A stretch of DNA of 64,000 nucleotides from Actinomadura rayongensis (GTDB lineage: Bacteria; Actinomycetota; Actinomycetes; Streptosporangiales; Streptosporangiaceae): contig NZ_WUTW01000005.1 of NCBI RefSeq assembly GCF_009831215.1, positions 186,001 to 250,000 of the forward strand. The letters are read 5' to 3'. The first letter of the stretch is position 1. Each line of letters opens with the position of its first letter. The notes under the pieces were generated by a model. That model worked only from the letters and a program-made list of their open reading frames with translations, had not been told where the DNA came from and made no database searches. Made by a program: the position numbers and the translations under genes. Shown here piece after piece: positions 1-64,000 of this stretch.

Positions 1-805
1 ACCGTTCGTCTTCCTGCACGGCAACCCGGCGTCGTCGCACCTCTGGCGGAACGTCCTGCCGGGCGTCGGCGGCGCGCGGCTGCTCGCGCCCGACCTCATC
101 GGCATGGGACGGTCCGGCAAGCCTGATATCCCCTACCTTTTCGCCGACCACGCGCGGTACCTGGACGCCTGGTTCGACGCGCTCGACCTGGACGGCGTCG
201 TGCTCGTCGGCCACGACTGGGGCGGCGCGCTCGCGTTCGACTGGGCGTCCCGGCACCCGGACCGGGTGAAGGGCGTCGCGTTCCTGGAGAGCGTCGTCCG
301 GCCGATCCCGCCGGAGGCCCTGTCCGAAGCGGCGCGGGAGCGCACCGCGCTCGTCCGCACGCCGGGCGCGGGCGAGCAAATGGTGCTGGAGGAGAACCGG
401 TTCCTGCTGACGGCGTTCAAGGGGGCCGTCCTGACCCCGGTCAGCGACGCGGACTACGCCGAATACCTTGAGCCGTTCCCGACGCCGGAGAGCCGCCGCC
501 CGATCCTCGCCTGGGCGCGGCAGTTCCCGCTCGGCGGCGAGCCGGCCGAGGTGGTCGACCGGCTGGACGCGTTCCGGCCGTGGCTCAAGGACAGCCCGGA
601 CGTCCCCAAGCTGCTCCTCACCTTCGACGGCGCGGGCACCCTGCTCATCGGGCCGGACACGGCCGCGTGGTGCGCGGAGAACATGGCCGCGCTGGAGACC
701 GTCGCGTGCGGGCCGGCCGGGCACCACGCGCCCGAGGACCGTCCGGACGAGATCGCCGCCGCGCTGTCCGCGTGGGCCGGCCGCCACGGGTTTACCTCCC
801 GCTGA
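1..805 (+). CDS. haloalkane dehalogenase-like alpha/beta hydrolase (5' truncated)
   Basis: The reading frame is open from base 2, so the N-terminus lies outside the window. The visible part starts at the oxyanion-hole motif HGNP, followed by the nucleophile motif GHDWGG (Asp instead of Ser, the signature of haloalkane dehalogenases and their relatives) and a late catalytic His in GHHAPED. The WxxN halide-binding region is consistent with SHLWRNVLP. Haloalkane dehalogenases hydrolyse carbon-halogen bonds through an aspartyl ester in the cytoplasm. About 268 residues are visible of a usual 290-310, so only a short N-terminal strand is missing. Family-level assignment is firm; the true substrate cannot be read from sequence. 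The next gene follows after 25 bases on the same strand. Confidence 0.85.
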   Translation, partial: PFVFLHGNPASSHLWRNVLPGVGGARLLAPDLIGMGRSGKPDIPYLFADHARYLDAWFDALDLDGVVLVGHDWGGALAFDWASRHPDRVKGVAFLESVVRPIPPEALSEAARERTALVRTPGAGEQMVLEENRFLLTAFKGAVLTPVSDADYAEYLEPFPTPESRRPILAWARQFPLGGEPAEVVDRLDAFRPWLKDSPDVPKLLLTFDGAGTLLIGPDTAAWCAENMAALETVACGPAGHHAPEDRPDEIAAALSAWAGRHGFTSR

Positions 806-830
806 CATCCCCGGCGGCAGAATCGACGCC

Positions 831-1958
831 GTGTTCGGTCCGCAGGGCGTTGTTGTCCTGGTGTTTCTGGTGCTGGCGTTCGCCGGCCTGGCCTGGGTGC
901 TCGCGCGGCGGGGGCCGCTGGCACTGCGGGTCCCGGCCGGCGCGCTGGCGTTCGTCGTCGCGGCGGTGTTCGGTATGGCCACCGTCAATCGGTACTACGA
1001 CTATTACGAGAGCTGGGGCGACCTCTTCGGGGATCTGTCGGGCGCGTCCGACGGCGTCCAGGCCCTCCCGCCCGCCGCGGGCCGCGCCCTCGCCACCGGC
1101 GGACGCCGCGCCGACCGGGGGATGCTCGCCGACGTGGCGCTCCCCGGCGCGCGCAGCGGCATCGCGCGGGACGGGCTCGTCTACCTGCCGCCGCAGTACT
1201 TCCAGCCCGCGTACGCGCGCGCCCGGTTCCCGGTGCTGGAGCTGCTGCACGGCTCGCCGGGGCAGCCGTCGGACTGGCAGACGGGGCTGCGGGTCGAGAA
1301 CGCGTTCCGGCGCGTCCTGCACGACCACGAGGCGCGGCCCGCGATCCTCGTCATGCCGGACATTAACGGCGCGCAGGCCGGACGGACCGGATCGCAGTGC
1401 CTCGACCAGCCCGGCGGCCCCCGCGACGACACCTACCTGTCCGCCGACGTGCCCGCCGACGTCGCCGCGCGGTTCCGCGTCCGGCCCGGACGGTCGTTCG
1501 GCGTCGCGGGCTTCTCCGAGGGCGGGTTCTGCGCGGCGGACCTCGCGCTGCGCCATCCCGGCGTGTTCGCGGCGGCCGGGTCGATGAGCGGCTACTTCCA
1601 GCCGCTGCCCGAGCACGGGACGGACCTGTTCCGCGGGAACGCCGCCGCGCGGCTGGCGAACGACCCGCTGTGGCTGGCGTCCCGTCCGGCGCGGCGGCTC
1701 CCGGCGTTCTGGCTGATGGCCGGGGGCGCCGACCGGGGCGACGTGGAGAGCGCGCGGATCTTCCGGTCCGTCCTCGTCGCGCACGGCGGGCGCGTGCCGC
1801 TCGTGACGATCCCGCACGCGCGGCACACGTTCGCGGCGTGGAAACCGGCCGTGCCGCGCCTGCTGGCGTGGATCACCGGACGGCTGCCGTCCGTCGCGCC
1901 GTGCCCGGGAGCGCGCGCCCCCGGGCACGGCGCACCGGTCACTTGCCGGGGGACATGA
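831..1958 (+). CDS. membrane-anchored esterase (putative esterase / antigen-85-like fold)
   Basis: About 375 residues from a GTG start; an open frame continues upstream, but that part overlaps the dehalogenase gene and is rejected. Two hydrophobic segments near the N-terminus (about residues 5-22 and 28-47) suggest membrane anchoring. The rest is an alpha/beta hydrolase of the esterase D / antigen 85 type: a strand ending in LLHGSPG, the nucleophile elbow GFSEGG, and a C-terminal His in HARHTFAAW. It probably acts on esters at the outer face of the membrane; the substrate is unknown. Its stop codon overlaps convergently with the small reverse-strand gene by 20 bases. Confidence 0.75.
   Translation: MFGPQGVVVLVFLVLAFAGLAWVLARRGPLALRVPAGALAFVVAAVFGMATVNRYYDYYESWGDLFGDLSGASDGVQALPPAAGRALATGGRRADRGMLADVALPGARSGIARDGLVYLPPQYFQPAYARARFPVLELLHGSPGQPSDWQTGLRVENAFRRVLHDHEARPAILVMPDINGAQAGRTGSQCLDQPGGPRDDTYLSADVPADVAARFRVRPGRSFGVAGFSEGGFCAADLALRHPGVFAAAGSMSGYFQPLPEHGTDLFRGNAAARLANDPLWLASRPARRLPAFWLMAGGADRGDVESARIFRSVLVAHGGRVPLVTIPHARHTFAAWKPAVPRLLAWITGRLPSVAPCPGARAPGHGAPVTCRGT
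1901..1928 (-). terminator. hairpin terminator inside the 3' end of the esterase gene
   Basis: Perfect 9-bp arms (1901-1909 and 1920-1928, GTGCCCGGG / CCCGGGCAC) with a 10-base loop. It lies 10 bases downstream of the stop codon of the small reverse-strand gene, so it most likely ends the lyase-transporter operon while being read as coding sequence by the convergent esterase. Confidence 0.55.
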
Positions 1959-2199
1959 CGGGCGCCGAGCCCGTCGCCTTGTTGATGATGTCGCTGCCGG
2001 GGCTGCCGTCGCCCTTGGCGACGTTCCCGGAGCGGTCGATCTCCAGCAGGCTGTCGTTCCCGGCGTCCGAGCCGGAGTTGGCGGTGGTGAACGTGTTGAC
2101 GTTGGCCACCGACGGCCCGGTCGAGCCGGACGCCGTCCCGCCCGTGCAGACGGCGAGCAGACCGGTGACGAGCACGGCCGCGAACATCCTGATGAGCAT
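1939..2199 (-). CDS. small exported protein, unknown function
   Basis: An 86-residue protein whose ATG at 2199 is preceded by a good AAAGGA ribosome-binding site; longer readings in this frame run into the transporter gene. The N-terminus MLIRMFAAVLVTGLLAVC is a signal peptide. The cysteine could be a lipoprotein acceptor, but Val at -1 is a poor lipobox. The mature part is rich in Ser, Gly, Asn and Asp, with no recognisable domain. It is the last gene of a reverse operon, 26 bases after the transporter. Confidence 0.6.
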   Translation of the reverse strand: MLIRMFAAVLVTGLLAVCTGGTASGSTGPSVANVNTFTTANSGSDAGNDSLLEIDRSGNVAKGDGSPGSDIINKATGSAPVMSPGK

Positions 2200-2225
2200 G
2201 GGGATTCCTTTCGGGAGCGCGGCGG

Positions 2226-3227
2226 TCAGGCCGCCGCGGGAACGGGTTCGGGGACGCTCCGGCGCGTCGCGAACCGCTGCGCGAGCCAGGAGCACACCAG
2301 CAGCTGGAGCTGGTGGTAGAGCATGAGCGGGAGCACGGCCGTCCCGACGCCGGCGCCCGCGAACAGCACGGTCGCCATCGGCAGCCCGCTCGCGAGACTC
2401 TTCTGCGAGCCGCAGAACAGCGCCGCGATCTGGTCCTCGCGGGAGAACCCGGCCGCGCGGGAGATCAGCGCCGCGACGCCCATCGCGACGGCCAGCAGCC
2501 CCGCGATGACGAGCCCGAGCGTGCCCAGCTCGCGCGCGGCGAGTCCGTGCCAGATGCCCTGGACGACGCCCAGGCTGAACGCCGTGTACACGACGAGCAG
2601 GATCACGCCCCGGTCGTACAGCGAGAGCTGCCCGCGGTACGCCCGGACGCGGTCGCCGATCCACCGCTGCGCGACCTGCCCCGCGAGGAAGGGCAGCAGC
2701 AGCCGGACGACGATGTCGCCGACCGACCCGAGCGAGAACCCGCCGCCGCCCGCCGACATCAGCGCGGCGGCCAGCACCGGCGTCAGCACGACCCCGAGGA
2801 CGCTCGACAGCGACGCGCTGCAGATCGCCCCCGCCTCGTTGCCCCGCGCGATCGACGTCAGCGTGATCGACGACTGGACGGTGGACGGCAGCACGCACAG
2901 GAACACCACGCCCGCGTACAGCGGCTCGCGCAGCACCGTCGGCACCAGCAGCGAGCACGCCAGCGCGAGCAGCGGGAACACCACGAACGTCACGGACGTG
3001 ATCGCCGCGTGCAGCCGCCAGTGCCGCAGCCCGCGCAGCGCCTCGGACGTGGACAGCCGCGCACCGTAGAAGAAGAACAGCAGCGTGATCGCGACGTTGC
3101 CCGTCCAGTCCAGGACGACGGCGGCGGCGCCGCGCGCCGGGAACATCGCGGCGAGCCCCACGGAGCAGAGGATCGCCGCGATGTAGGGGTCGACGCGCAG
3201 CCTTGTCAGCGTGGCGGAGACGCGCAT
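2226..3227 (-). CDS. bile acid:sodium symporter family transporter (BASS, YfeH-like)
   Basis: A 333-residue integral membrane protein with about ten hydrophobic helices. The segment VVFLCVLPSTVQSSITLTS carries the polar broken-helix motif typical of the BASS superfamily, and YGARLS and FCGSQKSLASG match the YfeH/SBF-like branch. These proteins move organic anions or precursors by sodium symport. The gene starts 28 bases after the lyase-superfamily gene and is probably co-transcribed with it, so the transporter may import the lyase substrate or export its product; that link is inference. Confidence 0.8.
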   Translation of the reverse strand: MRVSATLTRLRVDPYIAAILCSVGLAAMFPARGAAAVVLDWTGNVAITLLFFFYGARLSTSEALRGLRHWRLHAAITSVTFVVFPLLALACSLLVPTVLREPLYAGVVFLCVLPSTVQSSITLTSIARGNEAGAICSASLSSVLGVVLTPVLAAALMSAGGGGFSLGSVGDIVVRLLLPFLAGQVAQRWIGDRVRAYRGQLSLYDRGVILLVVYTAFSLGVVQGIWHGLAARELGTLGLVIAGLLAVAMGVAALISRAAGFSREDQIAALFCGSQKSLASGLPMATVLFAGAGVGTAVLPLMLYHQLQLLVCSWLAQRFATRRSVPEPVPAAA

Positions 3228-3255
3228 GTCCGTCCTCCGCCGCTCGTGCCGCGCG

Positions 3256-4116
3256 TCATACCCCGGCCCTCGCCGGCTTGGCGTGGTGGCGGCTGATGTT
3301 GCGCTCCAGCAGCGCCAGCGATTCCTTCACGCCGACGCTGGACGGCGTGACCTCGGGCAGCCGGCCGTCCTCCCGCTTGAGCCGGGCGATGGCCTCGTCC
3401 ATCGCCGACTGCGCCGCGAACAGGCACGGCGTGCTGTAGATCGCGACGTCGACGCCCAGCTCGGTCAGCTCCGACAGCGACAGCCGGGGCGACTTGCCGC
3501 CCGCGATCTGGTTGAACAGCAGCGGCTTGTCGCCGATGACCGCGCGGACGCGGTGGATCCAGTCCACGCTGCGCACGCCGTCCACGAGGATGACGTCGGC
3601 GTCCGTCCGCGCGAGCGCCTTGGCGCGCAGCAGGATCTCCTCCTCGTCGGTGGCGTCGGTGCGCGCCACGACGACCAGGTCGCGGCGGGTTTCGAGCACG
3701 AGGTCGAGCTTCTCCAGGTACTCGTCCAGCGGCAGGATGCGCTTGCCGTCGACGTGCCCGCACCGCCGCGGACGCGCCTGGTCCTCCAGGATGACGCCGG
3801 ACGCGCCGGTCATCTCCAGCTGCTCGATGACGTGGCAGGCGACCTCGGGGTCGACGTAGCCGTCATCGATGTCGACCAGGAGGTGCTGCGCCGGGAACGC
3901 GAGCCGCAGCCGCTGGACGAACGCCACGATGTCGGGCCAGGCGATGAAACCGATGTCGGGCAGCCCGTAGTGCGAGGCCGCGAATCCGAACCCGGACACG
4001 AACAGGCCGTTGTAGTGTTTGGCGGCGACGGAGGCGGAGAACATGTCGAAGACGCCGATGAGCGGGGTCACGCCGTCGGCCAGGATCGCGCGGCGCAGCG
4101 CGTCTCCATAATTCAC
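3256..4116 (-). CDS. isocitrate lyase / PEP mutase superfamily protein
   Basis: A 286-residue TIM-barrel enzyme of the ICL/PEPM superfamily. Recognisable parts are the N-terminal GVFDMFSASVA segment, the metal-binding VDIDDGY strand, and RRCGH, equivalent to the KKCGH loop whose Cys is the general acid of isocitrate and 2-methylisocitrate lyases; PEP mutases lack this Cys. VVARTDA completes the barrel signature. Retention of the Cys favours carbon-carbon lysis of a 2-hydroxyacid over phosphonate chemistry, but the substrate is unknown. It is the first gene of a three-gene operon with the BASS transporter. Confidence 0.8.
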   Translation of the reverse strand: MNYGDALRRAILADGVTPLIGVFDMFSASVAAKHYNGLFVSGFGFAASHYGLPDIGFIAWPDIVAFVQRLRLAFPAQHLLVDIDDGYVDPEVACHVIEQLEMTGASGVILEDQARPRRCGHVDGKRILPLDEYLEKLDLVLETRRDLVVVARTDATDEEEILLRAKALARTDADVILVDGVRSVDWIHRVRAVIGDKPLLFNQIAGGKSPRLSLSELTELGVDVAIYSTPCLFAAQSAMDEAIARLKREDGRLPEVTPSSVGVKESLALLERNISRHHAKPARAGV

Positions 4117-4531
4117 TGATCACTCCTTGGGGCTCGGGGTGGTGTGCGGGCGGGGGCCGCCGGGCGGCGGGTTCGCCCGCCCCGGGAAGCACGGAGCATT
4201 TCTCTTCCGTGTGACCCAAGTTACTCACGAAACTTTTAAAGCTTGAGTAATCAGTGCGCCTCTGCGCTCCAAAAACAGAGACGTTTCCCTTCGGCCTAAT
4301 CGACCGATGCGCCGAGTTCCTCCCATGATCTCCGGGAAAGGAACGCCCATGCCCGTGAGATTTTCCGATCACCACCCGGTCATGCCCGCTCCAGCTCAGC
4401 GAACCGCTCCGCGACATGCCGTGTGTGCAGAAAGTCGAAAACCTTGCCCTTTGTCCAGGACTTCCCAGACGGCGAGAAAACACCGCGCGCCCACCTTGTA
4501 GCACGCCTCGGCTTGTGGGGCGTTCGGGTAA
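4117..4531. other. intergenic region upstream of the lyase operon
   Basis: 415 bases without a supported gene. It holds an AT-rich stretch at 4200-4285, very unlike the surrounding GC-rich DNA, containing the inverted repeat listed separately. A 64-codon forward frame at 4307 and a reverse frame ending at 4380 were considered and not called: neither has a ribosome-binding site or familiar content. Confidence 0.5.
4221..4250. promoter_or_regulatory. AT-rich inverted repeat, candidate operator of the lyase operon
   Basis: TTACTCA (4221-4227) and TGAGTAA (4244-4250) are perfect inverted arms around a 16-base AT-rich spacer that itself holds CTTTTAAAG-like symmetry. It lies about 105 bases upstream of the lyase start codon, in the only AT-rich stretch of the region, as expected for a promoter-operator. 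The regulator is not identified. Confidence 0.4.
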
Positions 4532-5245
4532 TTACCAGCGGCGGGGGCGGAGGGTTAGGGCGGCGGCGATGTAGGCGATGGTTGTGAGGACGGGGAGGAC
4601 GATCATGGACGAGCGCCAGACGTCCAGCAGGGAGAAGAGGATCCAGCCGCCGATGAACGTCATCCAGCCGGCGACGAGGGGGACGCGGCCGAAGGTCGCC
4701 GCGGAGAGGAAGATGAGCAGGCTTGCCCAGAGGATCGTCCAGGAGCCTGTGAGCCAGTCGCCGGGCGGGTATTCCTGGGTGTGTTTTCCCAGGGTCGCTC
4801 GGACTACGTGGTGTTTCCAGTAGGCCACCTGGATGTGGTCGTTCTTCTTCGCTGCTTCGTAGAAGGACTTGGAGACGTCCAGTTCTTCGGTGCGGGCCTC
4901 GGTTGTTCGGACTTTCACCCGGTAGCTCGTCGTCGTGGTGTCGGCGCGGAGCGGGAGGTGGACGGCGAGAGGCTGCGCGAAGTGGAACGGGCCCATCGGG
5001 GGTGCGGGCGGGGGTTGGTAGGGAGTTGGCGGGTCCTGGTGGGTTGTCACGACGATCCGCTTGCTCAGGACTACGGCGTCCAGGGTGCGGATGCAGTCGG
5101 GTGCGGCTGATGCCGCGCATGGTGATGCGTGGCGGTAGGCGGAGATCTCGGCGTAGGGGCCTGCGGCGTGCCAGGCGCCGAAGACGACGCCGGCCAGGCC
5201 GAGGGCGGCTATGGCGAGTTGGAGCGCGCGGGCCGACGGGGTCAT
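4532..5245 (-). CDS. multi-pass membrane protein, unknown function
   Basis: 237 residues from the ATG at 5245, chosen because it directly precedes the first hydrophobic helix (ALQLAIAALGLAGVVFGAW); the longer frame adds an Arg-rich tail without a membrane or signal character. The middle (about residues 40-150) is an extracytoplasmic or soluble segment, with paired cysteines in SPCAASAAPDC and a Pro-rich stretch. Three further hydrophobic helices close the protein. No family is recognised. Codons in this gene use more T and A at third positions than its neighbours. Confidence 0.6.
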   Translation of the reverse strand: MTPSARALQLAIAALGLAGVVFGAWHAAGPYAEISAYRHASPCAASAAPDCIRTLDAVVLSKRIVVTTHQDPPTPYQPPPAPPMGPFHFAQPLAVHLPLRADTTTTSYRVKVRTTEARTEELDVSKSFYEAAKKNDHIQVAYWKHHVVRATLGKHTQEYPPGDWLTGSWTILWASLLIFLSAATFGRVPLVAGWMTFIGGWILFSLLDVWRSSMIVLPVLTTIAYIAAALTLRPRRW

Positions 5246-5467
5246 CGGGCCGACGGACGGACGGGGAGCACATCCATGCGGCAAGGATGACGTCCGCCGC
5301 ACCCGCCGGGGAAGCCCCTTTTCCCGGCGGCACCGATCATGAACAATGGGCGAACGTCGAGTGAACACCCGTCCACAGGCCCAGCGTTTGGGCACTTTGG
5401 CCCAGGTTGGGACGGTTCACTGGTCGCCGGCCGACGCCGGCCGGTCGAGGTAGAAGGGCAATCCCGC

Positions 5468-6301
5468 GTGAGCGCAATCAGTGTCTGGCAGTCCGTCGTG
5501 CTCGGAGTCGTGGAAGGACTCACCGAGTTCCTGCCGGTCTCGTCCACCGGGCATCTGAAGATCACCGAGGGACTGCTCAAGATCGACGTCGGCGACAAGT
5601 CCGTCGTCGGGTTCACCGCGGTCATCCAGGTCGGCGCCATCGCGGCCGTCCTGCTGTTCTTCCGCAAGGACATCACGCGGCTCGTCGCGGCCTGGTTCCG
5701 CGGCATCGCCAACAAGGAGAAGCGCGGCCACGACTACCGCCTGACCTGGTGGATCATCTACGCGACGATCCCGATCGTCGTCGTCGGCCTGCTCGCCAAG
5801 CCGCTCATCGACGGGCCGCTCGCCTCGCTGTGGGTCGTCGCCGGGTCGTTGATCGTCGGCAGCGGCATCATGGCGCTCGGCGAAAAGTACGGACGGCTGG
5901 AAAAGAGCGAGGACAAGGCGACGCTCACCGACACGATGATCGTCGGCGCGTCGCAGATCCTCGCGCTGCTGTTCCCCGGCTTCTCGCGGTCCGGCGCGAC
6001 GATGTCGGCGGGGCTGCTGCGCGGCCTGGACCGTCCGGCCGCGACCCGGCTGTCGTTCTTCCTGTCGCTGCCCGCGCTGACCGGCGCCGGGCTGTACGAG
6101 CTGAAGGACGCGGCGGGCGGCGACACCTCGATCGCCGCGCTCGCCGTCGGGACGGCCGTCTCGTTCGTCGTCGCCTACGCCTCGATCGCGTGGCTGCTCC
6201 GCTACGTCGCGAGCCACTCGTTCGCGGCGTTCATCATCTACCGGCTCTGCGTCGCGGCGCTGCTGATCGGGCTGCTGGCGGGCGGCGGCCTCACCGCCTG
6301 A
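5468..6301 (+). CDS. uppP: undecaprenyl-diphosphatase UppP (BacA)
   Basis: 277 residues from GTG at 5468, preceded by an AGAAGGG ribosome-binding site; the longer upstream reading lacks family homology. UppP removes the terminal phosphate from undecaprenyl diphosphate to recycle the lipid carrier for peptidoglycan synthesis. Both catalytic signatures are present: EGLTEFLPVSSTGHL near the N-terminus and FPGFSRSGAT in the second half, in a protein with about seven or eight membrane helices. Length is typical of the family. It has no obvious operon partner except the hypothetical gene 44 bases downstream. Confidence 0.95.
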   Translation: MSAISVWQSVVLGVVEGLTEFLPVSSTGHLKITEGLLKIDVGDKSVVGFTAVIQVGAIAAVLLFFRKDITRLVAAWFRGIANKEKRGHDYRLTWWIIYATIPIVVVGLLAKPLIDGPLASLWVVAGSLIVGSGIMALGEKYGRLEKSEDKATLTDTMIVGASQILALLFPGFSRSGATMSAGLLRGLDRPAATRLSFFLSLPALTGAGLYELKDAAGGDTSIAALAVGTAVSFVVAYASIAWLLRYVASHSFAAFIIYRLCVAALLIGLLAGGGLTA

Positions 6302-6345
6302 CCCCGAAGGGGATTCGGTCCCTGCGCGTCGCTAATGTCCGAGTC

Positions 6346-6957
6346 ATGAAGCGGGCCGGACGGGAGATCATCGAGGCGTGCCGGACGAGCTTCGGCCCCG
6401 CCCCGCGTCCGCTGCCCGGCGATCTGCGCGCCCGCGCGCCGCTGTGGCTGCGCAGCCGCCCGCGCGACGAGCTGTGGCGCGTCGTCCGCGACCACGACGC
6501 GCTCCTCACCCACGGGACGGTCGTGTGGGGCAGCGTCGTCCAGGCGCACCGGGCGCTGCTGCGGCCCGGCCGGGGCGACCGCCCGGCCGTCGTCGTCTAC
6601 TCCCCCGACCCCGCGTTCGACGACATGCCCGACGAGCTGCAGGACATCGCGTCCGCGCTGTTCGCCGTCAAGGGCACCGCGCCCGGCGACCCGGGGCTGG
6701 CCGCGTTCGCGACCGTCCTCGCCGACGAGCGCCGCCGGGTCGCGCGCCTCGCCGTCCCGCGCGGGCTGGTCGGGAGCCTGCCCGCGTTCGCGACGTCGCT
6801 GCTCGTGCGGCGGCGGCACCTGCCCGGCGGCTACCTCGGCGCCGGGACGTTCCCGCTCGTCGTCCGCCCGGAGCGGCCGGGAGCGCTCGTGCTGCCGGGC
6901 CGGTTCTGGCCGGACCGGCTGCTCGGCCTGTGGCGCTCGGCGGCCCGCTCCGGCTAG
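6346..6957 (+). CDS. conserved-looking hypothetical protein
   Basis: 203 residues from ATG at 6346. Soluble, Arg- and Pro-rich, with no signal peptide or membrane helix. Phrases such as GTVVWGSVVQAH and YSPDPAFDDMPDELQDIA look like a folded cytoplasmic protein rather than a chance frame, but I do not recognise the family. It follows uppP by 44 bases and its end overlaps the convergent membrane gene by 4 bases. Confidence 0.6.
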   Translation: MKRAGREIIEACRTSFGPAPRPLPGDLRARAPLWLRSRPRDELWRVVRDHDALLTHGTVVWGSVVQAHRALLRPGRGDRPAVVVYSPDPAFDDMPDELQDIASALFAVKGTAPGDPGLAAFATVLADERRRVARLAVPRGLVGSLPAFATSLLVRRRHLPGGYLGAGTFPLVVRPERPGALVLPGRFWPDRLLGLWRSAARSG

Positions 6958-8066
6958 GTCGTCGGGACGGTCTTCTGGTCGCGCCGGCGCCGTCCGACGT
7001 ACGAGCCGTCCCGGCGCGTCTCCTCGGCGGCGGGCTCGGGCGCGCGCGGCCGTCCGGCGTCGGCGGGGGGCGTCGGCGCGGCGAGCGGCATGACCGGGTA
7101 CGTCCCGGTGCGCCGTGTCGGCCGCCGGACGGGCTCCGGCTCGGGCTCGGGCCGCGGCGTCGCCCGGGGCGGGTCGGCGCGGCGCAGCTCGTGGCGCGGG
7201 AACGTCAGCACCGCGAGCCCGGCGAGCAGGACGCTCCCGCCGCGCAGCATCGCCGTCGTCCGGTCGTGCGGCCAGGGTTCACCGAACAGCAGCGTGGCCG
7301 AAACCAGGATGTGCGCCTTGGCTGTGACAGTGAGGACGGTGACGAGGATCGTCAGGCGGCAGCGCTGGAGCCCGATGGACAGCAGCCCGATGCCGAGGAG
7401 GCCCGCCAGGACGAACAGGTAGACGTGCGGCGTCGTGAACGGGTTGTGGTGCCCCTGCTTGTACAGCAGCTCCATGCCGAGCCCGAACGTCTCCGCCACG
7501 CCGAGCATCGCCCCCGCGCCGATGCCGTAGGCGATGCCGGTGATCGCGCGCGCGTGCCGGCCGGCGGTGACGCGGTCGCGGAGCGAGAACATCCACAGCG
7601 GGAGGAACAGCGACGGGACGACCACGAGCGCGATCGCCCAGAGCGGCGGCACCGTGGCGAGGTGCGGACGCTCGACGGTCGCCGTCCACGGCCCCGGCGC
7701 CCCCGCGACCGAGAGCGCGGCGGTGGCCATCGCGGCGACGACGATCGCCATCGCGAACCACTCGCGGCGGGTGAGCCGCTCCCCGAACCGGACCGCTCCG
7801 ATGACGAGCAGCACGACCAGACTCCCCGCGTAGGCGGGCAGGGCGCTCGCGATCGGGAGCGAGAGCAGGGCGAGGTCGGCCATCGCGAAGCCCGACAGCA
7901 GGATGATCAGGCCGAGCACCCAGCGCGGGCTGCGCGCGACGCGCCCGGTGGTCTGGAGCGGACGGCGTGCCGAGAGGACGGGCATGGTGCGGGCGGCGGA
8001 CTTGAAGAGGACGAAGGCGACGACGAAGAGCACTTGCGCGGCGCAGGCCAGCAGCGGCGCTTGCAT
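6954..8066 (-). CDS. DMT-type multi-pass membrane protein
   Basis: 370 residues from ATG at 8066; an upstream extension is a poor protein sequence. Nine or ten hydrophobic helices in EamA-like pairs (for example LALLSLPIASALPAYAGSLVVLLVIGA) put it in the drug/metabolite transporter superfamily. About 90 C-terminal residues form a cytoplasmic tail rich in Pro, Arg and Glu. Actinobacteria have many such proteins of unknown substrate. The end overlaps the preceding convergent gene. Confidence 0.7.
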   Translation of the reverse strand: MQAPLLACAAQVLFVVAFVLFKSAARTMPVLSARRPLQTTGRVARSPRWVLGLIILLSGFAMADLALLSLPIASALPAYAGSLVVLLVIGAVRFGERLTRREWFAMAIVVAAMATAALSVAGAPGPWTATVERPHLATVPPLWAIALVVVPSLFLPLWMFSLRDRVTAGRHARAITGIAYGIGAGAMLGVAETFGLGMELLYKQGHHNPFTTPHVYLFVLAGLLGIGLLSIGLQRCRLTILVTVLTVTAKAHILVSATLLFGEPWPHDRTTAMLRGGSVLLAGLAVLTFPRHELRRADPPRATPRPEPEPEPVRRPTRRTGTYPVMPLAAPTPPADAGRPRAPEPAAEETRRDGSYVGRRRRDQKTVPTT

Positions 8067-8516
8067 GAACACCCCCGGGGTGAGGCCCGCGTGAACGGGC
8101 CAGAGGTGACCCGGCCCGTCCGGCCGGGCGAACTGCCTATAGTCCGGATAGTGACATAAGACACTCACGGAATATTCAGCCCAGATGACGGAGAATGCCG
8201 TCCCGCCTCGTGCTGCGGTGAGTAATCCCGGTACCGAGGTTTGTTCTTTTCGCGCGGCGGCGGGAACGAGCAGGGTAGTAACGTTGCGGAAGGTCCCCCC
8301 GCGTCCGGCCCGCGGCCGGTCGGCGTCCGTCCGCAAAAGTCAAGATCAAGTGACGCAGCGCATTGCCGATGACTCAGCGTAGGTGAATGATTGCGTTGCG
8401 TTCCCGTCCTCTCAGTGTGGTGATCCCGTGACACTCGGCCCGCCAGCCAGCACCGCTCCGCCGCGCTCCGCGCTCCGGTGCGCCGCGCCGTGCGCCCCCG
8501 CGCCGGAGCCGCTGCC
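8067..8516. other. divergent intergenic region
   Basis: 450 bases between divergently transcribed genes. It must hold both promoters, with AT-richer patches around 8135-8185 and 8340-8400, but I could not define a convincing -35/-10 pair. A 65-codon forward frame at 8185 was rejected for lack of a ribosome-binding site and recognisable content. Confidence 0.4.
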
Positions 8517-8912
8517 GTGACCGCCGACATGGAACCGGTGGGCGACCCGTTCACCTGTACCGGGGAGCGGGCCGCCGGGCAGGCCGCGCGGCGGATCGTC
8601 CGGGAGCGGGCCGCCAAGGTCGTCGGGGACGCCGAACGGCTGGACGACATCGAGCTGATGACCGCCGAGGCCGTCGCCAACGCGGTGCTGCACGGGTCGG
8701 GACTGATCACCGTGGACGTCCGGACGGACCGGCGGCTGCTGCGCGTCGAGGTCCACGACGAGGGGCCGGGCCCGCGCGACGACCGGGGCACGCTGCGGCT
8801 GGACCACGGCCGGGGGCTGGTCGTCATCGACGCGCTCGCCGCCGAGTGGGGACTGGAGCAGAGCGCGCACGGCACCTACCTCTGGTTCACCGTGGACGTC
8901 CCCCGGATGTGA
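8517..8912 (+). CDS. RsbW/SpoIIAB-like anti-sigma regulatory kinase (HATPase_c_2)
   Basis: 131 residues from GTG at 8517, with GGAG 9 bases upstream; ATG at 8529 is an alternative. A single GHKL ATPase domain: N-box AEAVANAVLHG, G1 box VHDEGPGP and G2 box HGRGLVVIDAL. Such short ATPases in actinobacteria bind and inhibit SigB-type sigma factors or regulate partner-switching modules. No sigma factor, anti-anti-sigma protein or phosphatase is adjacent, so the partner lies elsewhere. Confidence 0.85.
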   Translation: MTADMEPVGDPFTCTGERAAGQAARRIVRERAAKVVGDAERLDDIELMTAEAVANAVLHGSGLITVDVRTDRRLLRVEVHDEGPGPRDDRGTLRLDHGRGLVVIDALAAEWGLEQSAHGTYLWFTVDVPRM

Positions 8913-8939
8913 CCGCGGCCGGGACGGACCCGGCCGCGG
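8913..8939. terminator. bidirectional hairpin terminator
   Basis: Perfect 11-bp arms (8913-8923 CCGCGGCCGGG and 8929-8939) with a 5-base loop, immediately after the ATPase stop and just before the convergent ligase stop. Confidence 0.7.
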
Positions 8940-8948
8940 CCCGTCGGA

Positions 8949-10565
8949 TCACTCGGGCGCGGGCACCTGGACGAGCACGCGCCGCAGGACCTTGCCGGTC
9001 GCGTTGCGCGGCAGCTCGGCCGGGAAGTGGACGTCGCGCGGCACGGCGAACCGCGCCAGGTGCTGGCGGACGTGCGCCTTGACGGCCTCGGCGTCCAGCG
9101 GCTCGCCCGCCGGGTCCAGGACGAGGTGCGCCGCGAGCCGCTGCCCGAACTCGGCGTCCGGCACGCCCACCACGACCGCCTCGCGGACCTGCGGCAGCTT
9201 CAGCAGGACCTCCTCGACGGCGCTCGGGAAGATGTTCTCGCCGCCGGAGACGACCATGTCGTCGTCGCGGCCGTCCACGGTCAGCCGGCCCGCCTCGTCC
9301 ATGTGGCCGAGGTCGCCGAGGGAGATCATCCCGTCCTGCATCTCCTTGGTGGCGCCGTTGGTGTACCCGGCGAACATCAGCTCGTTCGCGGCGAAGATGC
9401 GGCCGGTGACGCCGGTCGGGACGGGCTTGCCGTCGGCGTCCAGGATCGCCACGCGCGTCCCGGGCGGGGCCGTGCCCGCGCAGCCGGGCTTGGCGCGCAG
9501 GTCGGCGGGGGTCGCGATCGTCACCCAGGACGCCTCGGTCGAGCCGTACAGGTTGTAGACGACCTCGCCGAACAGGTCCATGAACGCGGTGGACACCTGG
9601 CCGGGCAGGGCCGAGCCGCTGACGGCGCAGATCCGCAGGCTGCTCGTGTCGTACTTGGGGAACGTCTCGCCGGGCAGGTCCAGGATGCGGCGGAGCATGA
9701 CCGGGATCGCGATGAGCGTGGTGGCGCGGCTCTCGGCGAGCCGGGCGAGCGACCGCTCGGGGTCGAAGCGGCGCTGCAGGACCATCGTGGCGCGCAGCGA
9801 GATCGCGGCCTGGAGCATCGCGTAGCCCCAGGTGTGGAACAGCGGCGCCTCGATGAACATCGTCTCGTGCACGCGCAGCGGGATCCGGGACAGGATCGAC
9901 GCGAGCGGCTGGAGGCCCGGGTTCGAGTGCCGGTTGGCGCCCTTCGGCGTGCCGGTCGTGCCGGAGCTGAGCATGATCGTCCGGCCGGAGCGGCGCGGCG
10001 GCTCGATCTCGACCTGCGGGGTCGAGGCGATCAGCTCGTCCAGGCCCGAGTCGCCGCCGCCCGCCGTGATCGCGTGGACGCCGTCCGGCACGGCCGCGAG
10101 GAACTCGCCGAACTCGTGGTCGGCGATGACGACGTCGACGTTCTGCTCCTTCAGCACGGTGACGAGCTGGTCGACGCTCATCCCGGTGTTGAGCAGGACG
10201 GTGTCGGCGCCGCGCTTGCTGGCCCCGACGAGCGCTTCGAGCATGCCCCGGTGGTTGCGGCACAGCACCGCGACCGTCGGCGGCTCGCCGAAGCGGCCGA
10301 GCGCGGCGGCCAGCCGGTCGGTGCGGGCGTCGATCTCGCCGTAGGTGATCGCGCCGTCGTCGTCGAGGACGGCGACGCGCTCGGGGTCGCGGGCCGCGGC
10401 GGACACGAACGTGCCGCCGAGGTTCGTCCCCCAGCGCCGCAGCGCGGAGAGCTGCCGCACGACGCGCTGCGGCGGGCCGGGCTTCCACAGCCCGCTGCGC
10501 GCGAACATGCCGCCGACCCGTGCCGCCGACCGCGTCCGTTCGCCGATGTTCGAGGATCCGCTCAT
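8949..10565 (-). CDS. AMP-dependent acyl-CoA ligase (FadD-like)
   Basis: 538 residues from ATG at 10565. An adenylate-forming enzyme: phosphate-binding loop MLSSGTTGTPKG, the A5 motif YGSTEAS, hinge/A8 region GRDDDMVVSGGENIFP, and the C-terminal catalytic Lys in NATGKVLRR. It would activate a carboxylic acid, probably a fatty or aryl acid, to acyl-AMP and then acyl-CoA. The N-terminal 50 residues resemble actinobacterial FadD enzymes of the FadD2/FadD12 type. It is divergent from a TetR gene with an inverted repeat between them, a usual arrangement for local control. Confidence 0.88.
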   Translation of the reverse strand: MSGSSNIGERTRSAARVGGMFARSGLWKPGPPQRVVRQLSALRRWGTNLGGTFVSAAARDPERVAVLDDDGAITYGEIDARTDRLAAALGRFGEPPTVAVLCRNHRGMLEALVGASKRGADTVLLNTGMSVDQLVTVLKEQNVDVVIADHEFGEFLAAVPDGVHAITAGGGDSGLDELIASTPQVEIEPPRRSGRTIMLSSGTTGTPKGANRHSNPGLQPLASILSRIPLRVHETMFIEAPLFHTWGYAMLQAAISLRATMVLQRRFDPERSLARLAESRATTLIAIPVMLRRILDLPGETFPKYDTSSLRICAVSGSALPGQVSTAFMDLFGEVVYNLYGSTEASWVTIATPADLRAKPGCAGTAPPGTRVAILDADGKPVPTGVTGRIFAANELMFAGYTNGATKEMQDGMISLGDLGHMDEAGRLTVDGRDDDMVVSGGENIFPSAVEEVLLKLPQVREAVVVGVPDAEFGQRLAAHLVLDPAGEPLDAEAVKAHVRQHLARFAVPRDVHFPAELPRNATGKVLRRVLVQVPAPE

Positions 10566-10679
10566 CAACCTGTCACCCGCCGACCGTCATCACCGGCCGG
10601 CGTGCCCGGCCTCGGAGATGACCGTAAAGCCGCCGGGGCGGCCGGTCTCCTTCGCGGAGTCAGGTGTTCTGCCGGGTCC

Positions 10680-10697
10680 TTGTCATTTCGGTGACAA
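10680..10697. promoter_or_regulatory. inverted repeat between ligase and TetR genes
   Basis: TTGTCA (10680-10685) and TGACAA (10692-10697) form inverted arms around a 6-base spacer, about 115 bases upstream of the ligase and 130 upstream of the TetR start. It is a candidate TetR operator. The same half-site recurs in other intergenic regions of the window. Confidence 0.35.
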
Positions 10698-10826
10698 CAT
10701 CGGAAGATCGGTCTTTACCGGCCTGTCCTGGAACGATCGGTTTCTTCGCCCGGGTTTATGCGCCCCGCACATAATTGCGCGAATACCGTGCGTATCCGGG
10801 CCGGACGCGGGGCTAGGCTGACGGCC

Positions 10827-11585
10827 ATGACCAGTACCGGGACCGGACGCGAGCGCCCGGCGTTCCGGCGGCTGACCTCGGACCGGCGGCGCGAGGAGAT
10901 CATCTCGGCGGCGATCGCGACCTTCGGTAACCGGCCGGAACCGGACGTCTCGATCGACGACGTCGCCGCCGCGGCGGGCACGTCCCGCTCGTCGGTGTAC
11001 CGGTACTTCGACGGCAAGGGCGAGCTGTACGAGGTCGTCGCCGAGCGCGTCGGGACGATGCTCACCGACCGGCTCGCCGCCGTCGCGGGCACGTCGCCGT
11101 CGGACGCGCTGATGCGGCGCCTCGCGCTCTACTTCGACTTCCTGGAGGAGTACGAGGGCGGGTACGCCGGGATCCTCGGGATCGGCGCGGGACGCGCTCC
11201 GGAGGCCGCGCTGGCGGTCGCCGAGCGGGTCCGGCGGCGCATCTGCGACCTGACGTTCCGGACGCTGGAGCTGGCCGAGCCGAGCGAGCCGCTGCGCGTG
11301 GCCGTCCAGTCGTGGATCGCGGGCGTCGAGTGGGCGGGCGCGGAGTGGCTGCGGACGCGCAGCCCGTCCCGGCACGAGCTGGAGTTCATCCTCGGCGCGC
11401 AGTTCACCGCGCAACTCCTCGCCGTCGCCCCGCTCGACCCGGTCGCCGCCGACCGGATCACGTGGCTGCTGCGCGTCGAGCCGCCGACCTCGGGCTTCGG
11501 GCAGCTGATCCGCTCCGTCGCGGACGCGTTCGACCGCCGCGCCCTCGCCGCCCTCGCCGCCTTCCTCCCCGACCCCGAACACTGA
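10827..11585 (+). CDS. TetR family transcriptional regulator
   Basis: 252 residues from ATG at 10827. The N-terminal HTH is classical (EEIISAAIATFG, SIDDVAAAAGTSRSSVYRYF, GKGELY). The ligand domain contains YFDFLEEYEGGYAGIL and VQSWIAGVEWAGAEWL, closely resembling the TetR protein at 53126, so the two are paralogues. It probably represses the divergent acyl-CoA ligase gene in response to an acyl compound; this is inference from position. A Pro/Ala/Arg-poor linker then leads to a C-terminal tail without special features. Confidence 0.88.
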   Translation: MTSTGTGRERPAFRRLTSDRRREEIISAAIATFGNRPEPDVSIDDVAAAAGTSRSSVYRYFDGKGELYEVVAERVGTMLTDRLAAVAGTSPSDALMRRLALYFDFLEEYEGGYAGILGIGAGRAPEAALAVAERVRRRICDLTFRTLELAEPSEPLRVAVQSWIAGVEWAGAEWLRTRSPSRHELEFILGAQFTAQLLAVAPLDPVAADRITWLLRVEPPTSGFGQLIRSVADAFDRRALAALAAFLPDPEH

Positions 11586-11686
11586 ACCACCGCCCGCACG
11601 CGTCCCCGCCCCGCACCACCGCGCCACCGCGCCACCGCGCGGGCGCGGCGCCACCGCGCGGACGCGGCGTCGGCGCGCGGGTGTGG

Positions 11687-12925
11687 TTAGGGGGTCGGGG
11701 CGTAGGGGCGGTAGGGGGTCAGCAGGCGGCGGGTGCTGGTGCGCGGGCGCGTGACCGGCGCGTCGGCGCGGCCGGACGGGGCGCCGTGCCGGGCGTGCAG
11801 GATCATCTCCAGCTCCAGGCAGCGTCCCGGGTCGTGCAGGTCGGCGCCGAACAGCTCCTCCAGGTGCCGCAGGCGGTAGCGGACGGTCTGCGGGTGGACG
11901 TGCAGCCGGTTCCCCGCCTCGGTCGCGTTGAAGTTGCTCTCCAGCAAGGACAGCAGCGTCTCCGACAGCCGCTCGGTCTGCACCGGCGACAGGCCCGCGA
12001 GCGGGGCGAGCCGGGTGTCGGCGGCGTGCTCGATGAGGTCCTCTGCCATGAAGATCACGAGCGTGGGGACGTGGTCCATGCAGCGCACCAGGCCGTCCGC
12101 CGCGATCCGGCCGCGCCGGGCGAGCGCCATCGCGCGCCGTGCCCAGCGCAGCGACTCGGCGGCGCGCGCGGGCGGCAGCGCCGGGCCGAGGACGACGATC
12201 CAGTCGGCGAGCAGCGCGTCCAGCAGCCGCGCCCGCCCCGGGCCCTCGGGGTCGGGCACGACGAGGCACGGTTCGCTGCGCGCGAGGTCGACCAGGACGT
12301 CCGGCGGGAGCACGGGCGGCCGGGCGCCGGTGTCGGCGCGCGGGTGCAGCACGACGGCCGCCGCCGAGCGCGGGATCCGCCACCGGGCGGCGCGGGCCGC
12401 GTCGGCGACGTCGCCGGGGTCGCCGTCGTCCAGCAGCAGCGCGAGCAGCCGGGCGCGGCGGCGGCGGACCGCGTCGTCGCCGCCCGCCCGCTCGGCCTCG
12501 TAGCCGGCGGCGGCCTCGGCGGTGACGGCGTCGAGGTAGGTGAACTGCGCCTCGGCGAGCAGGCCGAGCGTCGCGCGGTCGATGTCGAGGGATTCGGCGG
12601 ACGCGGTCAGCGTCCGCCAGACCGCGCGGGCGCAGCGGTGCAGCGCGACGTGGAGTTCGTCCAGGTCCCGGCCGCGCAGCGCGGCGCCCCGGCCGAGTTC
12701 GCGGAAGCTCTCGGCGACGCGCGGCCAGGCGCCGCGCGGGTCGTCCACCAGCGCGTAGAACAGGCGCAGGCTCTCGCCGACCCAGGCGCGCACGTCCGCG
12801 CGGGCGGGGCCGGTCGCGTCGTCGGCCAGTTCGGCGGCGGCGACGGCCACGGCGGGCCGCATCCGCCGGACGATACCCGGCGGGATCGCCTCGAACGGAC
12901 GGACATCGAGTTCAGGCCGCGTCAT
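11687..12925 (-). CDS. PucR-type transcriptional regulator
   Basis: 412 residues from ATG at 12925. The C-terminal PucR HTH (NFNATEAGNRLHVHPQTVRY, then LRHLEELFG, about residues 320-385) binds DNA; the central part (about 130-310) looks like the GGDEF-like/CdaR spacer domain, with no known ligand motif. The N-terminal helical region is shared with the PucR genes at 13138 and 19357. A perfect 31-bp inverted repeat lies 21 bases upstream of the start codon, suggesting autoregulation. It is in tandem with the next PucR gene. Confidence 0.85.
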   Translation of the reverse strand: MTRPELDVRPFEAIPPGIVRRMRPAVAVAAAELADDATGPARADVRAWVGESLRLFYALVDDPRGAWPRVAESFRELGRGAALRGRDLDELHVALHRCARAVWRTLTASAESLDIDRATLGLLAEAQFTYLDAVTAEAAAGYEAERAGGDDAVRRRRARLLALLLDDGDPGDVADAARAARWRIPRSAAAVVLHPRADTGARPPVLPPDVLVDLARSEPCLVVPDPEGPGRARLLDALLADWIVVLGPALPPARAAESLRWARRAMALARRGRIAADGLVRCMDHVPTLVIFMAEDLIEHAADTRLAPLAGLSPVQTERLSETLLSLLESNFNATEAGNRLHVHPQTVRYRLRHLEELFGADLHDPGRCLELEMILHARHGAPSGRADAPVTRPRTSTRRLLTPYRPYAPTP

Positions 12926-12946
12926 GGCAACACTCCCCGCACACCG

Positions 12947-12977
12947 ACTCTTGTGGAACACCGAGTTCCACAAGAGT
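12947..12977. promoter_or_regulatory. perfect 13-5-13 inverted repeat, candidate operator
   Basis: Arms ACTCTTGTGGAAC (12947-12959) and GTTCCACAAGAGT (12965-12977) with a 5-base spacer. It lies 21 bases upstream of the PucR start codon. The long perfect dyad of moderate GC, with no following T-run, looks like a dimeric regulator site rather than a terminator. Confidence 0.6.
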
Positions 12978-13096
12978 GCCGTAGGACGCGCCGCCACGGA
13001 TTGTCACAGGAGCGAGCATTTTCCCGAACAGACCTCGCGCGACACTGCTAAAAAACCAAGAACGCGCAGGTCAGAAAGGGGTGCCAGAAACGCGAA

Positions 13097-13129
13097 ACCC
13101 GGCCGCCCAGAAGAACCGGACGGCCGGGT
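13097..13129 (-). terminator. hairpin terminator after the second PucR gene
   Basis: 9-bp arms ACCCGGCCG (13097-13105) and CGGCCGGGT (13121-13129), 15-base loop, 8 bases beyond the reverse-strand stop codon. Confidence 0.5.
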
Positions 13130-13137
13130 CGCCACGC

Positions 13138-14400
13138 TTACGGGACGGCGTGTTCCACTTCGGCGGGCGCGCTGTCGGACGTCGCGTACCGCGCGTGCAG
13201 GATCAGCTCCATCTCCAGGCAGCGCCGGGGATCGCGCAGGTCGTCGCCGAACAGGTCCTCCAGCTGCCGCAGGCGGTACCGGACGGTCTGCGGGTGCACG
13301 CGCAACCGGCGGCTCGCCTGCGCCGCGTTGAAGTTGTGCTCCAGCAGCGCCTGCAGCGTCTCGGTGAGCCGGTCGCGCTGCGCGGGCGCGAGGCCCGACA
13401 GCGGCGCGAGCCGGGTCGTGGCCGCGTCGTCGATCAGCTCGCCCGCGCGGAACACCACCAGCGACGGGAGATGGTCCGCGCTGCGCACCGGCCGGTCGAC
13501 CGGGAACGCGCCGCGCCGCGCGAGCACCAGCGTGTCCCGCGCCCAGCGCAGCGACTCGCGGGCGCGCGGCAGCGGCACCGTCGGGCCGACCGCGACGATC
13601 CAGTCCTGCGTCAGCGGGTCCAGCAGCGCGGCGCGGCCGGGGGCCTCCGGGTCGGGCAGCAGCAGCGACGGCTCGGGCATGCCCTGGTCGGCGAGCAGTT
13701 CGTCGGGGACGGCCAGCGGCGGCCGGAAGGTGCCGGTGTCGTCGCGTCCGACCTGCCCGGGCCGGGGCGCGACGGCCACCGCCGCGACCGTCGACGGCAG
13801 CGGCCAGCGGGCCTGCGTGGCCAGCGTCTCGATCGTCCCCTGGTCGCCGACCGGGTCGGCGAGCAGCAGCGCGAGCAGCCGGGCGCGGCGCAGCCGCTCG
13901 TCGCGGGCCGCGTCGCCGCACTCGGCCCGGTAGCCCTCGGCGACGACCGCCGACACCGCGTCCAGGTAGCTGAACTGGGCCTCCACCACGCGCAGCAGCG
14001 TGTCGTGGTCGAGGTCCAGCTCGTCGGCCAGCGAGGTGATGCCGCGCCACGCCGCGAGCGCCGACCGGCGCAGCGTCTGGTGCGACTCGATGGGGTCGCG
14101 GCCGTCGCGGGCGAGCTGCCGGCCCGCCGCGCGGTAGAAGGACGCGACGCGCCCCCAGCCGGTGCCGGGGTTCTCCAGCAGGTCGCAGAAGTGGGCGAGC
14201 CCGGCGACGATGCCGTCGCGGAGGCGTTCGGCGTGCGGGCTGCCCGGCCGGGGCGGCGCGTCGCCCGGCGGGCCGTCGGTCCGGCCGAGCAGCTCGCCGA
14301 GCAGCTCGTCGGCGGCGCCCTCCACGACGGGTCGCAGCCGGGTGCCGACCCAGGTCGGGATCGCCTCGAACGGGCGATGGTCGAGCGTTGTCGCGGTCAC
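13138..14400 (-). CDS. PucR-type transcriptional regulator (paralogue)
   Basis: 420 residues from GTG at 14400, preceded by GGGGGAG at 7 bases. It aligns with the preceding regulator throughout: DHRPFEAIP at the N-terminus, RARLLALLL in the middle, and the PucR HTH NFNAAQASRRLRVHPQTVRY near the C-terminus. The two clearly arose by duplication. PucR proteins usually control nearby catabolic genes; the closest enzyme is the AurF-like oxygenase 200 bases upstream on the same strand. Confidence 0.85.
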   Translation of the reverse strand: MTATTLDHRPFEAIPTWVGTRLRPVVEGAADELLGELLGRTDGPPGDAPPRPGSPHAERLRDGIVAGLAHFCDLLENPGTGWGRVASFYRAAGRQLARDGRDPIESHQTLRRSALAAWRGITSLADELDLDHDTLLRVVEAQFSYLDAVSAVVAEGYRAECGDAARDERLRRARLLALLLADPVGDQGTIETLATQARWPLPSTVAAVAVAPRPGQVGRDDTGTFRPPLAVPDELLADQGMPEPSLLLPDPEAPGRAALLDPLTQDWIVAVGPTVPLPRARESLRWARDTLVLARRGAFPVDRPVRSADHLPSLVVFRAGELIDDAATTRLAPLSGLAPAQRDRLTETLQALLEHNFNAAQASRRLRVHPQTVRYRLRQLEDLFGDDLRDPRRCLEMELILHARYATSDSAPAEVEHAVP

Positions 14401-14601
14401 GTGATCACTCCCCCGAGGAATGTTGATGGACCACCACCAAGCATCACGTATTACACGCTCACCCGATTGTGTGCGGCGGAAGACTTTTGACCCTTCCACC
14501 TCCCGCCGATTTACAAACCGGGTGGACGGCTGACAAACAAGCGAACGCGCCACGTTCCATGGCTTTTCATTCGTCCCATGACGTGGGACGCTGTCGTGTT
14601 T

Positions 14602-15552
14602 TCACCGAATCAGGCCGGCCCGGCGCCACAGCGCGGCACCGGGTCCGCTGATCAGTCCCAGCTCGTCGAGAAAGGGCACGATCTTAGAACCGAGCCAGTG
14701 ACGAGTGGCAAGATGATGCGGATTGGCGAGCGCCATCGCGCGCCCTTCGGCGGGCTCCAGGCCCACGCACCGGTACACCTCGGGGTCGATCATGAACTCC
14801 AGCGTGGCGGTCGCGCCGACCGCCGCGACGAGCCGGTGCCGGGCCAGCGCCGTCCGGCCGAGCCCGCGCACGCTCCGCTCGATCTCGGCCCGCGCGTACC
14901 GGACATGCCGCGCCTCCTCCACGACGTGGATGCGGCTGATCTCCCGGATGAGCGGCTGCACGAGCGGGTCCGCCATCGCCGCCCGCTGCATCCGGTCGAA
15001 GATCTCCTCGCCGACGAGGAACACCGCCCACATCGACGGCCCCGACCCGAGCGCCTTGAACAGCCGTCCGACGTTGCGCACCGGCGCGGGCGGCCCGTAC
15101 ACCGGCGTGCCGAGCCGTTCCATCAGCTTGGCGAACATGACGACGTGGCGCGTCTCGTCCCCGACCTCGGTCAGCCCGAACTGGGCGTGCGCGGTGCGCG
15201 GGTCCACGTCGTAGAGGAACCGCAGGAAGAGCTGCATCAGGCACATCTCCAGCCAGATCCCGGCGGCGGAGACGCTCGCCAGCTCGTGCCGCGACAGCTC
15301 GACGCGCTGGGCGTGGGTGAGGCCGTCCCAGAACGGCGTCCCGTACAGGGAGACGCGTTCGAACGGCAGGAACGGCTTCTCCTTGTCGAACGGCGCGGTC
15401 CAGTCGAGTTCGGCGTCGGGATCGAACGAGGCGCGGGCCGCCGAGCGCAGCAGCCGCAGCGCGACGGTCTCCCGGTCGCGGGCCATGCGGCGCGGACGCG
15501 GGCCGTTGTCAGGGGTCACGCCGCGCGGCGCCGGGACATTCGAGGTGGTCAT
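14602..15552 (-). CDS. AurF-like diiron oxygenase
   Basis: 316 residues from ATG at 15552 with AAGGA 8 bases upstream. The four-helix diiron scaffold is visible: RHELASVSA, the ExxH motif in GDETRHVVMF, the VGEEIFDRM helix and EEARHVRYARAEIE. These are the carboxylate and histidine ligands of AurF / p-aminobenzoate N-oxygenase family enzymes (PF11583 as I recall). AurF oxidises arylamines to nitro compounds; many actinobacterial relatives have unknown substrates. No biosynthetic cluster surrounds it, only PucR regulators. Confidence 0.8.
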   Translation of the reverse strand: MTTSNVPAPRGVTPDNGPRPRRMARDRETVALRLLRSAARASFDPDAELDWTAPFDKEKPFLPFERVSLYGTPFWDGLTHAQRVELSRHELASVSAAGIWLEMCLMQLFLRFLYDVDPRTAHAQFGLTEVGDETRHVVMFAKLMERLGTPVYGPPAPVRNVGRLFKALGSGPSMWAVFLVGEEIFDRMQRAAMADPLVQPLIREISRIHVVEEARHVRYARAEIERSVRGLGRTALARHRLVAAVGATATLEFMIDPEVYRCVGLEPAEGRAMALANPHHLATRHWLGSKIVPFLDELGLISGPGAALWRRAGLIR

Positions 15553-15692
15553 GGGCGGGTCCTTCACGCGGGAACGATCGGCGGTGGACGGCACGACTTT
15601 CCCGCGTCGCGAAGGGCGCCGAGAATACGGCTTTCGCTCGAAACCGCTGACGGCGTTGGCATTGTTCTGACAACCCGCCGCAGGAAGCGGAA

Positions 15693-15737
15693 GGCACCCG
15701 CCCGTTCCCTTGGGAGATAAGGGAACGGACGGGTGCC
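15693..15737 (-). terminator. strong hairpin terminator after the lipoprotein gene
   Basis: 19-bp arms (15693-15711 and 15719-15737, one G-T pair) with a 7-base loop, 28 bases past the stop codon of the lipoprotein gene. Confidence 0.75.
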
Positions 15738-15765
15738 ACTGTCCCGGCGCGGCGGACGAACCGCG

Positions 15766-16296
15766 TCAGGACTTCTTGACCTGGCAGGCCGGAACCGTGT
15801 CGAACGCCGTGGTCAGCGCCGGGTTCCTCCGCAGGTCGTCCCGGGGGCCGGTGTAGCTCACCGAGGCCAGCACCTGCTGGGACAGGCCGGCCAGCGCCGA
15901 CCGGAGCGACTTGGTGTCGGTGACCTTCGTGGTGTTCAGCTTCGTCCGGACCTGGTTCAGGACGGTCTTCGCGCCCTCCAGCTTGGTGAGCGCCGCGTCG
16001 TACGTCGCCTGACCGTCGCTGACCGGCGGAACGCCCGCCTTCTTCAGGCCCGCCTCCATCGTGTCCATCCGCCGGGCGAGCTGGGCGAGGAAGGCCGCGA
16101 TGTTGGCCTTGTACGCCTTCGCGTCCTCGGTGACCGCCGGCAGCCGGACCGCCTCGTTCAGCCCGATCGACGAGCAGACCTTCGCGGCCCACGCGGCCTG
16201 CGGCGTCGTGCGCGGCTTGTCGCCGGACGAACCGCAGCCCGCGGCGGCCGTGCCGAGCGTGACGGCCAGGGCCGCGCCGATGACCAGACGCCGCAT
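15766..16296 (-). CDS. small lipoprotein, paralogue of the one at 36595
   Basis: 176 residues. The signal peptide MRRLVIGAALAVTLGTAAAGC has a lipobox (AAGC), so the mature protein should be lipid-anchored on the outer face of the membrane. The mature part contains AWAAKVCSS near its start, a helical middle, and a C-terminal VPACQ; these two Cys are kept in the paralogue at 36595 (AWAGKVCSY and APQCS), suggesting a disulfide. No function is known. It lies 61 bases downstream of a DUF6801-FN3 gene, as its paralogue lies downstream of another. Confidence 0.75.
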   Translation of the reverse strand: MRRLVIGAALAVTLGTAAAGCGSSGDKPRTTPQAAWAAKVCSSIGLNEAVRLPAVTEDAKAYKANIAAFLAQLARRMDTMEAGLKKAGVPPVSDGQATYDAALTKLEGAKTVLNQVRTKLNTTKVTDTKSLRSALAGLSQQVLASVSYTGPRDDLRRNPALTTAFDTVPACQVKKS

Positions 16297-16318
16297 GGTG
16301 TTCTCCTCACAGGGCGAG

Positions 16319-16351
16319 GGGCCCGGCCGCCCGCGACGTGCGGCCGGGCCC
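16319..16351 (-). terminator. hairpin between DUF6801-FN3 and lipoprotein genes
   Basis: Perfect 12-bp arms GGGCCCGGCCGC (16319-16330) and its complement (16340-16351), loop of 9. It starts 6 bases past the upstream gene's stop and may attenuate rather than end transcription into the lipoprotein gene. Confidence 0.6.
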
Positions 16352-16357
16352 GTCGCG

Positions 16358-18754
16358 TCAGCGGCCGACGACGTTCAGGTTGATCGTGTTGCCGTCACCG
16401 GCGGTGAACGCCGACAGCAGCGGCTCCAGACCGTCGCAGTTCTCCAGCTCGTCCAGCTTGTACGTGCCGCTGATCTTGCTGCCCTTCACCGGGTCGAACG
16501 CGCCCGGCGACTCCAGGTGCAGCGCCGACGGCGTCCGGGTGGTGCACTTCTCGCCGCCGGCCAGCGGGATCCCGAAGAAGCTGAGGCTCGGCACGCCGAC
16601 CTTGACGTTGACGTCGGCGACGAGCTTGCCGTCCATCGTGCCGGTCACCTTGCCCTGCGGCGTCATGACGAGACCGGCCCGCACCGGGAGGAAGCCGAGG
16701 ATCCGGAAGTCGCCCGTGGTCGGGTTGAGGGTCAGGTCCCCGGTGTACTTCTTGGTGGCGCCGTCGACGGAGGCGATGAGCCCGCCGGTCAGCGGGGCGG
16801 AGCCGTTCGGGGCCTTGAGGAAGGTGGAGCCGCTGACCTTGAAGGCGTACTCGCCGCCCTCGCCGCCGGTGCTCTCCTTGCCGGTGTGGAACTTGACCGG
16901 CGTGCTGGCGCCGGACAGGTTGCCCGCCTTGTCCTTGGCCTTCACGGTGACGGTGTAGTCGGTGTCCGGCGTGAGGCCGTTCAGCGTCGCGCTGTTGGTG
17001 GTGACGTCGGCGACCTTCTTGCCCGACGAGTCGTACACCTCATAGCCGGTGACGGCCACGTTGTCCGTCGACTTCTCCCAGGTCAGCGACACGCTCGTGG
17101 GCGCGGGCGTGGCCACCACGTTCGCGGGGGCGCTCGGCGCGACCGTGTCCGCGGCGGGGCCCGTCGTGACCTTGACCGCGGCGCTGGCGGCGGAGACGTT
17201 GCCCGCCTTGTCCTTGGCCTTCACCGTGTAGGTGTACTCCGTCCCGGGGGTCAGGCCGGTGACGGTCGTCTTGGGGTCGGTGACGTCGGCGATCTTCTTG
17301 CCAGCCTGGTCGTAGACCTCGTAGCCCGCGACGCCGGAGCCCGCCGAGCCGTCGGCGTTCTTCGGGTCCGCCGACGGGTCCCAGCTCAGGTCGACCGACT
17401 TGCCGTCCGACGAGCCGACCGCCTTCAGGTTCACCGGAACGCCCGGCGCCGTGGTGTCGGTGGCGCCGCCGCCGCCCGTGGTGACCTTGACCGCCGCGCT
17501 GGCGGCGGAGACGTTGCCGGCCTTGTCCTTGGCCTTCACCGTGAAGGAGTAGCTGCCGCCCGGCGTCAGGCCGGTGACGGTCGCCTTGGCGGTGGTGACG
17601 TCCGCGACCTTCTTGCCGGCCTGGTCGTACACCTCGTAGCCCGCGACGCCCGAGCCCGCCGAACCGTCGGCGTTCTTCGGGTCCGCCGACGCGTCCCAGG
17701 TCAGCTCGACGGACTTGCCGTCCGCCGAACCGGCCGCCTTGACGTTCGCCGGAACCGACGGCGCCGTCGTGTCGTCCGTCCCGCCGCCACCGGCCGTGGT
17801 GACCTTCACGGCCGCGCTCGCGGCGGAGACGTTGCCGGCCTTGTCCTTGGCCTTCACCGTGAAGGCGTATTCCGTTCCGGGGGTCAGGCCGCTGACGGTC
17901 GCCTTGGGGTCGGTGACGTCGGCGACCTTCTTGCCCGCCTTGTCGAAGACCTGGTAACCGGCGACGCCCGAGCCCGCCGACCCGTCGGAGTCCTTCGGGT
18001 CCGTCGACGGGTCCCAGGTGAGGCTCACCGACTTGCCATCGGCCGCGCTGGCCGCCTTCACGTTCGCCGGGACCGTCGGCGCGGTCGTGTCGGCCACGCC
18101 GCCGTCCGCGGGTCCATACGTGATGGTGGCGAGCTGGTTGTTCTGACCCGTGTCCTGCGTGCAGACGACGTGGTCGAGCGTGGTCCCGTCCGGCTGCGTG
18201 CCGAGGTCGATCGTGTAGCCGTCGGCGTCGACCGCGACGACCTTCAGCCACAGGTCGTTGACGAAGACCTGGGACTTGTCGCCCTCCTTGGCCTTGATGG
18301 TGACCGACGGCGTCATCCCGTGCGCGTTGACGTCGAACGCCTGCTGCTTCTCGGGAATCGCGGTCTTGTCGAACACCAGCTCCGGGTGGATCACCGTGTC
18401 GGCCAGCCCGGGCGTCTTGATCGTCGCCGTCGCCGTCGCGCTGCCCTCGATGGACGCCGCGCCGATCAGGTCGAGGCCCGACATCGTCTTGGCGTCGAGG
18501 TGCGCGACCGCCTTCACCGGGAACGACGCGGACGGCTTGCCCGGCGTCTGCACCTCGGGAATGGACGCGGTGATGTCGATCGTGAGCGCCTGCTTGTGGA
18601 TGATCGGGTACGCGCAGGTGTACTTCAGGCTCAGCGGCCAGTCCTTCGCCGCCGCCGGACCGGCCAGGCCGGTGGTCAGCGCGGCGACCACGGCGCCGAC
18701 GGCGGTCGCCGCCACGGCGGGCCTGGTCCACCCGAACTTCTTCTTGGCGTTCAC
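16358..18754 (-). CDS. secreted DUF6801 - fibronectin III protein (798 aa)
   Basis: Starts at GTG 18754 behind AGAGGTA. A signal peptide (residues 1-36, cleavage near AAA) is followed by an N-terminal beta module (about 40-215) with LKYTCAYPII, the signature shared by five proteins here and recalled as DUF6801. Four fibronectin III repeats follow (about 224-610); the first three are nearly identical and linked by Gly/Thr-rich stretches. A C-terminal module (about 620-798) has FRILGFLPV, SFFGIPLAGGEKC and a GNTINL end shared with the other family members. No LPXTG, membrane helix or GW motif, so it is probably free or loosely wall-bound. Role unknown; adhesion or surface-layer work is plausible. 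Confidence 0.8.
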   Translation of the reverse strand: MNAKKKFGWTRPAVAATAVGAVVAALTTGLAGPAAAKDWPLSLKYTCAYPIIHKQALTIDITASIPEVQTPGKPSASFPVKAVAHLDAKTMSGLDLIGAASIEGSATATATIKTPGLADTVIHPELVFDKTAIPEKQQAFDVNAHGMTPSVTIKAKEGDKSQVFVNDLWLKVVAVDADGYTIDLGTQPDGTTLDHVVCTQDTGQNNQLATITYGPADGGVADTTAPTVPANVKAASAADGKSVSLTWDPSTDPKDSDGSAGSGVAGYQVFDKAGKKVADVTDPKATVSGLTPGTEYAFTVKAKDKAGNVSAASAAVKVTTAGGGGTDDTTAPSVPANVKAAGSADGKSVELTWDASADPKNADGSAGSGVAGYEVYDQAGKKVADVTTAKATVTGLTPGGSYSFTVKAKDKAGNVSAASAAVKVTTGGGGATDTTAPGVPVNLKAVGSSDGKSVDLSWDPSADPKNADGSAGSGVAGYEVYDQAGKKIADVTDPKTTVTGLTPGTEYTYTVKAKDKAGNVSAASAAVKVTTGPAADTVAPSAPANVVATPAPTSVSLTWEKSTDNVAVTGYEVYDSSGKKVADVTTNSATLNGLTPDTDYTVTVKAKDKAGNLSGASTPVKFHTGKESTGGEGGEYAFKVSGSTFLKAPNGSAPLTGGLIASVDGATKKYTGDLTLNPTTGDFRILGFLPVRAGLVMTPQGKVTGTMDGKLVADVNVKVGVPSLSFFGIPLAGGEKCTTRTPSALHLESPGAFDPVKGSKISGTYKLDELENCDGLEPLLSAFTAGDGNTINLNVVGR
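17181..18130 (-). repeat. three tandem ~316-bp DNA repeats encoding FN3 domains
   Basis: The block beginning GCGCTGGCGGCGGAGACG recurs at 17181, 17496 and 17814, i.e. with 315-318-base spacing, and the copies are nearly identical over most of their length. They encode FN3 repeats 1-3. A fourth FN3 domain is diverged. Recent duplication or recombinational homogenisation is likely, and repeat number may vary among strains. Confidence 0.75.
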
Positions 18755-19356
18755 TCGCTACCTCTTGCGTTCCACTGAAAGGGCTGGCGTCTCGACTGCC
18801 GCGGGGACGCGTCACAGAAAGGGGCCGGGCCGCCCGTCGTACCGGGGCCATCAGGGGCTTCGACGGGCGCAAACTACCGGGGGGCGGGACGCGCCGTCCA
18901 TACGTTGATCGGAGTCTCGCGAAAGTTGATAAGCGGCGGGTGACGTGCGCCACTCGGTCAGCAGGGTAACGAACCGGTACGGTCCCGAATACCCCTCCGG
19001 CCCGGGCGCGGGCCGATTTGAAGGCAACGCAGTGTTCTCCCGGGGAAACTCGTCATCAGGTGAGTACTCGCCCGCCGCGCAGGACGCCCGGCCACTTTCT
19101 TGTCACCAGACGCGCGTTCGGGTCCCCGGATTGTTCACCTGGCATAAGGACCGCCCGCGGGCGCGCGGGTTAGCGTCGACGTGTCCTGGATCACGGCAGG
19201 CACGGCGCGCAGGGGTCCCCGCTCGGTGCGTCCCACCCCCCGCCGTGGTCCCTGCACAACGGCCGGCGGATCCGTCAGGCCCGAGGACGGTGCGGCCCCG
19301 CACCGAGACGACCTCGGCCCGAAACGGCGAGCGCCGGCTCTGGAGGTGTGTCCCTC
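18755..19356. other. 602-base divergent intergenic region
   Basis: Lies between the DUF6801-FN3 gene and the third PucR gene. No supported gene. It contains a TTGTCAC motif at 19100-19106 that recurs upstream of other surface genes, and several GC-poor patches (around 18915-18990). Both promoters must lie here; none is defined with confidence. Confidence 0.4.
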
Positions 19357-20757
19357 ATGACCCGAACCCTCGACCCGGGCGCCGTCGCGACTCCCGGCGG
19401 CGCCGTTCCCGGCGGCGCCGCGACGCCGCCGGTGTCGCCGCTGCCCCGGCGGCTCGCGCAGCTCATGCGGCCCGAGCTGCCGAGCCTGTGCGAGGAGATC
19501 GTCGCGGAGATCCGCAGGGCGATCCCCGAGTACGCGCGCGCCGGCGACGGCCCGTACGACCGCGCGTACGACCAGGTGCTGCACGACAGCGTGCGGCAGA
19601 GCCTCACGGCGTTCGCCGACCGCATCGGCGGGACCGCCGGTGGATCGTCCCACCGCGAGGCCGCGCGGCGGCTCGGCGAGTACGAGGCGATGGAGGGCCG
19701 GAGCCTGGACTCCCTCCAGGCGGCCTACCGCATCGGCGGGCAGGTGGCGTGGCGGCGCGTCATGAAGGTGGCGCCGCGCTACGACATCTCGTCCGCGGTC
19801 ATGTCGCGGCTGGCCGACGCGCTGTTCTCGTTCATGGACGAGCTGGCCGCGCTGTCGCTGGAGGGGTTCCTCGCGGCGCGGGCGCACCCGGTGGCCGCGC
19901 TGGACGAGCGCCGCCGCCGTCTGCTGCGCGTGCTGCTGGACGGCGCCGCCGGTCCGGGCCCCGCGCTGATGGAGATGGCCGAGTCCGCGGGGTGGACCGT
20001 ACCGGAGCAGGTCACGCTGGTGGCGCTGCGTCCGGGACCGGGCCAGGTCCGGAGCGTGCTGGACGACGACCTGCTCGTCGACCTGGACGACGCCGAGCCG
20101 CACCTGCTGTTCCCCGGCCCGCCCACGCCCGAGCGCGCCGCGATGCTGACGGCGGCGTTCCCCGGCCGGGGCATCGCGATCGGCACGGCGGTGCCGATGG
20201 CGCGCGCGGCGGACTCGCTGCGCTGGGCGCGGCAGGCGCTGCACCTGGCCGAAGAGGGCGTGCTGACGGTGGACGGCCCGGTCATCCGCTGCGACGACCA
20301 CCTGGTCACGCTGTGGCTGATGGCGGACCCGGCGCTGCTGGAGCAGCTCGCCCACCAGGTCCTCGGCGTGCTGCCCGCGATGACGCCGGGCCAGCAGGAC
20401 CGGCTCACCGAGACGCTGCGGACGTGGCTCGTCACGCGCGGCACGGCCGCCGAGATCGCGGCGCAGCTGCACATCCACCCGCAGACCGTCCGGTACCGCA
20501 TGCGCAAGATCGAGCAGACGCTCGGCCCGGAGCTGGCCGACCCCGACGCCCGGTTCGGCATCGAGGCCGTGCTGCGAGCGATGGAGCTGCGCGAGCGGGC
20601 GCGCAAGACGCCGACGCGCGGCGGCGCGCCGGGCGCGTCGCGGGGCACCGGCCGGGCGGTTCCGCCGGCCGCGCTGCCGACGGCGCGGGCGCGCCGGGGC
20701 GGACCGACCGTCCCGCACGCCGTCTCGACGCCGCGCGTGCCGCGCCGACGGGGATGA
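19357..20757 (+). CDS. PucR-type transcriptional regulator (third copy)
   Basis: 466 residues from ATG at 19357, with GGAGG 10 bases upstream; GTG at 19348 is less likely. It has the N-terminal helical region (RPELPSLCEEIVAEIR), the central domain with RRRLLRVLLDG, and a PucR HTH (ATAAEIAAQLHIHPQTVRY-like, about residues 365-400), followed by a 60-residue Arg/Pro-rich tail. It is more distant from the other two copies than they are from each other. It is divergent from the DUF6801-FN3 gene and could control it. Confidence 0.85.
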   Translation: MTRTLDPGAVATPGGAVPGGAATPPVSPLPRRLAQLMRPELPSLCEEIVAEIRRAIPEYARAGDGPYDRAYDQVLHDSVRQSLTAFADRIGGTAGGSSHREAARRLGEYEAMEGRSLDSLQAAYRIGGQVAWRRVMKVAPRYDISSAVMSRLADALFSFMDELAALSLEGFLAARAHPVAALDERRRRLLRVLLDGAAGPGPALMEMAESAGWTVPEQVTLVALRPGPGQVRSVLDDDLLVDLDDAEPHLLFPGPPTPERAAMLTAAFPGRGIAIGTAVPMARAADSLRWARQALHLAEEGVLTVDGPVIRCDDHLVTLWLMADPALLEQLAHQVLGVLPAMTPGQQDRLTETLRTWLVTRGTAAEIAAQLHIHPQTVRYRMRKIEQTLGPELADPDARFGIEAVLRAMELRERARKTPTRGGAPGASRGTGRAVPPAALPTARARRGGPTVPHAVSTPRVPRRRG

Positions 20758-20758
20758 G

Positions 20759-20787
20759 GTCCCCGGCCCGTCGACCGGGCCGGGGAC
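20759..20787 (+). terminator. hairpin terminator after the third PucR gene
   Basis: Perfect 12-bp arms GTCCCCGGCCCG (20759-20770) and complement (20776-20787), 5-base loop, right after the stop codon. Confidence 0.75.
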
Positions 20788-20846
20788 GGACCGCGCGATC
20801 GCGGCGCTCGGGGGCGCCGCGACGGGAGCGGTACGCTGTAAAGGCG

Positions 20847-21446
20847 ATGGAGACGACCACGGCAGCGCCTCCCGGGCTGCGGGAACGGAAGAAGGCGGCG
20901 ACGCGGCGGGCCCTGCACGAGGCCGCCGTCCGCCTGACGGCCGAGCACGGGCTCGACCAGGTCACGGTCGAGGCCATCGCCGACGCCGCCGGCGTCTCGC
21001 GCCGCACGTTCTCCAACTACTTCGAGAACAAAGAGGACGCCCTTCTCTACGGGCACATCGAGTGGCGCTGCCGGCTGAGCGACCGGTTCGCCGCCCGTCC
21101 GGACGGGGAGCCCGCCTGGACCGCGCTGCGCACGGCCGCGCACGAGGTCTTCGCCGACTTCTCGCTGCATCCGGGCCTGCTGCGGCAGATCCAGCTCGCG
21201 CACTGCAACCCGTCCCTGAACCAGGGGCAGGTGGCGCGGTTCGCGGAACTGGAGCTGGAGCTGGCGGCGCTGATCGCGGCGCGCGACGGCCTGCCCGCCG
21301 ACGGGATCCGCGCGCGGGTGCTGGCGGCGGCGTTCCTGACGGCCGTGCGGGTGGGCGCGCAGCGCTGGGCCGACGAGCATCCGGGACGGTCGCTGATCGC
21401 GCTGGTGAACGAGGCGCTGGACGAGGTCGGACGCCCGTTCGTCTGA
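20847..21446 (+). CDS. TetR family transcriptional regulator
   Basis: 199 residues from ATG at 20847; GTG/ATG options just upstream would add only a few residues. N-terminal HTH: RRALHEAAVRL, VEAIADAAGVSRRTFSNYF, NKEDALL. The ligand domain has no diagnostic motif. It belongs to the MftR/AcrR-like group found throughout actinobacteria. No divergent target gene is adjacent; the next gene encodes a repetitive membrane protein 52 bases downstream on the same strand. Confidence 0.85.
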   Translation: METTTAAPPGLRERKKAATRRALHEAAVRLTAEHGLDQVTVEAIADAAGVSRRTFSNYFENKEDALLYGHIEWRCRLSDRFAARPDGEPAWTALRTAAHEVFADFSLHPGLLRQIQLAHCNPSLNQGQVARFAELELELAALIAARDGLPADGIRARVLAAAFLTAVRVGAQRWADEHPGRSLIALVNEALDEVGRPFV

Positions 21447-21498
21447 GTGCGCCCGTTTTTGTGGTGAAATCGGGGTCTCGGCGTTCCAAGGATGGCCT

Positions 21499-22275
21499 GT
21501 GACCCCTCTTCCCCCCGGCAAGGGACGGCCGGAGCCGCCGCCCGTCGCGGCGTGGATCCGCGTGCCCGCGCTCGTCATCGTCCTGCCGTTCCGGCTGCTC
21601 TGGGAGCTGGTCGTCCTCGTCGCGCGGGGCGTCGGGTGGACGGTGAACACGCTGGTCGTGCGTCCGCTCGCCTGGCTCGGCCGGACGCTCTGGCGTTATC
21701 TCCTGGTGCCGCTCGCGCGCGTCCTGTGGTGGCCCGTCGCGATGTTCGGGCGGTACGTGCTGCGGCCGATCGGCCTGGGCCTGGCGCTGCTGATGCAGTA
21801 CGTCCTCGTCCTGCCGCTGATGCTGCTCTATAAGTACGTGCTGCGACCGATCGGGCTCGCGTGCGCGTGGCTGTGGTTCGCCGCCGGACGGGCGCTGCGC
21901 GTGCTGATCGTCGTGCCGTGCGTCTGGATATATAGGTACGTGCTGCGTCCGCTGGGGCACGCGATCCTGTGGACGCTCCGGATCCTCGTCGTCGTCCCGC
22001 TCGTCTGGGCCTACCGGTGGCTCCTCACGCCGCTCGGGCACGCGCTCCGCTGGTCGTGGTTCGCGACGGGCCGCGTCCTCTTCTATCTGCTGGTCGTGCC
22101 GTGCCGCGCGGTGTACCGGTACGTGCTGACGCCGCTCGGGCACGCCGTCCGCGCGACGTGGCGGACGTGCGTCATCGCGCCCGCCCGCTGGATCCGCGCG
22201 ACGTTCGTGGACCCGATCCGGGCGGCCGGACGCGATGTCCGGGAGCTGATTCGCCGGGCGTTCCGTCCGGGCTGA
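21499..22275 (+). CDS. internally repetitive membrane protein
   Basis: 258 residues from GTG at 21499. About five to six copies of a ~33-residue unit: a hydrophobic stretch (LIVVPCVWI, LVVVPLVWA, LLVVPCRAV) followed by an aromatic-basic signature YRYVLRPLGHA (variants YKYVLRPIGLA, YRWLLTPLGHA, YRYVLTPLGHA), then a Trp-rich helix (WLWFAAGRALR, WSWFATGRVLF). The pattern suggests repeated membrane-inserted or interfacial helices with Arg/Tyr caps. No family is recognised. It ends 14 bases before pyrD and may be co-transcribed with it. Confidence 0.7.
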   Translation: MTPLPPGKGRPEPPPVAAWIRVPALVIVLPFRLLWELVVLVARGVGWTVNTLVVRPLAWLGRTLWRYLLVPLARVLWWPVAMFGRYVLRPIGLGLALLMQYVLVLPLMLLYKYVLRPIGLACAWLWFAAGRALRVLIVVPCVWIYRYVLRPLGHAILWTLRILVVVPLVWAYRWLLTPLGHALRWSWFATGRVLFYLLVVPCRAVYRYVLTPLGHAVRATWRTCVIAPARWIRATFVDPIRAAGRDVRELIRRAFRPG

Positions 22276-22289
22276 GATAATCGGACGCG

Positions 22290-23360
22290 ATGTATCGACT
22301 TCTGTACGCACTGGTCATCAGCCGTGTCCCCGCCGAGACGGCCCATCACTGGACGATGTCGGGGCTGAAAGCCGTCCAGGCCGTCCCGGGCGGGACGGCG
22401 CTGCTGCGCCGCCTGCTCGCGCCGCGCGACCCCGCGCTGCGCGTGCGCGCCCTCGGCCTGGACTTCCCCGGCCCGCTCGGGCTCGCCGCCGGGTTCGACA
22501 AGGACGCCGTCGCCTACGACGCGCTCGGCGCGTTCGGGTTCGCGCACGTCGAGGTCGGGACGCTCACCGGCGCCGCCCAGCCCGGCAACCCCAAGCCGCG
22601 CCTGTTCCGGCTCACCGCCGACCGCGCGGTGATCAACCGGATGGGGTTCAACAACCGGGGGTCGATCGACGCGGCGCGGCGGCTGCTGCGGCGCCGTCCG
22701 CCGACGATCGTGGGCGTCAACATCGGGAAGACCAAGGTCGTCCCGGAGGAGCGGGCCGCCGCGGACTACGTCGCGAGCGCCGGACGCCTCGCCCCGCACG
22801 CCGACTACCTCGTCGTGAACGTCAGCTCGCCGAACACGCCGGGGCTGCGGAACTTGCAGGCCGTCGAGCACCTGCGTCCGCTGCTGGCCGCCGTCCGCGC
22901 CGCCGCCGACCAGGTCACCGACCGGCACGTCCCGCTGCTGGTGAAGATCGCGCCCGACCTCGCCGACGCGGACGTGGACGCCGTCGCCGACCTCGCGCTC
23001 GACCTCGGCCTGGACGGGATCATCGCCACCAACACGACGATCTCCCGGACCGGGCTGCGCTCGTCCGCCGACCTCGTCAAGGAGACCGGCGGCCTGTCGG
23101 GCGCGCCGCTGAAGGAGCGGTCGGTCGAGGTGCTGCGGCGCCTGCGCGACCGGACGGGCGGACGCCTCACGCTCATCTCCGTCGGCGGCGTCGAGACGGC
23201 CGACGACGTGTGGGAGCGCGTCCGGGCGGGCGCGACGCTCGTCCAGGGCTACACCGGGATGATCTACGGCGGGCCGCTGTGGGCGCACCGCGTCCACCGC
23301 GACCTGTCCCGGCGGCTGCGCGCGAGCGCCTTCGCGTCGCTGGCGGACGCCCGGCGCTGA
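22290..23360 (+). CDS. pyrD: quinone-dependent dihydroorotate dehydrogenase (class 2)
   Basis: 356 residues, typical length. Catalyses dihydroorotate to orotate in pyrimidine synthesis, passing electrons to membrane quinones. Visible signatures: [16 protein letters not shown], the catalytic-Ser motif [10 protein letters not shown] of class 2 enzymes, substrate/FMN residues in TNTTISR, and the phosphate-binding ISVGGVET. The N-terminal helices [11 protein letters not shown] and AETAHHWTM are the membrane-associating quinone tunnel. Start ATG at 22290. Confidence 0.95.
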
Positions 23361-23412
23361 TCTTTGCCGCCCGGGGAGTGTGCGCGGACGCGCGCGGCGG
23401 CATCGCCTGTGT

Positions 23413-24636
23413 ATGGAGAAGCGCACGGCGGTCACGCGCGTCGGCCTGACGGTGGCCGCGGCGCTGCCCGCGCTCGTCCTGCGGCTGACCGGGACGCATC
23501 CGCCGCCGGTCGTCGCGACGCTCGTGTACGGGCTGGGCGTGCTGGCGGCGGCGGTCGTCCTGATGTGGGCGTCGGAGACCGCGCGGGCGGACATCTCGGG
23601 CGCCCTCGCGCTGGCGCTGCTCGCGTTGATCGCGGTGCTGCCCGAGTACGCCGTCGACCTTTATTACGCGTACGCGGCGGGGCATCGTCCCGAGTACACG
23701 GCGTACGCGGCGGCGAACATGACGGGCGCGAACCGGCTGCTCATCGGCGTCGGCTGGGCGGTCGTCGTGCTGGCGTTCGCGCTGGCCACCCGCCGCCGGG
23801 GCCGGGGCCGCCACGGGCGCTCGTCCGCCCGCCGCGACGTGACGCTGTACCCCGCGCACCGGATCGAGCTGGGCTATCTGTCGCTCGCGGCGGTGGTGGC
23901 GTTCGTGCCGCCGCTGGCCGACGAGATCGGCTGGTACGTGTCGATCCCGCTGCTGGCGATCTACGTGGCGTACATCCTGCGGATCGCGCGCGGCGGCCCG
24001 GACACCGCCGAGGAGCCGATGGGCGTCGCCGCCTACTTCACCGCCCTGCCCGCCGTGCCGCGCCGGTTGGCGACCTGCGGCGGGTTCGTGTTCGGCGCGG
24101 TGATCGTGTTCGCGTCCGCCGAACCGTTCGCCGAGGCGCTGGTCCACCTCGGCACGTCGGCGGGCATCGACCGGTTCCTGCTCGTGCAGTGGCTGGCGCC
24201 GCTGGCGTCCGAGGCGCCCGAACTGATCGTGGCGACCGTCTACGCGTGGCGGCTGCGCGACGCGGACGGCATCGGCGCGCTGCTGTCCAGCAAGGTCAAC
24301 CAGTGGACGCTGCTCATCGGCACCCTGCCGTTCGCCTACCGCGCGGGCGGCGGCGCCTGGTCGCTGCCGCTGGACGCGCGCCAGGCCGAGGAGGTCCTGC
24401 TCACGGCGGCGCAGACCGTCCTCGGCCTGGGCTTCCTGATCGACCTGGTGTTCCGCCGCTGGGAGGCCGCGGTCCTGTTCGTCCTGTTCGCGATCCAGTT
24501 CGCGATTCCGTCCGAGCAGGCCCGCCTGGTCCTGGCGGGCATCTATCTGGCGGCGGGATTCACCGTCCTCATCACCAAGCACCGGGCGCTGGCCGCCGCG
24601 ATGTCCACCGCGCTGCGCCCCCCGGCCAGCCGGTGA
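23413..24636 (+). CDS. Ca2+/cation antiporter (CaCA) family membrane protein
   Basis: 407 residues from ATG at 23413. About eleven hydrophobic helices in two halves; each half carries an alpha-repeat-like motif with acidic residues (AVLPEYAVDL in the first, APLASEAPELIVA in the second), as in sodium/calcium exchangers. Length and topology fit. It probably exchanges Ca2+ or another divalent cation for Na+ or H+. It follows pyrD by 52 bases and converges on the lipase gene. Confidence 0.8.
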   Translation: MEKRTAVTRVGLTVAAALPALVLRLTGTHPPPVVATLVYGLGVLAAAVVLMWASETARADISGALALALLALIAVLPEYAVDLYYAYAAGHRPEYTAYAAANMTGANRLLIGVGWAVVVLAFALATRRRGRGRHGRSSARRDVTLYPAHRIELGYLSLAAVVAFVPPLADEIGWYVSIPLLAIYVAYILRIARGGPDTAEEPMGVAAYFTALPAVPRRLATCGGFVFGAVIVFASAEPFAEALVHLGTSAGIDRFLLVQWLAPLASEAPELIVATVYAWRLRDADGIGALLSSKVNQWTLLIGTLPFAYRAGGGAWSLPLDARQAEEVLLTAAQTVLGLGFLIDLVFRRWEAAVLFVLFAIQFAIPSEQARLVLAGIYLAAGFTVLITKHRALAAAMSTALRPPASR

Positions 24637-24658
24637 GGGCCGGCCGGGAGGCCCGGCG

Positions 24659-25909
24659 TCAGCAGTTCGACGTCGCGGGCTTGCCGTCCAGCCGGTCCTG
24701 GAGGAAGGCGAGCGCGGACTCGTTGCCCCGGTAGACCAGCGTGATGTGGCTCAGGTCGTCGTAGGTCTTCCACGTCTCCTGCACGCCGAGCGCGCAGTAC
24801 TTGTCGTGGAGCCGGGACGCCTGGGAGAACGCCACGATCTCGTCCGCCTTCGAGTGGTACTGGAACACCGGCACCTTGATCGCGGTGCTGCCCAGCCGGT
24901 TCTCGACGGCCCGGCCGCTCCAGCTCGGGTCGCCGAGCGGGCTGCTGGTGAAGATGTCGTCGACGGTCAGCTTCTGGTAGTTCGTGATGAGTTCCAGCGT
25001 GCAGTCGTTCTGCGGCATGTTCTGGACGAGCGTGCGCCCCTTGTCGGTCAGCAGCTCGTCGAACGGCAGCTCGGGGTAGGCGTTCTTCAGCCCGATCAGG
25101 GCGTACAGCATGAACCCGAACATCGGGGAGCCGTCCAGGTTGAGCGCCACCGCGACGATGTCGCCGGGCACGCCGCCGCCGCTGACGCCGATCAGCTTCA
25201 GCTCGGGCGCGTACTCGGGCTGCTGCTGCGCCGCCCACATGACCGCGCCGCCGCCCTGCGAGTAGCCGTGGAACAGCACCTTGGCGTCCTTGGACAGCCC
25301 GGCCTCGGGCAGGCGCTGCGCGGCGCGCACGGCGTCGAGCACCGCGTGGCCGAGCGCCTTGCCGGTCATGTAGCTGGTCGTCGGGTCCTTGTGGTAGCCC
25401 TCGTAGTCGGGGACGGCCACCGCCCACTTGCGCTTCAGCAGCTCGTTGAGCATGGCCTGCTCGTAGAAGCTGCCGGAGTCGATCATCTTGGACGGGGCGC
25501 ACCGGAACGCGGGCCCGGACGTGCCGGGCGCGAACGCGACGATCGGCGCCTTCGCCGGGTCGACGCCCTTGGGCACGAGGACGGTCCCGGTCACGGCGTT
25601 GGGCTTCCCGTCGGCGGTCGTCGACAGGAACATGACCTCCCACGCGTTCGCCAGGGAACGCGCGGTCGGCGGACCGGCCTTCGACGGGCGCGCCCTGATG
25701 ACGTCGCCCGGCGCACCCGCGGGAAGCGGCGACGGCGGGGTGTAGAAGTCGTCGCCGGGCGGGGCGGCGTCGAAGGGCGCGCGGCCGGGCGCCGCGGACG
25801 CGGGGGCGCCGGGCGCGACGAACAGCGCGGCCACCATCAGCAGCGCGACGGCGAGCGCCGTCCGCCGTGCGCCGGCCCGCCGGACGCGGACGTTCGCGAA
25901 GATTCTCAT
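24659..25909 (-). CDS. secreted lipase (LIP family)
   Basis: 416 residues with a clear signal peptide (after an Arg-rich start, TALAVALLMVAALFVAPGAPASA). The nucleophile elbow is GYSQGGG, with acid and base candidates in SKADEIVAF and DLSHITL. The pattern matches secretory lipases (PF03583 as recalled), which hydrolyse triacylglycerols or related esters outside the cell. Cys pairs (CAPSK, NDCTLE, YCALG, TSNC) fit an exported, disulfide-bonded protein. It follows the DUF6801 gene by 28 bases and is probably in its operon. Confidence 0.85.
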   Translation of the reverse strand: MRIFANVRVRRAGARRTALAVALLMVAALFVAPGAPASAAPGRAPFDAAPPGDDFYTPPSPLPAGAPGDVIRARPSKAGPPTARSLANAWEVMFLSTTADGKPNAVTGTVLVPKGVDPAKAPIVAFAPGTSGPAFRCAPSKMIDSGSFYEQAMLNELLKRKWAVAVPDYEGYHKDPTTSYMTGKALGHAVLDAVRAAQRLPEAGLSKDAKVLFHGYSQGGGAVMWAAQQQPEYAPELKLIGVSGGGVPGDIVAVALNLDGSPMFGFMLYALIGLKNAYPELPFDELLTDKGRTLVQNMPQNDCTLELITNYQKLTVDDIFTSSPLGDPSWSGRAVENRLGSTAIKVPVFQYHSKADEIVAFSQASRLHDKYCALGVQETWKTYDDLSHITLVYRGNESALAFLQDRLDGKPATSNC

Positions 25910-25937
25910 GACTCTGCCGAATCCTTTGAGCGGGCCA

Positions 25938-27086
25938 CTACGGCGCGGCGGTCAGGGAGAGGGTGTTGCCCGGACCGGCGGTGACGGCGCTGAGGATCGA
26001 CGTCAGCATCCCGCAGTCCTGGAGCTTGGGCAGCGTGTACGTGCCGGTGAGCTTGCCGCCGGACGCCCTGTCGAACGGGTCCGAGGCCAGCCCGATCTGC
26101 GCCGGGGCGGCCGTGCGGCAGTCCGGCCCGCCGCCGATCTCCAGGCCGAACACCTTCACCGACGGCACGCTGACCGGCACCGCGGACGTCGTCGTCAGCT
26201 TCGCGGCCGACAGCGTCCCGGTCGCCGGGACGGCCGGGCCGAACGCCACGTCGAAGTTCGCCGGAAGGAAGCCGAACAGCTTGAACGGCACCGCGCTCTT
26301 GTCCAGCGCCAGCGTGCCCGTCAGCTTTCCGGCCGCGTCGAAGCCCGTCGTGAGCGCGCCGGTGAGCGGGACGGTCACGCCCGCCGCCTTGACGCGCGTG
26401 GAGCCCTTGAGCTTGAACACGGCGGCGGGTTCTTCCTTGCCGACGACGTCGAACTCGGCGAGCACGTTGTTCTGCCCGGGGTCCTGCGTGCATTCGGACT
26501 CGAACGGACCGAGGCCGCTCTCGCCGCCGTCCTTGAGCTTGGCGCTCAGCGACAGCACGAGGTCGCCCACCGCGATCGTGCCGTGTCCCGCCTTGGTGAA
26601 GGTGAGCGAGGGCGCGTTGCCGTGCACGTTCACCGGGAACTCGCCGGACTCGGGGATCGCGCTCTTGTCGAGCGCCATCGTCACGCCGAGCGGGGAGCCG
26701 TCCGGGTGGTCCGGGGACGTCACCGTCGCGGTGGCGAGCGCGGAGCCCTCCAGCGTCTCGCCGTAGACGGCGCGCAGGCCCTTGGTCGCGCCCGCGTTCA
26801 CCGTCGCCACCGCCTGGACGGCGAACTTCGGCGTCCCCTCGCCGGCCGGGAACGTCTTCGGGATCTCGGCGTCGATCTTCACGCTCAACGGCTGCTTCCC
26901 GATGAGCGGATACGCGCACTGGTACTTCAGGGTCAGCGACACCGCCTGCCCCGCGTCGGCCGGGGCACCGGCGGCCCGCGCGAGCCCGACGCCGCCGCCG
27001 GGCGGTGCGCCGACGCCCGCGAAGGCACCGCCGATCGCCAGGGCCGCGCCCGCTGCCAGGGCAAACCCCGTCCTGGTCCGTTTCAT
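25938..27086 (-). CDS. secreted DUF6801 protein without FN3 repeats (382 aa)
   Basis: Starts at ATG 27086 with GAGGG upstream; longer frames lack a signal peptide. Signal peptide about residues 1-40. The N-module (50-215) carries LKYQCAYPLIGKQ, LEGSALATATV and ECTQDPGQNN. It is joined directly to the C-module (220-382: FKLFGFLPA, VFGLEIGGGPDC, GNTLSL). It is a compact family member in which the two conserved modules sit side by side, showing that the FN3 repeats of its relatives are insertions between them. Upstream of, and probably co-transcribed with, the lipase gene. Confidence 0.8.
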   Translation of the reverse strand: MKRTRTGFALAAGAALAIGGAFAGVGAPPGGGVGLARAAGAPADAGQAVSLTLKYQCAYPLIGKQPLSVKIDAEIPKTFPAGEGTPKFAVQAVATVNAGATKGLRAVYGETLEGSALATATVTSPDHPDGSPLGVTMALDKSAIPESGEFPVNVHGNAPSLTFTKAGHGTIAVGDLVLSLSAKLKDGGESGLGPFESECTQDPGQNNVLAEFDVVGKEEPAAVFKLKGSTRVKAAGVTVPLTGALTTGFDAAGKLTGTLALDKSAVPFKLFGFLPANFDVAFGPAVPATGTLSAAKLTTTSAVPVSVPSVKVFGLEIGGGPDCRTAAPAQIGLASDPFDRASGGKLTGTYTLPKLQDCGMLTSILSAVTAGPGNTLSLTAAP

Positions 27087-27454
27087 GGCACCCTCGCCTC
27101 TTCGTCTCACCCGGTGGGAGACACCGATCACCCGGTCACGGCCGCTGCCGCGCGGGACCCGCCGGGCGCCGAACCGGCGAGTTCCTCCGAGGCCGCTTCC
27201 ACGCCGCCGTCCGGAAGTTTCGTGGAGGCAAAGGTACTTGTCAGTCAGGCAAAACTTCATCGCGTCGCCGTGACAACTTGCCCCACGAACTCGCGCACAC
27301 GCCACGGGTTGCGCTACGGCCGATCACGGGGGTCGCGCCCCGGCGGCCCGGCTCCCTGCGTCACTCCGGAGCAATCAGCCCGCGAGGGCTGTCGTCCGCC
27401 GACAAGTTCACCGTCCCGCCGGGGCACGGCATCAGAAGAGGACGAGCCGCACCA
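27087..27454. other. intergenic region with repeated TTGTCA-type motifs
   Basis: 368 bases between two reverse-strand surface genes. It holds ACTTGTCA (27236-27243) and GTGACAACTTG (27270-27280), versions of a motif found upstream of several other surface genes. No gene is supported. Confidence 0.4.
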
Positions 27455-28684
27455 TCACCCCACGCGCTGCACGTACGTCGGCGTGGGATGGTCGACCGTG
27501 TCCCCAGTGCCGAGTTCGCCGGAGGAGTTATTGCCCCATGCGCGCGGCACCGCGCCGGACTGCACGCTCAGCGCGTGGAACTTCCCCGCAGCGATGACCG
27601 TGTTGCTGAAGTTCTCGCCGGCGAGCGGCGTGGGGCTCAGCGCGTAGGAAGTAGTGCCGGTCCCGAGTTGGCCGTACGAGTTGGCTCCCCATGCGAAGCG
27701 GTTGTTAGCGGGCGCGGCTGCACTGGTGACCGCTGTGCTGTACCGGTATACGGCGGAGATCCCGACGACGTTCGCCAGGCCGGGGACCGTGACCGGCGAC
27801 AGGCGATTGGTGGTCGTCCCGTCACCGATTTGGCCGGAGCCGTTCCAGCCCCACGCCTTGACGGTCCCATCGGAGGTCAACGCCACGGAGTGGTAGTCCC
27901 CCGCCGCGACCTGCGTGACGCCGGACAGGCCCGGCACCGTGTGCGGGGAGCATGAAGCGGTGGTGTCGCCGGTGCCGAGCTGCCCGTAATTGTTGCTGCT
28001 TCCCCATGCTTGGACGGTGCCGTCGGCCTTGAGCGCCAGATAGTGGCTGTAACCGAGGGCGACCGCGCGTGGAGTGGTCGCCAGGCCGGTCACTCCCGCC
28101 ACCGTGACCGGCGTGCTGCTGTTCGAGCAGTTCGCGTTTTTGGCGCCCCAGGTTTTGGCGGTGCCGTCCGCCAGGACCACCACGACCGCGCCGAGGTTGG
28201 CAACGCTGACGGACACGGCATTGGTGATGCCGGGAACCTGTGTCGGAACGTGGAGCTCGGTTTCGGGGTCGAGACCGAGACCGAGCTCACCATTCAGGTT
28301 GGAGCCCCACGTCCACACCGTGCCGTCCTGCTTGACGGCCACAGCGGTCGTCGTACCGGCAGCCACCGCCTTGACCCGCGTTAAGCCCTTCACCTTGACG
28401 AACACGTTCGAGCCGAAGCTCGTGCTGCCGATTCCCAGCTCACCCCAGAGGTTGTCTCCCGCCGCGTAGACCTCGTTGAATCCAGTGGCGTCCGGAGCGG
28501 TTGCCATCAGGCTGAAGTAGGTGCCCATCGCAGCGGCACCCGGCACCGGATTGCCCCATGGGGTCGGTGTCAGGGCGGACGCGGAGGCGGCGATTCCGCT
28601 GACCGTCGCCGCCGTCGCGACGATCCCGGCCAGGCCCGCGCGCAACACCGTCCTGCGCTTGCCCTTCACGACTTGTTCCACCAT
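27455..28684 (-). CDS. exported RCC1 repeat protein, one complete seven-bladed propeller
   Basis: 409 residues from ATG at 28684 behind GGAAGGAAG. The N-terminus (KGKRRTVLRAG, then a hydrophobic stretch ending ASASA) is a signal peptide with twin-arginine character (KRRTVLRA), though the motif is imperfect. Seven RCC1 repeats follow, each with a W-G-x-N-x-x-G-x-L-G-x-G core (for example WGSNLNGELGLG, WGANSYGQLGTG), enough for one closed propeller and nothing else. RCC1 propellers are protein- or ligand-binding scaffolds. It is related to the propellers fused to the subtilases at 37358 and 45084. Repeat 3 has lost the GQLG core (KNANCSNSS). Function unknown. Confidence 0.8.
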   Translation of the reverse strand: MVEQVVKGKRRTVLRAGLAGIVATAATVSGIAASASALTPTPWGNPVPGAAAMGTYFSLMATAPDATGFNEVYAAGDNLWGELGIGSTSFGSNVFVKVKGLTRVKAVAAGTTTAVAVKQDGTVWTWGSNLNGELGLGLDPETELHVPTQVPGITNAVSVSVANLGAVVVVLADGTAKTWGAKNANCSNSSTPVTVAGVTGLATTPRAVALGYSHYLALKADGTVQAWGSSNNYGQLGTGDTTASCSPHTVPGLSGVTQVAAGDYHSVALTSDGTVKAWGWNGSGQIGDGTTTNRLSPVTVPGLANVVGISAVYRYSTAVTSAAAPANNRFAWGANSYGQLGTGTTSYALSPTPLAGENFSNTVIAAGKFHALSVQSGAVPRAWGNNSSGELGTGDTVDHPTPTYVQRVG

Positions 28685-29142
28685 GTCGAGGCTTCCTTCC
28701 GAGAGAACGGGAGAGTCGTTCCGACTCGCGTCCGCACTTACGGTAAAGCCCTCTGACAACCTTGTGGGCGGCCCGTTTCGGCCAGATCATCTTTCGCGCG
28801 ACCGTTGAGCAGTACGCTGAGCCCGACGGCTTCTGGAGGCCTCTCCGAAACGGCGTTTGCTCACTTGGTGACAACTATCGCTCGGCCGCAGTTGGCCGGG
28901 CGAGCAATGTGCCGCTGTTTGTGTTATCGGATGACAAGCTCCTGTAGGCGGGTACTCGCCCGTTGTTAGAATAGGCCGGATCTCGACCCCTCCACTTTCG
29001 TGAGGCTCAGGTCACTCCCTACGCTCGGCAACATCCGGTTTCCCGTGCCCGTCGTCGAGCGACCGGAGGTCGGGACGCGCCCATGGCGCTCGATGCCCAT
29101 GGAGGCCGCACCCAGCCTCGGCGGAACTAGGAGAGGCAGCAC
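28685..29142. other. 458-base divergent intergenic region
   Basis: Between the RCC1 gene and a DUF6801-FN3 gene. It contains TGACAAC (28754-28760), GTGACAACT (28868-28876) and an extended -10-like TAGAAT at 28967-28972, about 170 bases upstream of the TTG start at 29143. No gene is supported. Confidence 0.4.
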
Positions 29143-31053
29143 TTGGACGCCAAGATCACTTTCAAGCGGCTGAAGCCCGCCTGGGCCCTGGCCACTACCG
29201 CGGTGCTGGCGGGCGCTCTCTCCACTGCCGTCAGCCTCGGCGGATCACCGGCCGCGCAGGCCGCTCCGGACGCGGTGACGCTGCCGTTCAAGTGCACGTT
29301 CCCGTACATCGGCGAGCAAGAGCTGAGCATGAACATCAAGCTGCCCGACCTCTACTCGCAGATCGTGCCGGATCACAACGAATCACCGGATTACGTGCAC
29401 ATCGACGCGGTGGCGACGATCAACGCGAAGACCACCCAGGGACTTCGCCTGCTCGACGCGGCTTCCCTGGAGGGCGCCGCCAACGCCAAGGCGGGCGTGT
29501 TGGTGCCCGGTAGAGACAAGCCCATCACGGCGAACGCACATCCGGCCATCGCAAAGACCCCGGTCCCGCCATCCGGGTCGTTCAAGGTCCATGCAACGGG
29601 CCAGATCACGGCTCCGTTCGCATCTGAAGCCGGCAAGGGCAAGATCACGCTCGACTCGCTGTCGTTGACGGTCAAGCTCCGGAAGGCGGATGGCGGCCTG
29701 ACCGACCTCGGCGACACGTTCGACACGCAGTGCACGCAGAGCAGTGGAAGCAACGTCCTGGCCGAGTTCGACGTCATCGAGTCCGACAAGCAGCCCCCGA
29801 CGAAGCCCGGCAAGCCGACTGTCGTCCAGTCCGGTAAGACCGCCTACCTGTCGTGGAGCAAGTCGACCGACGACCACGGCATCGTCGCCTACAGGATCCT
29901 GAACGACGGCAAGGAGATCGACAACCCCGACGACCCGTTGGGGGGGAAGGTCGGCTCATTCGGCGACGTCGCCACGACGACCATGCCGGTGGAGCCGGGC
30001 AAGAGCTACAACCTGAGCGTGAAGGCCTTCGACGCCGGAGACAACTCCTCCGAGTCCGAGCCGGTCGCGTTCAAGGCCGGGCCGGACGCGCCGGAGAAGT
30101 CGCCGCCGAGCACGCCGGGCAAGCCGAAGGTGACGGCGGTCGGCGGGACGTGGGCGCGGCTCGAATGGGGGGCGTCGGAGGACAACATCGGCGTCGCCGC
30201 CTACGAGGTGTACGCCAAGGAGGGCAACGGCCAGCCGAAGCTCTCCGGCACGTTCCCCGGCACGGACCCGTACGGCTGGGCCGACGGGCTGAAGGCGCAG
30301 CACGACTACACGCTGTACGTCCGCGCGAAGGACGAGGCCGGCAACGCCTCTCCGTTCAGCGCGCCCGTCACCGTCCACACCACGGACGGCCCGCCGGACG
30401 GCTGCGGCAAGTTCGACGACGCCCCGGCGTCGCAGAAAAGCCGCGGCTGCGTCTACATGTCCGGGTACAACAACCTGAACAAGCTCGACAGCGCGGTGAT
30501 CGTCAACGACCCGAAGACCGCCACGCACACGAACATCGCCTACCAGGCGACGGCCGACGGCAAGAACATCCACGCGAGCTTCAAGTTCGCCTCGCCGCTG
30601 CGCTCGCCGACGACCGTCCTGACGTTCGGCCTCATGCCGACGACGGCGATGATGGAGCTGAAGCAGGTCGGCATCGGGACGCTCGAGGGGATATACCACC
30701 CCGAGAACGGCGGCGGCTACGACATGACGGCGAAGGCCAAGGTCATCGCGCGGATCTACGACGCGAAGGCCAACGGCGGGGCGCTCAACGTCGGGCCGTC
30801 CTGCCAGAGCAGCAAGCCGATCGACCTGACGCTGACCGCCAAGCCGACCGAGTACCGCGACATCCTGGTCGGCGGGATCCTGTCGGGGAAGATCGACCTG
30901 CCGAGCTTCAGCGGGTGCGGCGGCAAGCGGGAGAACATGAACCGCATCTTCAACGCCGCGATCTCCGGCAAGGGCAACTACGTGAAGATCGTCCAGGGCC
31001 CGATCTGCAAGCCCGAGACGACGAACTGCCGCCCGGTCCAGCCGGTGCGCTGA
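29143..31053 (+). CDS. secreted DUF6801 - 2x fibronectin III protein (636 aa)
   Basis: Starts at TTG 29143, with GGAGAGG about 7 bases upstream; no ATG or GTG upstream is compatible with the signal peptide. Signal peptide residues 1-41 (AQAA). N-module about 43-212 (LPFKCTFPYIG, LEGAANAKAGV). Two FN3 repeats about 218-312 and 323-413. The C-terminal module (about 420-636) is longer than in the relatives and holds eight or so Cys (GCGKF, RGCVYM, GPSCQSS, SGCGG, PICKPETTNC), suggesting extra disulfides. No wall-anchor motif. Same unknown function as the family. Confidence 0.8.
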   Translation: MDAKITFKRLKPAWALATTAVLAGALSTAVSLGGSPAAQAAPDAVTLPFKCTFPYIGEQELSMNIKLPDLYSQIVPDHNESPDYVHIDAVATINAKTTQGLRLLDAASLEGAANAKAGVLVPGRDKPITANAHPAIAKTPVPPSGSFKVHATGQITAPFASEAGKGKITLDSLSLTVKLRKADGGLTDLGDTFDTQCTQSSGSNVLAEFDVIESDKQPPTKPGKPTVVQSGKTAYLSWSKSTDDHGIVAYRILNDGKEIDNPDDPLGGKVGSFGDVATTTMPVEPGKSYNLSVKAFDAGDNSSESEPVAFKAGPDAPEKSPPSTPGKPKVTAVGGTWARLEWGASEDNIGVAAYEVYAKEGNGQPKLSGTFPGTDPYGWADGLKAQHDYTLYVRAKDEAGNASPFSAPVTVHTTDGPPDGCGKFDDAPASQKSRGCVYMSGYNNLNKLDSAVIVNDPKTATHTNIAYQATADGKNIHASFKFASPLRSPTTVLTFGLMPTTAMMELKQVGIGTLEGIYHPENGGGYDMTAKAKVIARIYDAKANGGALNVGPSCQSSKPIDLTLTAKPTEYRDILVGGILSGKIDLPSFSGCGGKRENMNRIFNAAISGKGNYVKIVQGPICKPETTNCRPVQPVR

Positions 31054-31071
31054 CGGCCCGAGACGGCCTGA

Positions 31072-31134
31072 GGGGACCGTCCCCCGCACGGGGCGGGGAC
31101 GGTCCCCCGAACCGGACGCCACGGCGTCCGGTTC
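31072..31134 (+). terminator. double hairpin terminator
   Basis: First hairpin: 13-bp arms GGGGACCGTCCCC (31072-31084) and 31095-31107. Second, directly after: 12-bp arms 31109-31120 and 31123-31134. A short T-rich stretch follows. They end the DUF6801-FN3 transcript. Confidence 0.75.
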
Positions 31135-32158
31135 CATATTTCTTCCGGTGGCCACCGGTTTCTTGTCACTTGGTGCGCCATTTCGCACCCGCCGCGAACA
31201 ATCTTGTGGTGTCCGTCTCGTCGGCGATAGGGTCAATTGTCGTTGTGACGGTTTCGCCGTCGATGTCGCTGATATGGGGCGAGCGCGCGCAGAGGAACGT
31301 TGCACCGGCGACCGCCGGGCCGCGTTCCCCGGCGAACGACCGCGCACCGGACGGCGACGGACGCGGCCGGCGGGTTCCGCGGCCGGGGACGATACACCCG
31401 GCCGGGAAGGTGGGACGCCTGTGAAGCAGGGTATCGGAATTGCGGTACACGCCGGGCGGGACCGCCCGGAAAGCCGCGAGAAAGAGAACTCCGGCCCACC
31501 GGGCCCGAGCTGCGCGCCGCGACCGAACGTGGTTCACAACGGTTTTCCCACCGCCCCGCACAAAGCGTTCGCGGCATCTCTTCTTTTCCTGCGGGAAATG
31601 TCTTTCCGGCAGCGGTCACATCGCTCCCAAGGATGGCCCGTTTTCCCGCCCGGCCCGCCGTACCACGGCTGGCCGGATGCGGGTCCCGTCCCACCGGCGA
31701 CCACCGCGCCGGCCGGGTCGGCGGCGGCTATAAGAAGACGATAAAGCACGCGCGGAACATGGCGTCGGAAGACAACCTTCCGGCCTGCCGCATCGCGTCG
31801 TGTTCGCCGGGTGGCGACTCGTAGTCACCCCGCTGACCTGCGGTCGAACTCTTGGATCGGAGTGAGCCACCCCGGCGTGAAACTTGTCACACCAGTACGA
31901 TGACGCAGGCCTCACCAGGGGGTAGTTTACGTCCACGAAACGTCGGTGGAAACGGCTCGATGGACGCCTGAGAGACCGCTAGTCGAACCCCCCGTCCAGT
32001 CGAATTCCCTCGATTTTCGAAAGCCGCCTGACAGCCAGTCCGCAAACCCGCTCTGACGCGGACAGCCGAGAGTATCGGAGGTGTGCTGGATCTCGGGGGT
32101 GATCGAGAGAAAGCAGTACGGCCTCAAGCGGTGCTGTTCCCATCAGAAAGGCATGTGA
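31135..32158. other. ~1.0-kb gene-free region upstream of two DUF6801 genes
   Basis: The longest gene-free stretch of the window. Several frames stay open for 100-200 codons, but all are Arg/Pro-rich, overlap one another and lack a ribosome-binding site or domain. TTGTCAC occurs at 31163-31169 and AACTTGTCAC at 31881-31890. It could hold a long 5' leader or a small RNA for the downstream genes, or a decayed gene; nothing is specific enough to name. Confidence 0.4.
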
Positions 32159-33373
32159 GTGAACCTCAACAACAAAGGGATCAGGAAGGGTCTGATCCTC
32201 AGCGCGGCCACGGGTCTCGCGATCGGCGCCGCGGGCGTCGCGGGTGTCGGCGCGGCTTCGGCGGCCACGGGCGTGCAGGCTGCTGCCACGAAGTCGCTGA
32301 CCTACAACTGTGCCTACCCGCTCATCGGTAGCCGCCAGGTCAAGATCGACATCGACACGAACGTCCCCGCCAAGCTGGGTGTCGGGCAGTACACCAACGA
32401 CATCCAGATCAAGTTCAAGGCGACGATCGGCGGCGACACCACCGACGGCCTCAAGGCGATCGGCGGCTCCACGCTCGTCGGCGCCGCCAACGCCAAGGCC
32501 GCCGTCACGGGCCCCGGGCAGAACGTCAGCGTGAACGTGAACAACGCGTTCCCCGAGACGAAGATCCCGGACTCCGGCGCGTTCACGCTGGACGGCTACG
32601 GCGAGGCCCCGGCCATCGGCTTCGACCAGGCCGGCCACGTCACCGCCGCCCTGAGCTCGATGGAGTTCACCGTCCTCGTCAAGAAGGCGGACAGCTCCCC
32701 GGCCGCGCTCGGCGAGTTCAAGGTTCCCTGCACGCTGGCCAGCGGCCAGGACGCGACCATCGTGTCGGCGGACATCGTCCAGGGCGACCAGCCCCTCGGC
32801 GACCCGTGGCAGAAGCCGGGCTACTTCCCGTACAAGCCGACCGGCGCCAAGCCGGGCACCCTGAACTACGGCTTCGGCCTCGCCGGCTCGTCGTACATCA
32901 AGGGCCCGAACGGCACCGTCCCCATCAACGGCGGCATCAACGTGGCCGTTGACGGCGGCACGGGCGCGATCACCGGCCAGCTCTCCCTGCAGAAGACCAA
33001 GGGCATGATGAGCATCCTCGGCTTCCTGCCGGTCGAGGCGACGGTCGACTTCCAGCAGGTGGGCGACACCGTCGGCACCTTCGCCAACGGTCAGATCAAG
33101 ACCACCTCGACGATGTACATCAAGCTGCCGAGCTTCACGCTCTTCGGCATCCCCCTCGGTGGTGGCGACCAGTGCCGCGCCAAGGACCCCTCGAAGATCC
33201 AGATGCAGTCCAACGACGGCGTCTTCTTCAACCCGCTGGTCGGCGGGCCCTTCAAGGCCCCGAACTACTCGATCGCCGAGCTCGAGAACTGCGGCCTGAT
33301 CAACGGGATCCTCTCCATCTTCGCCTCCCAGTCCGGCAACACCATCGACCTGAAGCTCACCCCGAAGGCCTGA
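32159..33373 (+). CDS. secreted DUF6801 protein (404 aa)
   Basis: GTG start at 32159 with AAAGG upstream. Signal peptide residues 1-42. N-module (about 44-215) with LTYNCAYPLIGS, GAANAKAAVTG and FKVPCTLASGQ. A 25-residue Pro/Lys/Gly linker, then the C-module (about 235-404): SILGFLPVEA, FTLFGIPLGGGDQC, ENCGLINGILS and GNTIDL. It is the plainest member of the family and a useful reference for the two-module layout. It is followed after 100 bases, containing a hairpin, by the largest member. Confidence 0.8.
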   Translation: MNLNNKGIRKGLILSAATGLAIGAAGVAGVGAASAATGVQAAATKSLTYNCAYPLIGSRQVKIDIDTNVPAKLGVGQYTNDIQIKFKATIGGDTTDGLKAIGGSTLVGAANAKAAVTGPGQNVSVNVNNAFPETKIPDSGAFTLDGYGEAPAIGFDQAGHVTAALSSMEFTVLVKKADSSPAALGEFKVPCTLASGQDATIVSADIVQGDQPLGDPWQKPGYFPYKPTGAKPGTLNYGFGLAGSSYIKGPNGTVPINGGINVAVDGGTGAITGQLSLQKTKGMMSILGFLPVEATVDFQQVGDTVGTFANGQIKTTSTMYIKLPSFTLFGIPLGGGDQCRAKDPSKIQMQSNDGVFFNPLVGGPFKAPNYSIAELENCGLINGILSIFASQSGNTIDLKLTPKA

Positions 33374-33404
33374 TCCAAAGCCCTCGGACGGCTGGTCCTC
33401 ACAA

Positions 33405-33444
33405 GCTGGCTCCCGCCTCGATCCCGTTCGCGGCGGGGGCCAGC
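33405..33444 (+). terminator. hairpin between the 404-aa and 960-aa DUF6801 genes
   Basis: 13-bp arms (33405-33417 and 33432-33444) with one G-T pair and a 14-base loop. It lies 30 bases upstream of the next start codon, so partial read-through is likely. Confidence 0.5.
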
Positions 33445-33473
33445 GGTCTGCCACCTAACAGGAGAGATAAAAA

Positions 33474-36356
33474 GTGAGACGAAGGACCCGAGCACGTAAG
33501 GCCAGAGCCCTCGCGCTCTTGGCCGCGGGCTCCACTGCCCTCACGGGGGTCGTGGGCCTGACGTTCGCGCAGAGCGCGGTGGCGGCGGTGCCGCACGGCG
33601 AGCTGACGCTGAACTACCGTTGTGTCTACCCGATGATCGGTGCCCAGGACCTCAAGGTCAACGTCAAGGTCGACGGCATCCCGGACACGGTCAAGACCAA
33701 CACGACGGTCGCGCCGCTATCGGTGAAGACCACCGACATCGTGAGCGGCGACACGACCACCGGCCTGTTCGCGATGGACGCCAAGTCCCTCGAAGGCTCG
33801 GCGGTCGCGGAAGTCAACGGCGTGTTCCCGGACGGGCACACCGAGGACATGCCGACCAACGTCACCATCCCCAAGGTGACGGTGCCGGACACGGGCGACT
33901 TCCCGCTGACGGCGGACGGCACCACCCCGCGCGCGATCAACTCGGGCACGGCGAAGGGCTGGGGCCGGGTCAACGTCGGCAACCTGAAGCTGCACGTGGC
34001 GCCGAAGAACGCCGCGGGCGAGCTGACGGCGCTGGGCGAGTTCGACGTCCAGTGCTACCAGAAGCCGGGCCAGGACAACCAGATCGCCGCGGTTTACGTC
34101 CAGGAGGGTTCCGAGACGGGCGGCGACGCGCCGAACGTCAAGTGGGACCGTCCGACGGCTCCGGAGCCGAAGGCCGACGACCACACGCCGGTCGACGGCA
34201 AGCTGAGCGGCCTCACGTTCTCCTGCAAGTTCCCGATCATCAAGCCGCAGGGCCTGAAGGTCGACGCGAGCCTGCCGTACCCGGAGGACATCCACGCGAA
34301 CACGCTGACCCCGCAGATGAAGGTCAGCTCGGACGCGGAGGTCAACGCCTACACGGTCAACGCGATGCAGACGGTCATCGACCCGCCTGCCGCGTCCCTT
34401 GAGGGCTACGCGATCGCGACGGCCAACCTGTGGGCGCCGGAGATCCAGAACGGCCAGACCCCGCTGGCGGCCAAGCTGAAGCTGCCGATCGCCAAGCTGC
34501 CGGTCCCCGAGTCGGGCACGCTGCCGATCAAGGGCCTGCTGGGCACCGCCCCGCCGCTGGTCTTCTCCAAGGCCGGCGAGGGCAAGATGGGCGTGCAGCG
34601 CCTGGACCTGTACATCGTCCTGCGCGACGCGAACGGGGATCCGCACCCCGACCTGAACCCGGGCGGCAAGCCGTTCCAGGTTCCCTGCACCCTGGACGGG
34701 CCGGCGGCGCCTCCCGGCCAGAACAACATCATCCACACCTTCAAGATCACTGACGTGACGTCGCCGGCGGAGGACAAGACGCCGCCGACCGTTCCCGGCA
34801 CGCCGACCGTGGCCGACATCACCGGCACCACGGCGAACGCGACCTGGGGCGCTTCGAAGGACGAGGACGGCGGCTCGGGCCTCAAGGGCTACAACGTCTT
34901 CCTCAACGGCACCAAGTTCGGTGACACCGTCACCGACCCGAAGGTGGCGCTGACCGGGCTGGAAGCGGGCAAGCACTACAAGCTCGAAGTCAGCGCGATC
35001 GACAACAAGGGCAACGAGTCCGCGAAGAGCGCGGTCGAGTTCGACACCCCCGCGCCGCCCCAGAAGCCGGGCGCGGTCACGGGTCTCGAAGTGACCAGCA
35101 CGACCTTCGACTCGGTCTCGCTGAAGTGGAACGCCGCCACGAACGCCGACAAGTACGTCGTGAAGTACGGCGACAAGACGGTGGAAGTCCCGAGCGGCAC
35201 CACCACGACGATCACGGGTCTCTCCCCGGAGACCAAGTACACCTTCGCGGTGAACGGTGTGAACGCGCAGGGTTCCGGTGACGCGGCCACGGTCGACGCC
35301 ACCACCCCGGCGAAGCCGATCGACAAGCCGGGCGAGCTCAAGGGCCTGACGGTCGTGGGCACGACCTTCGACTCGGTCACGGTCAAGTGGGACCAGACCG
35401 CGGGCGCCGCCAAGTACAAGATCGCGTGGGACGGCGGCTCCGCGGAGACCGCCGACACCACCTACACGATCAAGGGCCTGAACGCGAACACCGCGTACAA
35501 GGTCACGGTCACGCCGAACAACACCGCGGGTGACGGCACGGCGGCCTCCGTCGACGCCAAGACCCAGGCCAAGCCCGACACCACGAAGCCCTCGGTTCCG
35601 GGTGACGTCAAGGGCACGGCGACCGGCGACAGCGTCGCGCTGACCTGGTCGGCGTCCAAGGACGAGGACGGCGGCTCCGGCCTGGCCGGCTACTACGTCT
35701 ACCAGAACGGGACCAAGCTTCCCGGCCTGGTGACGGGCACCAGCAAGACCATCAGCGGCCTCGCCGCCGGCAAGTACACGTTCACGGTCTCGGCCGCGGA
35801 CAAGGCCGGCAACGAGTCCGACCAGAGCGCGGGCACCGACGTCACGGTCGAGACGCCGCCGGCCGGCGGCAGCACGACCTACGCCCTCACCGGCACGTCG
35901 GCGATCAAGAGCATCAACGGGACCATCCCGCTGACGGGCTCCGTCACCTCGACCGTCACCGACGGCAAGGTGAGCGCCGACCTGACGCTCGGCGGCAGCG
36001 CCGGCAAGTTCTCGCTGTTCGGCTTCCTGCCGGGCACGGTGGACGTCGCCTACGTTCCGCAGGGCAAGACCACGGGCACCCTGGCCGGGACCGCGCTGAG
36101 CACGGAGACCAAGACGGTCGTCAAGCTCTCGTCGATCAAGATCTTCGGCCTGGAGATCGCCGGCGGCACGACCTGCCAGACCGCGACGCCCGCCACCGTT
36201 CCGCTGAAGTCGTCCAACTTCGGCCCGAACGGCGGCGACCTGAGCGGCACGTTCACCCTTCCGGCCCTCCAGGGCTGCGGTTTCCTGAACCCGCTCGTCA
36301 GCGCTCTCGCTGCCGGCCCGGGCAACACGGTCACCCTGAAGGCCGTCAAGAAGTGA
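33474..36356 (+). CDS. secreted double-DUF6801 - 4x fibronectin III protein (960 aa)
   Basis: GTG start at 33474, AGGAGAG upstream. Signal peptide about 1-37. Two N-modules in tandem: residues 42-215 (LNYRCVYPMIG) and 243-430 (LTFSCKFPIIK), each with its own closing Cys region. Four FN3 repeats cover about 437-795; repeats 1 and 4 share KDEDGGSGL, and 2 and 3 share TTFDSV, indicating internal duplication in pairs. The C-module ends the protein (about 800-960; FSLFGFLPG, IFGLEIAGGTTC, GNTVTL). It is the only member with a duplicated N-module. No membrane anchor. Its terminator precedes a lipoprotein gene. Confidence 0.8.
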   Translation: MRRRTRARKARALALLAAGSTALTGVVGLTFAQSAVAAVPHGELTLNYRCVYPMIGAQDLKVNVKVDGIPDTVKTNTTVAPLSVKTTDIVSGDTTTGLFAMDAKSLEGSAVAEVNGVFPDGHTEDMPTNVTIPKVTVPDTGDFPLTADGTTPRAINSGTAKGWGRVNVGNLKLHVAPKNAAGELTALGEFDVQCYQKPGQDNQIAAVYVQEGSETGGDAPNVKWDRPTAPEPKADDHTPVDGKLSGLTFSCKFPIIKPQGLKVDASLPYPEDIHANTLTPQMKVSSDAEVNAYTVNAMQTVIDPPAASLEGYAIATANLWAPEIQNGQTPLAAKLKLPIAKLPVPESGTLPIKGLLGTAPPLVFSKAGEGKMGVQRLDLYIVLRDANGDPHPDLNPGGKPFQVPCTLDGPAAPPGQNNIIHTFKITDVTSPAEDKTPPTVPGTPTVADITGTTANATWGASKDEDGGSGLKGYNVFLNGTKFGDTVTDPKVALTGLEAGKHYKLEVSAIDNKGNESAKSAVEFDTPAPPQKPGAVTGLEVTSTTFDSVSLKWNAATNADKYVVKYGDKTVEVPSGTTTTITGLSPETKYTFAVNGVNAQGSGDAATVDATTPAKPIDKPGELKGLTVVGTTFDSVTVKWDQTAGAAKYKIAWDGGSAETADTTYTIKGLNANTAYKVTVTPNNTAGDGTAASVDAKTQAKPDTTKPSVPGDVKGTATGDSVALTWSASKDEDGGSGLAGYYVYQNGTKLPGLVTGTSKTISGLAAGKYTFTVSAADKAGNESDQSAGTDVTVETPPAGGSTTYALTGTSAIKSINGTIPLTGSVTSTVTDGKVSADLTLGGSAGKFSLFGFLPGTVDVAYVPQGKTTGTLAGTALSTETKTVVKLSSIKIFGLEIAGGTTCQTATPATVPLKSSNFGPNGGDLSGTFTLPALQGCGFLNPLVSALAAGPGNTVTLKAVKK

Positions 36357-36389
36357 CCTACGGTCATGGCTGACATGTCGTAGACAGAG

Positions 36390-36420
36390 CCCCCGCCGCC
36401 GCCTCCAGCGGCGGCGGGGG
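36390..36420 (+). terminator. hairpin terminator after the 960-aa gene
   Basis: Perfect 13-bp GC-only arms (36390-36402 and 36408-36420), loop CTCCA. Confidence 0.75.
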
Positions 36421-36594
36421 TTCGCCGCATCCGGGGGCTTCCCCCGGCGGCGGGCGGCGGCCCCGGCCGCCGCGCATATCGTGTAGTGAAATCTTCCACC
36501 GCCGTTCCGGGCGGCTTTCCGGGACGGCGCCGCTGGATCGTCCCCCAAGCTGTGAGTCCGCGCGACCATCACAGCGTGCCCAAGGAGAATGAAC

Positions 36595-37128
36595 ATGGTC
36601 CGACGCGTGATCGGTGGAATCGCGCTGGCCGGCGTGATGGTCGTTTCGGCGGCCGGGTGCGGTGGCGGCGACGACAAGAAGTCGGGCCCCGAGCTGGCCT
36701 GGGCCGGAAAGGTGTGCTCCTACCTGAAGGCGGACACCGCGAAGGTCCCGATGCCGGGCCTGGACGCCAAGAACGCCAAGGAGGCCAAGGACTCCATGCT
36801 GACGTTCATGAACACCATGAAGACCCGGCTCGCGACCCAGCAGCGCAACCTGGAGACGGCCGGGACGCCCCCGGTGTCCTCCGCGAAGCCCGCCTACAAC
36901 ACGGCGCTGGCCAATCTCGCCAAGATCCAGACCCAGCTGACCTCCGCGATCAGCACGCTGGACAAGGCCAAGGTCACCGACTCCAAGTCGCTGACCAAGG
37001 CCCTCAGCCCCTACAGCCAGCAGCTCGCGCAGTTCAGCGGGTACCAGGGCCCCGTGAAGGACCTGTCCACCAACGCGGAGCTGAACACCGCGTTCAAGGA
37101 CGCTCCGCAGTGCTCGGGCCTCGCCTGA
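36595..37128 (+). CDS. small lipoprotein, paralogue of the one at 15766
   Basis: 177 residues from ATG at 36595, which has AAGGAG 7 bases upstream; the in-frame ATG at 36589 is only 1 base from that site and is unlikely. Signal peptide with lipobox SAAGC. The mature protein mirrors the 15766 protein: AWAGKVCSYLK, a helical middle, TKVTD/AKVTDSKSL, and a terminal APQCS. Both copies lie immediately downstream of a DUF6801-FN3 gene, which suggests the lipoprotein works with those secreted proteins. Confidence 0.75.
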   Translation: MVRRVIGGIALAGVMVVSAAGCGGGDDKKSGPELAWAGKVCSYLKADTAKVPMPGLDAKNAKEAKDSMLTFMNTMKTRLATQQRNLETAGTPPVSSAKPAYNTALANLAKIQTQLTSAISTLDKAKVTDSKSLTKALSPYSQQLAQFSGYQGPVKDLSTNAELNTAFKDAPQCSGLA

Positions 37129-37152
37129 CCGCCTGATTCCCCCGGTCGCCTC

Positions 37153-37182
37153 CGCCTCCCGGCTCGTCCGAGCCGGGAGGCG
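37153..37182 (+). terminator. hairpin terminator, near-identical to 41095-41124
   Basis: 14-bp arms CGCCTCCCGGCTCG (37153-37166) and complement (37169-37182), separated by TC; a T-rich tail follows. The same 14-bp arms recur after the next gene. Confidence 0.75.
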
Positions 37183-37287
37183 TTCGTGTTTCTCGGGCGC
37201 GCCGCCTCCGACGTATTTCTTGACACTTTCCGACAAGATCAACAAACTTGCCGGAAAGCAAGGGCACCGCCCGGTAATCTTCGCCAC

Positions 37288-37315
37288 TTGACCTGCGAAG
37301 ACAACGGTCTAACGT
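37288..37315 (+). promoter_or_regulatory. candidate promoter of the first RCC1-subtilase gene
   Basis: -35 TTGACC (37288-37293), 16-base spacer, -10 TAACGT (37310-37315). Transcription would begin about 37322, giving a leader of about 36 bases before the TTG start. Confidence 0.45.
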
Positions 37316-37357
37316 AATGGCGCTTCCCCCAAAAGATGCCACTACAGGAGGCCGAGT

Positions 37358-40300
37358 TTGTCCTCTCCCCCCGTCATCGAACCATCACGGAAAAGTAGGC
37401 GCGGGCCGCTTGCCGTGCTCGCCGCGCTGGCCCTCGTCGCGTCCGGCCTCGCGGCCCCCGGCGCCGCCGCCGATCCACAGCCGAGACTGAAGCCGCTCTA
37501 CGACCTTTCCCGGGAGAAGGGCAGGCCGGGCACCAAGGGCCCGCTGCCCAAGGGCTTCTCCCAGACGAGCCTGAACGTCAAGTTCCGCACGGACCGGACC
37601 GTGCGCCTGCGCGACGGGAAACTCGTCGCCGCGAACCAGGACGACACCCGGCAGATCCAGCGCGTCCTCGCCGACTTCCCGGGAGCGACGATCCGTCGGC
37701 TGGCGATCGGGTCGGAGCAGAAGGTCGCGGACCAGCGAGCCAAGGTGGAGAAGCGCACCGGCCAGGAGAGCCCGGATTTCAACTCCTGGTACTCCGTCCT
37801 CGCGCCCGCCGGAATCGAGAAGCTTCTCGGCCGCCTGAACGCCCTGCCCTCCGTCGAGATCGCCGAGGCCGCGCCGAAGGCCAAGGCCGTATCCGAACCG
37901 CTCCGTCCGTTCCAGCGTTACCGAAATGCGGTCGGCGCCGCCGGGGGCACCGGCATCGAGGCGGACGCGATCAACGGTGTTCCCGGTGGCAAGGGCGACG
38001 GCATCACCGTGGGCGACAGCGGTCCCGGCGCAGACGCCGTCCTGACGGCCACACTCGGTCCCGGGCACCTCACGGTGGGCACCAGGCACACCGCGATCGT
38101 GGCGCCCGAGTTCGACGGCGATCTGGTCTGGACGTGGGGCGACAACACTCACGGCCAGCTCGGCACCGGCACCACGACCAACAGCGCCTATCCCGTCCGC
38201 GTTCCCGGCCTGGTCAACGTGGTCGCCGTCGCGGCGGGCGGCGACTACACGCTCGCGTTGAAGGACGACGGCACGGTGTGGGCCTGGGGCGACAACGCCC
38301 ACGGCCAGCTCGGCGACGGCACCACGACCGAGCGGCACACACCCGTCCAGGTCAGCGGCATCACCACCGCGAAGGCCATCGCCGCCGGGCCCGGCGGCCA
38401 CGCCCTCGCCGTCCTGGCCGACGGCACCGTCCGGGCGTGGGGCGCCAACGGCTCCGGGCAGCTCGGCAACGGAACCACGACCGAAAGCCATATCCCGGTC
38501 ACGGTCAGCGGCCTGTCCGGTGTCGCGACCACCGCCGGGGCGATCAGCGCGGGCACCGTCCACTCCCTGGCGGTCAAGACCAACGGCACCGTGGTCGCCT
38601 GGGGCGGGAACGGCTTCGGGCAGCTCGGCAACGGAACCACCACCGGCAGCACCACGCCGGTCACCGTCTCGGGGTTGAGCACGGCCACCCAGGTCAGCGC
38701 CGGCACCGGGCACAGCATCACCCGGCTCGCGGACGGGACGGTCCGCACCTGGGGCCTCAACGGTTCCGGCCAGCTCGGCAACGGATCCACCACCAGCAGC
38801 TCGACGCCCGTCGCCGTCGCCGGGCTGAGCGGGATCGCCTCGGTCGCAGGAGGCGGCAACACCAGCGCCGCTGATGGGGCCTCGTCCTACATGTGGGGCG
38901 CGAACAGCGCCGGGCAGTACGCGGACGGCACCACCACCGGCCAGAACACACCGGCGCTTCTCTCCGGGCGCTGGGACGCGACCGCCGTCGGCACCTGGCA
39001 CGCCGTGCACACCAGGTCGGCGAGCGTTTACGCCTCGGGATCGAATACGGCCGGGCAACTCGGTACCGGAAACACGAACAACTCCACCTTCATCGTCGGC
39101 ATCTACGACAGGAAGAACATCTGGAACCTGTGTCACGAGGAGTTCACCGGACGCCCGGGCGGCGCTCCGGTCAACGTCCTTCCTCTCGTCGGGCCCGCGT
39201 GCAACAGCAGGTACGACGCCATGCACGGCACGAGCACGCTGGGCATCATCGCGGCCGACGACGGCAACGGAAAGGGCATCTCAGGGCTTGTGCCGAACGC
39301 TGGAATCCAGCTCTCGACATCGAACGACCTCGCCGCCGCGGCGGCGGCGCTCAATGCCGGCGACGTCCTGGACCTCGAATGGGGCATCTACAACTCCGCC
39401 GGGGACGGACTCGATCCGGCGGAGGCGAGCACCTACTACTACCAGGTGATCCTCGGCGCGGTGCAGCGCGGCGTGAGCGTCATCGAACCGGCCACCAACG
39501 AGGGCATCGACCTCGACGATCCGAGCGATCCGGGCGGTGCCGCCGTCATGGCACGCCCCGACTCGGGCGCGATCATGGTCGGTGCGGGGGCTCCGCCCCG
39601 TCCGTCCGGCGCCGACTGCCCCGGTCCCTCCGCGCCTGCCGAACGGTCGAAGCTCGATTTCTCGGACTACGGTTCGCGGGTCAACGTGCAGGCCTACGGC
39701 GAGTGCGCCGCGACCACGGGCGTGGATGCGGCGAATGACCTGACGCCGACCGAGACGGACCCGAACAGGCAGTACTGGTACTTCAGCGGCACGTCCAGCG
39801 CCACCCCGATCGTCGCGGGAGCCGTCGCCGCGCTCCAGGGCATCGCGAAGAAGTACGGCACGCCGCTCGAACCCCGGCAGCTACGGCAGTTGCTCGTTCA
39901 GACCGGAACGCCGCAGACCGGTGACACGAGCAAGCACATCGGGCCACAGCCGAATCTGCGGGCGGCTGTGAGTTATCTGCGGGGTGGGCTTGCTGTGGGG
40001 AACAGTCATGGGGTCTCGGTGCGGAATGACGGGAGCGTGTGGGCCTGGGGGCTCAACTCCAGTGGGCAGCTCGGGAACGGGACCACCGTCAACAGCACCT
40101 CGGGGGTGCAGGTCTCCGGGTTGAGCGGGGTCGTGCGGGCGCCCGGGGCTGTTGCGGCCGGGCAGAACCACTCGCTGGCCGTTCGGGGCGATGGGACTGT
40201 CTGGGCTTGGGGGGCCAACGGGTCTGGGCAGCTCGGGAACGGGACCACCGCCAATAGTTCTGTGCCTGTTCAAGTGAGCGGGTTGAGCGGGGTCAAGGCG

Positions 40301-41053
40301 GTTGCGGCGGGGCTCAGTTTCTCGCTCGCGCTCAAGAGTGATGGGACCGTTTGGGCTTGGGGGGCTAATGCCTCTGGGCAGCTTGGGAACGGGACCACTA
40401 CCGGGAGTTCTACGCCGGTTCAGGTCAGTGGGATCAGTGATGCCGCCGTCATCGGGGCGGGGTCCTCGCATGGGCTCGCGGTTCGGGCGGACGGGACCGT
40501 CAAGGCCTGGGGTGCCAACTCCAACGGGCAGCTCGGGAACGGGGCCAACACCAACAGCAGTGCGCCTGTCACGGTGTCCGGGTTGAGCGGGGTTTCCACG
40601 TGGGCCGGGGCGCTTGCGGGTGGGTTCGCTCATTCCGTCGCGCTGCTCGCGGACGGGACCGTCCGGGCCTGGGGGCTCAACAATTATGGGCAGCTCGGGA
40701 ACGGGTCCACTGCGTCCAGCAATATTCCGGTCGCCGTCAGCGGGCTCAGCGGTGTCGCGACGGTTGGGGCCGGTGGTTGGCACAGTGTCGCTTCCGGTAC
40801 GTCCGGGGTTTCCACGGCTTGGGGGATGAACACCAGCGGGCAGCTCGGGGACGGGTCCACCACGAGCAGTTCCACGCCCGTCGTCGTCAGCGACTGGGGG
40901 CCGCTCGCGGGTGTCGCGGCCGGCGGGAGTTCCACGACCGGGACCACCCCGGCCGGGATCGTGTTCGCCTGGGGGCTCAACTCCTCCGGGCAGCTCGGGG
41001 ACGGGACGACCACCAATCGCAGTACACCCGTCTTCGTCAACGATCTTCCGTGA
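37358..41053 (+). CDS. exported subtilase split by an RCC1 propeller, with a second C-terminal propeller (1231 aa)
   Basis: TTG start at 37358, AGGAGG 6 bases upstream. Signal peptide about 1-38, then a propeptide-like region (45-170, ending in a NALPSVEIAE strand). The S8 Asp segment is GDGITVGDSG (Asp220). Seven RCC1 repeats (about 257-590) follow, interrupting the catalytic domain. It resumes with the His motif AMHGTST (His623), the oxyanion Asn in ATNEG (Asn714) and the Ser motif GTSSATP (Ser813). Seven more RCC1 repeats (about 894-1231) end the protein. All catalytic residues seem present, so it may be an active secreted protease whose propellers bind substrate or partners. From about 39960 the codon use shifts to more T and G. 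Confidence 0.8.
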   Translation: MSSPPVIEPSRKSRRGPLAVLAALALVASGLAAPGAAADPQPRLKPLYDLSREKGRPGTKGPLPKGFSQTSLNVKFRTDRTVRLRDGKLVAANQDDTRQIQRVLADFPGATIRRLAIGSEQKVADQRAKVEKRTGQESPDFNSWYSVLAPAGIEKLLGRLNALPSVEIAEAAPKAKAVSEPLRPFQRYRNAVGAAGGTGIEADAINGVPGGKGDGITVGDSGPGADAVLTATLGPGHLTVGTRHTAIVAPEFDGDLVWTWGDNTHGQLGTGTTTNSAYPVRVPGLVNVVAVAAGGDYTLALKDDGTVWAWGDNAHGQLGDGTTTERHTPVQVSGITTAKAIAAGPGGHALAVLADGTVRAWGANGSGQLGNGTTTESHIPVTVSGLSGVATTAGAISAGTVHSLAVKTNGTVVAWGGNGFGQLGNGTTTGSTTPVTVSGLSTATQVSAGTGHSITRLADGTVRTWGLNGSGQLGNGSTTSSSTPVAVAGLSGIASVAGGGNTSAADGASSYMWGANSAGQYADGTTTGQNTPALLSGRWDATAVGTWHAVHTRSASVYASGSNTAGQLGTGNTNNSTFIVGIYDRKNIWNLCHEEFTGRPGGAPVNVLPLVGPACNSRYDAMHGTSTLGIIAADDGNGKGISGLVPNAGIQLSTSNDLAAAAAALNAGDVLDLEWGIYNSAGDGLDPAEASTYYYQVILGAVQRGVSVIEPATNEGIDLDDPSDPGGAAVMARPDSGAIMVGAGAPPRPSGADCPGPSAPAERSKLDFSDYGSRVNVQAYGECAATTGVDAANDLTPTETDPNRQYWYFSGTSSATPIVAGAVAALQGIAKKYGTPLEPRQLRQLLVQTGTPQTGDTSKHIGPQPNLRAAVSYLRGGLAVGNSHGVSVRNDGSVWAWGLNSSGQLGNGTTVNSTSGVQVSGLSGVVRAPGAVAAGQNHSLAVRGDGTVWAWGANGSGQLGNGTTANSSVPVQVSGLSGVKAVAAGLSFSLALKSDGTVWAWGANASGQLGNGTTTGSSTPVQVSGISDAAVIGAGSSHGLAVRADGTVKAWGANSNGQLGNGANTNSSAPVTVSGLSGVSTWAGALAGGFAHSVALLADGTVRAWGLNNYGQLGNGSTASSNIPVAVSGLSGVATVGAGGWHSVASGTSGVSTAWGMNTSGQLGDGSTTSSSTPVVVSDWGPLAGVAAGGSSTTGTTPAGIVFAWGLNSSGQLGDGTTTNRSTPVFVNDLP
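38126..41050 (+). repeat. two blocks of seven RCC1 repeats
   Basis: DNA repeats of about 150-165 bases encoding W-G-x-N-x-x-G-Q-L-G-[ND]-G units: block one 38126-39128, block two 40037-41050. Each block has seven units, the number that closes one RCC1 propeller. Confidence 0.75.
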
Positions 41054-41094
41054 CGTGGACGGGTTGAGCGGGCGTTCCTGAGGACGTCCGATGG

Positions 41095-41124
41095 CGCCTC
41101 CCGGCTCGTGCGAGCCGGGAGGCG
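41095..41124 (+). terminator. hairpin terminator, copy of 37153-37182
   Basis: The same 14-bp arms CGCCTCCCGGCTCG (41095-41108) and complement (41111-41124), spacer TG instead of TC. Confidence 0.75.
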
Positions 41125-41247
41125 TCGTCGTCGTGGTCGGAGATGGCTGGTGGAACGGCTTATGGTCACTCACCAGAATCCCGGTTTCGGACGACCCCAA
41201 CGAGACATTGGAAAGAATCACTAAGATCGAATTCGATCCTTGGTAAG

Positions 41248-42297
41248 ATGCGGCAAAGAAATTCCGAGACCTCGGGTGTCGCCTTGTCTCAGGGAAAAGA
41301 TGTCCTGGCCGTACTGAACGAACGCCGCGATTCGGGCAGTAAGCCCGGCATGCGGTCCGATAAGTACCGTATCGCCTTGGCTGTCGAGGGCGGCGGCATG
41401 CGCGGGCTGATCTCCGGTGCCATGCTCACGGCGGTTCGGGAGCTCGGTTACGGCGATTGTTTCGACGCCGTGTACGCGTCGTCCGCCGGAGCGATCAACA
41501 GCGCCTACTTCGTCGCGGGAGACGACTGGCCCGCGCTCGTCGTCTACTATGACGAGCTGGTCGGGAAAGAGTTCTACGACCGTCGCCGTGTCCTGCGCGG
41601 GCAGTCGGCGCTCTCGCTCGACTTCGTCCTGGACGAGGTGATGGAACACCGCCATCCCCTCGACTACCGAAAAGTCATCGACTCTCCCGTGCAACTCTGC
41701 GTCCTCGTGACGTCCATCCATTCTCTGACGCCCATGGCGATGCGCGGGTTCAGCGGCAAGGGGGCGCTGAAAAGCGCGCTGCGCGCCAGTGCCTGCATTC
41801 CGCTGCTCGCGGGTCCGGGCGTCTCGATCGGGGACGACATGATGATGGACGGCTCGCTCGTCCTCGCCCACCCAGTGCTCGCCGCGGAAAAGGACGGCTT
41901 CACCCACGCGCTGGTCATCAGGACCCGGATGAGAGAAAAAGCGACCCGGCCCGGCGCCGGCGTCAAACTCACCGCGCTCGCGCTCAACCGGGTCGCGGCC
42001 GGACTGGGAACGGCCTACGCGTCCGCCCTGGCGGATTATGACGACCTGCGGCTCCGTCTCGCCCGCGACGACGCCACCGGGGATCCTCCGTTCCCCATGA
42101 TGGAGATCGCCTGCCACACGGGCAGCCACGCCGTGTCGAGGCTCACGCGCGACCGCGGAGTTCTGTTCGCGGGAATGCGAGCCGGATACGACGCCGCCTA
42201 CACCGCGCTCACGGGAACCGCCGCGCCCAAGATCTACCTTCGTCCGGCGGTGGATCCCGCGCTTCTCGCCGCGAAAACCGAGACTTTACCCGGCTAG
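41248..42297 (+). CDS. patatin-like phospholipase
   Basis: 349 residues if started at ATG 41248; ATG 41350 is possible, and no start has a good ribosome-binding site. The patatin signatures are present: oxyanion loop VEGGGMRG (about 47-53), nucleophile elbow YASSAGA (Ser about 79, with Ala in place of the first Gly) and the dyad Asp in MMMDGSL (about 201). No signal peptide, so it is cytoplasmic and probably acts on the inner leaflet or acyl esters. Closest in layout to bacterial YjjU-type patatins. Translationally close to the kinase gene 11 bases downstream. Confidence 0.85.
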   Translation: MRQRNSETSGVALSQGKDVLAVLNERRDSGSKPGMRSDKYRIALAVEGGGMRGLISGAMLTAVRELGYGDCFDAVYASSAGAINSAYFVAGDDWPALVVYYDELVGKEFYDRRRVLRGQSALSLDFVLDEVMEHRHPLDYRKVIDSPVQLCVLVTSIHSLTPMAMRGFSGKGALKSALRASACIPLLAGPGVSIGDDMMMDGSLVLAHPVLAAEKDGFTHALVIRTRMREKATRPGAGVKLTALALNRVAAGLGTAYASALADYDDLRLRLARDDATGDPPFPMMEIACHTGSHAVSRLTRDRGVLFAGMRAGYDAAYTALTGTAAPKIYLRPAVDPALLAAKTETLPG

Positions 42298-42308
42298 GGG
42301 TGGTCGGC

Positions 42309-44516
42309 GTGGGAGACAGCGTTCCCACTCTCATCGGACGGCTCAACGGATCGGCCTCCGACAACGCCACGCTCGTGCAGCTCGGCGCGCGCACCCATCT
42401 GTTCGCCCAGCTCGAACGAGCGTTGCGCCAAACGGCCCTCGATCCCGCGTCCTTTCACTCGCTGTTCGGGATCTCCCGGCCGGCTCTGCTCGCCGGACTC
42501 ACCAGCGCGTACGCGGAAGTCGGCGAGGTCGTTCCGACGTGGCGGCAGAGCGGCCTGTTACGCGGATTCATCGGCCTCTTTGCGTTGACGCTCGGCCTCT
42601 TGGAGGAGATCGACAAGGTCAACTCCCTGACCTCGAGCGACTCCGACCATATCGACCGGCAGGTCACGCGCGATGTGCGCGTTCTGCGCGGGACCCTGTT
42701 CCAGGACGAGGCCGTCCGCACGGTCTTCGAGCGGCTTTACCGGTGGAGTTCCCCGGGCGGCTCGGCCCGGCGCGACCTGGCCGAGTCCCAGTGGAACGAC
42801 CTCGATCTGGAGTCCCTGACGTTCTACCGGAGAGGAACCACGTCGTTCCTGCTCCGGGGGCGGACGAGGCTTCTCAACGACAGCGTCGTCGTCAAGTGCC
42901 TCATCTACCCCTACACGGCCATCGCGCCGGTCAGCGAGGAGTGCGAGAACTACCAGGCGAAATACCATTTCGACCAGGCGCGGTTCGTGCCCCGGCTGCG
43001 CGCGTCCTCGCCGAAATGGGTCATCATGGACTTCGTCCCGGGGCCGACGTTACGCGAGTACGTGACGGAGCACAGACCCCAGAACCCCGAGTCCGTCACC
43101 GTCGATCTCCAGCTGGTCCGCGAAGTCTCGGTGGCGATCCTCACCGCCCTGGACGAACTCGATCGCAACGGCCTGCAGCATCTCGACCTCACCCCTTCCA
43201 ACATCATCCTCGGCCTCGAGGGTGACCACGTCGATCAGGTGACTCTGATCGACATGGGGAAGAACCATCTCTACAGCCGTTCCGTCGGGCTCCTTGAAGG
43301 ACCCGAGTCGATCTTCGTCGCGCCGGAGATCAAGCGGGACGGCGCGGGGAACTTCCTGGCCGACATCTATTCACTCGGCCTGGTCGTCTGCTGGCTGGCG
43401 GACCGGGCCGGCTTCTCCGGCCCGGTCGTGCCGGACGTGCTCTACCAGCAGTTGCCGCCGCTCGCCCGCTTCATCGACGACATGGTCGATCGCGATCCGC
43501 GCAAGCGTCTTCTGCTCGCCGACCAGGAGGAGATCGGGAGTTCCCGGTTCCGGTACATCAAGCAGGCGCTGATCGAGGAAATCGATATTCTGGAGAAGGC
43601 CGACCGGGTCAAACCGGCGGACGAGCGCTGGCTGCTCGCCATCGTTGATCTCTATCGTTCGCGCCAGCCCTTCCGGCAGTACCAGATCTGGCACGAGGAG
43701 AGGCGCAGGCCCAACCGGCACAGCAGGTACGCCGGATGGCTGCTGGCGTGGTCCGCCGTCTGCGCCGCGAACTGGTATCTGGTGACGGCGGTCGTGTTCA
43801 TCTGGACGCTGCGCTACTGGGGAGTGGACTCGCTGCCGCCCGCCGCGGACGTCGCCGGCCGCCTGACGGGAGACAAGGGCTTCCCGGTGGTCGACGGCCT
43901 TCGAGCCGCCGACTACCAGTTGGGATTCAGCTCCGAGAACGTCCAGACCCTCGTCCTCGCCCTGAGCTTCGGGCTGGTCGCGACCAAGTACTACCAGAGC
44001 ATCTACGCGAACCTCACGACGCGTTCCCTGCCCGGGATCAAAAGCGCCCTGTGCGAGTTCTTCATGCGCTTCAACTCATGCTGGGTCGGGGGTCCCATCC
44101 TCGTCGCCGTCCTGGTCAATCCCGCCTGGTGGCCCTGGTGCGCCGCCATCGGTTACTTCGGCGTGGCGCTCAACGACCTGTTCTCCCATCTGGTGGCCAC
44201 CGGCGCCATCCGCCGGGGGTCGTCGGAGTTCTCCTCGATTCCGGCGCACACGCGGCATATTCTGCGCAGCCACGGCGAGTGGTGGCGGACCATGACCATG
44301 TACTCGCTGCTGTTATTCCTGGTCGCCTACTGCCTGAGCAGGGGCATCATCGGCGACTGGTGGGTCTACGCCGCCGGGATCGCGCTGGTCAACGTCCTGA
44401 AGCTCTACATGAGCAACACGTGCCGTCTCGCCCCGCTCACCCGGGGCGCGCTCGCCCGGTCCTTCGCCGCAGGTGAACGCTTGGAGGCCCTGCACAGCAG
44501 AGATCGGCGGACATGA
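42309..44516 (+). CDS. protein kinase-like protein with multi-pass membrane C-terminus (735 aa)
   Basis: GTG at 42309 with AGGGGTGG 5-6 bases upstream is preferred over GTG at 42300. Residues 1-165 are helical and unfamiliar. A kinase-like domain follows (about 170-430): VVVKCL Lys (about 196), catalytic loop QHLDLTPSN (Asp about 293, Asn about 298), metal-binding IDMG in place of DFG (Asp about 315), VAPEI, and DIYSLGLVVCWL. The key catalytic residues are kept, so activity is plausible. From about residue 470 there are six or so hydrophobic helices (for example WLVTAVVF-type, GPILVAVLV, YSLLLFLVAY). A kinase with a polytopic C-terminus is unlike the usual single-pass actinobacterial Ser/Thr kinases. 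Confidence 0.75.
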   Translation: MGDSVPTLIGRLNGSASDNATLVQLGARTHLFAQLERALRQTALDPASFHSLFGISRPALLAGLTSAYAEVGEVVPTWRQSGLLRGFIGLFALTLGLLEEIDKVNSLTSSDSDHIDRQVTRDVRVLRGTLFQDEAVRTVFERLYRWSSPGGSARRDLAESQWNDLDLESLTFYRRGTTSFLLRGRTRLLNDSVVVKCLIYPYTAIAPVSEECENYQAKYHFDQARFVPRLRASSPKWVIMDFVPGPTLREYVTEHRPQNPESVTVDLQLVREVSVAILTALDELDRNGLQHLDLTPSNIILGLEGDHVDQVTLIDMGKNHLYSRSVGLLEGPESIFVAPEIKRDGAGNFLADIYSLGLVVCWLADRAGFSGPVVPDVLYQQLPPLARFIDDMVDRDPRKRLLLADQEEIGSSRFRYIKQALIEEIDILEKADRVKPADERWLLAIVDLYRSRQPFRQYQIWHEERRRPNRHSRYAGWLLAWSAVCAANWYLVTAVVFIWTLRYWGVDSLPPAADVAGRLTGDKGFPVVDGLRAADYQLGFSSENVQTLVLALSFGLVATKYYQSIYANLTTRSLPGIKSALCEFFMRFNSCWVGGPILVAVLVNPAWWPWCAAIGYFGVALNDLFSHLVATGAIRRGSSEFSSIPAHTRHILRSHGEWWRTMTMYSLLLFLVAYCLSRGIIGDWWVYAAGIALVNVLKLYMSNTCRLAPLTRGALARSFAAGERLEALHSRDRRT

Positions 44517-44540
44517 CCGGCAGAAAAAAGAGGCGCCCCC

Positions 44541-44780
44541 GTGTTCACTGATGGATTCAGGAACATGGGGTACCCGATCGCCCTGCCGTCCGGGCACCGT
44601 CGCTACCCCGCCGAGGAGATCCACCGCCTCCTCCAGACCGGCGACCCCACCGCGGACGCGCCCGACCCGGAGCCCGAGCCGAGCCCGCGCGCCCGTGCCG
44701 TCCTGCACAGCGTCATCCGCACCTACGTCGGGGGCGACGCCACCGCCGCCATCAAGGCGCTGCGCACCGACCTGAACTGA
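44541..44780 (+). CDS. 79-aa protein resembling the wing of a MerR/BldC-type HTH
   Basis: GTG start at 44541, 24 bases after the kinase gene, with AAAGAGG upstream. The stretch IALPSGHRRYPAEEIHRLL matches the wing and following helix of MerR/BldC/excisionase domains; compare TLGGHRRYREAEVRALL in BldC at 54105. The preceding recognition helix is missing, so it is either a trimmed HTH or a remnant. The rest is an acidic Pro-rich linker and a C-terminal helix (HSVIRTYVGGDATAAIKAL). It is probably expressed with the patatin and kinase genes. It may bind a partner rather than DNA. Confidence 0.6.
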   Translation: MFTDGFRNMGYPIALPSGHRRYPAEEIHRLLQTGDPTADAPDPEPEPSPRARAVLHSVIRTYVGGDATAAIKALRTDLN

Positions 44781-45083
44781 CCGTCCGGGCCTCCCGGCCG
44801 CACGGCGCGCGGCCGGGAGGTGCCGCGCATGTGATTCAAACAACTGTTCGTGTCCACTTCTGGACTGATCATTTTCATCAATTCCAACTAACGTGTCAAT
44901 CTGGCGGACCAGCATCTTTCCGTGACGGGACGACCACAGATTCATCCGCCGGGACGTAAAACGCCCTGACGTGAGCACCGCACCCGGCGCCGCGCGCAGG
45001 AAATTGAGTTCCCCGCGCCCACGGCGGGCTCCTATTTTCAAAGTTGCGGTTCCCCCGGAATCGTTGACCTTAAGGAGCCATCT
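44781..45083. other. intergenic region and leader of the second RCC1-subtilase gene
   Basis: 303 bases. The terminator at 44790-44820 comes first; then an AT-rich stretch (44830-44900) with TAACGT at 44889-44894, the same -10-like hexamer as before the first RCC1-subtilase gene, but no matching -35. If used, the leader would be about 185 bases. Confidence 0.4.
44790..44820 (+). terminator. hairpin terminator after the patatin-kinase operon
   Basis: 12-bp arms CCTCCCGGCCGC (44790-44801) and complement (44809-44820), 7-base loop. Confidence 0.7.
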
Positions 45084-48000
45084 GTGTCCTCCCGTTCCGT
45101 ACGCGGGCGATCACCGGCCGCATGGCGAAGGCCGCTGGTCGCGCTCACCGCGCTGGCCCTCGGCGCGACCAGCCTCGGCATCACGGCGAGCCCGGCCGGC
45201 GCCCAGGCCAAGCCCCGCCTGAAACCCCTCTACGACCACTCCCGCGACAAGGGCAGGCCCGGCACGCGCGGCCCCCTGCCCAAGGGTTTCTCCGCGACGA
45301 CCCTCAAGGTGAAATTCCGGACCGAGGCGAAGGTCCGGCTGCGCGGCGGAAAACTCACCGCCGCCGACTCCGGCGCGACCGAGCAAATACAGAAAGTGCT
45401 CGCGAAGTATCCCGGCGCGACGGTCACGCGACTGTCCGTGCGCTCGGAGAAGAAGCTCGACGACGAACGCGCCGCCCTCCAGGAGAAGACGGGCCGGGAA
45501 ATGCCCGACTTCAACTCCTGGTACGTCGTCCGCGTCCCGGACCATCTCGCGAACCTCGTGACGGACCTGAACGCGCTGTCGTCCGTCGAGATCGCCCAGG
45601 CGCAGGCGCAACTCAAGAACATGTCCGAGCCGCTGCAGGGCCAGCAGCGCTACCGCAACCCGGTCGGCGACCCGGCCGGCACCGGCATGGACGTCGACGG
45701 CATCAACAGCGTGCCCGGCGGCAAGGGCGACAACATCACCGTCGCGGACGTGGACAGCGGCACCTCCCAGTCCGCCGCCTTCGGCCTCCAGTGGGGCCAC
45801 CTAGCGGCGGGCGGGGCGCACACGCTCGCCGTCGACCTCGGGCCGTCCGCGCCGACCGTGTGGGCCACCGGCTCCAACAACCACGGCCAGCTCGGCGACG
45901 GAACCACCACCAACCGGACGACGCCCACCGAGATCCCCGGCCTGTCCGGGGTGAAGGCCGTCGCTGCGGCGGGCGACTACTCGCTCGCGCTCAAGACCGA
46001 CGGCACCATCTGGGCCTGGGGCGCGAACGGCTCCGGGCAGCTCGGCGACGGGACCACGACCGAGCGACACACGCCCGTCCAGGTCAGCGGCATCACCACC
46101 GCCACCGCGATCTCGGCGGGGTCGGACGGGCACGCGCTCGCCGTCCTGTCCGACGGGACCGTCCGGGCGTGGGGCTACAACGGCGGCGGACAGCTCGGCG
46201 ACGGGACGACCACCAACCGCAGCACGCCCGTCACCGTCTCCGGCCTCACCGGGGTCAAGACGACGTGGGGCGCGGTCGGGGCGGGCGGCGGGCAGTCCCT
46301 GGCCGTCCTGACCAGCGGCACGGTCAAGGCGTGGGGGTCCAACGGCTCCGGCCAGCTCGGCGACGGGACCACCACCAACCGCACGACCCCGGTCAGCGTC
46401 TCCGGGATCACCACCGGCAAGCAGGTCGCGGCGGGCGGGCTCCACAGCCTCGCCGTCCTCACCGACGGCTCGCTGAAGGCCTGGGGGCTCAACTCGTCCG
46501 GGCAGCTCGGCGACGGGACGACCACGAACCGGACCTCGCCGGTGAGCGTCCCGCTGTCCGAACCGGTCGGCAGCGTCGTCGCGGGCGGCTTCCACACCGC
46601 CGCCCAGGCGTACGACCCGAGCAACGCCAGCTACTACTCGGCGTGGGCCTGGGGCTACAACGCCCACGGCCAGGTCGGCGACGGGACCACCACCAACCGG
46701 ACGAGCCCGACGGCGCTCAGCCGCACCGGGTTCGTCACCACGCTGGCGGCGGGCGCGCAGCACACCGTCTCGGGGTTCGCGATCGGGCACGCCGCGTGGG
46801 GCTTCAACTCCAGCGGCCAGCTCGGGCTCGGTGACACCGCCGATCGGACCCAGGAGACCATCTGGGACGTCCGGAACAACTACTGGAACACCTGCCACGA
46901 GGAGTTCACGGGACGTCCGAGCCCGGGGGGCGACCCCGTCCGGATCCACCCGACGTGGGGCTCGAACTGCATCTCCTCCACGCAGAGCGAGCACGGCACC
47001 GCGATCTCCGGGATCATCGGCGCCCGGGACGACAACAACGCGGGCGTCGCGGGCATCGCGCCGCACGCCAAGCTGCTGCTGTCCTCCCCCGGCGGCGACG
47101 TCCTCGACACGATCGACGCGCTCGGGCCGGGCGACGTCATCGCCGCGCCGGTCGCGTTCGGCTCCAACGGCAAGGACTACCCGTACGAGTGGGACGGGTC
47201 GGTCTACGACGCGATCGTCCAGGCGACCGCGCGCGGGATCACGTTCATCGAGGCGGCCGGGAACAGCGGCACCAACCTCGACGACCCGAGCGACGCCAAC
47301 GCGGCGCTGATCATGAGCCGTCCCGACTCGGGGGCGATCATGGCGGGCGCGGGCGCGCCGCCGAGCCCGGGCGGCTCCAACTGCCTCGGCTCCAGCCCGC
47401 CCGCCGAGCGCACCGCGATCAACCTCGCGGGGTGGTGGGCGTCCGGCTACGGGTCGCGCGTCGACCTCCAGGCGTACGGCTCGTGCGTCGCGACGCTCGG
47501 CGTCACCGGGTACCAGGACCTGACGCCGTCCGAGACGGACCCGAACAAGATGTACCGGGGGACGTTCAACGGCACGTCCAGCGCCACCGGCATCCTCGGC
47601 GGCGCGGTCGCGACGCTCCAGGGCGTGGCGAAGAAGTACGGGACGCCGCTGACGCCGCAGCAGGTCCGGCAGATCCTCAAGCAGACCGGCACGCCGCAGG
47701 CCGCGGGCGACACCCGGCACATCGGGCCCGAGCCGAACCTGCGCGCCGCCGTCGCCGCCCTGCGCGGCGGGGTGGCCGCCGGAGGGGGGCACACGCTGGA
47801 CGTCAAGAACGACGGCACGGTGTGGGCGTGGGGCGACAACACGTCCGGGCAGCTCGGCGACGGGACGACCACGAACCGGACGTCGCCCGTCCAGGTGTCC
47901 GGGCTGACGAACATTGCGCGGACGTTCGGTTCGATCGACGGCGGGGGCGACCACTCGCTCGCGGTCAAGAGCGACGGGACGGTCGTGGCGTGGGGGTCCA

Positions 48001-48830
48001 ACGCGTCGGGGCAGCTCGGCGACGGAACCACCACCAACCGCGCCACTCCGGTCGCGGTCAGCGGGCTCACCAACGTGCGCGCGGTGGCGGCGGGCGAGAC
48101 CTTCTCGCTGGCGCTGAAGAACGACGGGACCGTCTGGGCGTGGGGCAACAACGCCAACGGGCAGCTCGGCGACGGGACCACGACGAACCGGACGACGCCC
48201 GTCCAGGTGTCCGGGCTGACGTCCGTGGCGTCCATCGGCGCGGGTCAGTACCACGCGCTCGCGGTCCGCACGGACGGGACCGTCCGGGCGTGGGGTGACA
48301 ACGGGTACGGGCAGCTCGGCGACGGAACGACCACCGACCGACCGACTCCGGTCACTCCCACCGGGCTCAGCGGCGTCTCGACGTGGCCCGGCGCGGTGGC
48401 GGGCGGCCTCGGCCACTCGCTGGCGCTGCTGGCGAACGGCACGGTCAAGGCGTGGGGCCTCAACGCCAGCGGCGAGGTCGGCGACGGAACCACCACCAAC
48501 CGCACCACTCCGGTCGCCGTCAGCGGGCTCAGCGACATCACGAGCCTGAGCGCGGGCGCCTTCCACAGCGTCGCGGTGCGGGCGAGCGGCCTCGTCGTGG
48601 CGTGGGGGTCCAACCTCAACGGCTCGCTCGGGGACGGCACCACCACGACGCGGACGACGCCGGTCAGCGTCACGGGGCTCGGCGGCGTCTCGGGCGTCTC
48701 GGGCGGGAACCTGCACACGGTCGCGGTCCGTCCCGCCGGGGCGGTCTTCGGCTGGGGCGACAACAACACCGGTGAACTCGGCGATGGAACCACCACCGAT
48801 CGGTACACCGCGGTAGCGATCCTGCCGTGA
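45084..48830 (+). CDS. second exported subtilase split by an RCC1 propeller (1248 aa)
   Basis: GTG start at 45084, AAGGAG 6 bases upstream. Same layout as the protein at 37358: signal peptide (1-40), propeptide (about 45-172), Asp segment ITVADVDSG (Asp222, or Asp224), seven RCC1 repeats (about 258-595), His motif SEHGTAI (His637), AAGNSG (Asn727), FNGTSSATG (Ser832), then seven more RCC1 repeats (about 900-1248). The Pro that normally follows GTSxA is Gly here. The paralogues share the propeptide signature GRPGT.GPLPKGFS and DFNSWY. Codon use is uniform here, unlike the first copy. Likely a secreted protease; substrate unknown. Confidence 0.8.
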   Translation: MSSRSVRGRSPAAWRRPLVALTALALGATSLGITASPAGAQAKPRLKPLYDHSRDKGRPGTRGPLPKGFSATTLKVKFRTEAKVRLRGGKLTAADSGATEQIQKVLAKYPGATVTRLSVRSEKKLDDERAALQEKTGREMPDFNSWYVVRVPDHLANLVTDLNALSSVEIAQAQAQLKNMSEPLQGQQRYRNPVGDPAGTGMDVDGINSVPGGKGDNITVADVDSGTSQSAAFGLQWGHLAAGGAHTLAVDLGPSAPTVWATGSNNHGQLGDGTTTNRTTPTEIPGLSGVKAVAAAGDYSLALKTDGTIWAWGANGSGQLGDGTTTERHTPVQVSGITTATAISAGSDGHALAVLSDGTVRAWGYNGGGQLGDGTTTNRSTPVTVSGLTGVKTTWGAVGAGGGQSLAVLTSGTVKAWGSNGSGQLGDGTTTNRTTPVSVSGITTGKQVAAGGLHSLAVLTDGSLKAWGLNSSGQLGDGTTTNRTSPVSVPLSEPVGSVVAGGFHTAAQAYDPSNASYYSAWAWGYNAHGQVGDGTTTNRTSPTALSRTGFVTTLAAGAQHTVSGFAIGHAAWGFNSSGQLGLGDTADRTQETIWDVRNNYWNTCHEEFTGRPSPGGDPVRIHPTWGSNCISSTQSEHGTAISGIIGARDDNNAGVAGIAPHAKLLLSSPGGDVLDTIDALGPGDVIAAPVAFGSNGKDYPYEWDGSVYDAIVQATARGITFIEAAGNSGTNLDDPSDANAALIMSRPDSGAIMAGAGAPPSPGGSNCLGSSPPAERTAINLAGWWASGYGSRVDLQAYGSCVATLGVTGYQDLTPSETDPNKMYRGTFNGTSSATGILGGAVATLQGVAKKYGTPLTPQQVRQILKQTGTPQAAGDTRHIGPEPNLRAAVAALRGGVAAGGGHTLDVKNDGTVWAWGDNTSGQLGDGTTTNRTSPVQVSGLTNIARTFGSIDGGGDHSLAVKSDGTVVAWGSNASGQLGDGTTTNRATPVAVSGLTNVRAVAAGETFSLALKNDGTVWAWGNNANGQLGDGTTTNRTTPVQVSGLTSVASIGAGQYHALAVRTDGTVRAWGDNGYGQLGDGTTTDRPTPVTPTGLSGVSTWPGAVAGGLGHSLALLANGTVKAWGLNASGEVGDGTTTNRTTPVAVSGLSDITSLSAGAFHSVAVRASGLVVAWGSNLNGSLGDGTTTTRTTPVSVTGLGGVSGVSGGNLHTVAVRPAGAVFGWGDNNTGELGDGTTTDRYTAVAILP

Positions 48831-48835
48831 TCGCG

Positions 48836-48869
48836 GACGCCTCCCGGGGCTGCGGCTCCGGGAGGCGTC
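48836..48869. terminator. bidirectional hairpin terminator
   Basis: 12-bp arms GACGCCTCCCGG (48836-48847) and complement (48858-48869). It follows the RCC1-subtilase stop and overlaps the stop of the convergent methyltransferase gene. Confidence 0.75.
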
Positions 48870-50331
48870 ACGCCGGGACGAGGAAGCCGTCCGCGATGAG
48901 TTCGGGGAGGACGGCGGCGGCGTGCGCGCGGACTTCCGCTCGGTCGTGGTCCAGAAGTTGCGCGATCGCGTCCAGGAGCGGTTCGAGCGGGAGCGTGCCG
49001 TCGCAGACGCCCGCCAGGGCCGCTTCGATCGTTCCCACGCCCACCGCGCGGCGGAGTCCTTCGGTCTGGCGGAGCAGGATCCGCTCGGGGTCCGGGGCGC
49101 CGGGCGGGCCGATCTGCTCCTGGATCACGCCGGGGGCGAGGCTGAGTTTTCCCCAGGCTGTGGAAAACCTTGGGGCTTCCGCCAGGGCGTCGAGAACGTT
49201 GTCCACATAGGCGCCCACGGGCTCCTGGACCGCGTGGCGCAGGTCCTCCACGCGGACGGCCGGACGGCCTTCGTCCCGGCGCCGCAACGTGATCCAACCG
49301 AAGCCGACGCCGGTGACCTTCCTGCGCTCGAACTCGTCCAGCCAGGCTTCGTAACGCCCGGCGTACGCGTCGGTCTCGGCCGCGTCGCGCAGCCAGAGTT
49401 CGGCGTACTCGGCCGGGTCCTGGACGTCGCGCTGCACGATCCACGCGTCGCAGCCGGACGCCTCCGCCCAGCCGCCGACGCGCTCCTCCCAGCCCTCGCC
49501 CTCGACGTTCAGCCAGTTCGCGAGCAGGTGGCAGCGTCCGCCGTCGGTCAGGCGGTCGCGCGCGGACGTCACCAGGAGGCGGCAGAAGTCGTCGCCTTCG
49601 AGGCCCGATTCCCGGTACGTCCGGCGGGGCCCGCCCGGGGGTGCGACGACGAACGGCGGGTTCGACACGATGAGGTCGAAGCGGCGGTCCTTTACCGGCT
49701 CGAAGAGGCTGCCCCGGAGCAGTTCGACGCCGTCCAGGGCCGACAGTTCGAAGCTCGTCGCGGCGAGACGGAGGGCGCGCGGATGGACGTCCGTGGCGGT
49801 GATCCGCGCCGGGCGGCGGCCGATCGCGGGGTCCGCGAGATGCAGCGCCTGGACCCCGCAACCCGTGCCCAGATCGAGGACTTTATCCACAGGGCTGTGG
49901 ACAACCAGGCGCGCCAGCGACGCCGACGCGCCGCCCGCGCCGACGACGTGGTCGGGGCCGACCGGGCGTCCCGCGCCCGGCCGCGCCTTGAGATCCGAGA
50001 CCGTCCAGCCGAGGTGGCCCGCGCCCGTCACCGACTCCAGCGGCTCCACGTGCAGCAGCGGACGCAGCTCGCCGTTCTCGTGCTCGGCGAGGCCGGCGGC
50101 CACCAGATCGGCGTCGGCCGCGCCGCCGGACGGCACCGGGACCTGGAGCCAGAACAGCCGGACGAAACGCTCCAGATCGGTCCCGCCGGACGTGCCGCGC
50201 AGCGCCGGGACGATCTGGTCGCGGGCCAGCGCGCCGCCCGCCACCGGGCCGAGCAGCGCCCGCACCCCCGCGACGGTGTAGTCGGCGTCGAGAAAGGCCG
50301 CGCGGACGCGGCCGAGCACGGAATCGGGCAT
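48868..50331 (-). CDS. class I SAM-dependent methyltransferase (PrmC-like core)
   Basis: 487 residues from ATG at 50331. An N-terminal helical domain (1-120), a Rossmann methyltransferase with motif I VLDLGTGCGVQAL (about 150-162) and the catalytic motif SNPPFV of N-methyltransferases acting on amide or amine groups, then a C-terminal domain of about 180 residues. Conserved actinobacterial proteins of this three-part layout are known, but the methylated substrate is not. It follows the amidase gene by 28 bases. Confidence 0.8.
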   Translation of the reverse strand: MPDSVLGRVRAAFLDADYTVAGVRALLGPVAGGALARDQIVPALRGTSGGTDLERFVRLFWLQVPVPSGGAADADLVAAGLAEHENGELRPLLHVEPLESVTGAGHLGWTVSDLKARPGAGRPVGPDHVVGAGGASASLARLVVHSPVDKVLDLGTGCGVQALHLADPAIGRRPARITATDVHPRALRLAATSFELSALDGVELLRGSLFEPVKDRRFDLIVSNPPFVVAPPGGPRRTYRESGLEGDDFCRLLVTSARDRLTDGGRCHLLANWLNVEGEGWEERVGGWAEASGCDAWIVQRDVQDPAEYAELWLRDAAETDAYAGRYEAWLDEFERRKVTGVGFGWITLRRRDEGRPAVRVEDLRHAVQEPVGAYVDNVLDALAEAPRFSTAWGKLSLAPGVIQEQIGPPGAPDPERILLRQTEGLRRAVGVGTIEAALAGVCDGTLPLEPLLDAIAQLLDHDRAEVRAHAAAVLPELIADGFLVPA

Positions 50332-50359
50332 CCGCCCATCCTGCCGGACGGGCGCGCGG

Positions 50360-51199
50360 TCAGCGCAGGTAGTTCTCGAAGCCCCGGGCCAGGGACTCGG
50401 CCATCCGCTGCCGGAAGTTCGCGTCGGTCATCTTGGCGGCGTCCCCGGCGTTGCGCATGTTGCCGCACTCGATGAACACCTTCGGTACCTTCGACAGGTT
50501 CAGGCCGCCGAGGTCCGATCTCCTGTCGATGCCCTGCTCGCCGATGTAGCTCGCGTACGGGATCCCGGTGCCCGCGTGGTAGGCGGCGCGCAGCGCGAGC
50601 GCCAGCCTCGCCGACGGCGCCACGATCGCCGTGTTGAACCCGGCCACCGGCGCGGGCTCGATGATGTGGAAGCCGTGGCCGGACGCGGGCGCCCCGTCCC
50701 CGTGGATGGAGATCGCCGCGTCGGCGTGCGCGCGGTTGCCGACGGCGGCGCGCTCGTTGATGCACGGGCCGACGCCCGCGTCGTCCTGGCGGGTCATCTT
50801 CACCGTGGCGCCCTGGGCGCGCAGCAGGTCGCGCAGGCGCTTGGACACGTCCAGCGTGAACGTCGACTCGTTGTAGCCGCCGTTCGTGGCCGTGCCGGTG
50901 GTGTCGCACTCCTTCTTGCCGTTGCCGACGTCCACCTGGCGGTTGATCTCGGCCGGGTGGGCCGCGTTGCCGCCGTTGTGCCCGGGGTCGATCACGATCA
51001 CCTTCCCGGCCAGCGGGCGGGAGCCCTTGGTGCGCGACGGGGTCTGTGCCGGGGCGTCCTGCGTCGTCGGCGCTCCGGTCGGCGCGGTCGGCGGGGGCGC
51101 GGTCGAGCCGCCCGCGCCGTCACCGCCCCCGCAGCCGGCCAGCCCGGTCAGGCAGAGCGCCAGACCGGCCGCGATGGTGCCGCCTCGGTGGAATCGCAC
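50360..51199 (-). CDS. N-acetylmuramoyl-L-alanine amidase lipoprotein (Amidase_3)
   Basis: 279 residues from GTG at 51199 (GGGAG 7 bases upstream; a TTG at 51220 is rejected). Signal peptide with lipobox LAGC, then a Pro/Thr linker (about 25-62) and an Amidase_3 domain: VIDPGHNGG (Zn His), NESTFTLDV (Zn Glu), ISIHGDGAP (Zn His) and FIECGNMRN (catalytic Glu). It cleaves the bond between muramic acid and the stem peptide during wall remodelling, at the outer face of the membrane. Confidence 0.9.
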   Translation of the reverse strand: MRFHRGGTIAAGLALCLTGLAGCGGGDGAGGSTAPPPTAPTGAPTTQDAPAQTPSRTKGSRPLAGKVIVIDPGHNGGNAAHPAEINRQVDVGNGKKECDTTGTATNGGYNESTFTLDVSKRLRDLLRAQGATVKMTRQDDAGVGPCINERAAVGNRAHADAAISIHGDGAPASGHGFHIIEPAPVAGFNTAIVAPSARLALALRAAYHAGTGIPYASYIGEQGIDRRSDLGGLNLSKVPKVFIECGNMRNAGDAAKMTDANFRQRMAESLARGFENYLR

Positions 51200-51306
51200 A
51201 GGCCGTCTCCCGTGATGCAATCGTTACGGACCCTCACAGTCTCCACACGCGTGCCATTCCGTCAAACGGGACGACGAAAGCGGAGGGGCCTGCGCGGCCC
51301 CTCCGC

Positions 51307-51537
51307 TCAGTTCACCGCCTCCGCGCGGCACAGCAGCTCCGCCAGCGCCCGCGCCTCCGCGGCGTCCAGGCCCAGCACGACGCGAGGCCGCCCCCACGGA
51401 TGGTCGATCGAGTGCGCCACGTAGCTCGCGACGGCCTCCTCGCCGTCCAGCCCGCGCGCGTGCCGCCACTCCGACCAGGCGCGCTCCAGCTCGCTCGCCG
51501 CGCTGCGCGCGTGCGACGCCAATTCGGGATCACGCAC
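51307..51537 (-). CDS. small hypothetical protein
   Basis: 76 residues from GTG at 51537, behind a G-rich run. Helical, acidic-basic mixed, no signal peptide: SHARSAASELERAWSEW near the start and EARALAELLCRAEAV at the end. It looks like a real small actinobacterial protein, but I do not recognise it. Confidence 0.5.
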   Translation of the reverse strand: MRDPELASHARSAASELERAWSEWRHARGLDGEEAVASYVAHSIDHPWGRPRVVLGLDAAEARALAELLCRAEAVN

Positions 51538-51710
51538 GACCGAACCCCCCCCGGTGACCCGTCCACCCTGCGTCCTCCGACACAGACCCATTAACCACAC
51601 GAACGCGGCGGCCCGCCGGGCGAAAGCGACAGGTAAAACCCGGGCTTGGTGCGGCCCTTACCCGGTGAATACCCGGGCGGACGGCGATCGACCTTCCCTC
51701 GACCCGCGCG

Positions 51711-52811
51711 TCACGATGGGACCGGTCCCGTGGTGGCCCGGACGACCAGATGCGGCACGACGAGGTTCTGTCGCGCCGGTCGCGACGGGTCGCCGATGCG
51801 GGCCGTCAGCAGCTCGGCGGCGACGCGTCCCATATCCTTGCGCGGCTGGTCCACGCTGGTCAGCGAAATGTGCCGGATGGCCGCCAGATGCGTGTTGTCG
51901 TAGCCGACGATCGAGACGTCGCGGGGCACGCCGAGGCCCAGCTCGTCGGCCGCCGACAGCGCGCCCGTCGCCACCAGGTCGTTCGGCGCGAAGATCGCCG
52001 TCGGCCGGGTCGCCGGATCGCCGCCGAGCAGCGCCAGCGCCGCCCGGTAGCCGCCGTCCTCGGTGAAGTCGCCCGGGACCACGCGGATCAGCCCGTCCAG
52101 GCCGTGCCGCCGCATCGCCTTCTCGTAGCCGCTGCGCCGGTACCGCGCGGTCGTGGACCGGACGCCCTCGATGTGCGCGATCCGCCGGTGGCCCAGCTCG
52201 ACCAGGTGGTCCACCGCGAGCGCGGCGCCCAGTTCGTCGTCGTCGACCACGATGTCCACCCCGTGGACGTCGCGCTCGCCGACCACGACCACCGGGACGC
52301 TCGCGGCGGCGTCGCTCAGCGAGTCCGGAACGACGCTGAGCAGCACCAGGCCGTCCACCCGCATCTCCAGGAACGCCTCGACCGCCTCGGCCTCGAACAG
52401 CGGGTCCCACCGGCCGCTGCCGACGAGCATCCGCAGGCCGTCGCCGTGCAGGCTCTCCTGGAGGCCGTCCAGGAACTCGGCGAAGAACGGGTTGTGCAGG
52501 TCGGCGACGATCGCGCCGATCAGCCGCGTCCGGCCCTCCACCAGGCTCCGCGCGACCGCGTTCGGCCGGTAGCCCAGCTCGCGCGCGGCTTGCAGGACCG
52601 CCTCGCGGCGCCGCTCGCTGACGTGCGGGGACCCGCGCATGACCAGCGACACCAGCGACTTCGACACGCCCGCGCGCTCGGCGACGTTGCGGATCGTCGG
52701 CTTCGGCGCCGGGCCGGGTCTGCCCTCCGGGGAGCGGGGCGCGGGCACGACGACGTCCCCCGCCTGGGACGTTCCCTTGCGCGTGGAACTTCCTTCACCA
52801 GCAACTGACAT
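51711..52811 (-). CDS. LacI family transcriptional regulator
   Basis: 366 residues from ATG at 52811. A 40-residue Pro/Gly-rich extension precedes the HTH (TIRNVAERAGVSKSLVSLV, about 41-60) and the hinge helix (YRPNAVARSL). The ligand domain is a periplasmic-binding-protein fold (VDGLVLLSVV, VDDDELGAALAVDHL, APNDLVATGAL). It represses sugar or related genes in most cases. No transporter or enzyme gene is next to it, so its targets lie elsewhere or it acts globally. Confidence 0.9.
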   Translation of the reverse strand: MSVAGEGSSTRKGTSQAGDVVVPAPRSPEGRPGPAPKPTIRNVAERAGVSKSLVSLVMRGSPHVSERRREAVLQAARELGYRPNAVARSLVEGRTRLIGAIVADLHNPFFAEFLDGLQESLHGDGLRMLVGSGRWDPLFEAEAVEAFLEMRVDGLVLLSVVPDSLSDAAASVPVVVVGERDVHGVDIVVDDDELGAALAVDHLVELGHRRIAHIEGVRSTTARYRRSGYEKAMRRHGLDGLIRVVPGDFTEDGGYRAALALLGGDPATRPTAIFAPNDLVATGALSAADELGLGVPRDVSIVGYDNTHLAAIRHISLTSVDQPRKDMGRVAAELLTARIGDPSRPARQNLVVPHLVVRATTGPVPS

Positions 52812-53125
52812 GGCACTCCGTCCGGGGAGCCTGCAGGACCTGCCGCGACGGCGCTCCGGACCCGCGGGGGCGGGGTCGGCGCACCTTCCTCACTCGGGAG
52901 GAGTAGCCATGATGCCCGCCCGCGCTCCCAAATGGTCGCAACAGGGAGTAACGGGCGGTCGTCAATACCGATTCAGGTCGGTGGTGTCCCGGATCACAAT
53001 GGATCGGACGTAAGGGGCACGCTGGGCGGACGTCCGGAACGACGCTCGCTCGGTCGGCCGGAACACGTCAACGCTCTGCGGGATCGCGCGTCGATCCGTC
53101 ATGCTGCCTCGGATACGCTGCCGGG
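52812..53125. other. divergent intergenic region with a possible tiny ORF
   Basis: 314 bases between the LacI and TetR genes. It must carry both promoters. The only candidate gene is the 34-codon ORF at 52909-53013, listed separately. Confidence 0.4.
52909..53013 (+). CDS. possible 34-aa small ORF
   Basis: ATG at 52909 is preceded by GGGAGGAG at a good distance (5 bases). The product is basic and soluble (starts MMPARAPKWSQQ), unlike anything I know. The strong ribosome-binding site is the only support; it could be a leader peptide or chance. Confidence 0.25.
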   Translation: MMPARAPKWSQQGVTGGRQYRFRSVVSRITMDRT

Positions 53126-53851
53126 GTGGGAGATCGCGTGACGGCTGGCAGCAGGACGAGAAGCGGCTCGGGCGCGTCCGGACGCGCCCCCCGGAGCCGG
53201 CGCCGGCTCAGCGTGGACGAGCGTCGCGACGAGCTGATCGCCGCCGCGCTGCAGCTGTTCAGCTCGCGCTCCCCCGACGAGATCTCGATCGACGACGTCG
53301 CCGCGACGGCCGGGGCGTCCCGCGCGCTCGTCTACCACTACTTCGGCGGCAAGCAGGAGCTGTACATCGCGGCGCTCGGCAGCGCGGCGCGGCAGCTCTC
53401 CGAACTGCTCGAACCGCCCACCGAGGGCAGCCCGCTGGACCGGCTGCGGCTGTCGCTCGAACGCTACTTCGACTTCGTGGAGCGGCACGCCGCCGGGTTC
53501 ACCGCGCTGCTGCGCGGCGGGCCGGCCAACCGGTCCGGCGAGATCGGGGAGATCGTGGACGGCATCCGCAAGCTGCTGCTCCGGCGGATCCTGCACGCGC
53601 TGGACATCGAGAGCGCGCCGCCCATCCTGCGGATCACGCTGCGGTCGTGGCTGGCGTCGGTGGAGACGGCCGGGCTGGACTGGCTGGAGAACCGCGACAT
53701 CGACCGGGCGCAGCTCGAACACGTCCTGGTAGACCAGTGCGTCGTCATGCTGGACGTCGCCGGGCACCACGAACCGGCCGTCGCGGCGCTGTTCCAGCGG
53801 CTCGCCCGCGAGGAGGAGATCGCCGGCGGCGCGGAACCCGCGCCCGCCTGA
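53126..53851 (+). CDS. TetR family transcriptional regulator (paralogue of 10827)
   Basis: 241 residues from GTG at 53126; GTG at 53138 is an alternative. HTH: DELIAAALQLF, SIDDVAATAGASRALVYHYF, GKQELY. The ligand domain (YFDFVERHAAGFTALLRGG, TLRSWLASVETAGLDWL) aligns with the TetR protein at 10827, so they form a subfamily. No adjacent divergent enzyme is present here. Confidence 0.88.
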   Translation: MGDRVTAGSRTRSGSGASGRAPRSRRRLSVDERRDELIAAALQLFSSRSPDEISIDDVAATAGASRALVYHYFGGKQELYIAALGSAARQLSELLEPPTEGSPLDRLRLSLERYFDFVERHAAGFTALLRGGPANRSGEIGEIVDGIRKLLLRRILHALDIESAPPILRITLRSWLASVETAGLDWLENRDIDRAQLEHVLVDQCVVMLDVAGHHEPAVAALFQRLAREEEIAGGAEPAPA

Positions 53852-53970
53852 CCCCGCTCAGATCCGCGTCCGGGAACGCGGAAATCCCGTTCGGACGCCG
53901 GGACCGTCCGCCCCGGGGGACGGGACGGCCGCGCGCCGCGAACGGGACCGCGCACCAGGGGGCGGCGGGA

Positions 53971-54007
53971 TCCGGGACCACGATTCTCGGACGATCGTGG
54001 TCCCGGA
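53971..54007. terminator. bidirectional hairpin terminator
   Basis: Perfect 14-bp arms TCCGGGACCACGAT (53971-53984) and complement (53994-54007), 9-base loop, between the TetR gene and convergent bldC. Confidence 0.75.
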
Positions 54008-54104
54008 CCGCCGCTCGACGGCCGTTCACCCCTGCTCCCGTCCGCACTCCGCGACACGGGACGGCGCGACGGCCTGCGACCACCCCCCGATGGTCTGTCG
54101 CGCG

Positions 54105-54308
54105 CTACTCCGAACGCTGCTGCGGGATGCCCGCCAGCAGCGCCCGGACCTCGGCCTCGCGGTAGCGCCGGTGTCCCCCCAGCGTGCGAATGGACGTGAG
54201 CTTGCCGGCCTTGGCCCACCGCGTGACGGTCTTGGGGTCGACGCGGAACATCGTCGCCACCTCGGCGGGCGTCAGCAGGGGCTCGGCCTCTGGCGTACGT
54301 GCTGACAT
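54105..54308 (-). CDS. bldC: developmental regulator BldC (MerR-like DNA-binding protein)
   Basis: 67 residues from ATG at 54308, with GGAGAGG upstream. The whole protein is one winged HTH: LTPAEVATMFRVDPKTVTRW and LGGHRRYREAEVRALLAG. It matches my memory of Streptomyces coelicolor BldC at nearly every position. BldC binds direct repeats cooperatively as a head-to-tail oligomer and holds back the switch from vegetative growth to sporulation. Its neighbours match Streptomyces too. Confidence 0.95.
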   Translation of the reverse strand: MSARTPEAEPLLTPAEVATMFRVDPKTVTRWAKAGKLTSIRTLGGHRRYREAEVRALLAGIPQQRSE

Positions 54309-54663
54309 GTGTGCGGCCTCTCCTTCGTGGACCGATGACAGCGATCCTGCGATTGATCCTCGCGCGGTCACTGATGTCCCCTATGGCCCGAAAGAGCCAC
54401 TATGACATCACAACGTGTAACCTTGCCACCACTCACCGCAACAAGCAAGTACCTGACGGCAGGGAACATCCCCGCTCTCGCGGGAGCCCCCCACCGTCGT
54501 CGCCGCCGGATCCGTGGCCACTGGGTCACGCTGAGTGATTCTAGTGACACGTATAGTCGTATCGCGCAGGGATTCGGGAAATTTGTTCAGTCTGCCCTAG
54601 CGACAGGGCCTCCCACCTGCGCCGATCCCCTACGAAAAGGTTGACCGTCGGTCGCAGAGCGTG
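54309..54663. other. bldC promoter region
   Basis: 355 bases between bldC and the upstream hypothetical gene. It is AT-richer than its surroundings at 54395-54440 and 54535-54600. I could not pin down a -35/-10 pair. Long upstream regions are usual for bldC. Confidence 0.45.
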
Positions 54664-55530
54664 TCAGTTCGCGGACTCCAGCGCCCGCACCCGGCGCCAC
54701 CGCGCCCGCAGCCGCTCGCCCGCCGCGACCGCCAGTTCGTGCTCGCCCCGGCGGGACGCCGTCAGGGCCACGGCCAGCTCCACGACCGACATGTCGGTTT
54801 CGAGCGCGTGCTCGTCCAGCAGGTGGACGAGCCCTCCGTAGTCGAGTTCGACCAGGGAGCCGGGGTGGAAGCCGGTCAGCCACCGGTCCAGGGTCATCAG
54901 GTCGGCCGTCCCGACGGGCAGGACGCCCTCGTCCGCGATCGCCACCACCGGCAGCGCCTCCGCGATCCGGCGGCGCGCCTCGGTCAGCGGCGTGACATAG
55001 AGCATCGCCCGCGCGGCCGTGGACACCTCGGCCGCGCCCTCGCCGTCCGGCGGCAGTTCCCGGCACCGTTCCTCGCCCCGGAACGGCACCAGCCACTCCG
55101 CCGGGACGTGCCAGGTGCACGACAGGATGTGCGGGTCCATCGACCGGCCCGACCTTCGACGGCGCTCCAGGCCCGTCCCGGCCGACTCGGCCGCGATCGG
55201 CGGCAGCGCCGCGGCGGCCAGGGCGGCGGTCGTACCGTCGCGGAACCGCTCGTACGCCAGCCAGCAGCGCAGACGCGTCCCCCACGGCGCGACGTAGTAC
55301 AGGTCGCCTTCGCGGCGGACGTACGCGTCCCGGCTCTCCCGCTCCGGCGCCGCGCGGCGCTCCACCAGCCGCGCCAGCGCCTCCCGCTGCTCGGCCTCCA
55401 GCGCCCCGGCGCGGCGCGGACGCCGGCGGGACTCGGCATAGGCCGTCCAGACCGTCCGCTCCGGCTCCGGGAACGCGGTCACCGGCTCGTAAACCCGAAG
55501 GTAGGCGGCGTACGGAAGCACACCCCGCAT
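54664..55530 (-). CDS. conserved hypothetical protein next to bldC
   Basis: 288 residues from ATG at 55530. Soluble and Arg-rich. It starts [22 protein letters not shown], a phrase I recall from the actinobacterial protein that sits between bldC and vdh in Streptomyces. No enzymatic motif. Conserved position suggests a core function; none is known. Confidence 0.75.
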
Positions 55531-55633
55531 CGTGGCACGAGGCGGGGTGCGCGCGCCCGCACCCTCGCCCCGTGTCCGCCGTCACTGCGGCCTTACTCTT
55601 GAGCGCAAGGACAGACGAGAGGAGGGCACCACC

Positions 55634-56743
55634 GTGCCTACAGTCTTCGGCGGGTCGCCCCACAAGGACGGCCCCACCGTCCCGTCCCGGTTCGGCGCGC
55701 ACGAGCAGGTCGTCTTCTGCCAGGACGAACCGAGCGGCCTGCGCGCCATCATCGCGATCTACTCGACCGCGCTCGGGCCGTCCCTCGGCGGCACCCGGTT
55801 CTACCCGTACGCCTCCGAGGACGAAGCCCTCGCCGACGTGCTGAACCTGTCGCGCGGGATGGCGTACAAGAACGCGATGGCCGGGCTGGACCTCGGCGGC
55901 GGGAAGGCCGTGATCATCGGCGACCCGGCCACCGACAAGTCCGAGGCGCTGCTGCGCGCCTACGGACGATTCGTGCAGTCGCTCAACGGGCGTTATTACA
56001 CCGCCTGCGACATCGGCACCTACAGCGAGGACATGGACGTCGTCGCCCGCGAATGCCAGTACGTCACCGGCCGGACGGTCGAGCACGGCGGCGCCGGGGA
56101 CTCGTCCATCCTGACGGCCTACGGCGTCTTCCAGGGCATGCGGGCCGCCGCCGAGACCCTGTGGGGCACGCCGACGCTGCGCGGGCGCCGGGTGGGCGTG
56201 GAGGGCGTCGGGAAGGTCGGGCACCGGCTCGTGGAGCACCTGCGCGAGGACGGCGCCGAGGTCGTGGTGTGCGACGTCAGCCCGCGCGCCGTGTCCCGCG
56301 TCGTCGCGGCGCACCCCGAGGTCGAGGCGGTGGACGGGAAGACGGCGCTGCTCGCGTCCGGCCTCGACGTCTACGCGCCGTGCGCCCTCGGCGGCGCGTT
56401 GGACGAGGCCACGGTCGCCACGCTGACCGGCGGGATCGTCTGCGGGGCCGCGAACAACCAGCTCGCCCACGCGGGCATCGACAAGCAGCTGGCGGACCGG
56501 GGCGTTCTGTACGCGCCGGACTACGTGGTCAACTCGGGCGGTGTGATCCAGGTCGCGGACGAGGCCGCCGGGTTCGACTTCGACCGGGCCCGCAACCGGG
56601 CCACCGGCATCTACGACACGACCCGCAAGGTCTTCGCCCTGGCCGCCGAGGAGGGCGTCCCGCCCGCCGTGGCCGCCGACCGCCTCGCCGAACGCCGCAT
56701 GGCCGAGGTGGGACGCCTGCGGAGCCTGTACCTGCGGAACTGA
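55634..56743 (+). CDS. vdh: valine/leucine dehydrogenase
   Basis: 369 residues from GTG at 55634 (GAGGAGG upstream). NAD-dependent oxidative deamination of branched-chain amino acids, which feeds branched acyl-CoA pools. The catalytic Lys is in [17 protein letters not shown] (with a second Lys at the end of this motif), the proton-relay Asp region is TACDIGTY, and the NAD fold is [15 protein letters not shown]. Length matches the Glu/Leu/Phe/Val dehydrogenase family. Position next to bldC matches Streptomyces vdh. Confidence 0.9.
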
Positions 56744-57105
56744 GCCCCACCGGCCGTTCTCCCCCCGGACACCGCCCGTTCTCCAACCCATCGAGCACCG
56801 TCCGGCCCTAAGGTGTGGAGGCCTCGCGGCCTCCACACCTTAGGGAACAGGGACCGGAAGAGGTTGGTTGTGCGACGGTGCAAGGGGTGGTAACGGACCC
56901 CGCGTGGGGCGCCGATGACCACCAGATACACTGGGGCATCTCCGCAACGAGCCTTCCGCCACGTACCGCCGATGTACCGAGCCGGGCGCAAAACGGGTAC
57001 GGTTGTACTCGTGACTGACGCATGGCTCATCAGGCACCGGTTCGTGTGGTACACGCGCGCGTTGATGGGCCCACGAAAGCCCTGACCATCGAGGGGGTCG
57101 AGCCA
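56744..57105. other. intergenic region between vdh and the DUF3073 gene
   Basis: 362 bases. It holds the perfect 16-bp terminator at 56808-56843 and, after it, the DUF3073 promoter region with AT-richer sequence around 56985-57015. Confidence 0.45.
56808..56843 (+). terminator. perfect 16-bp hairpin terminator after vdh
   Basis: Arms CTAAGGTGTGGAGGCC (56808-56823) and its complement (56828-56843), loop TCGC. It is the cleanest terminator in the window. Confidence 0.85.
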
Positions 57106-57318
57106 ATGGGTCGCGGCCGAGCCAAGGCCAAGCAGGTGAAGGTTGCCCGCCAGCTCAAGTACAACAGCGGCGGAACGGACCTCGACCGCCTGAAGAGCGA
57201 GCTGGGAGTGAACGACTCCCAGGGCGACGACTCCTACGACGAGCTGGTTGAGAAATACGCCGACTACGCCGACGACTACGGGGCCGAAGACCGTAAGGAC
57301 GGCACAACGGGCCACTGA
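57106..57318 (+). CDS. DUF3073 family protein
   Basis: 70 residues from ATG at 57106 with GAGGGGG upstream. Begins MGRGRAKAKQVKVARQLKY and continues GGTDLDRLKSELG, the standard DUF3073 profile: a basic N-terminal half and an acidic Tyr/Asp-rich second half (YDELVEKYADYADDY). It is conserved across actinobacteria beside purM; function unknown. Confidence 0.9.
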   Translation: MGRGRAKAKQVKVARQLKYNSGGTDLDRLKSELGVNDSQGDDSYDELVEKYADYADDYGAEDRKDGTTGH

Positions 57319-57333
57319 TCGACGCCCGAACGA

Positions 57334-57376
57334 CAACGCCACTGCCCAGGACGCGCCCCGTCCAGCAGTGGCGTTG
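57334..57376. terminator. long hairpin after the DUF3073 gene
   Basis: 11-bp arms CAACGCCACTG (57334-57344) and complement (57366-57376); the loop can extend the stem through GGACG/CGTCC. Confidence 0.65.
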
Positions 57377-57446
57377 GCGTTCCCCCACCCAGCCTCCCCG
57401 CCCCCCTCAACGGGACGCGACCCCCAGGCGAATGCCGACCCCCTGA

Positions 57447-57552
57447 GCGCGCCCGACAGCTCCAGGCTCAACGGGACGCGAGCGCAGCACGAACACCCAG
57501 CGCGCCCGACAGTTCCAGGCCTCAAGGGGACGCGAGCGCAGTACGAACACCG
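57447..57552. repeat. 53-bp tandem duplication overlapping the 3' end of the SanA-like gene
   Basis: Copies 57447-57499 and 57500-57552 match with only a few differences, both containing GGGACGCGAGCGCAG. A partial third copy (CTCAACGGGACGCGA) ends at about 57420. Copy two includes the last coding bases of the SanA-like gene (stop at 57522). Confidence 0.7.
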
Positions 57553-58235
57553 GCCTCCTGAACCCCCAGCAGATGCGGATCCGGCTTGGCGACGATGCTG
57601 GCCATCGCCTTCAGCATGGCCAGCGGCTCCCGGACGTAGCCGGTGATCGTCGCGTCCGGACGCGCCTCCAGGCTCTCGTCCCCGACCCCCCACGCGTCCA
57701 GCCCGGCCGCGCGGCAGAGCGCGACGGCGCGCGGCAGATGGAAGTCCTGGGTGACCACGGTCAGCCGCCGCACACCGAAGATCCGCTTGGCGCGGGCGCA
57801 GGAGTCCCAGGTGTCCAGCCCGGCGAAGTCCCGGACGATCTTCCGTTCGGGCACGCCGTGCGCGACGAGGTACGCCCGCATGACGGACGGCTCGTCGTAA
57901 CCCTTCGTCCGGTTGTCCCCGGACACGAGCAGGACCCGCACCTTGCCCCGCCGCCACAGCTCGGCCGCCAGATCCAGCCGCCGCGCCAGCAGTACGGACG
58001 GCCGCCCGTCCCTGATCCCCGCCCCCAGCACCAGCCCGACCGGCGTGGCGGGCACCGCGCCGACGGAGACCCGCCGCCCGCCCGTCTCGGCATAAGCCCA
58101 CCCGAGCGGCGCGACGACGCCGTACAACCCCAACGCCACGGCCACCGCGAGCGGCCACCGCCACCGCAGCACGAGCCCGACCACACGCCGCGCCCACCGC
58201 CCGCCCCGCGACACCAAGCCCACTTCGCCCGTCAC
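57522..58235 (-). CDS. SanA/YdcF-like DUF218 membrane protein
   Basis: 237 residues from GTG at 58235; the open frame continues upstream only through repeat DNA and is rejected. One N-terminal membrane helix (PLAVAVALGLYGVVAP), then a DUF218 domain facing outwards: VGLVLGAGIRDGRPS, VLLVSGDN, TWDSCARAKRIF and VVTQDFHLPRA. Relatives (SanA, ElyC, YdcF) affect the envelope and, in some cases, vancomycin sensitivity. It lies between DUF3073 and purM genes, which are adjacent in Streptomyces as I recall, with repeats on both sides. Confidence 0.8.
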   Translation of the reverse strand: MTGEVGLVSRGGRWARRVVGLVLRWRWPLAVAVALGLYGVVAPLGWAYAETGGRRVSVGAVPATPVGLVLGAGIRDGRPSVLLARRLDLAAELWRRGKVRVLLVSGDNRTKGYDEPSVMRAYLVAHGVPERKIVRDFAGLDTWDSCARAKRIFGVRRLTVVTQDFHLPRAVALCRAAGLDAWGVGDESLEARPDATITGYVREPLAMLKAMASIVAKPDPHLLGVQEAGVRTALASP

Positions 58236-58302
58236 ACCCGCTAAGACGCCCTTGATCCCCCGCGTGTTCTCCCCGACCCGACCGCACGGACAAGAATCAC
58301 AG

Positions 58303-58353
58303 CCCGCCCAACCCGCCCAACCCGCCCAAGCGCCCAAGCGCCCAAGCGCCCAA
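58303..58353. repeat. short tandem repeats (9-bp x3, then 8-bp x3)
   Basis: CCCGCCCAA at 58303, 58312 and 58321, then GCGCCCAA at 58330, 58338 and 58346. It lies 70 bases upstream of the SanA-like start codon. Confidence 0.7.
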
Positions 58354-58469
58354 GCAGCCAACCGCACGGACGGCCAGCCGGCCGCACGGACGGCCCGGCC
58401 GAACGAGCCGAGCCCACGATCCGGCCGCCTCCGCCCCTGCCGGGCCGACCGCACGAGCCGGGACGGTCG

Positions 58470-58785
58470 TGCCGGGGCCACGGTCATGCGGGGCGCACGG
58501 TCGTGCGCGAGGCATGGGCGTGCGCGGGGCATGGCGTGGGGGACACGGCCGCGTGGGGGACACGGCCGTGCGCGAGGCACGGTCATGCGGGGCGCACGGT
58601 CATGCGCGGGGCATGGGCGTGCGCGGGGCACGGCCGCGCGGAGGGCACAGCCGCGCGGAGGGCACAGCCGCGCGGAGGGCACAGCCGCGCGGAGGGCACA
58701 GCCGCGCGGAGGGCACAGCCGCGCGCGGGGGGCATAGCCGTGCGCGAGGCATGGGCGTGCGCGGGGCACGGCCGTGCGGGATGGG
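58470..58785. repeat. GC-rich repeat tract with a perfect 17-bp x5 core
   Basis: The core unit CCGCGCGGAGGGCACAG is repeated five times without mismatch at 58634-58718. On both sides are degenerate relatives (GTGCGCGGGGCATGG and similar) back to about 58470 and on to 58785. It fills most of the 552-base gap between the SanA-like gene and purM, which has no gene. Frames are open through the tract only because it lacks A/T. Confidence 0.8.
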
Positions 58786-58787
58786 GG

Positions 58788-59816
58788 TCAGGTGAGGGTG
58801 GTGGTGCCGGTGCCTTCGGTGATTTCGCCGAGGATCCAGGACGGGACGTTGCGGGCCTTGAGGTTGCGCAGGGCCTCGTCGGCGTAGTCGGGGGCCACGA
58901 TGGCGGCCATTCCCACGCCCAGGTTGAAGGTCTTGTCCATTTCCTCGGTGGGGATTCCGCCTGCTGTGCGGAGGACCTCGAAGAGAGAGGGCACCGTCCA
59001 GGAGGAGCGGTGCAGGACTGCGTCGACGGTCGGCGGGAGGGAGCGCGTCAGGTTCGCCGCCAGGCCGCCGCCGGTGATGTGCGCGAAGGCGCGGACGGGT
59101 CCGGAGCGGGTGAGGGCCAGGCAGTCCTGGGCGTAGATCCGGGTCGGTGTGAGGAGTTCTTCGCCCAGGGGGCGGGTGAGGTCGGCCGGGGTCGCGTCCA
59201 GCGACAGGTCCGTTGTGGCGATGACGTGCCGGACCAGCGAGTAGCCGTTGGAGTGGATGCCCGAGGACGCCAGGGCCAGCACCACGTCGCCGGGGCGGAC
59301 GCGGTCGGGGCCCAGCAACTCGTCGGCTTCCACCACGCCTGTTCCGGCGCCTGCAATGTCGAACTCGTCCGGTTCCAGGAGGCCGGGGTGTTCTGCGGTC
59401 TCGCCGCCCACCAGGGCGCAGCCGGCCAGGGCGCAGGCGTCCGCTATGCCGCCCACGATGTCCGCGATCCGTTCCGGGACGACCTTGCCGCAGGCGATGT
59501 AGTCCGTCATGAACAGCGGCTCGGCCCCGCAGACGGCCAGGTCGTCGACGACCATGCCGACCAGGTCGTGCCCGATCGTGTCGTAGACGCCGAGGCGGCG
59601 GGCCAGGTCGACCTTCGTGCCGACGCCGTCGGTGGACGTCGCGAGCAGCGGACGCCGGTACTTCAGGAACGCCGACGCGTCGAACAGGCCCGCGAAGCCG
59701 CTGGCGTCGTCCACGACCTCGGGACGGCGGGACCTGGCGACGCGCGCCTTCATCAGCTCGACGGCGCGTTCGCCCGCGGCGATGTCGACGCCCGCAGCGG
59801 CGTAGGAGGTGCTCAT
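58788..59816 (-). CDS. purM: phosphoribosylformylglycinamidine cyclo-ligase
   Basis: 342 residues from ATG at 59816. Fifth step of purine synthesis: ATP-dependent closure of the imidazole ring to AIR. Signatures: YAAAGVDIAAGE, the STDGVGTK substrate loop, VGMVVDDLAVCGAEP, GGETAEHPG, SSGIHSNGYSL and HITGGGLAANL. The start lies 14 bases after the purF stop, so the pair is an operon. Codon use in the last third (58800-59400) shifts to more T, as in the first RCC1-subtilase gene. Confidence 0.95.
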   Translation of the reverse strand: MSTSYAAAGVDIAAGERAVELMKARVARSRRPEVVDDASGFAGLFDASAFLKYRRPLLATSTDGVGTKVDLARRLGVYDTIGHDLVGMVVDDLAVCGAEPLFMTDYIACGKVVPERIADIVGGIADACALAGCALVGGETAEHPGLLEPDEFDIAGAGTGVVEADELLGPDRVRPGDVVLALASSGIHSNGYSLVRHVIATTDLSLDATPADLTRPLGEELLTPTRIYAQDCLALTRSGPVRAFAHITGGGLAANLTRSLPPTVDAVLHRSSWTVPSLFEVLRTAGGIPTEEMDKTFNLGVGMAAIVAPDYADEALRNLKARNVPSWILGEITEGTGTTTLT

Positions 59817-59830
59817 CGGTTCCTTGTCGG

Positions 59831-61297
59831 TCACGGCCGGGACGGCTCCAGCAGGTACTTGCCGCGCGCGCTCTCCTCGACGGGGATCGGGTACTCGCCG
59901 TCGAAGCAGGCGCGGCACAGCCGGTCCTTCGGGATGCGGGACGCCGCGATCAGCTCGTCCAGCGCGATGAACCCGAGGCTGTCGGCGTTGATCGAGTCGC
60001 GGATGCCCTCGACGTCGAGGCGTCCGGCGATCAGCTCCTGGCGCGTCGCGAAGTCGATGCCGTAGAAGCACGGCCACGACACCGGCGGACTGGAGATCCG
60101 GACGTGGACCTCCGTCGCGCCCGCCTCGCGCAGCAGCGCCACGACCTGCCGCTGGGTGTTGCCCCGGACGATCGAGTCGTCCACGACGACCAGCCGCTTT
60201 CCCTCGATCGCCTCGCGGAGCGGGTTCAGCTTCAGCCGGATGCCGAGCTGGCGGATCGTCTGCGACGGCTGGATGAACGTCCGGCCGACGTAGGAGTTCT
60301 TCACCAGGCCCTGCCCGTACGGGATCCCGGACGCCTCGGCGTAGCCGATCGCGGCGGGCGTGCCCGACTCGGGCGTCGGGATGACGAGGTCCGCCTCGAC
60401 GGGGTGCTCCAGCGCGAGCCGGCGGCCGACCTCGACGCGGGTGGCCTGCACGCTGCGGCCCGCGATGGTCGTGTCGGGACGCGCCAGGTACACGTACTCG
60501 AACAGGCAGCCCTTCGGCCGAGGCTCGGCGAACCGCTCCGAGCGGACGTCCCCGACACCGGGGCCGTCGATCGCGATCAGCTCGCCGGGCTCGATCTCCC
60601 GGACGAACCGGGCGCCGACGATGTCCAGCGCGGCCGTCTCCGACGCCACGACCCAGCCCCGGTCCTCCCAGCGGCCGAGGACGAGCGGGCGCACGCCCTC
60701 GGGGTCGCGGGCGGCGTAGAGCGTGGTCTCGTTCATGAAGACCAGCGAGAACGCGCCGCGCGTGACCGGCAGGATCTCCCGCGCGGCGGCCATCGGGTCG
60801 CCGTCGCGGGTGGCGAGCAGCGCCGACAGGACGTCGGTGTCGGACGTGGCCGTCCGCTCCCCCGCGCCGAGCCGCGCCGCCAGCTCCGGCGTGTTGATCA
60901 GGTTGCCGTTGTGGGCGAGGGCCAGCCCGCCGCCGTCGCCGGTGGAGCGGAACGTCGGCTGCGCGTTCTCCCAGGTCGACGCGCCGGTCGTGGAGTAGCG
61001 GCAGTGCCCCACGGCCAGGTGGCCGCGCAGCGTGCTCAGGACCGACTCGTCGAAGACCTGGGCGACCAGGCCCATGTCCTTGTAGACGACGATGCGGGAG
61101 CCGTCGCTGACGGAGATGCCCGCCGACTCCTGGCCGCGGTGCTGGAGCGCGTAGAGGCCGTAGTAGGCGAGCTTCCCGACCTCCGCCCGGCTCGCCTGTT
61201 CCGGGGGGACCCAAACACCGAACACCCCGCAGGCGTCCTGGGGGGCACGGTCGGTGGGATCGAGGTCGTGGCTCAGTCGTCCATAGCGGAGAGGCAC
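59831..61297 (-). CDS. purF: amidophosphoribosyltransferase
   Basis: 488 residues from GTG at 61297. First committed step of purine synthesis: PRPP and glutamine to phosphoribosylamine. A 22-residue propeptide precedes Cys23 in QDACGVFG, the N-terminal nucleophile after self-processing. Glutaminase-domain motifs: GLYALQHRGQESAGI and HCRYSTTG. The PRPP loop is VVVDDSIVRGNT. C-terminal Cys residues (PCFYG, LCRACFDGEYP) fit the Fe-S cluster form. No ribosome-binding site precedes the GTG. Confidence 0.95.
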   Translation of the reverse strand: MPLRYGRLSHDLDPTDRAPQDACGVFGVWVPPEQASRAEVGKLAYYGLYALQHRGQESAGISVSDGSRIVVYKDMGLVAQVFDESVLSTLRGHLAVGHCRYSTTGASTWENAQPTFRSTGDGGGLALAHNGNLINTPELAARLGAGERTATSDTDVLSALLATRDGDPMAAAREILPVTRGAFSLVFMNETTLYAARDPEGVRPLVLGRWEDRGWVVASETAALDIVGARFVREIEPGELIAIDGPGVGDVRSERFAEPRPKGCLFEYVYLARPDTTIAGRSVQATRVEVGRRLALEHPVEADLVIPTPESGTPAAIGYAEASGIPYGQGLVKNSYVGRTFIQPSQTIRQLGIRLKLNPLREAIEGKRLVVVDDSIVRGNTQRQVVALLREAGATEVHVRISSPPVSWPCFYGIDFATRQELIAGRLDVEGIRDSINADSLGFIALDELIAASRIPKDRLCRACFDGEYPIPVEESARGKYLLEPSRP

Positions 61298-61616
61298 GTC
61301 CGTCAGTGTAGATGGCGGCCCTCGTTGGTCCGCTCGGCATGGTTCCTGACCGGACTTTTACCTGGGAATTTATCGGCGCGGACCCGACACCCCCCGTCCC
61401 GCCACCGCCGCGCCCGCTCGGCGGTCGCCGGAGAGCCCGGACAAGACGTGTCAGGACGGCCCGGACGAGCCGTCGGGCACCGGCCCGGCGCATGATTCCG
61501 ACAGTTGAGACAAACATCACATCCCCCGTTCCGGCCCGCCCCCGGGGCCGTGTCTCCACCCTGACGGCGCGGGGATGCCGGAGGAAAGCCCGGTCCGAAA
61601 CTGTGGATAACCCGGC
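61298..61616 (-). promoter_or_regulatory. purF upstream region with a possible leaderless promoter
   Basis: 319 bases between purF and the sterol-carrier-like gene. On the reverse strand TACACT (61310-61305) resembles a -10 box only 7 bases before the purF GTG, which would give a leaderless or almost leaderless mRNA and explain the missing ribosome-binding site. No good -35 is seen. No riboswitch-like structure is recognised. Confidence 0.3.
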
Positions 61617-62111
61617 TCAGCCGTCGGCCGACGCCCGCCCGGACGGGGCATCCGCCGCATTCGGGACATCCGGCGCGACCAGCGGAAGGTAGGGCGCCAG
61701 ATCCGCGCGCGAGCCGCTCGCCGTCACCGCGTGCGCGGCCGTCGCGTCCGCCCACGCCACGGCACCGGTCGCGAGTGAAATCCACGTTTCGGCCGACATC
61801 TCCACCACGTTCGGCGGGGTTCCACGGGTATGGTGCGGGCCGTCGACGCACTGCACGGCCGCGTGCGGCGGCACCCGGACCTCGACGGACCGTCCCGGCG
61901 CCCGTTCGGCCAGCGCGCCGAGCAGGAACCGGACGGCCCCGGTCAAAACCGGACGGGACGGCTCCACCCCGGCGGCACGGGCGGCCAGCACCGTGTCCAG
62001 CGCGGCCCGGCGCAGCGCGGTCGTATCGTCCGGGCGGCCCGCGTAGGGGGGCAGCCCGAGCGCGGTGCGCTGCTCGTCCAGCGCGGCCGGGGTGAGCGGT
62101 CGTCGAGGCAT
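61617..62111 (-). CDS. sterol-carrier-domain family protein
   Basis: 164 residues from ATG at 62111. Starts PRRPLTPAALDEQR; the middle has VRFLLGALAERAPGRSVEVRVPPHAAVQC, and the C-terminal half has VVEMSAETWISLATGAVAWADA, which fits an SCP2-like lipid-binding fold. Genes for such proteins sit beside purF in Streptomyces as I recall. Ligand unknown. Confidence 0.75.
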   Translation of the reverse strand: MPRRPLTPAALDEQRTALGLPPYAGRPDDTTALRRAALDTVLAARAAGVEPSRPVLTGAVRFLLGALAERAPGRSVEVRVPPHAAVQCVDGPHHTRGTPPNVVEMSAETWISLATGAVAWADATAAHAVTASGSRADLAPYLPLVAPDVPNAADAPSGRASADG

Positions 62112-62173
62112 CGCCTCGACCGTACCCCGCCCGGTCCGGGGACTCCGCTCCCGCAGACACACGGAGGTTTCAG

Positions 62174-63661
62174 ATGCCCGAGGCGCTGCCCCTGCAGCCC
62201 GGCGATCCCCGCCGGCTCGGCGAGCACGAGATCACGGGCAGGATCGGCGTCGGCGAGCACGGCGCGGTCTTCCTCGGCCGGTCCGCCGACGGCAGACCCG
62301 TCGCGGTCAAGCTCCTGCACCTCGGCCTGAGCGGCCGGCCGCTGGCGGACGCCCGGTTCACGGCGGCGTTCGCGGCGGCGCGGCGGGTGGCGGGCTTCTG
62401 CTCGGCGTCGGTCCTGGACGCGGGCACGCAGGACGACCGCGCGTTCGTCGTCACCGAGTTCGTGGACGGCCCGTCCCTCGCCGCGCTCGTCGCCGCCGAG
62501 GGCCCGCGCGGCGACACCGTCCTGGAGCGGCTGGCGGTCGGCATGGCGGTCGCACTGGCCGCCATCCACCGCGCTGGATCGGTGCACGGCGATCTACGGC
62601 CCGCCAACGTCCTGCTCGGCCCGGACGGCCCCCGCGTCACGGACATCGCCGTCCGCTCCGCACTGGAGGCGCTCGGTACGCCGCCGTCCACGACCGGAGA
62701 GGCGCCGTATTACCAAGCCCCCGAGCAGTTCGAGGGCGGCCCGGCGGGCGCGCCCGCCGACATCTTCGCGTGGGGGGCGACGCTGCTGTTCGCGGCGACG
62801 GGCGTCCGTCCGTTCTCCGACATGGCGCCGGACGAGGACCCGGATCTGGCGCCGCTGCCGGAGTCGCTGCGCGGCCTCGTCGGGACGGCCCTCGCCAGGG
62901 ACCCGGCCGACCGTCCGACCGCGCAGCGGATCCTGGACCGGCTGCTCGTCGAGGACGCGGCGCTCGCCGACCGCCTGCCCGCGTCGATGGTGGCCGAGGG
63001 ACGGGCGCTGGCGCAGGGCGTCCGCGCGCCGCAGCCCGCGCCCGGGCCCGGGCCGGACGAGCAGGCCACGACCCTCTTCAGCGCGCCGACGCCCGACACC
63101 GAGGGCACCGCGCTCATCCCCGGCCTCGCCGACCCCGGCACCGCCGTCCTCCCGCCGGTGCCCCCCGCCCCGAAGGCCCGGCGCGGCGGCCACGTGCTCG
63201 GCCTCGCGCTGTCGGTGACGATCGGCGTGCTGGCCGGCGTCGCGATCATCACGCTGGTGCTGTGGCCGCGGCTCGGCGGCGGCGACGGCGGTTCCGGCGG
63301 CGACCCGGCGAACGTGGCGGACGGACGTCCCGTCGCCGCGATCCCCGGCACGTTCGCGGGCACGTGGAAGGGCACGGCCGTGAACCAGAACAGCGGTGTG
63401 TCGTTCCCCGTCGAGGTGACGTTCCAGGAGGGCGGTAAGACCGCGCACGCGGTGTACCCGAAGGAGCGTTGCAACGGGACCCTGTCCCTGACGCGCGGTA
63501 CCGGAAGCAGCCTGGAGATGGCATTGCGGATCGGTAAGCCGTGCACGCCCGGCCACATTCAGGTGACGCGGCAGCCGGACGGCACGCTCCAGTACGCCTG
63601 GAGCCGGAGCGAGAACGGCCGTCCGGTCGGCTATCAGGGACGACTCACGCGCATCGGATAG
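62174..63661 (+). CDS. membrane protein with degenerate Ser/Thr kinase domain
   Basis: 495 residues from ATG at 62174 (GGAGG upstream). Kinase-like domain about 18-260: Gly loop RIGVGEHGAVFLG, VAVKLL (Lys45), catalytic loop HGDLRPANVLL (Asp140, Asn145) and TDIA where DFG is expected (Asp157), then QAPEQF and DIFAWGATLLF. A Pro-rich linker (about 282-335), one membrane helix (about 341-364) and an outer C-terminal beta domain of about 120 residues (GTFAGTWKGTAVNQ, RCNGTLSL) follow. The altered DFG makes catalysis doubtful; it may be a sensor pseudokinase. Confidence 0.85.
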   Translation: MPEALPLQPGDPRRLGEHEITGRIGVGEHGAVFLGRSADGRPVAVKLLHLGLSGRPLADARFTAAFAAARRVAGFCSASVLDAGTQDDRAFVVTEFVDGPSLAALVAAEGPRGDTVLERLAVGMAVALAAIHRAGSVHGDLRPANVLLGPDGPRVTDIAVRSALEALGTPPSTTGEAPYYQAPEQFEGGPAGAPADIFAWGATLLFAATGVRPFSDMAPDEDPDLAPLPESLRGLVGTALARDPADRPTAQRILDRLLVEDAALADRLPASMVAEGRALAQGVRAPQPAPGPGPDEQATTLFSAPTPDTEGTALIPGLADPGTAVLPPVPPAPKARRGGHVLGLALSVTIGVLAGVAIITLVLWPRLGGGDGGSGGDPANVADGRPVAAIPGTFAGTWKGTAVNQNSGVSFPVEVTFQEGGKTAHAVYPKERCNGTLSLTRGTGSSLEMALRIGKPCTPGHIQVTRQPDGTLQYAWSRSENGRPVGYQGRLTRIG

Positions 63662-63772
63662 CCACAATGGGTGATAAATCCGTCTAATTAGCGCCGGGTC
63701 CATTAGGGTGCATTCGGTCGAAGCCCCGCACAGGCAGCGGACCCCCCGTCCGCACAGATTGAAGGAGGCCCC

Positions 63773-64000
63773 TTGCGGCCCACCCCCCGAAGGCTGCTGG
63801 TCGTCGGCTCGATCGCCGCGTGCGCGTCCGCCGCGGTGGCCGTGCCCGTGCTCGCCGCGGGCCAGGACGACCTCGTCGCCGTGACGGCGGCACAGGGCAC
63901 GCCCGTCCCCGGGCGGTACATCGTCACCCTGCGCGACGGCGCCTCGTCCAGCACGACGGCCGGGCGCGTCAACGCGGCCGGGACCAAGCGCCTCAGCGTC
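63773..64000 (+). CDS. start of an exported S8-type protease (3' truncated)
   Basis: TTG start at 63773 with GAAGGAGG upstream. Signal peptide (RRLLVVGSIAACASAAVAV, then PVLAAG) and then PGRYIVTLRDGASS, the opening strand of the inhibitor I9 propeptide that precedes subtilisin domains. The catalytic part lies beyond the window. A third subtilase-like gene in one window is notable, although this one is of the ordinary I9 type. Confidence 0.65.
   Translation, partial: MRPTPRRLLVVGSIAACASAAVAVPVLAAGQDDLVAVTAAQGTPVPGRYIVTLRDGASSSTTAGRVNAAGTKRLSV

Follow-up and report, generated by a model that had tools for sequence, protein, structure and literature searches.

The window analysed here is a stretch of 64,000 nucleotides of Actinomadura rayongensis DNA. 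At positions 37358-41053 of its forward strand, on which all features described below are located, a single uninterrupted reading frame with a TTG start codes for a protein of 1231 amino acids. Based on the reading frame, its motifs, Pfam matches and relatives, the product (the window protein, P0001) is a homologue of S8 subtilases with one RCC1 propeller inserted into the protease domain and another at the C-terminus. A ribosome-binding site, AGGAGG (37346-37351), lies six bases 5′ of the TTG codon, and the N-terminus matches that of the homologue P0002. Residues 1 to about 39 (37358-37474) constitute a putative signal peptide, as judged from the sequence alone. Residues 62-180 (37541-37897) form a propeptide with a subtilisin propeptide-like fold; the pro-subtilisin 3whi_B aligns to the structure model from model residue 23, which is residue 62 of the protein, onward.

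The S8 domain is split into two parts. Its N-terminal half (residues 184-222, 37907-38023), identified by profile and structure matches, ends in the acid strand ITVGDSG, and its C-terminal half (residues 588-874, 39119-39979) was found by Pfam, profile and structure. The Asp segment ITVGD begins at residue 216, HGTS at 623 and GTSSATP at 811. Pfam family PF00082 matched residues 613-853 with 68.2 bits vs. a cut-off of 21.8. A profile of 56 uninserted relatives revealed that residues 170-220 and 580-872 are two pieces of one domain, and the same split was observed in 20 of the 20 other RCC1-bearing proteins found. In the predicted structure, both halves together form the subtilisin fold. A model in which the Asp segment does not pack with the His and Ser segments had been named as a way to refute the layout; the structure prediction did not refute it. 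In a Foldseek search with the model, the best 50 of 1376 matches were all RCC1-type or BLIP-II-like, and subtilisins were found among the structural matches in a further look beyond those best 50. We also considered that the propeller lies upstream of the protease, with Asp584 (GIYDRKNIW, five residues before Trp) as the true catalytic Asp. This reading was rejected because Asp occurs there in 5 of 59 family members and because the residues surrounding Asp220 align in every row of the family.

The inserted part (residues 223-585, 38024-39112) is a seven-blade RCC1 propeller with its linkers, recognized by blade motifs and predicted structure. Its start, only a few residues past the acid position, is the ground for the original suggestion that the propeller may lie over the substrate cleft. 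The original prediction counted seven RCC1 repeats between the Asp and His segments and seven more at the end of the protein. Both counts are borne out by G.N..GQ[LY] motifs, seven at residues 261-561 and seven at residues 898-1206, and in each case the repeats close into a propeller. The second one, also supported by a structure match, spans residues 880-1231 (39995-41050). RCC1 families are among the five Pfam matches (E up to 0.001) of the window protein. Sequence and predicted structure thus place a whole closed seven-blade propeller inside one S8 domain, after the acid strand and before the His segment, as had been proposed, and this holds family-wide. The distance from position 220 to Cys592 is 369-389 residues in the 59 members. 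No domain other than an RCC1 propeller was found at this insertion site among the 237 interrupted rows scored, which form a redundant set; matches listing Kelch, VCBS or other propeller families were also absent from these rows. In 40 members, conservation of the inserted propeller is highest in blades 2 and 3 and lowest in blades 1, 6 and 7, which flank the junction. Variability of the C-terminal propeller likewise rises towards blades 6 and 7 in 40 members, so the blade pattern is no proof of a selected face at the cleft. The C-terminal end itself differs among family members, being absent, a second propeller or a ricin-B lectin.

The catalytic residues were said to be all kept. This is correct for His623 (39224-39226), the oxyanion Asn714 (39497-39499) and the nucleophile Ser813 (39794-39796), each conserved in 59 of 59 members. 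It does not hold for the acid, because Gly222 is the residue that falls opposite subtilisin Asp32 when the sequences are aligned without gaps. Asp220, taken originally as the catalytic Asp of an intact triad, is a different conserved residue. At residues 220-222 (38015-38023), the window protein has D-S-G in place of the D-[IVL]-E motif of its family. Position 222 is Glu in 56 of the 59 members, Asp in two and Gly in the window protein; in 99 uninserted proteins it is Glu in 98 and Gly in one (P0030, with D-V-G). These counts were made on all 99 uninserted proteins, since the 56-sequence profile had been chosen by a pattern requiring D-x-E/Q. Asp at position 220 is present in 57/59 members and 97/99 uninserted proteins. 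With positions 220 and 222 similarly conserved, conservation alone cannot identify the catalytic acid; spacing does. Over the acid region, no gap is needed to align uninserted relatives with subtilisin BPN′. The distance from the 222 position to the H of HED could be parsed in 91 of 99 uninserted proteins, with a pattern that requires E or G to be present at the acid position, and is 7 residues in 88 of these 91. For this subfamily, the conserved D of the "DxE" motif should therefore not be taken for the catalytic acid. Thr713, next to Asn714, stands where 54 of 59 members have Gly. An earlier impression that the window protein is the most degenerate member came from columns chosen without it and was discarded. 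With one leave-one-out rule applied to every member, it departs from 6 of 74 near-invariant S8 columns and is no outlier (P0020, 7; P0013, 6). As these departures are not exceptional, no relaxed constraint is evident beyond position 222 and Thr713. Lacking an acid at the Asp32 position, the window protein was classed as an S8 homologue and not as an active D-H-S subtilase.

The same junction was found in 59 distinct members from several genera. The genome of A. rayongensis itself contains four copies of the layout, and the other three keep an acid at position 222. One of them lies in the window (45084-48830, 1248 amino acids); sequence comparison showed Asp at its acid position and conserved His, Asn and Ser. 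Relatives with the inserted propeller form a common clade with a single insertion position, and the tree requires no loss of the insertion. The junction is marked by a family-specific Cys pair. Cys592 (39131-39133), directly after the propeller, is present in 59/59 members and in 0/91 parsed uninserted relatives, and Cys615 (39200-39202), eight residues before the catalytic His, is present in 58/59. The near-invariant pair accompanies the insertion, which suggests that the junction needs to be held rigidly. Some paralogues have exchanged modules, as indicated by silent sites and steps in identity, and not by tree conflict. A proof from tree topology that the window gene is a hybrid was abandoned, because the AU test did not reject its grouping with P0004, either for the protease half (p 0.31) or for the inserted propeller (p 0.131). 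The names of the listed relatives were assigned automatically, for example "S8 family serine peptidase" and "RCC1 domain-containing protein". No description of the S8-RCC1 layout was found in the accessible, largely non-subscription literature on RCC1 in or with bacterial proteases and on propeller inserts in subtilases, and no report of activity or a ligand was found for any member. The vesicle proteins named in PMC4158809 include an RCC1 repeat protein and, as distinct proteins, S8 peptidases.

The explanation that we favour, with confidence slightly better than even, concerns a family of secreted, propeptide-bearing actinomycete subtilases. Early in this family, a whole seven-blade RCC1 propeller would have entered the loop after the catalytic-acid strand, adjoining the active site. 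At the cleft rim, the propeller may serve as a rigid lid, or as a platform for recruitment, and select the protein to be cut; a putative Cys592-Cys615 disulphide would pin it, and the C-terminal module could anchor the enzyme on the target surface. The window protein appears to have lost a residue needed for cutting. With Gly instead of Glu or Asp at the catalytic-acid position, it is more likely to be a binder whose cutting ability is gone or strongly reduced than a functional protease. It is rather unlikely that it is active, its change from D-I-E to D-S-G having restored the standard subtilisin motif by a two-residue slip of the strand that makes Asp220 catalytic. S8 enzymes canonically carry D-S-G, as is seen for BPN′ in the alignment, the long linker to the propeller would make such a slip cheap, and His, Asn and Ser are all kept. 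The D-V-G of the uninserted P0030 (1/99) and the unexceptional S8-column departures also fit an active copy. Against it, spacing on both sides, from GxG to the acid and, in uninserted relatives, from the acid to HED, sets residue 222 opposite Asp32, and the models show the acid strand in the same sequence register in the window protein (217-222) and in P0007, a member with one propeller (185-190). Thr713 beside the oxyanion Asn is a further point against activity.

The role of the propeller can also be read in other ways. It may be a regulator instead of a substrate selector, a built-in inhibitor comparable to BLIP-II on a tether, keeping the cleft closed until a partner is bound; we regard this as unlikely. 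That it is a mere accessory surface-binding domain in a tolerant loop, with no role in the choice of cleavage site, also seems improbable. The ricin-B and propeller modules at the C-terminus do resemble accessory binding domains, and the strong conservation of blades 2 and 3 is scaffold-like, but the almost invariant Cys pair tied to the insertion suggests that a rigid junction is required, and the tree is explained without any loss of the insertion. An artefact of assembly or gene fusion can practically be dismissed, as it is refuted by independent genomes sharing the junction, by the four copies in one genome and by the open frame of the window gene. Beyond the favoured lid or platform, we tentatively suggest a subtilisin-fold counterpart of prolyl oligopeptidase, with specificity residing in a swappable inserted propeller. 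Small actinomycete gene arrays might then recombine propellers and protease fronts between copies into new specificities, leaving some catalytically dead binders such as the window copy. As natural variants with no insert, with three kinds of C-terminal end and with or without the catalytic acid occur in one clade, the effect of the inserted propeller on the protease can be asked directly, and so can whether specificity travels with the propeller when paralogues swap it.

The window protein shares with S8 subtilases the propeptide-bearing fold, His, Asn and Ser, but nearly all members of its family have Glu at the acid position, and it has Gly. The nearest subtilases are those of a Glu-His-Ser subset, reportedly described by Siezen et al. 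in 2007. Another S8 enzyme, tripeptidyl peptidase II, has a long insert separating the catalytic Asp from the His; this insert is not known to be an RCC1 propeller. PA inserts of subtilases lie after the His. PA-domain subtilases are similar in having a folded domain inserted into the S8 domain, whereas the insert of the window protein is an RCC1 propeller before the His segment, and no PA domain is among its five Pfam matches (E up to 0.001). Passages of PMC2605481 suggest that the PA insert covers the active site. For BLIP-II, the similarity observed is one of fold, an RCC1-type seven-blade propeller, and a further parallel is that BLIP-II is secreted by soil bacteria (PMC9218822). It is, however, a stand-alone beta-lactamase inhibitor, whereas the propeller of the window protein belongs to a protease homologue. 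In the S9 enzymes prolyl oligopeptidase and oligopeptidase B, a seven-blade propeller inserted in the catalytic domain limits access to the site, according to portions of PMC8533160. The inserted seven-blade propeller is the likeness to the window protein, in which it may restrict access in a similar way. The S9 catalytic domain is, in contrast, an alpha/beta-hydrolase, and that of the window protein has a subtilisin fold: its Pfam matches include no S9 family, and its catalytic half matches PF00082 and subtilisins. S9 and the window family are the same design in catalytic domains without common descent. A propeller set in a peptidase next to the active site, already known in S9, is here found in the unrelated subtilisin fold.

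The gene of the window protein (37358-41053, forward strand) is a single open frame encoding 1231 aa from a TTG start, with AGGAGG six bases 5′ of it; the N-terminus, read from the sequence, is an apparent secretion signal. The database copy, P0001, starts 19 residues downstream, and the longer start is consistent with the homologue P0002. Fourteen RCC1 blade motifs were found in two sets of seven (residues 261-561 and 898-1206). Besides RCC1 families, Pfam recognized PF00082, and this only at residues 613-853; NCBIfam gave only PatA, below threshold (28.4 bits against a cut-off of 421.05). A search with residues 578-880 found 146 proteins. Among the 120 listed, 21 had RCC1 domains, counting P0001, the window protein itself, and 99 did not. 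An S8 domain profile, built from 56 of these 99 uninserted proteins picked by motif, was matched in two pieces by P0001, the window protein and each of the 20 other RCC1 proteins; P0009 showed an extra third piece at chance level. The first piece stopped at profile position 49-58 in all except P0005 (131), and the second began at position 43-76. In the window protein the first piece, at 12.3 bits the weakest of all those compared, covered residues 170-220, and the second covered 580-872 (227.3 bits). When the pre-propeller half was the sole query (P0007 residues 10-195), 49 proteins were found, all with RCC1 listed. Scoring of 237 sequences, redundancy included, with the S8 profile gave 97 interrupted and 140 uninterrupted. 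In the 19 interrupted sequences that were neither members of the family set nor duplicates, the second piece always began at 40-54. The first stopped at 52-56 in 16 of them; in the other three it extended into the propeller, as in P0005, and stopped at 109-124. As the two-piece match in the window protein and other RCC1 proteins shows, the S8 domain is split by the propeller; the architecture proposed in the original prediction is right.

The first family set contained 40 distinct members, including both window copies, after removal of 14 duplicates and omission of P0001. Addition of proteins from the pre-propeller-half search, with 10 duplicates removed, enlarged it to 59. The short or truncated P0140, P0145 and P0152 were excluded; the partial P0128 and two pairs above 90% identity were retained. 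P0140 (633 aa) keeps propeptide and propeller and ends just past the His segment, and P0152 (528 aa) keeps the propeptide and ends inside the propeller; these may be truncated or frameshifted genes. His, Asn and Ser were kept in all 59 members. Cys592 and Cys754 were present in 59, Cys615 and Cys783 in 58. No Cys was found at the Cys592 position in the 91 parsed uninserted relatives, 10 of which had a Cys between HED and HGT; the Cys592/Cys615 pair is therefore a mark of the inserted clade, and a disulphide between them likely pins the junction. Position 220 and Cys592 were 369-389 residues apart in the 59 members. The protein ends with the protease in 35 members and continues into a second propeller in 20; a longer tail was seen in three and a short remnant in one. 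The longer tail was a ricin-B lectin by Pfam in both scanned (L092 and L079) and is so listed for P0144. The short blade-like tail of P0150 (929 aa) looks like a collapsed second propeller. All inserted and C-terminal propellers of the 40 members had seven or eight blades by an in-house blade profile, eight being taken as one blade split in two.

The original prediction named Asp220 as the catalytic acid, which is probably wrong for the window protein. A profile of 17 uninserted relatives was aligned with subtilisin BPN′, with three chains displayed, and was gap-free from GxG to HPDL. BPN′ Asp32 aligned with the E of the family D-x-E and not with its D, as it did again with another profile on the BPN′ piece. 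Of the 91 uninserted relatives parsed, 88 had a spacing of 7 from this Glu to the H of HED, which matches BPN′ Asp32-His39. Position 220 was Asp in 57 of the 59 inserted members (Val and Glu once each) and in 97/99 uninserted proteins. At position 222, 56 of the inserted members had Glu and two had Asp, Gly being confined to the window protein; Glu stood there in 98/99 uninserted proteins. The two positions are about equally conserved, so conservation alone cannot pick the acid; in these alignments spacing decides for 222. Siezen et al. reportedly described a Glu-His-Ser subset of subtilases in 2007, and Glu at 222 fits it. Only P0003, the second window copy (Asp) and the window protein depart from Glu; the remaining two copies of the own genome have it. 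The window protein is probably catalytically impaired; the rival reading, in which Asp220 of D-S-G serves as the acid, is weighed separately as less probable. Thr713 directly precedes the oxyanion Asn, where 54/59 members have Gly. The window protein was also considered as the most decayed member; it was extreme only with columns chosen without it, and its leave-one-out count over 74 near-invariant S8 columns was ordinary (6 departures, the same as in P0013, while P0020 had 7).

In a sample of 298 genomes of the window's family, its own included, 8 had matches at E 8.6e-98 or better, no more than eight candidates being scored in each; the S8 domain was interrupted in all 26 copies (among them L074, which is P0005). 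Four copies lie in the own genome. Sampling at order level gave matches at E <1e-90 in 10 of 345 genomes, G328 and G340 being counted by match only; at class level, in overlapping samples, 3 of 394 matched and the one new locus, L114, was interrupted. Of 39 loci of named genomes, 31 were uninterrupted and eight interrupted (Streptosporangium, Actinokineospora, Actinomadura and Kutzneria). Listed matches add Thermomonospora, Actinocorallia, Streptomyces and Actinophytocola; named members were actinomycetes every time, names being absent from many rows.

The S8 tree was built on the post-insert segment and covered the 40 inserted members together with 36 rows lacking the insert (one locus present twice). 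One branch (100/100) divides inserted from uninserted, and the C-terminal propeller label requires four changes. In the propeller tree, a 98/90 branch has the 40 inserted propellers and the stand-alone P0121 on one side, and 18 C-terminal propellers and the distant stand-alone L109 on the other; support for the C-terminal propellers as a group is only 74/83. The simplest reading is one insertion and a C-terminal propeller arising once, with losses or swaps afterwards. L109 (positions 1001-3613 of that locus, on G000:C2), a further RCC1 gene of the own genome in a stop-to-stop frame, has the longest branch of the propeller tree. A stand-alone RCC1 protein of 434 aa in the window (27455-28759, reverse strand) has a twin-arginine-like N-terminus, read from the sequence. 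Its propeller sits among the inserted ones (97/93 and 95/87 groups) on a long branch (0.9), and its letter make-up is odd; it may once have been an inserted propeller that escaped.

The second copy (45084-48830, forward strand; 1248 aa) has the full architecture, and its protease part is 89% identical to P0003. P0003 belongs to L081, a four-copy array (P0002, P0004, P0016, P0003) in a genome of the window's genus. DNA identity between window and L081 was 92-96% in the upstream flank and mostly 70-81% from about 37.5 to 39.9 kb (best matches, in partial stretches with several copies alike). Between 39.9 and 41.1 kb it was 89-93%, here with the P0004 gene, and from 44.6 to 49.8 kb again about 89%. 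Divergence at fourfold sites between the gene of the window protein and P0004 was 0.36-0.54 across the front modules; in the C-terminal propeller it was 0.20-0.22, equal to the orthologue yardstick (second copy against P0003, 0.12-0.26). For P0002 and P0003 the value was 0.22-0.23 within the inserted propeller (84-89% protein identity) and 0.33-0.46 elsewhere (53-71%). By these differences, a C-terminal propeller and, separately, an inserted one were swapped close to domain boundaries, or else the remainder of the gene was replaced there. AU tests did not reject grouping of the window protein's front with P0004. Only 7 of 780 pairs had a between-module spread of 0.20 or more, so exchange is local, not rampant. 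Two DUF6801 and fibronectin-III proteins (29143-31053 and 33474-36356, both forward) adjoin the array. A patatin-like phospholipase and a kinase-like protein by Pfam (41143-44516, forward) sit between the two copies; DNA comparison found no stretch matching 41400 to 44400 in L081.

The insertion begins no more than a few residues from the acid, in the loop bordering the S2 subsite in furin-like enzymes. Within the long S8 half, residues 640-700 vary most (entropy 1.91 vs 1.14-1.61), which fits changing substrates without proving them. The C-terminal modules look like anchors, since a ricin lectin can occupy the same place. The split-S8/RCC1 layout is real and conserved, and our literature searches found no description of it. 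According to PMC8533160, the oligopeptidase B propeller (77-404) divides the catalytic domain in two, and the S9 family propeller limits access. With this precedent for a propeller inserted into a catalytic domain, the position next to the acid and the conserved Cys pair, our best guess is that the inserted propeller would act as a lid or recruitment platform. Within S8, PA-domain inserts are a known parallel, according to PMC2605481.
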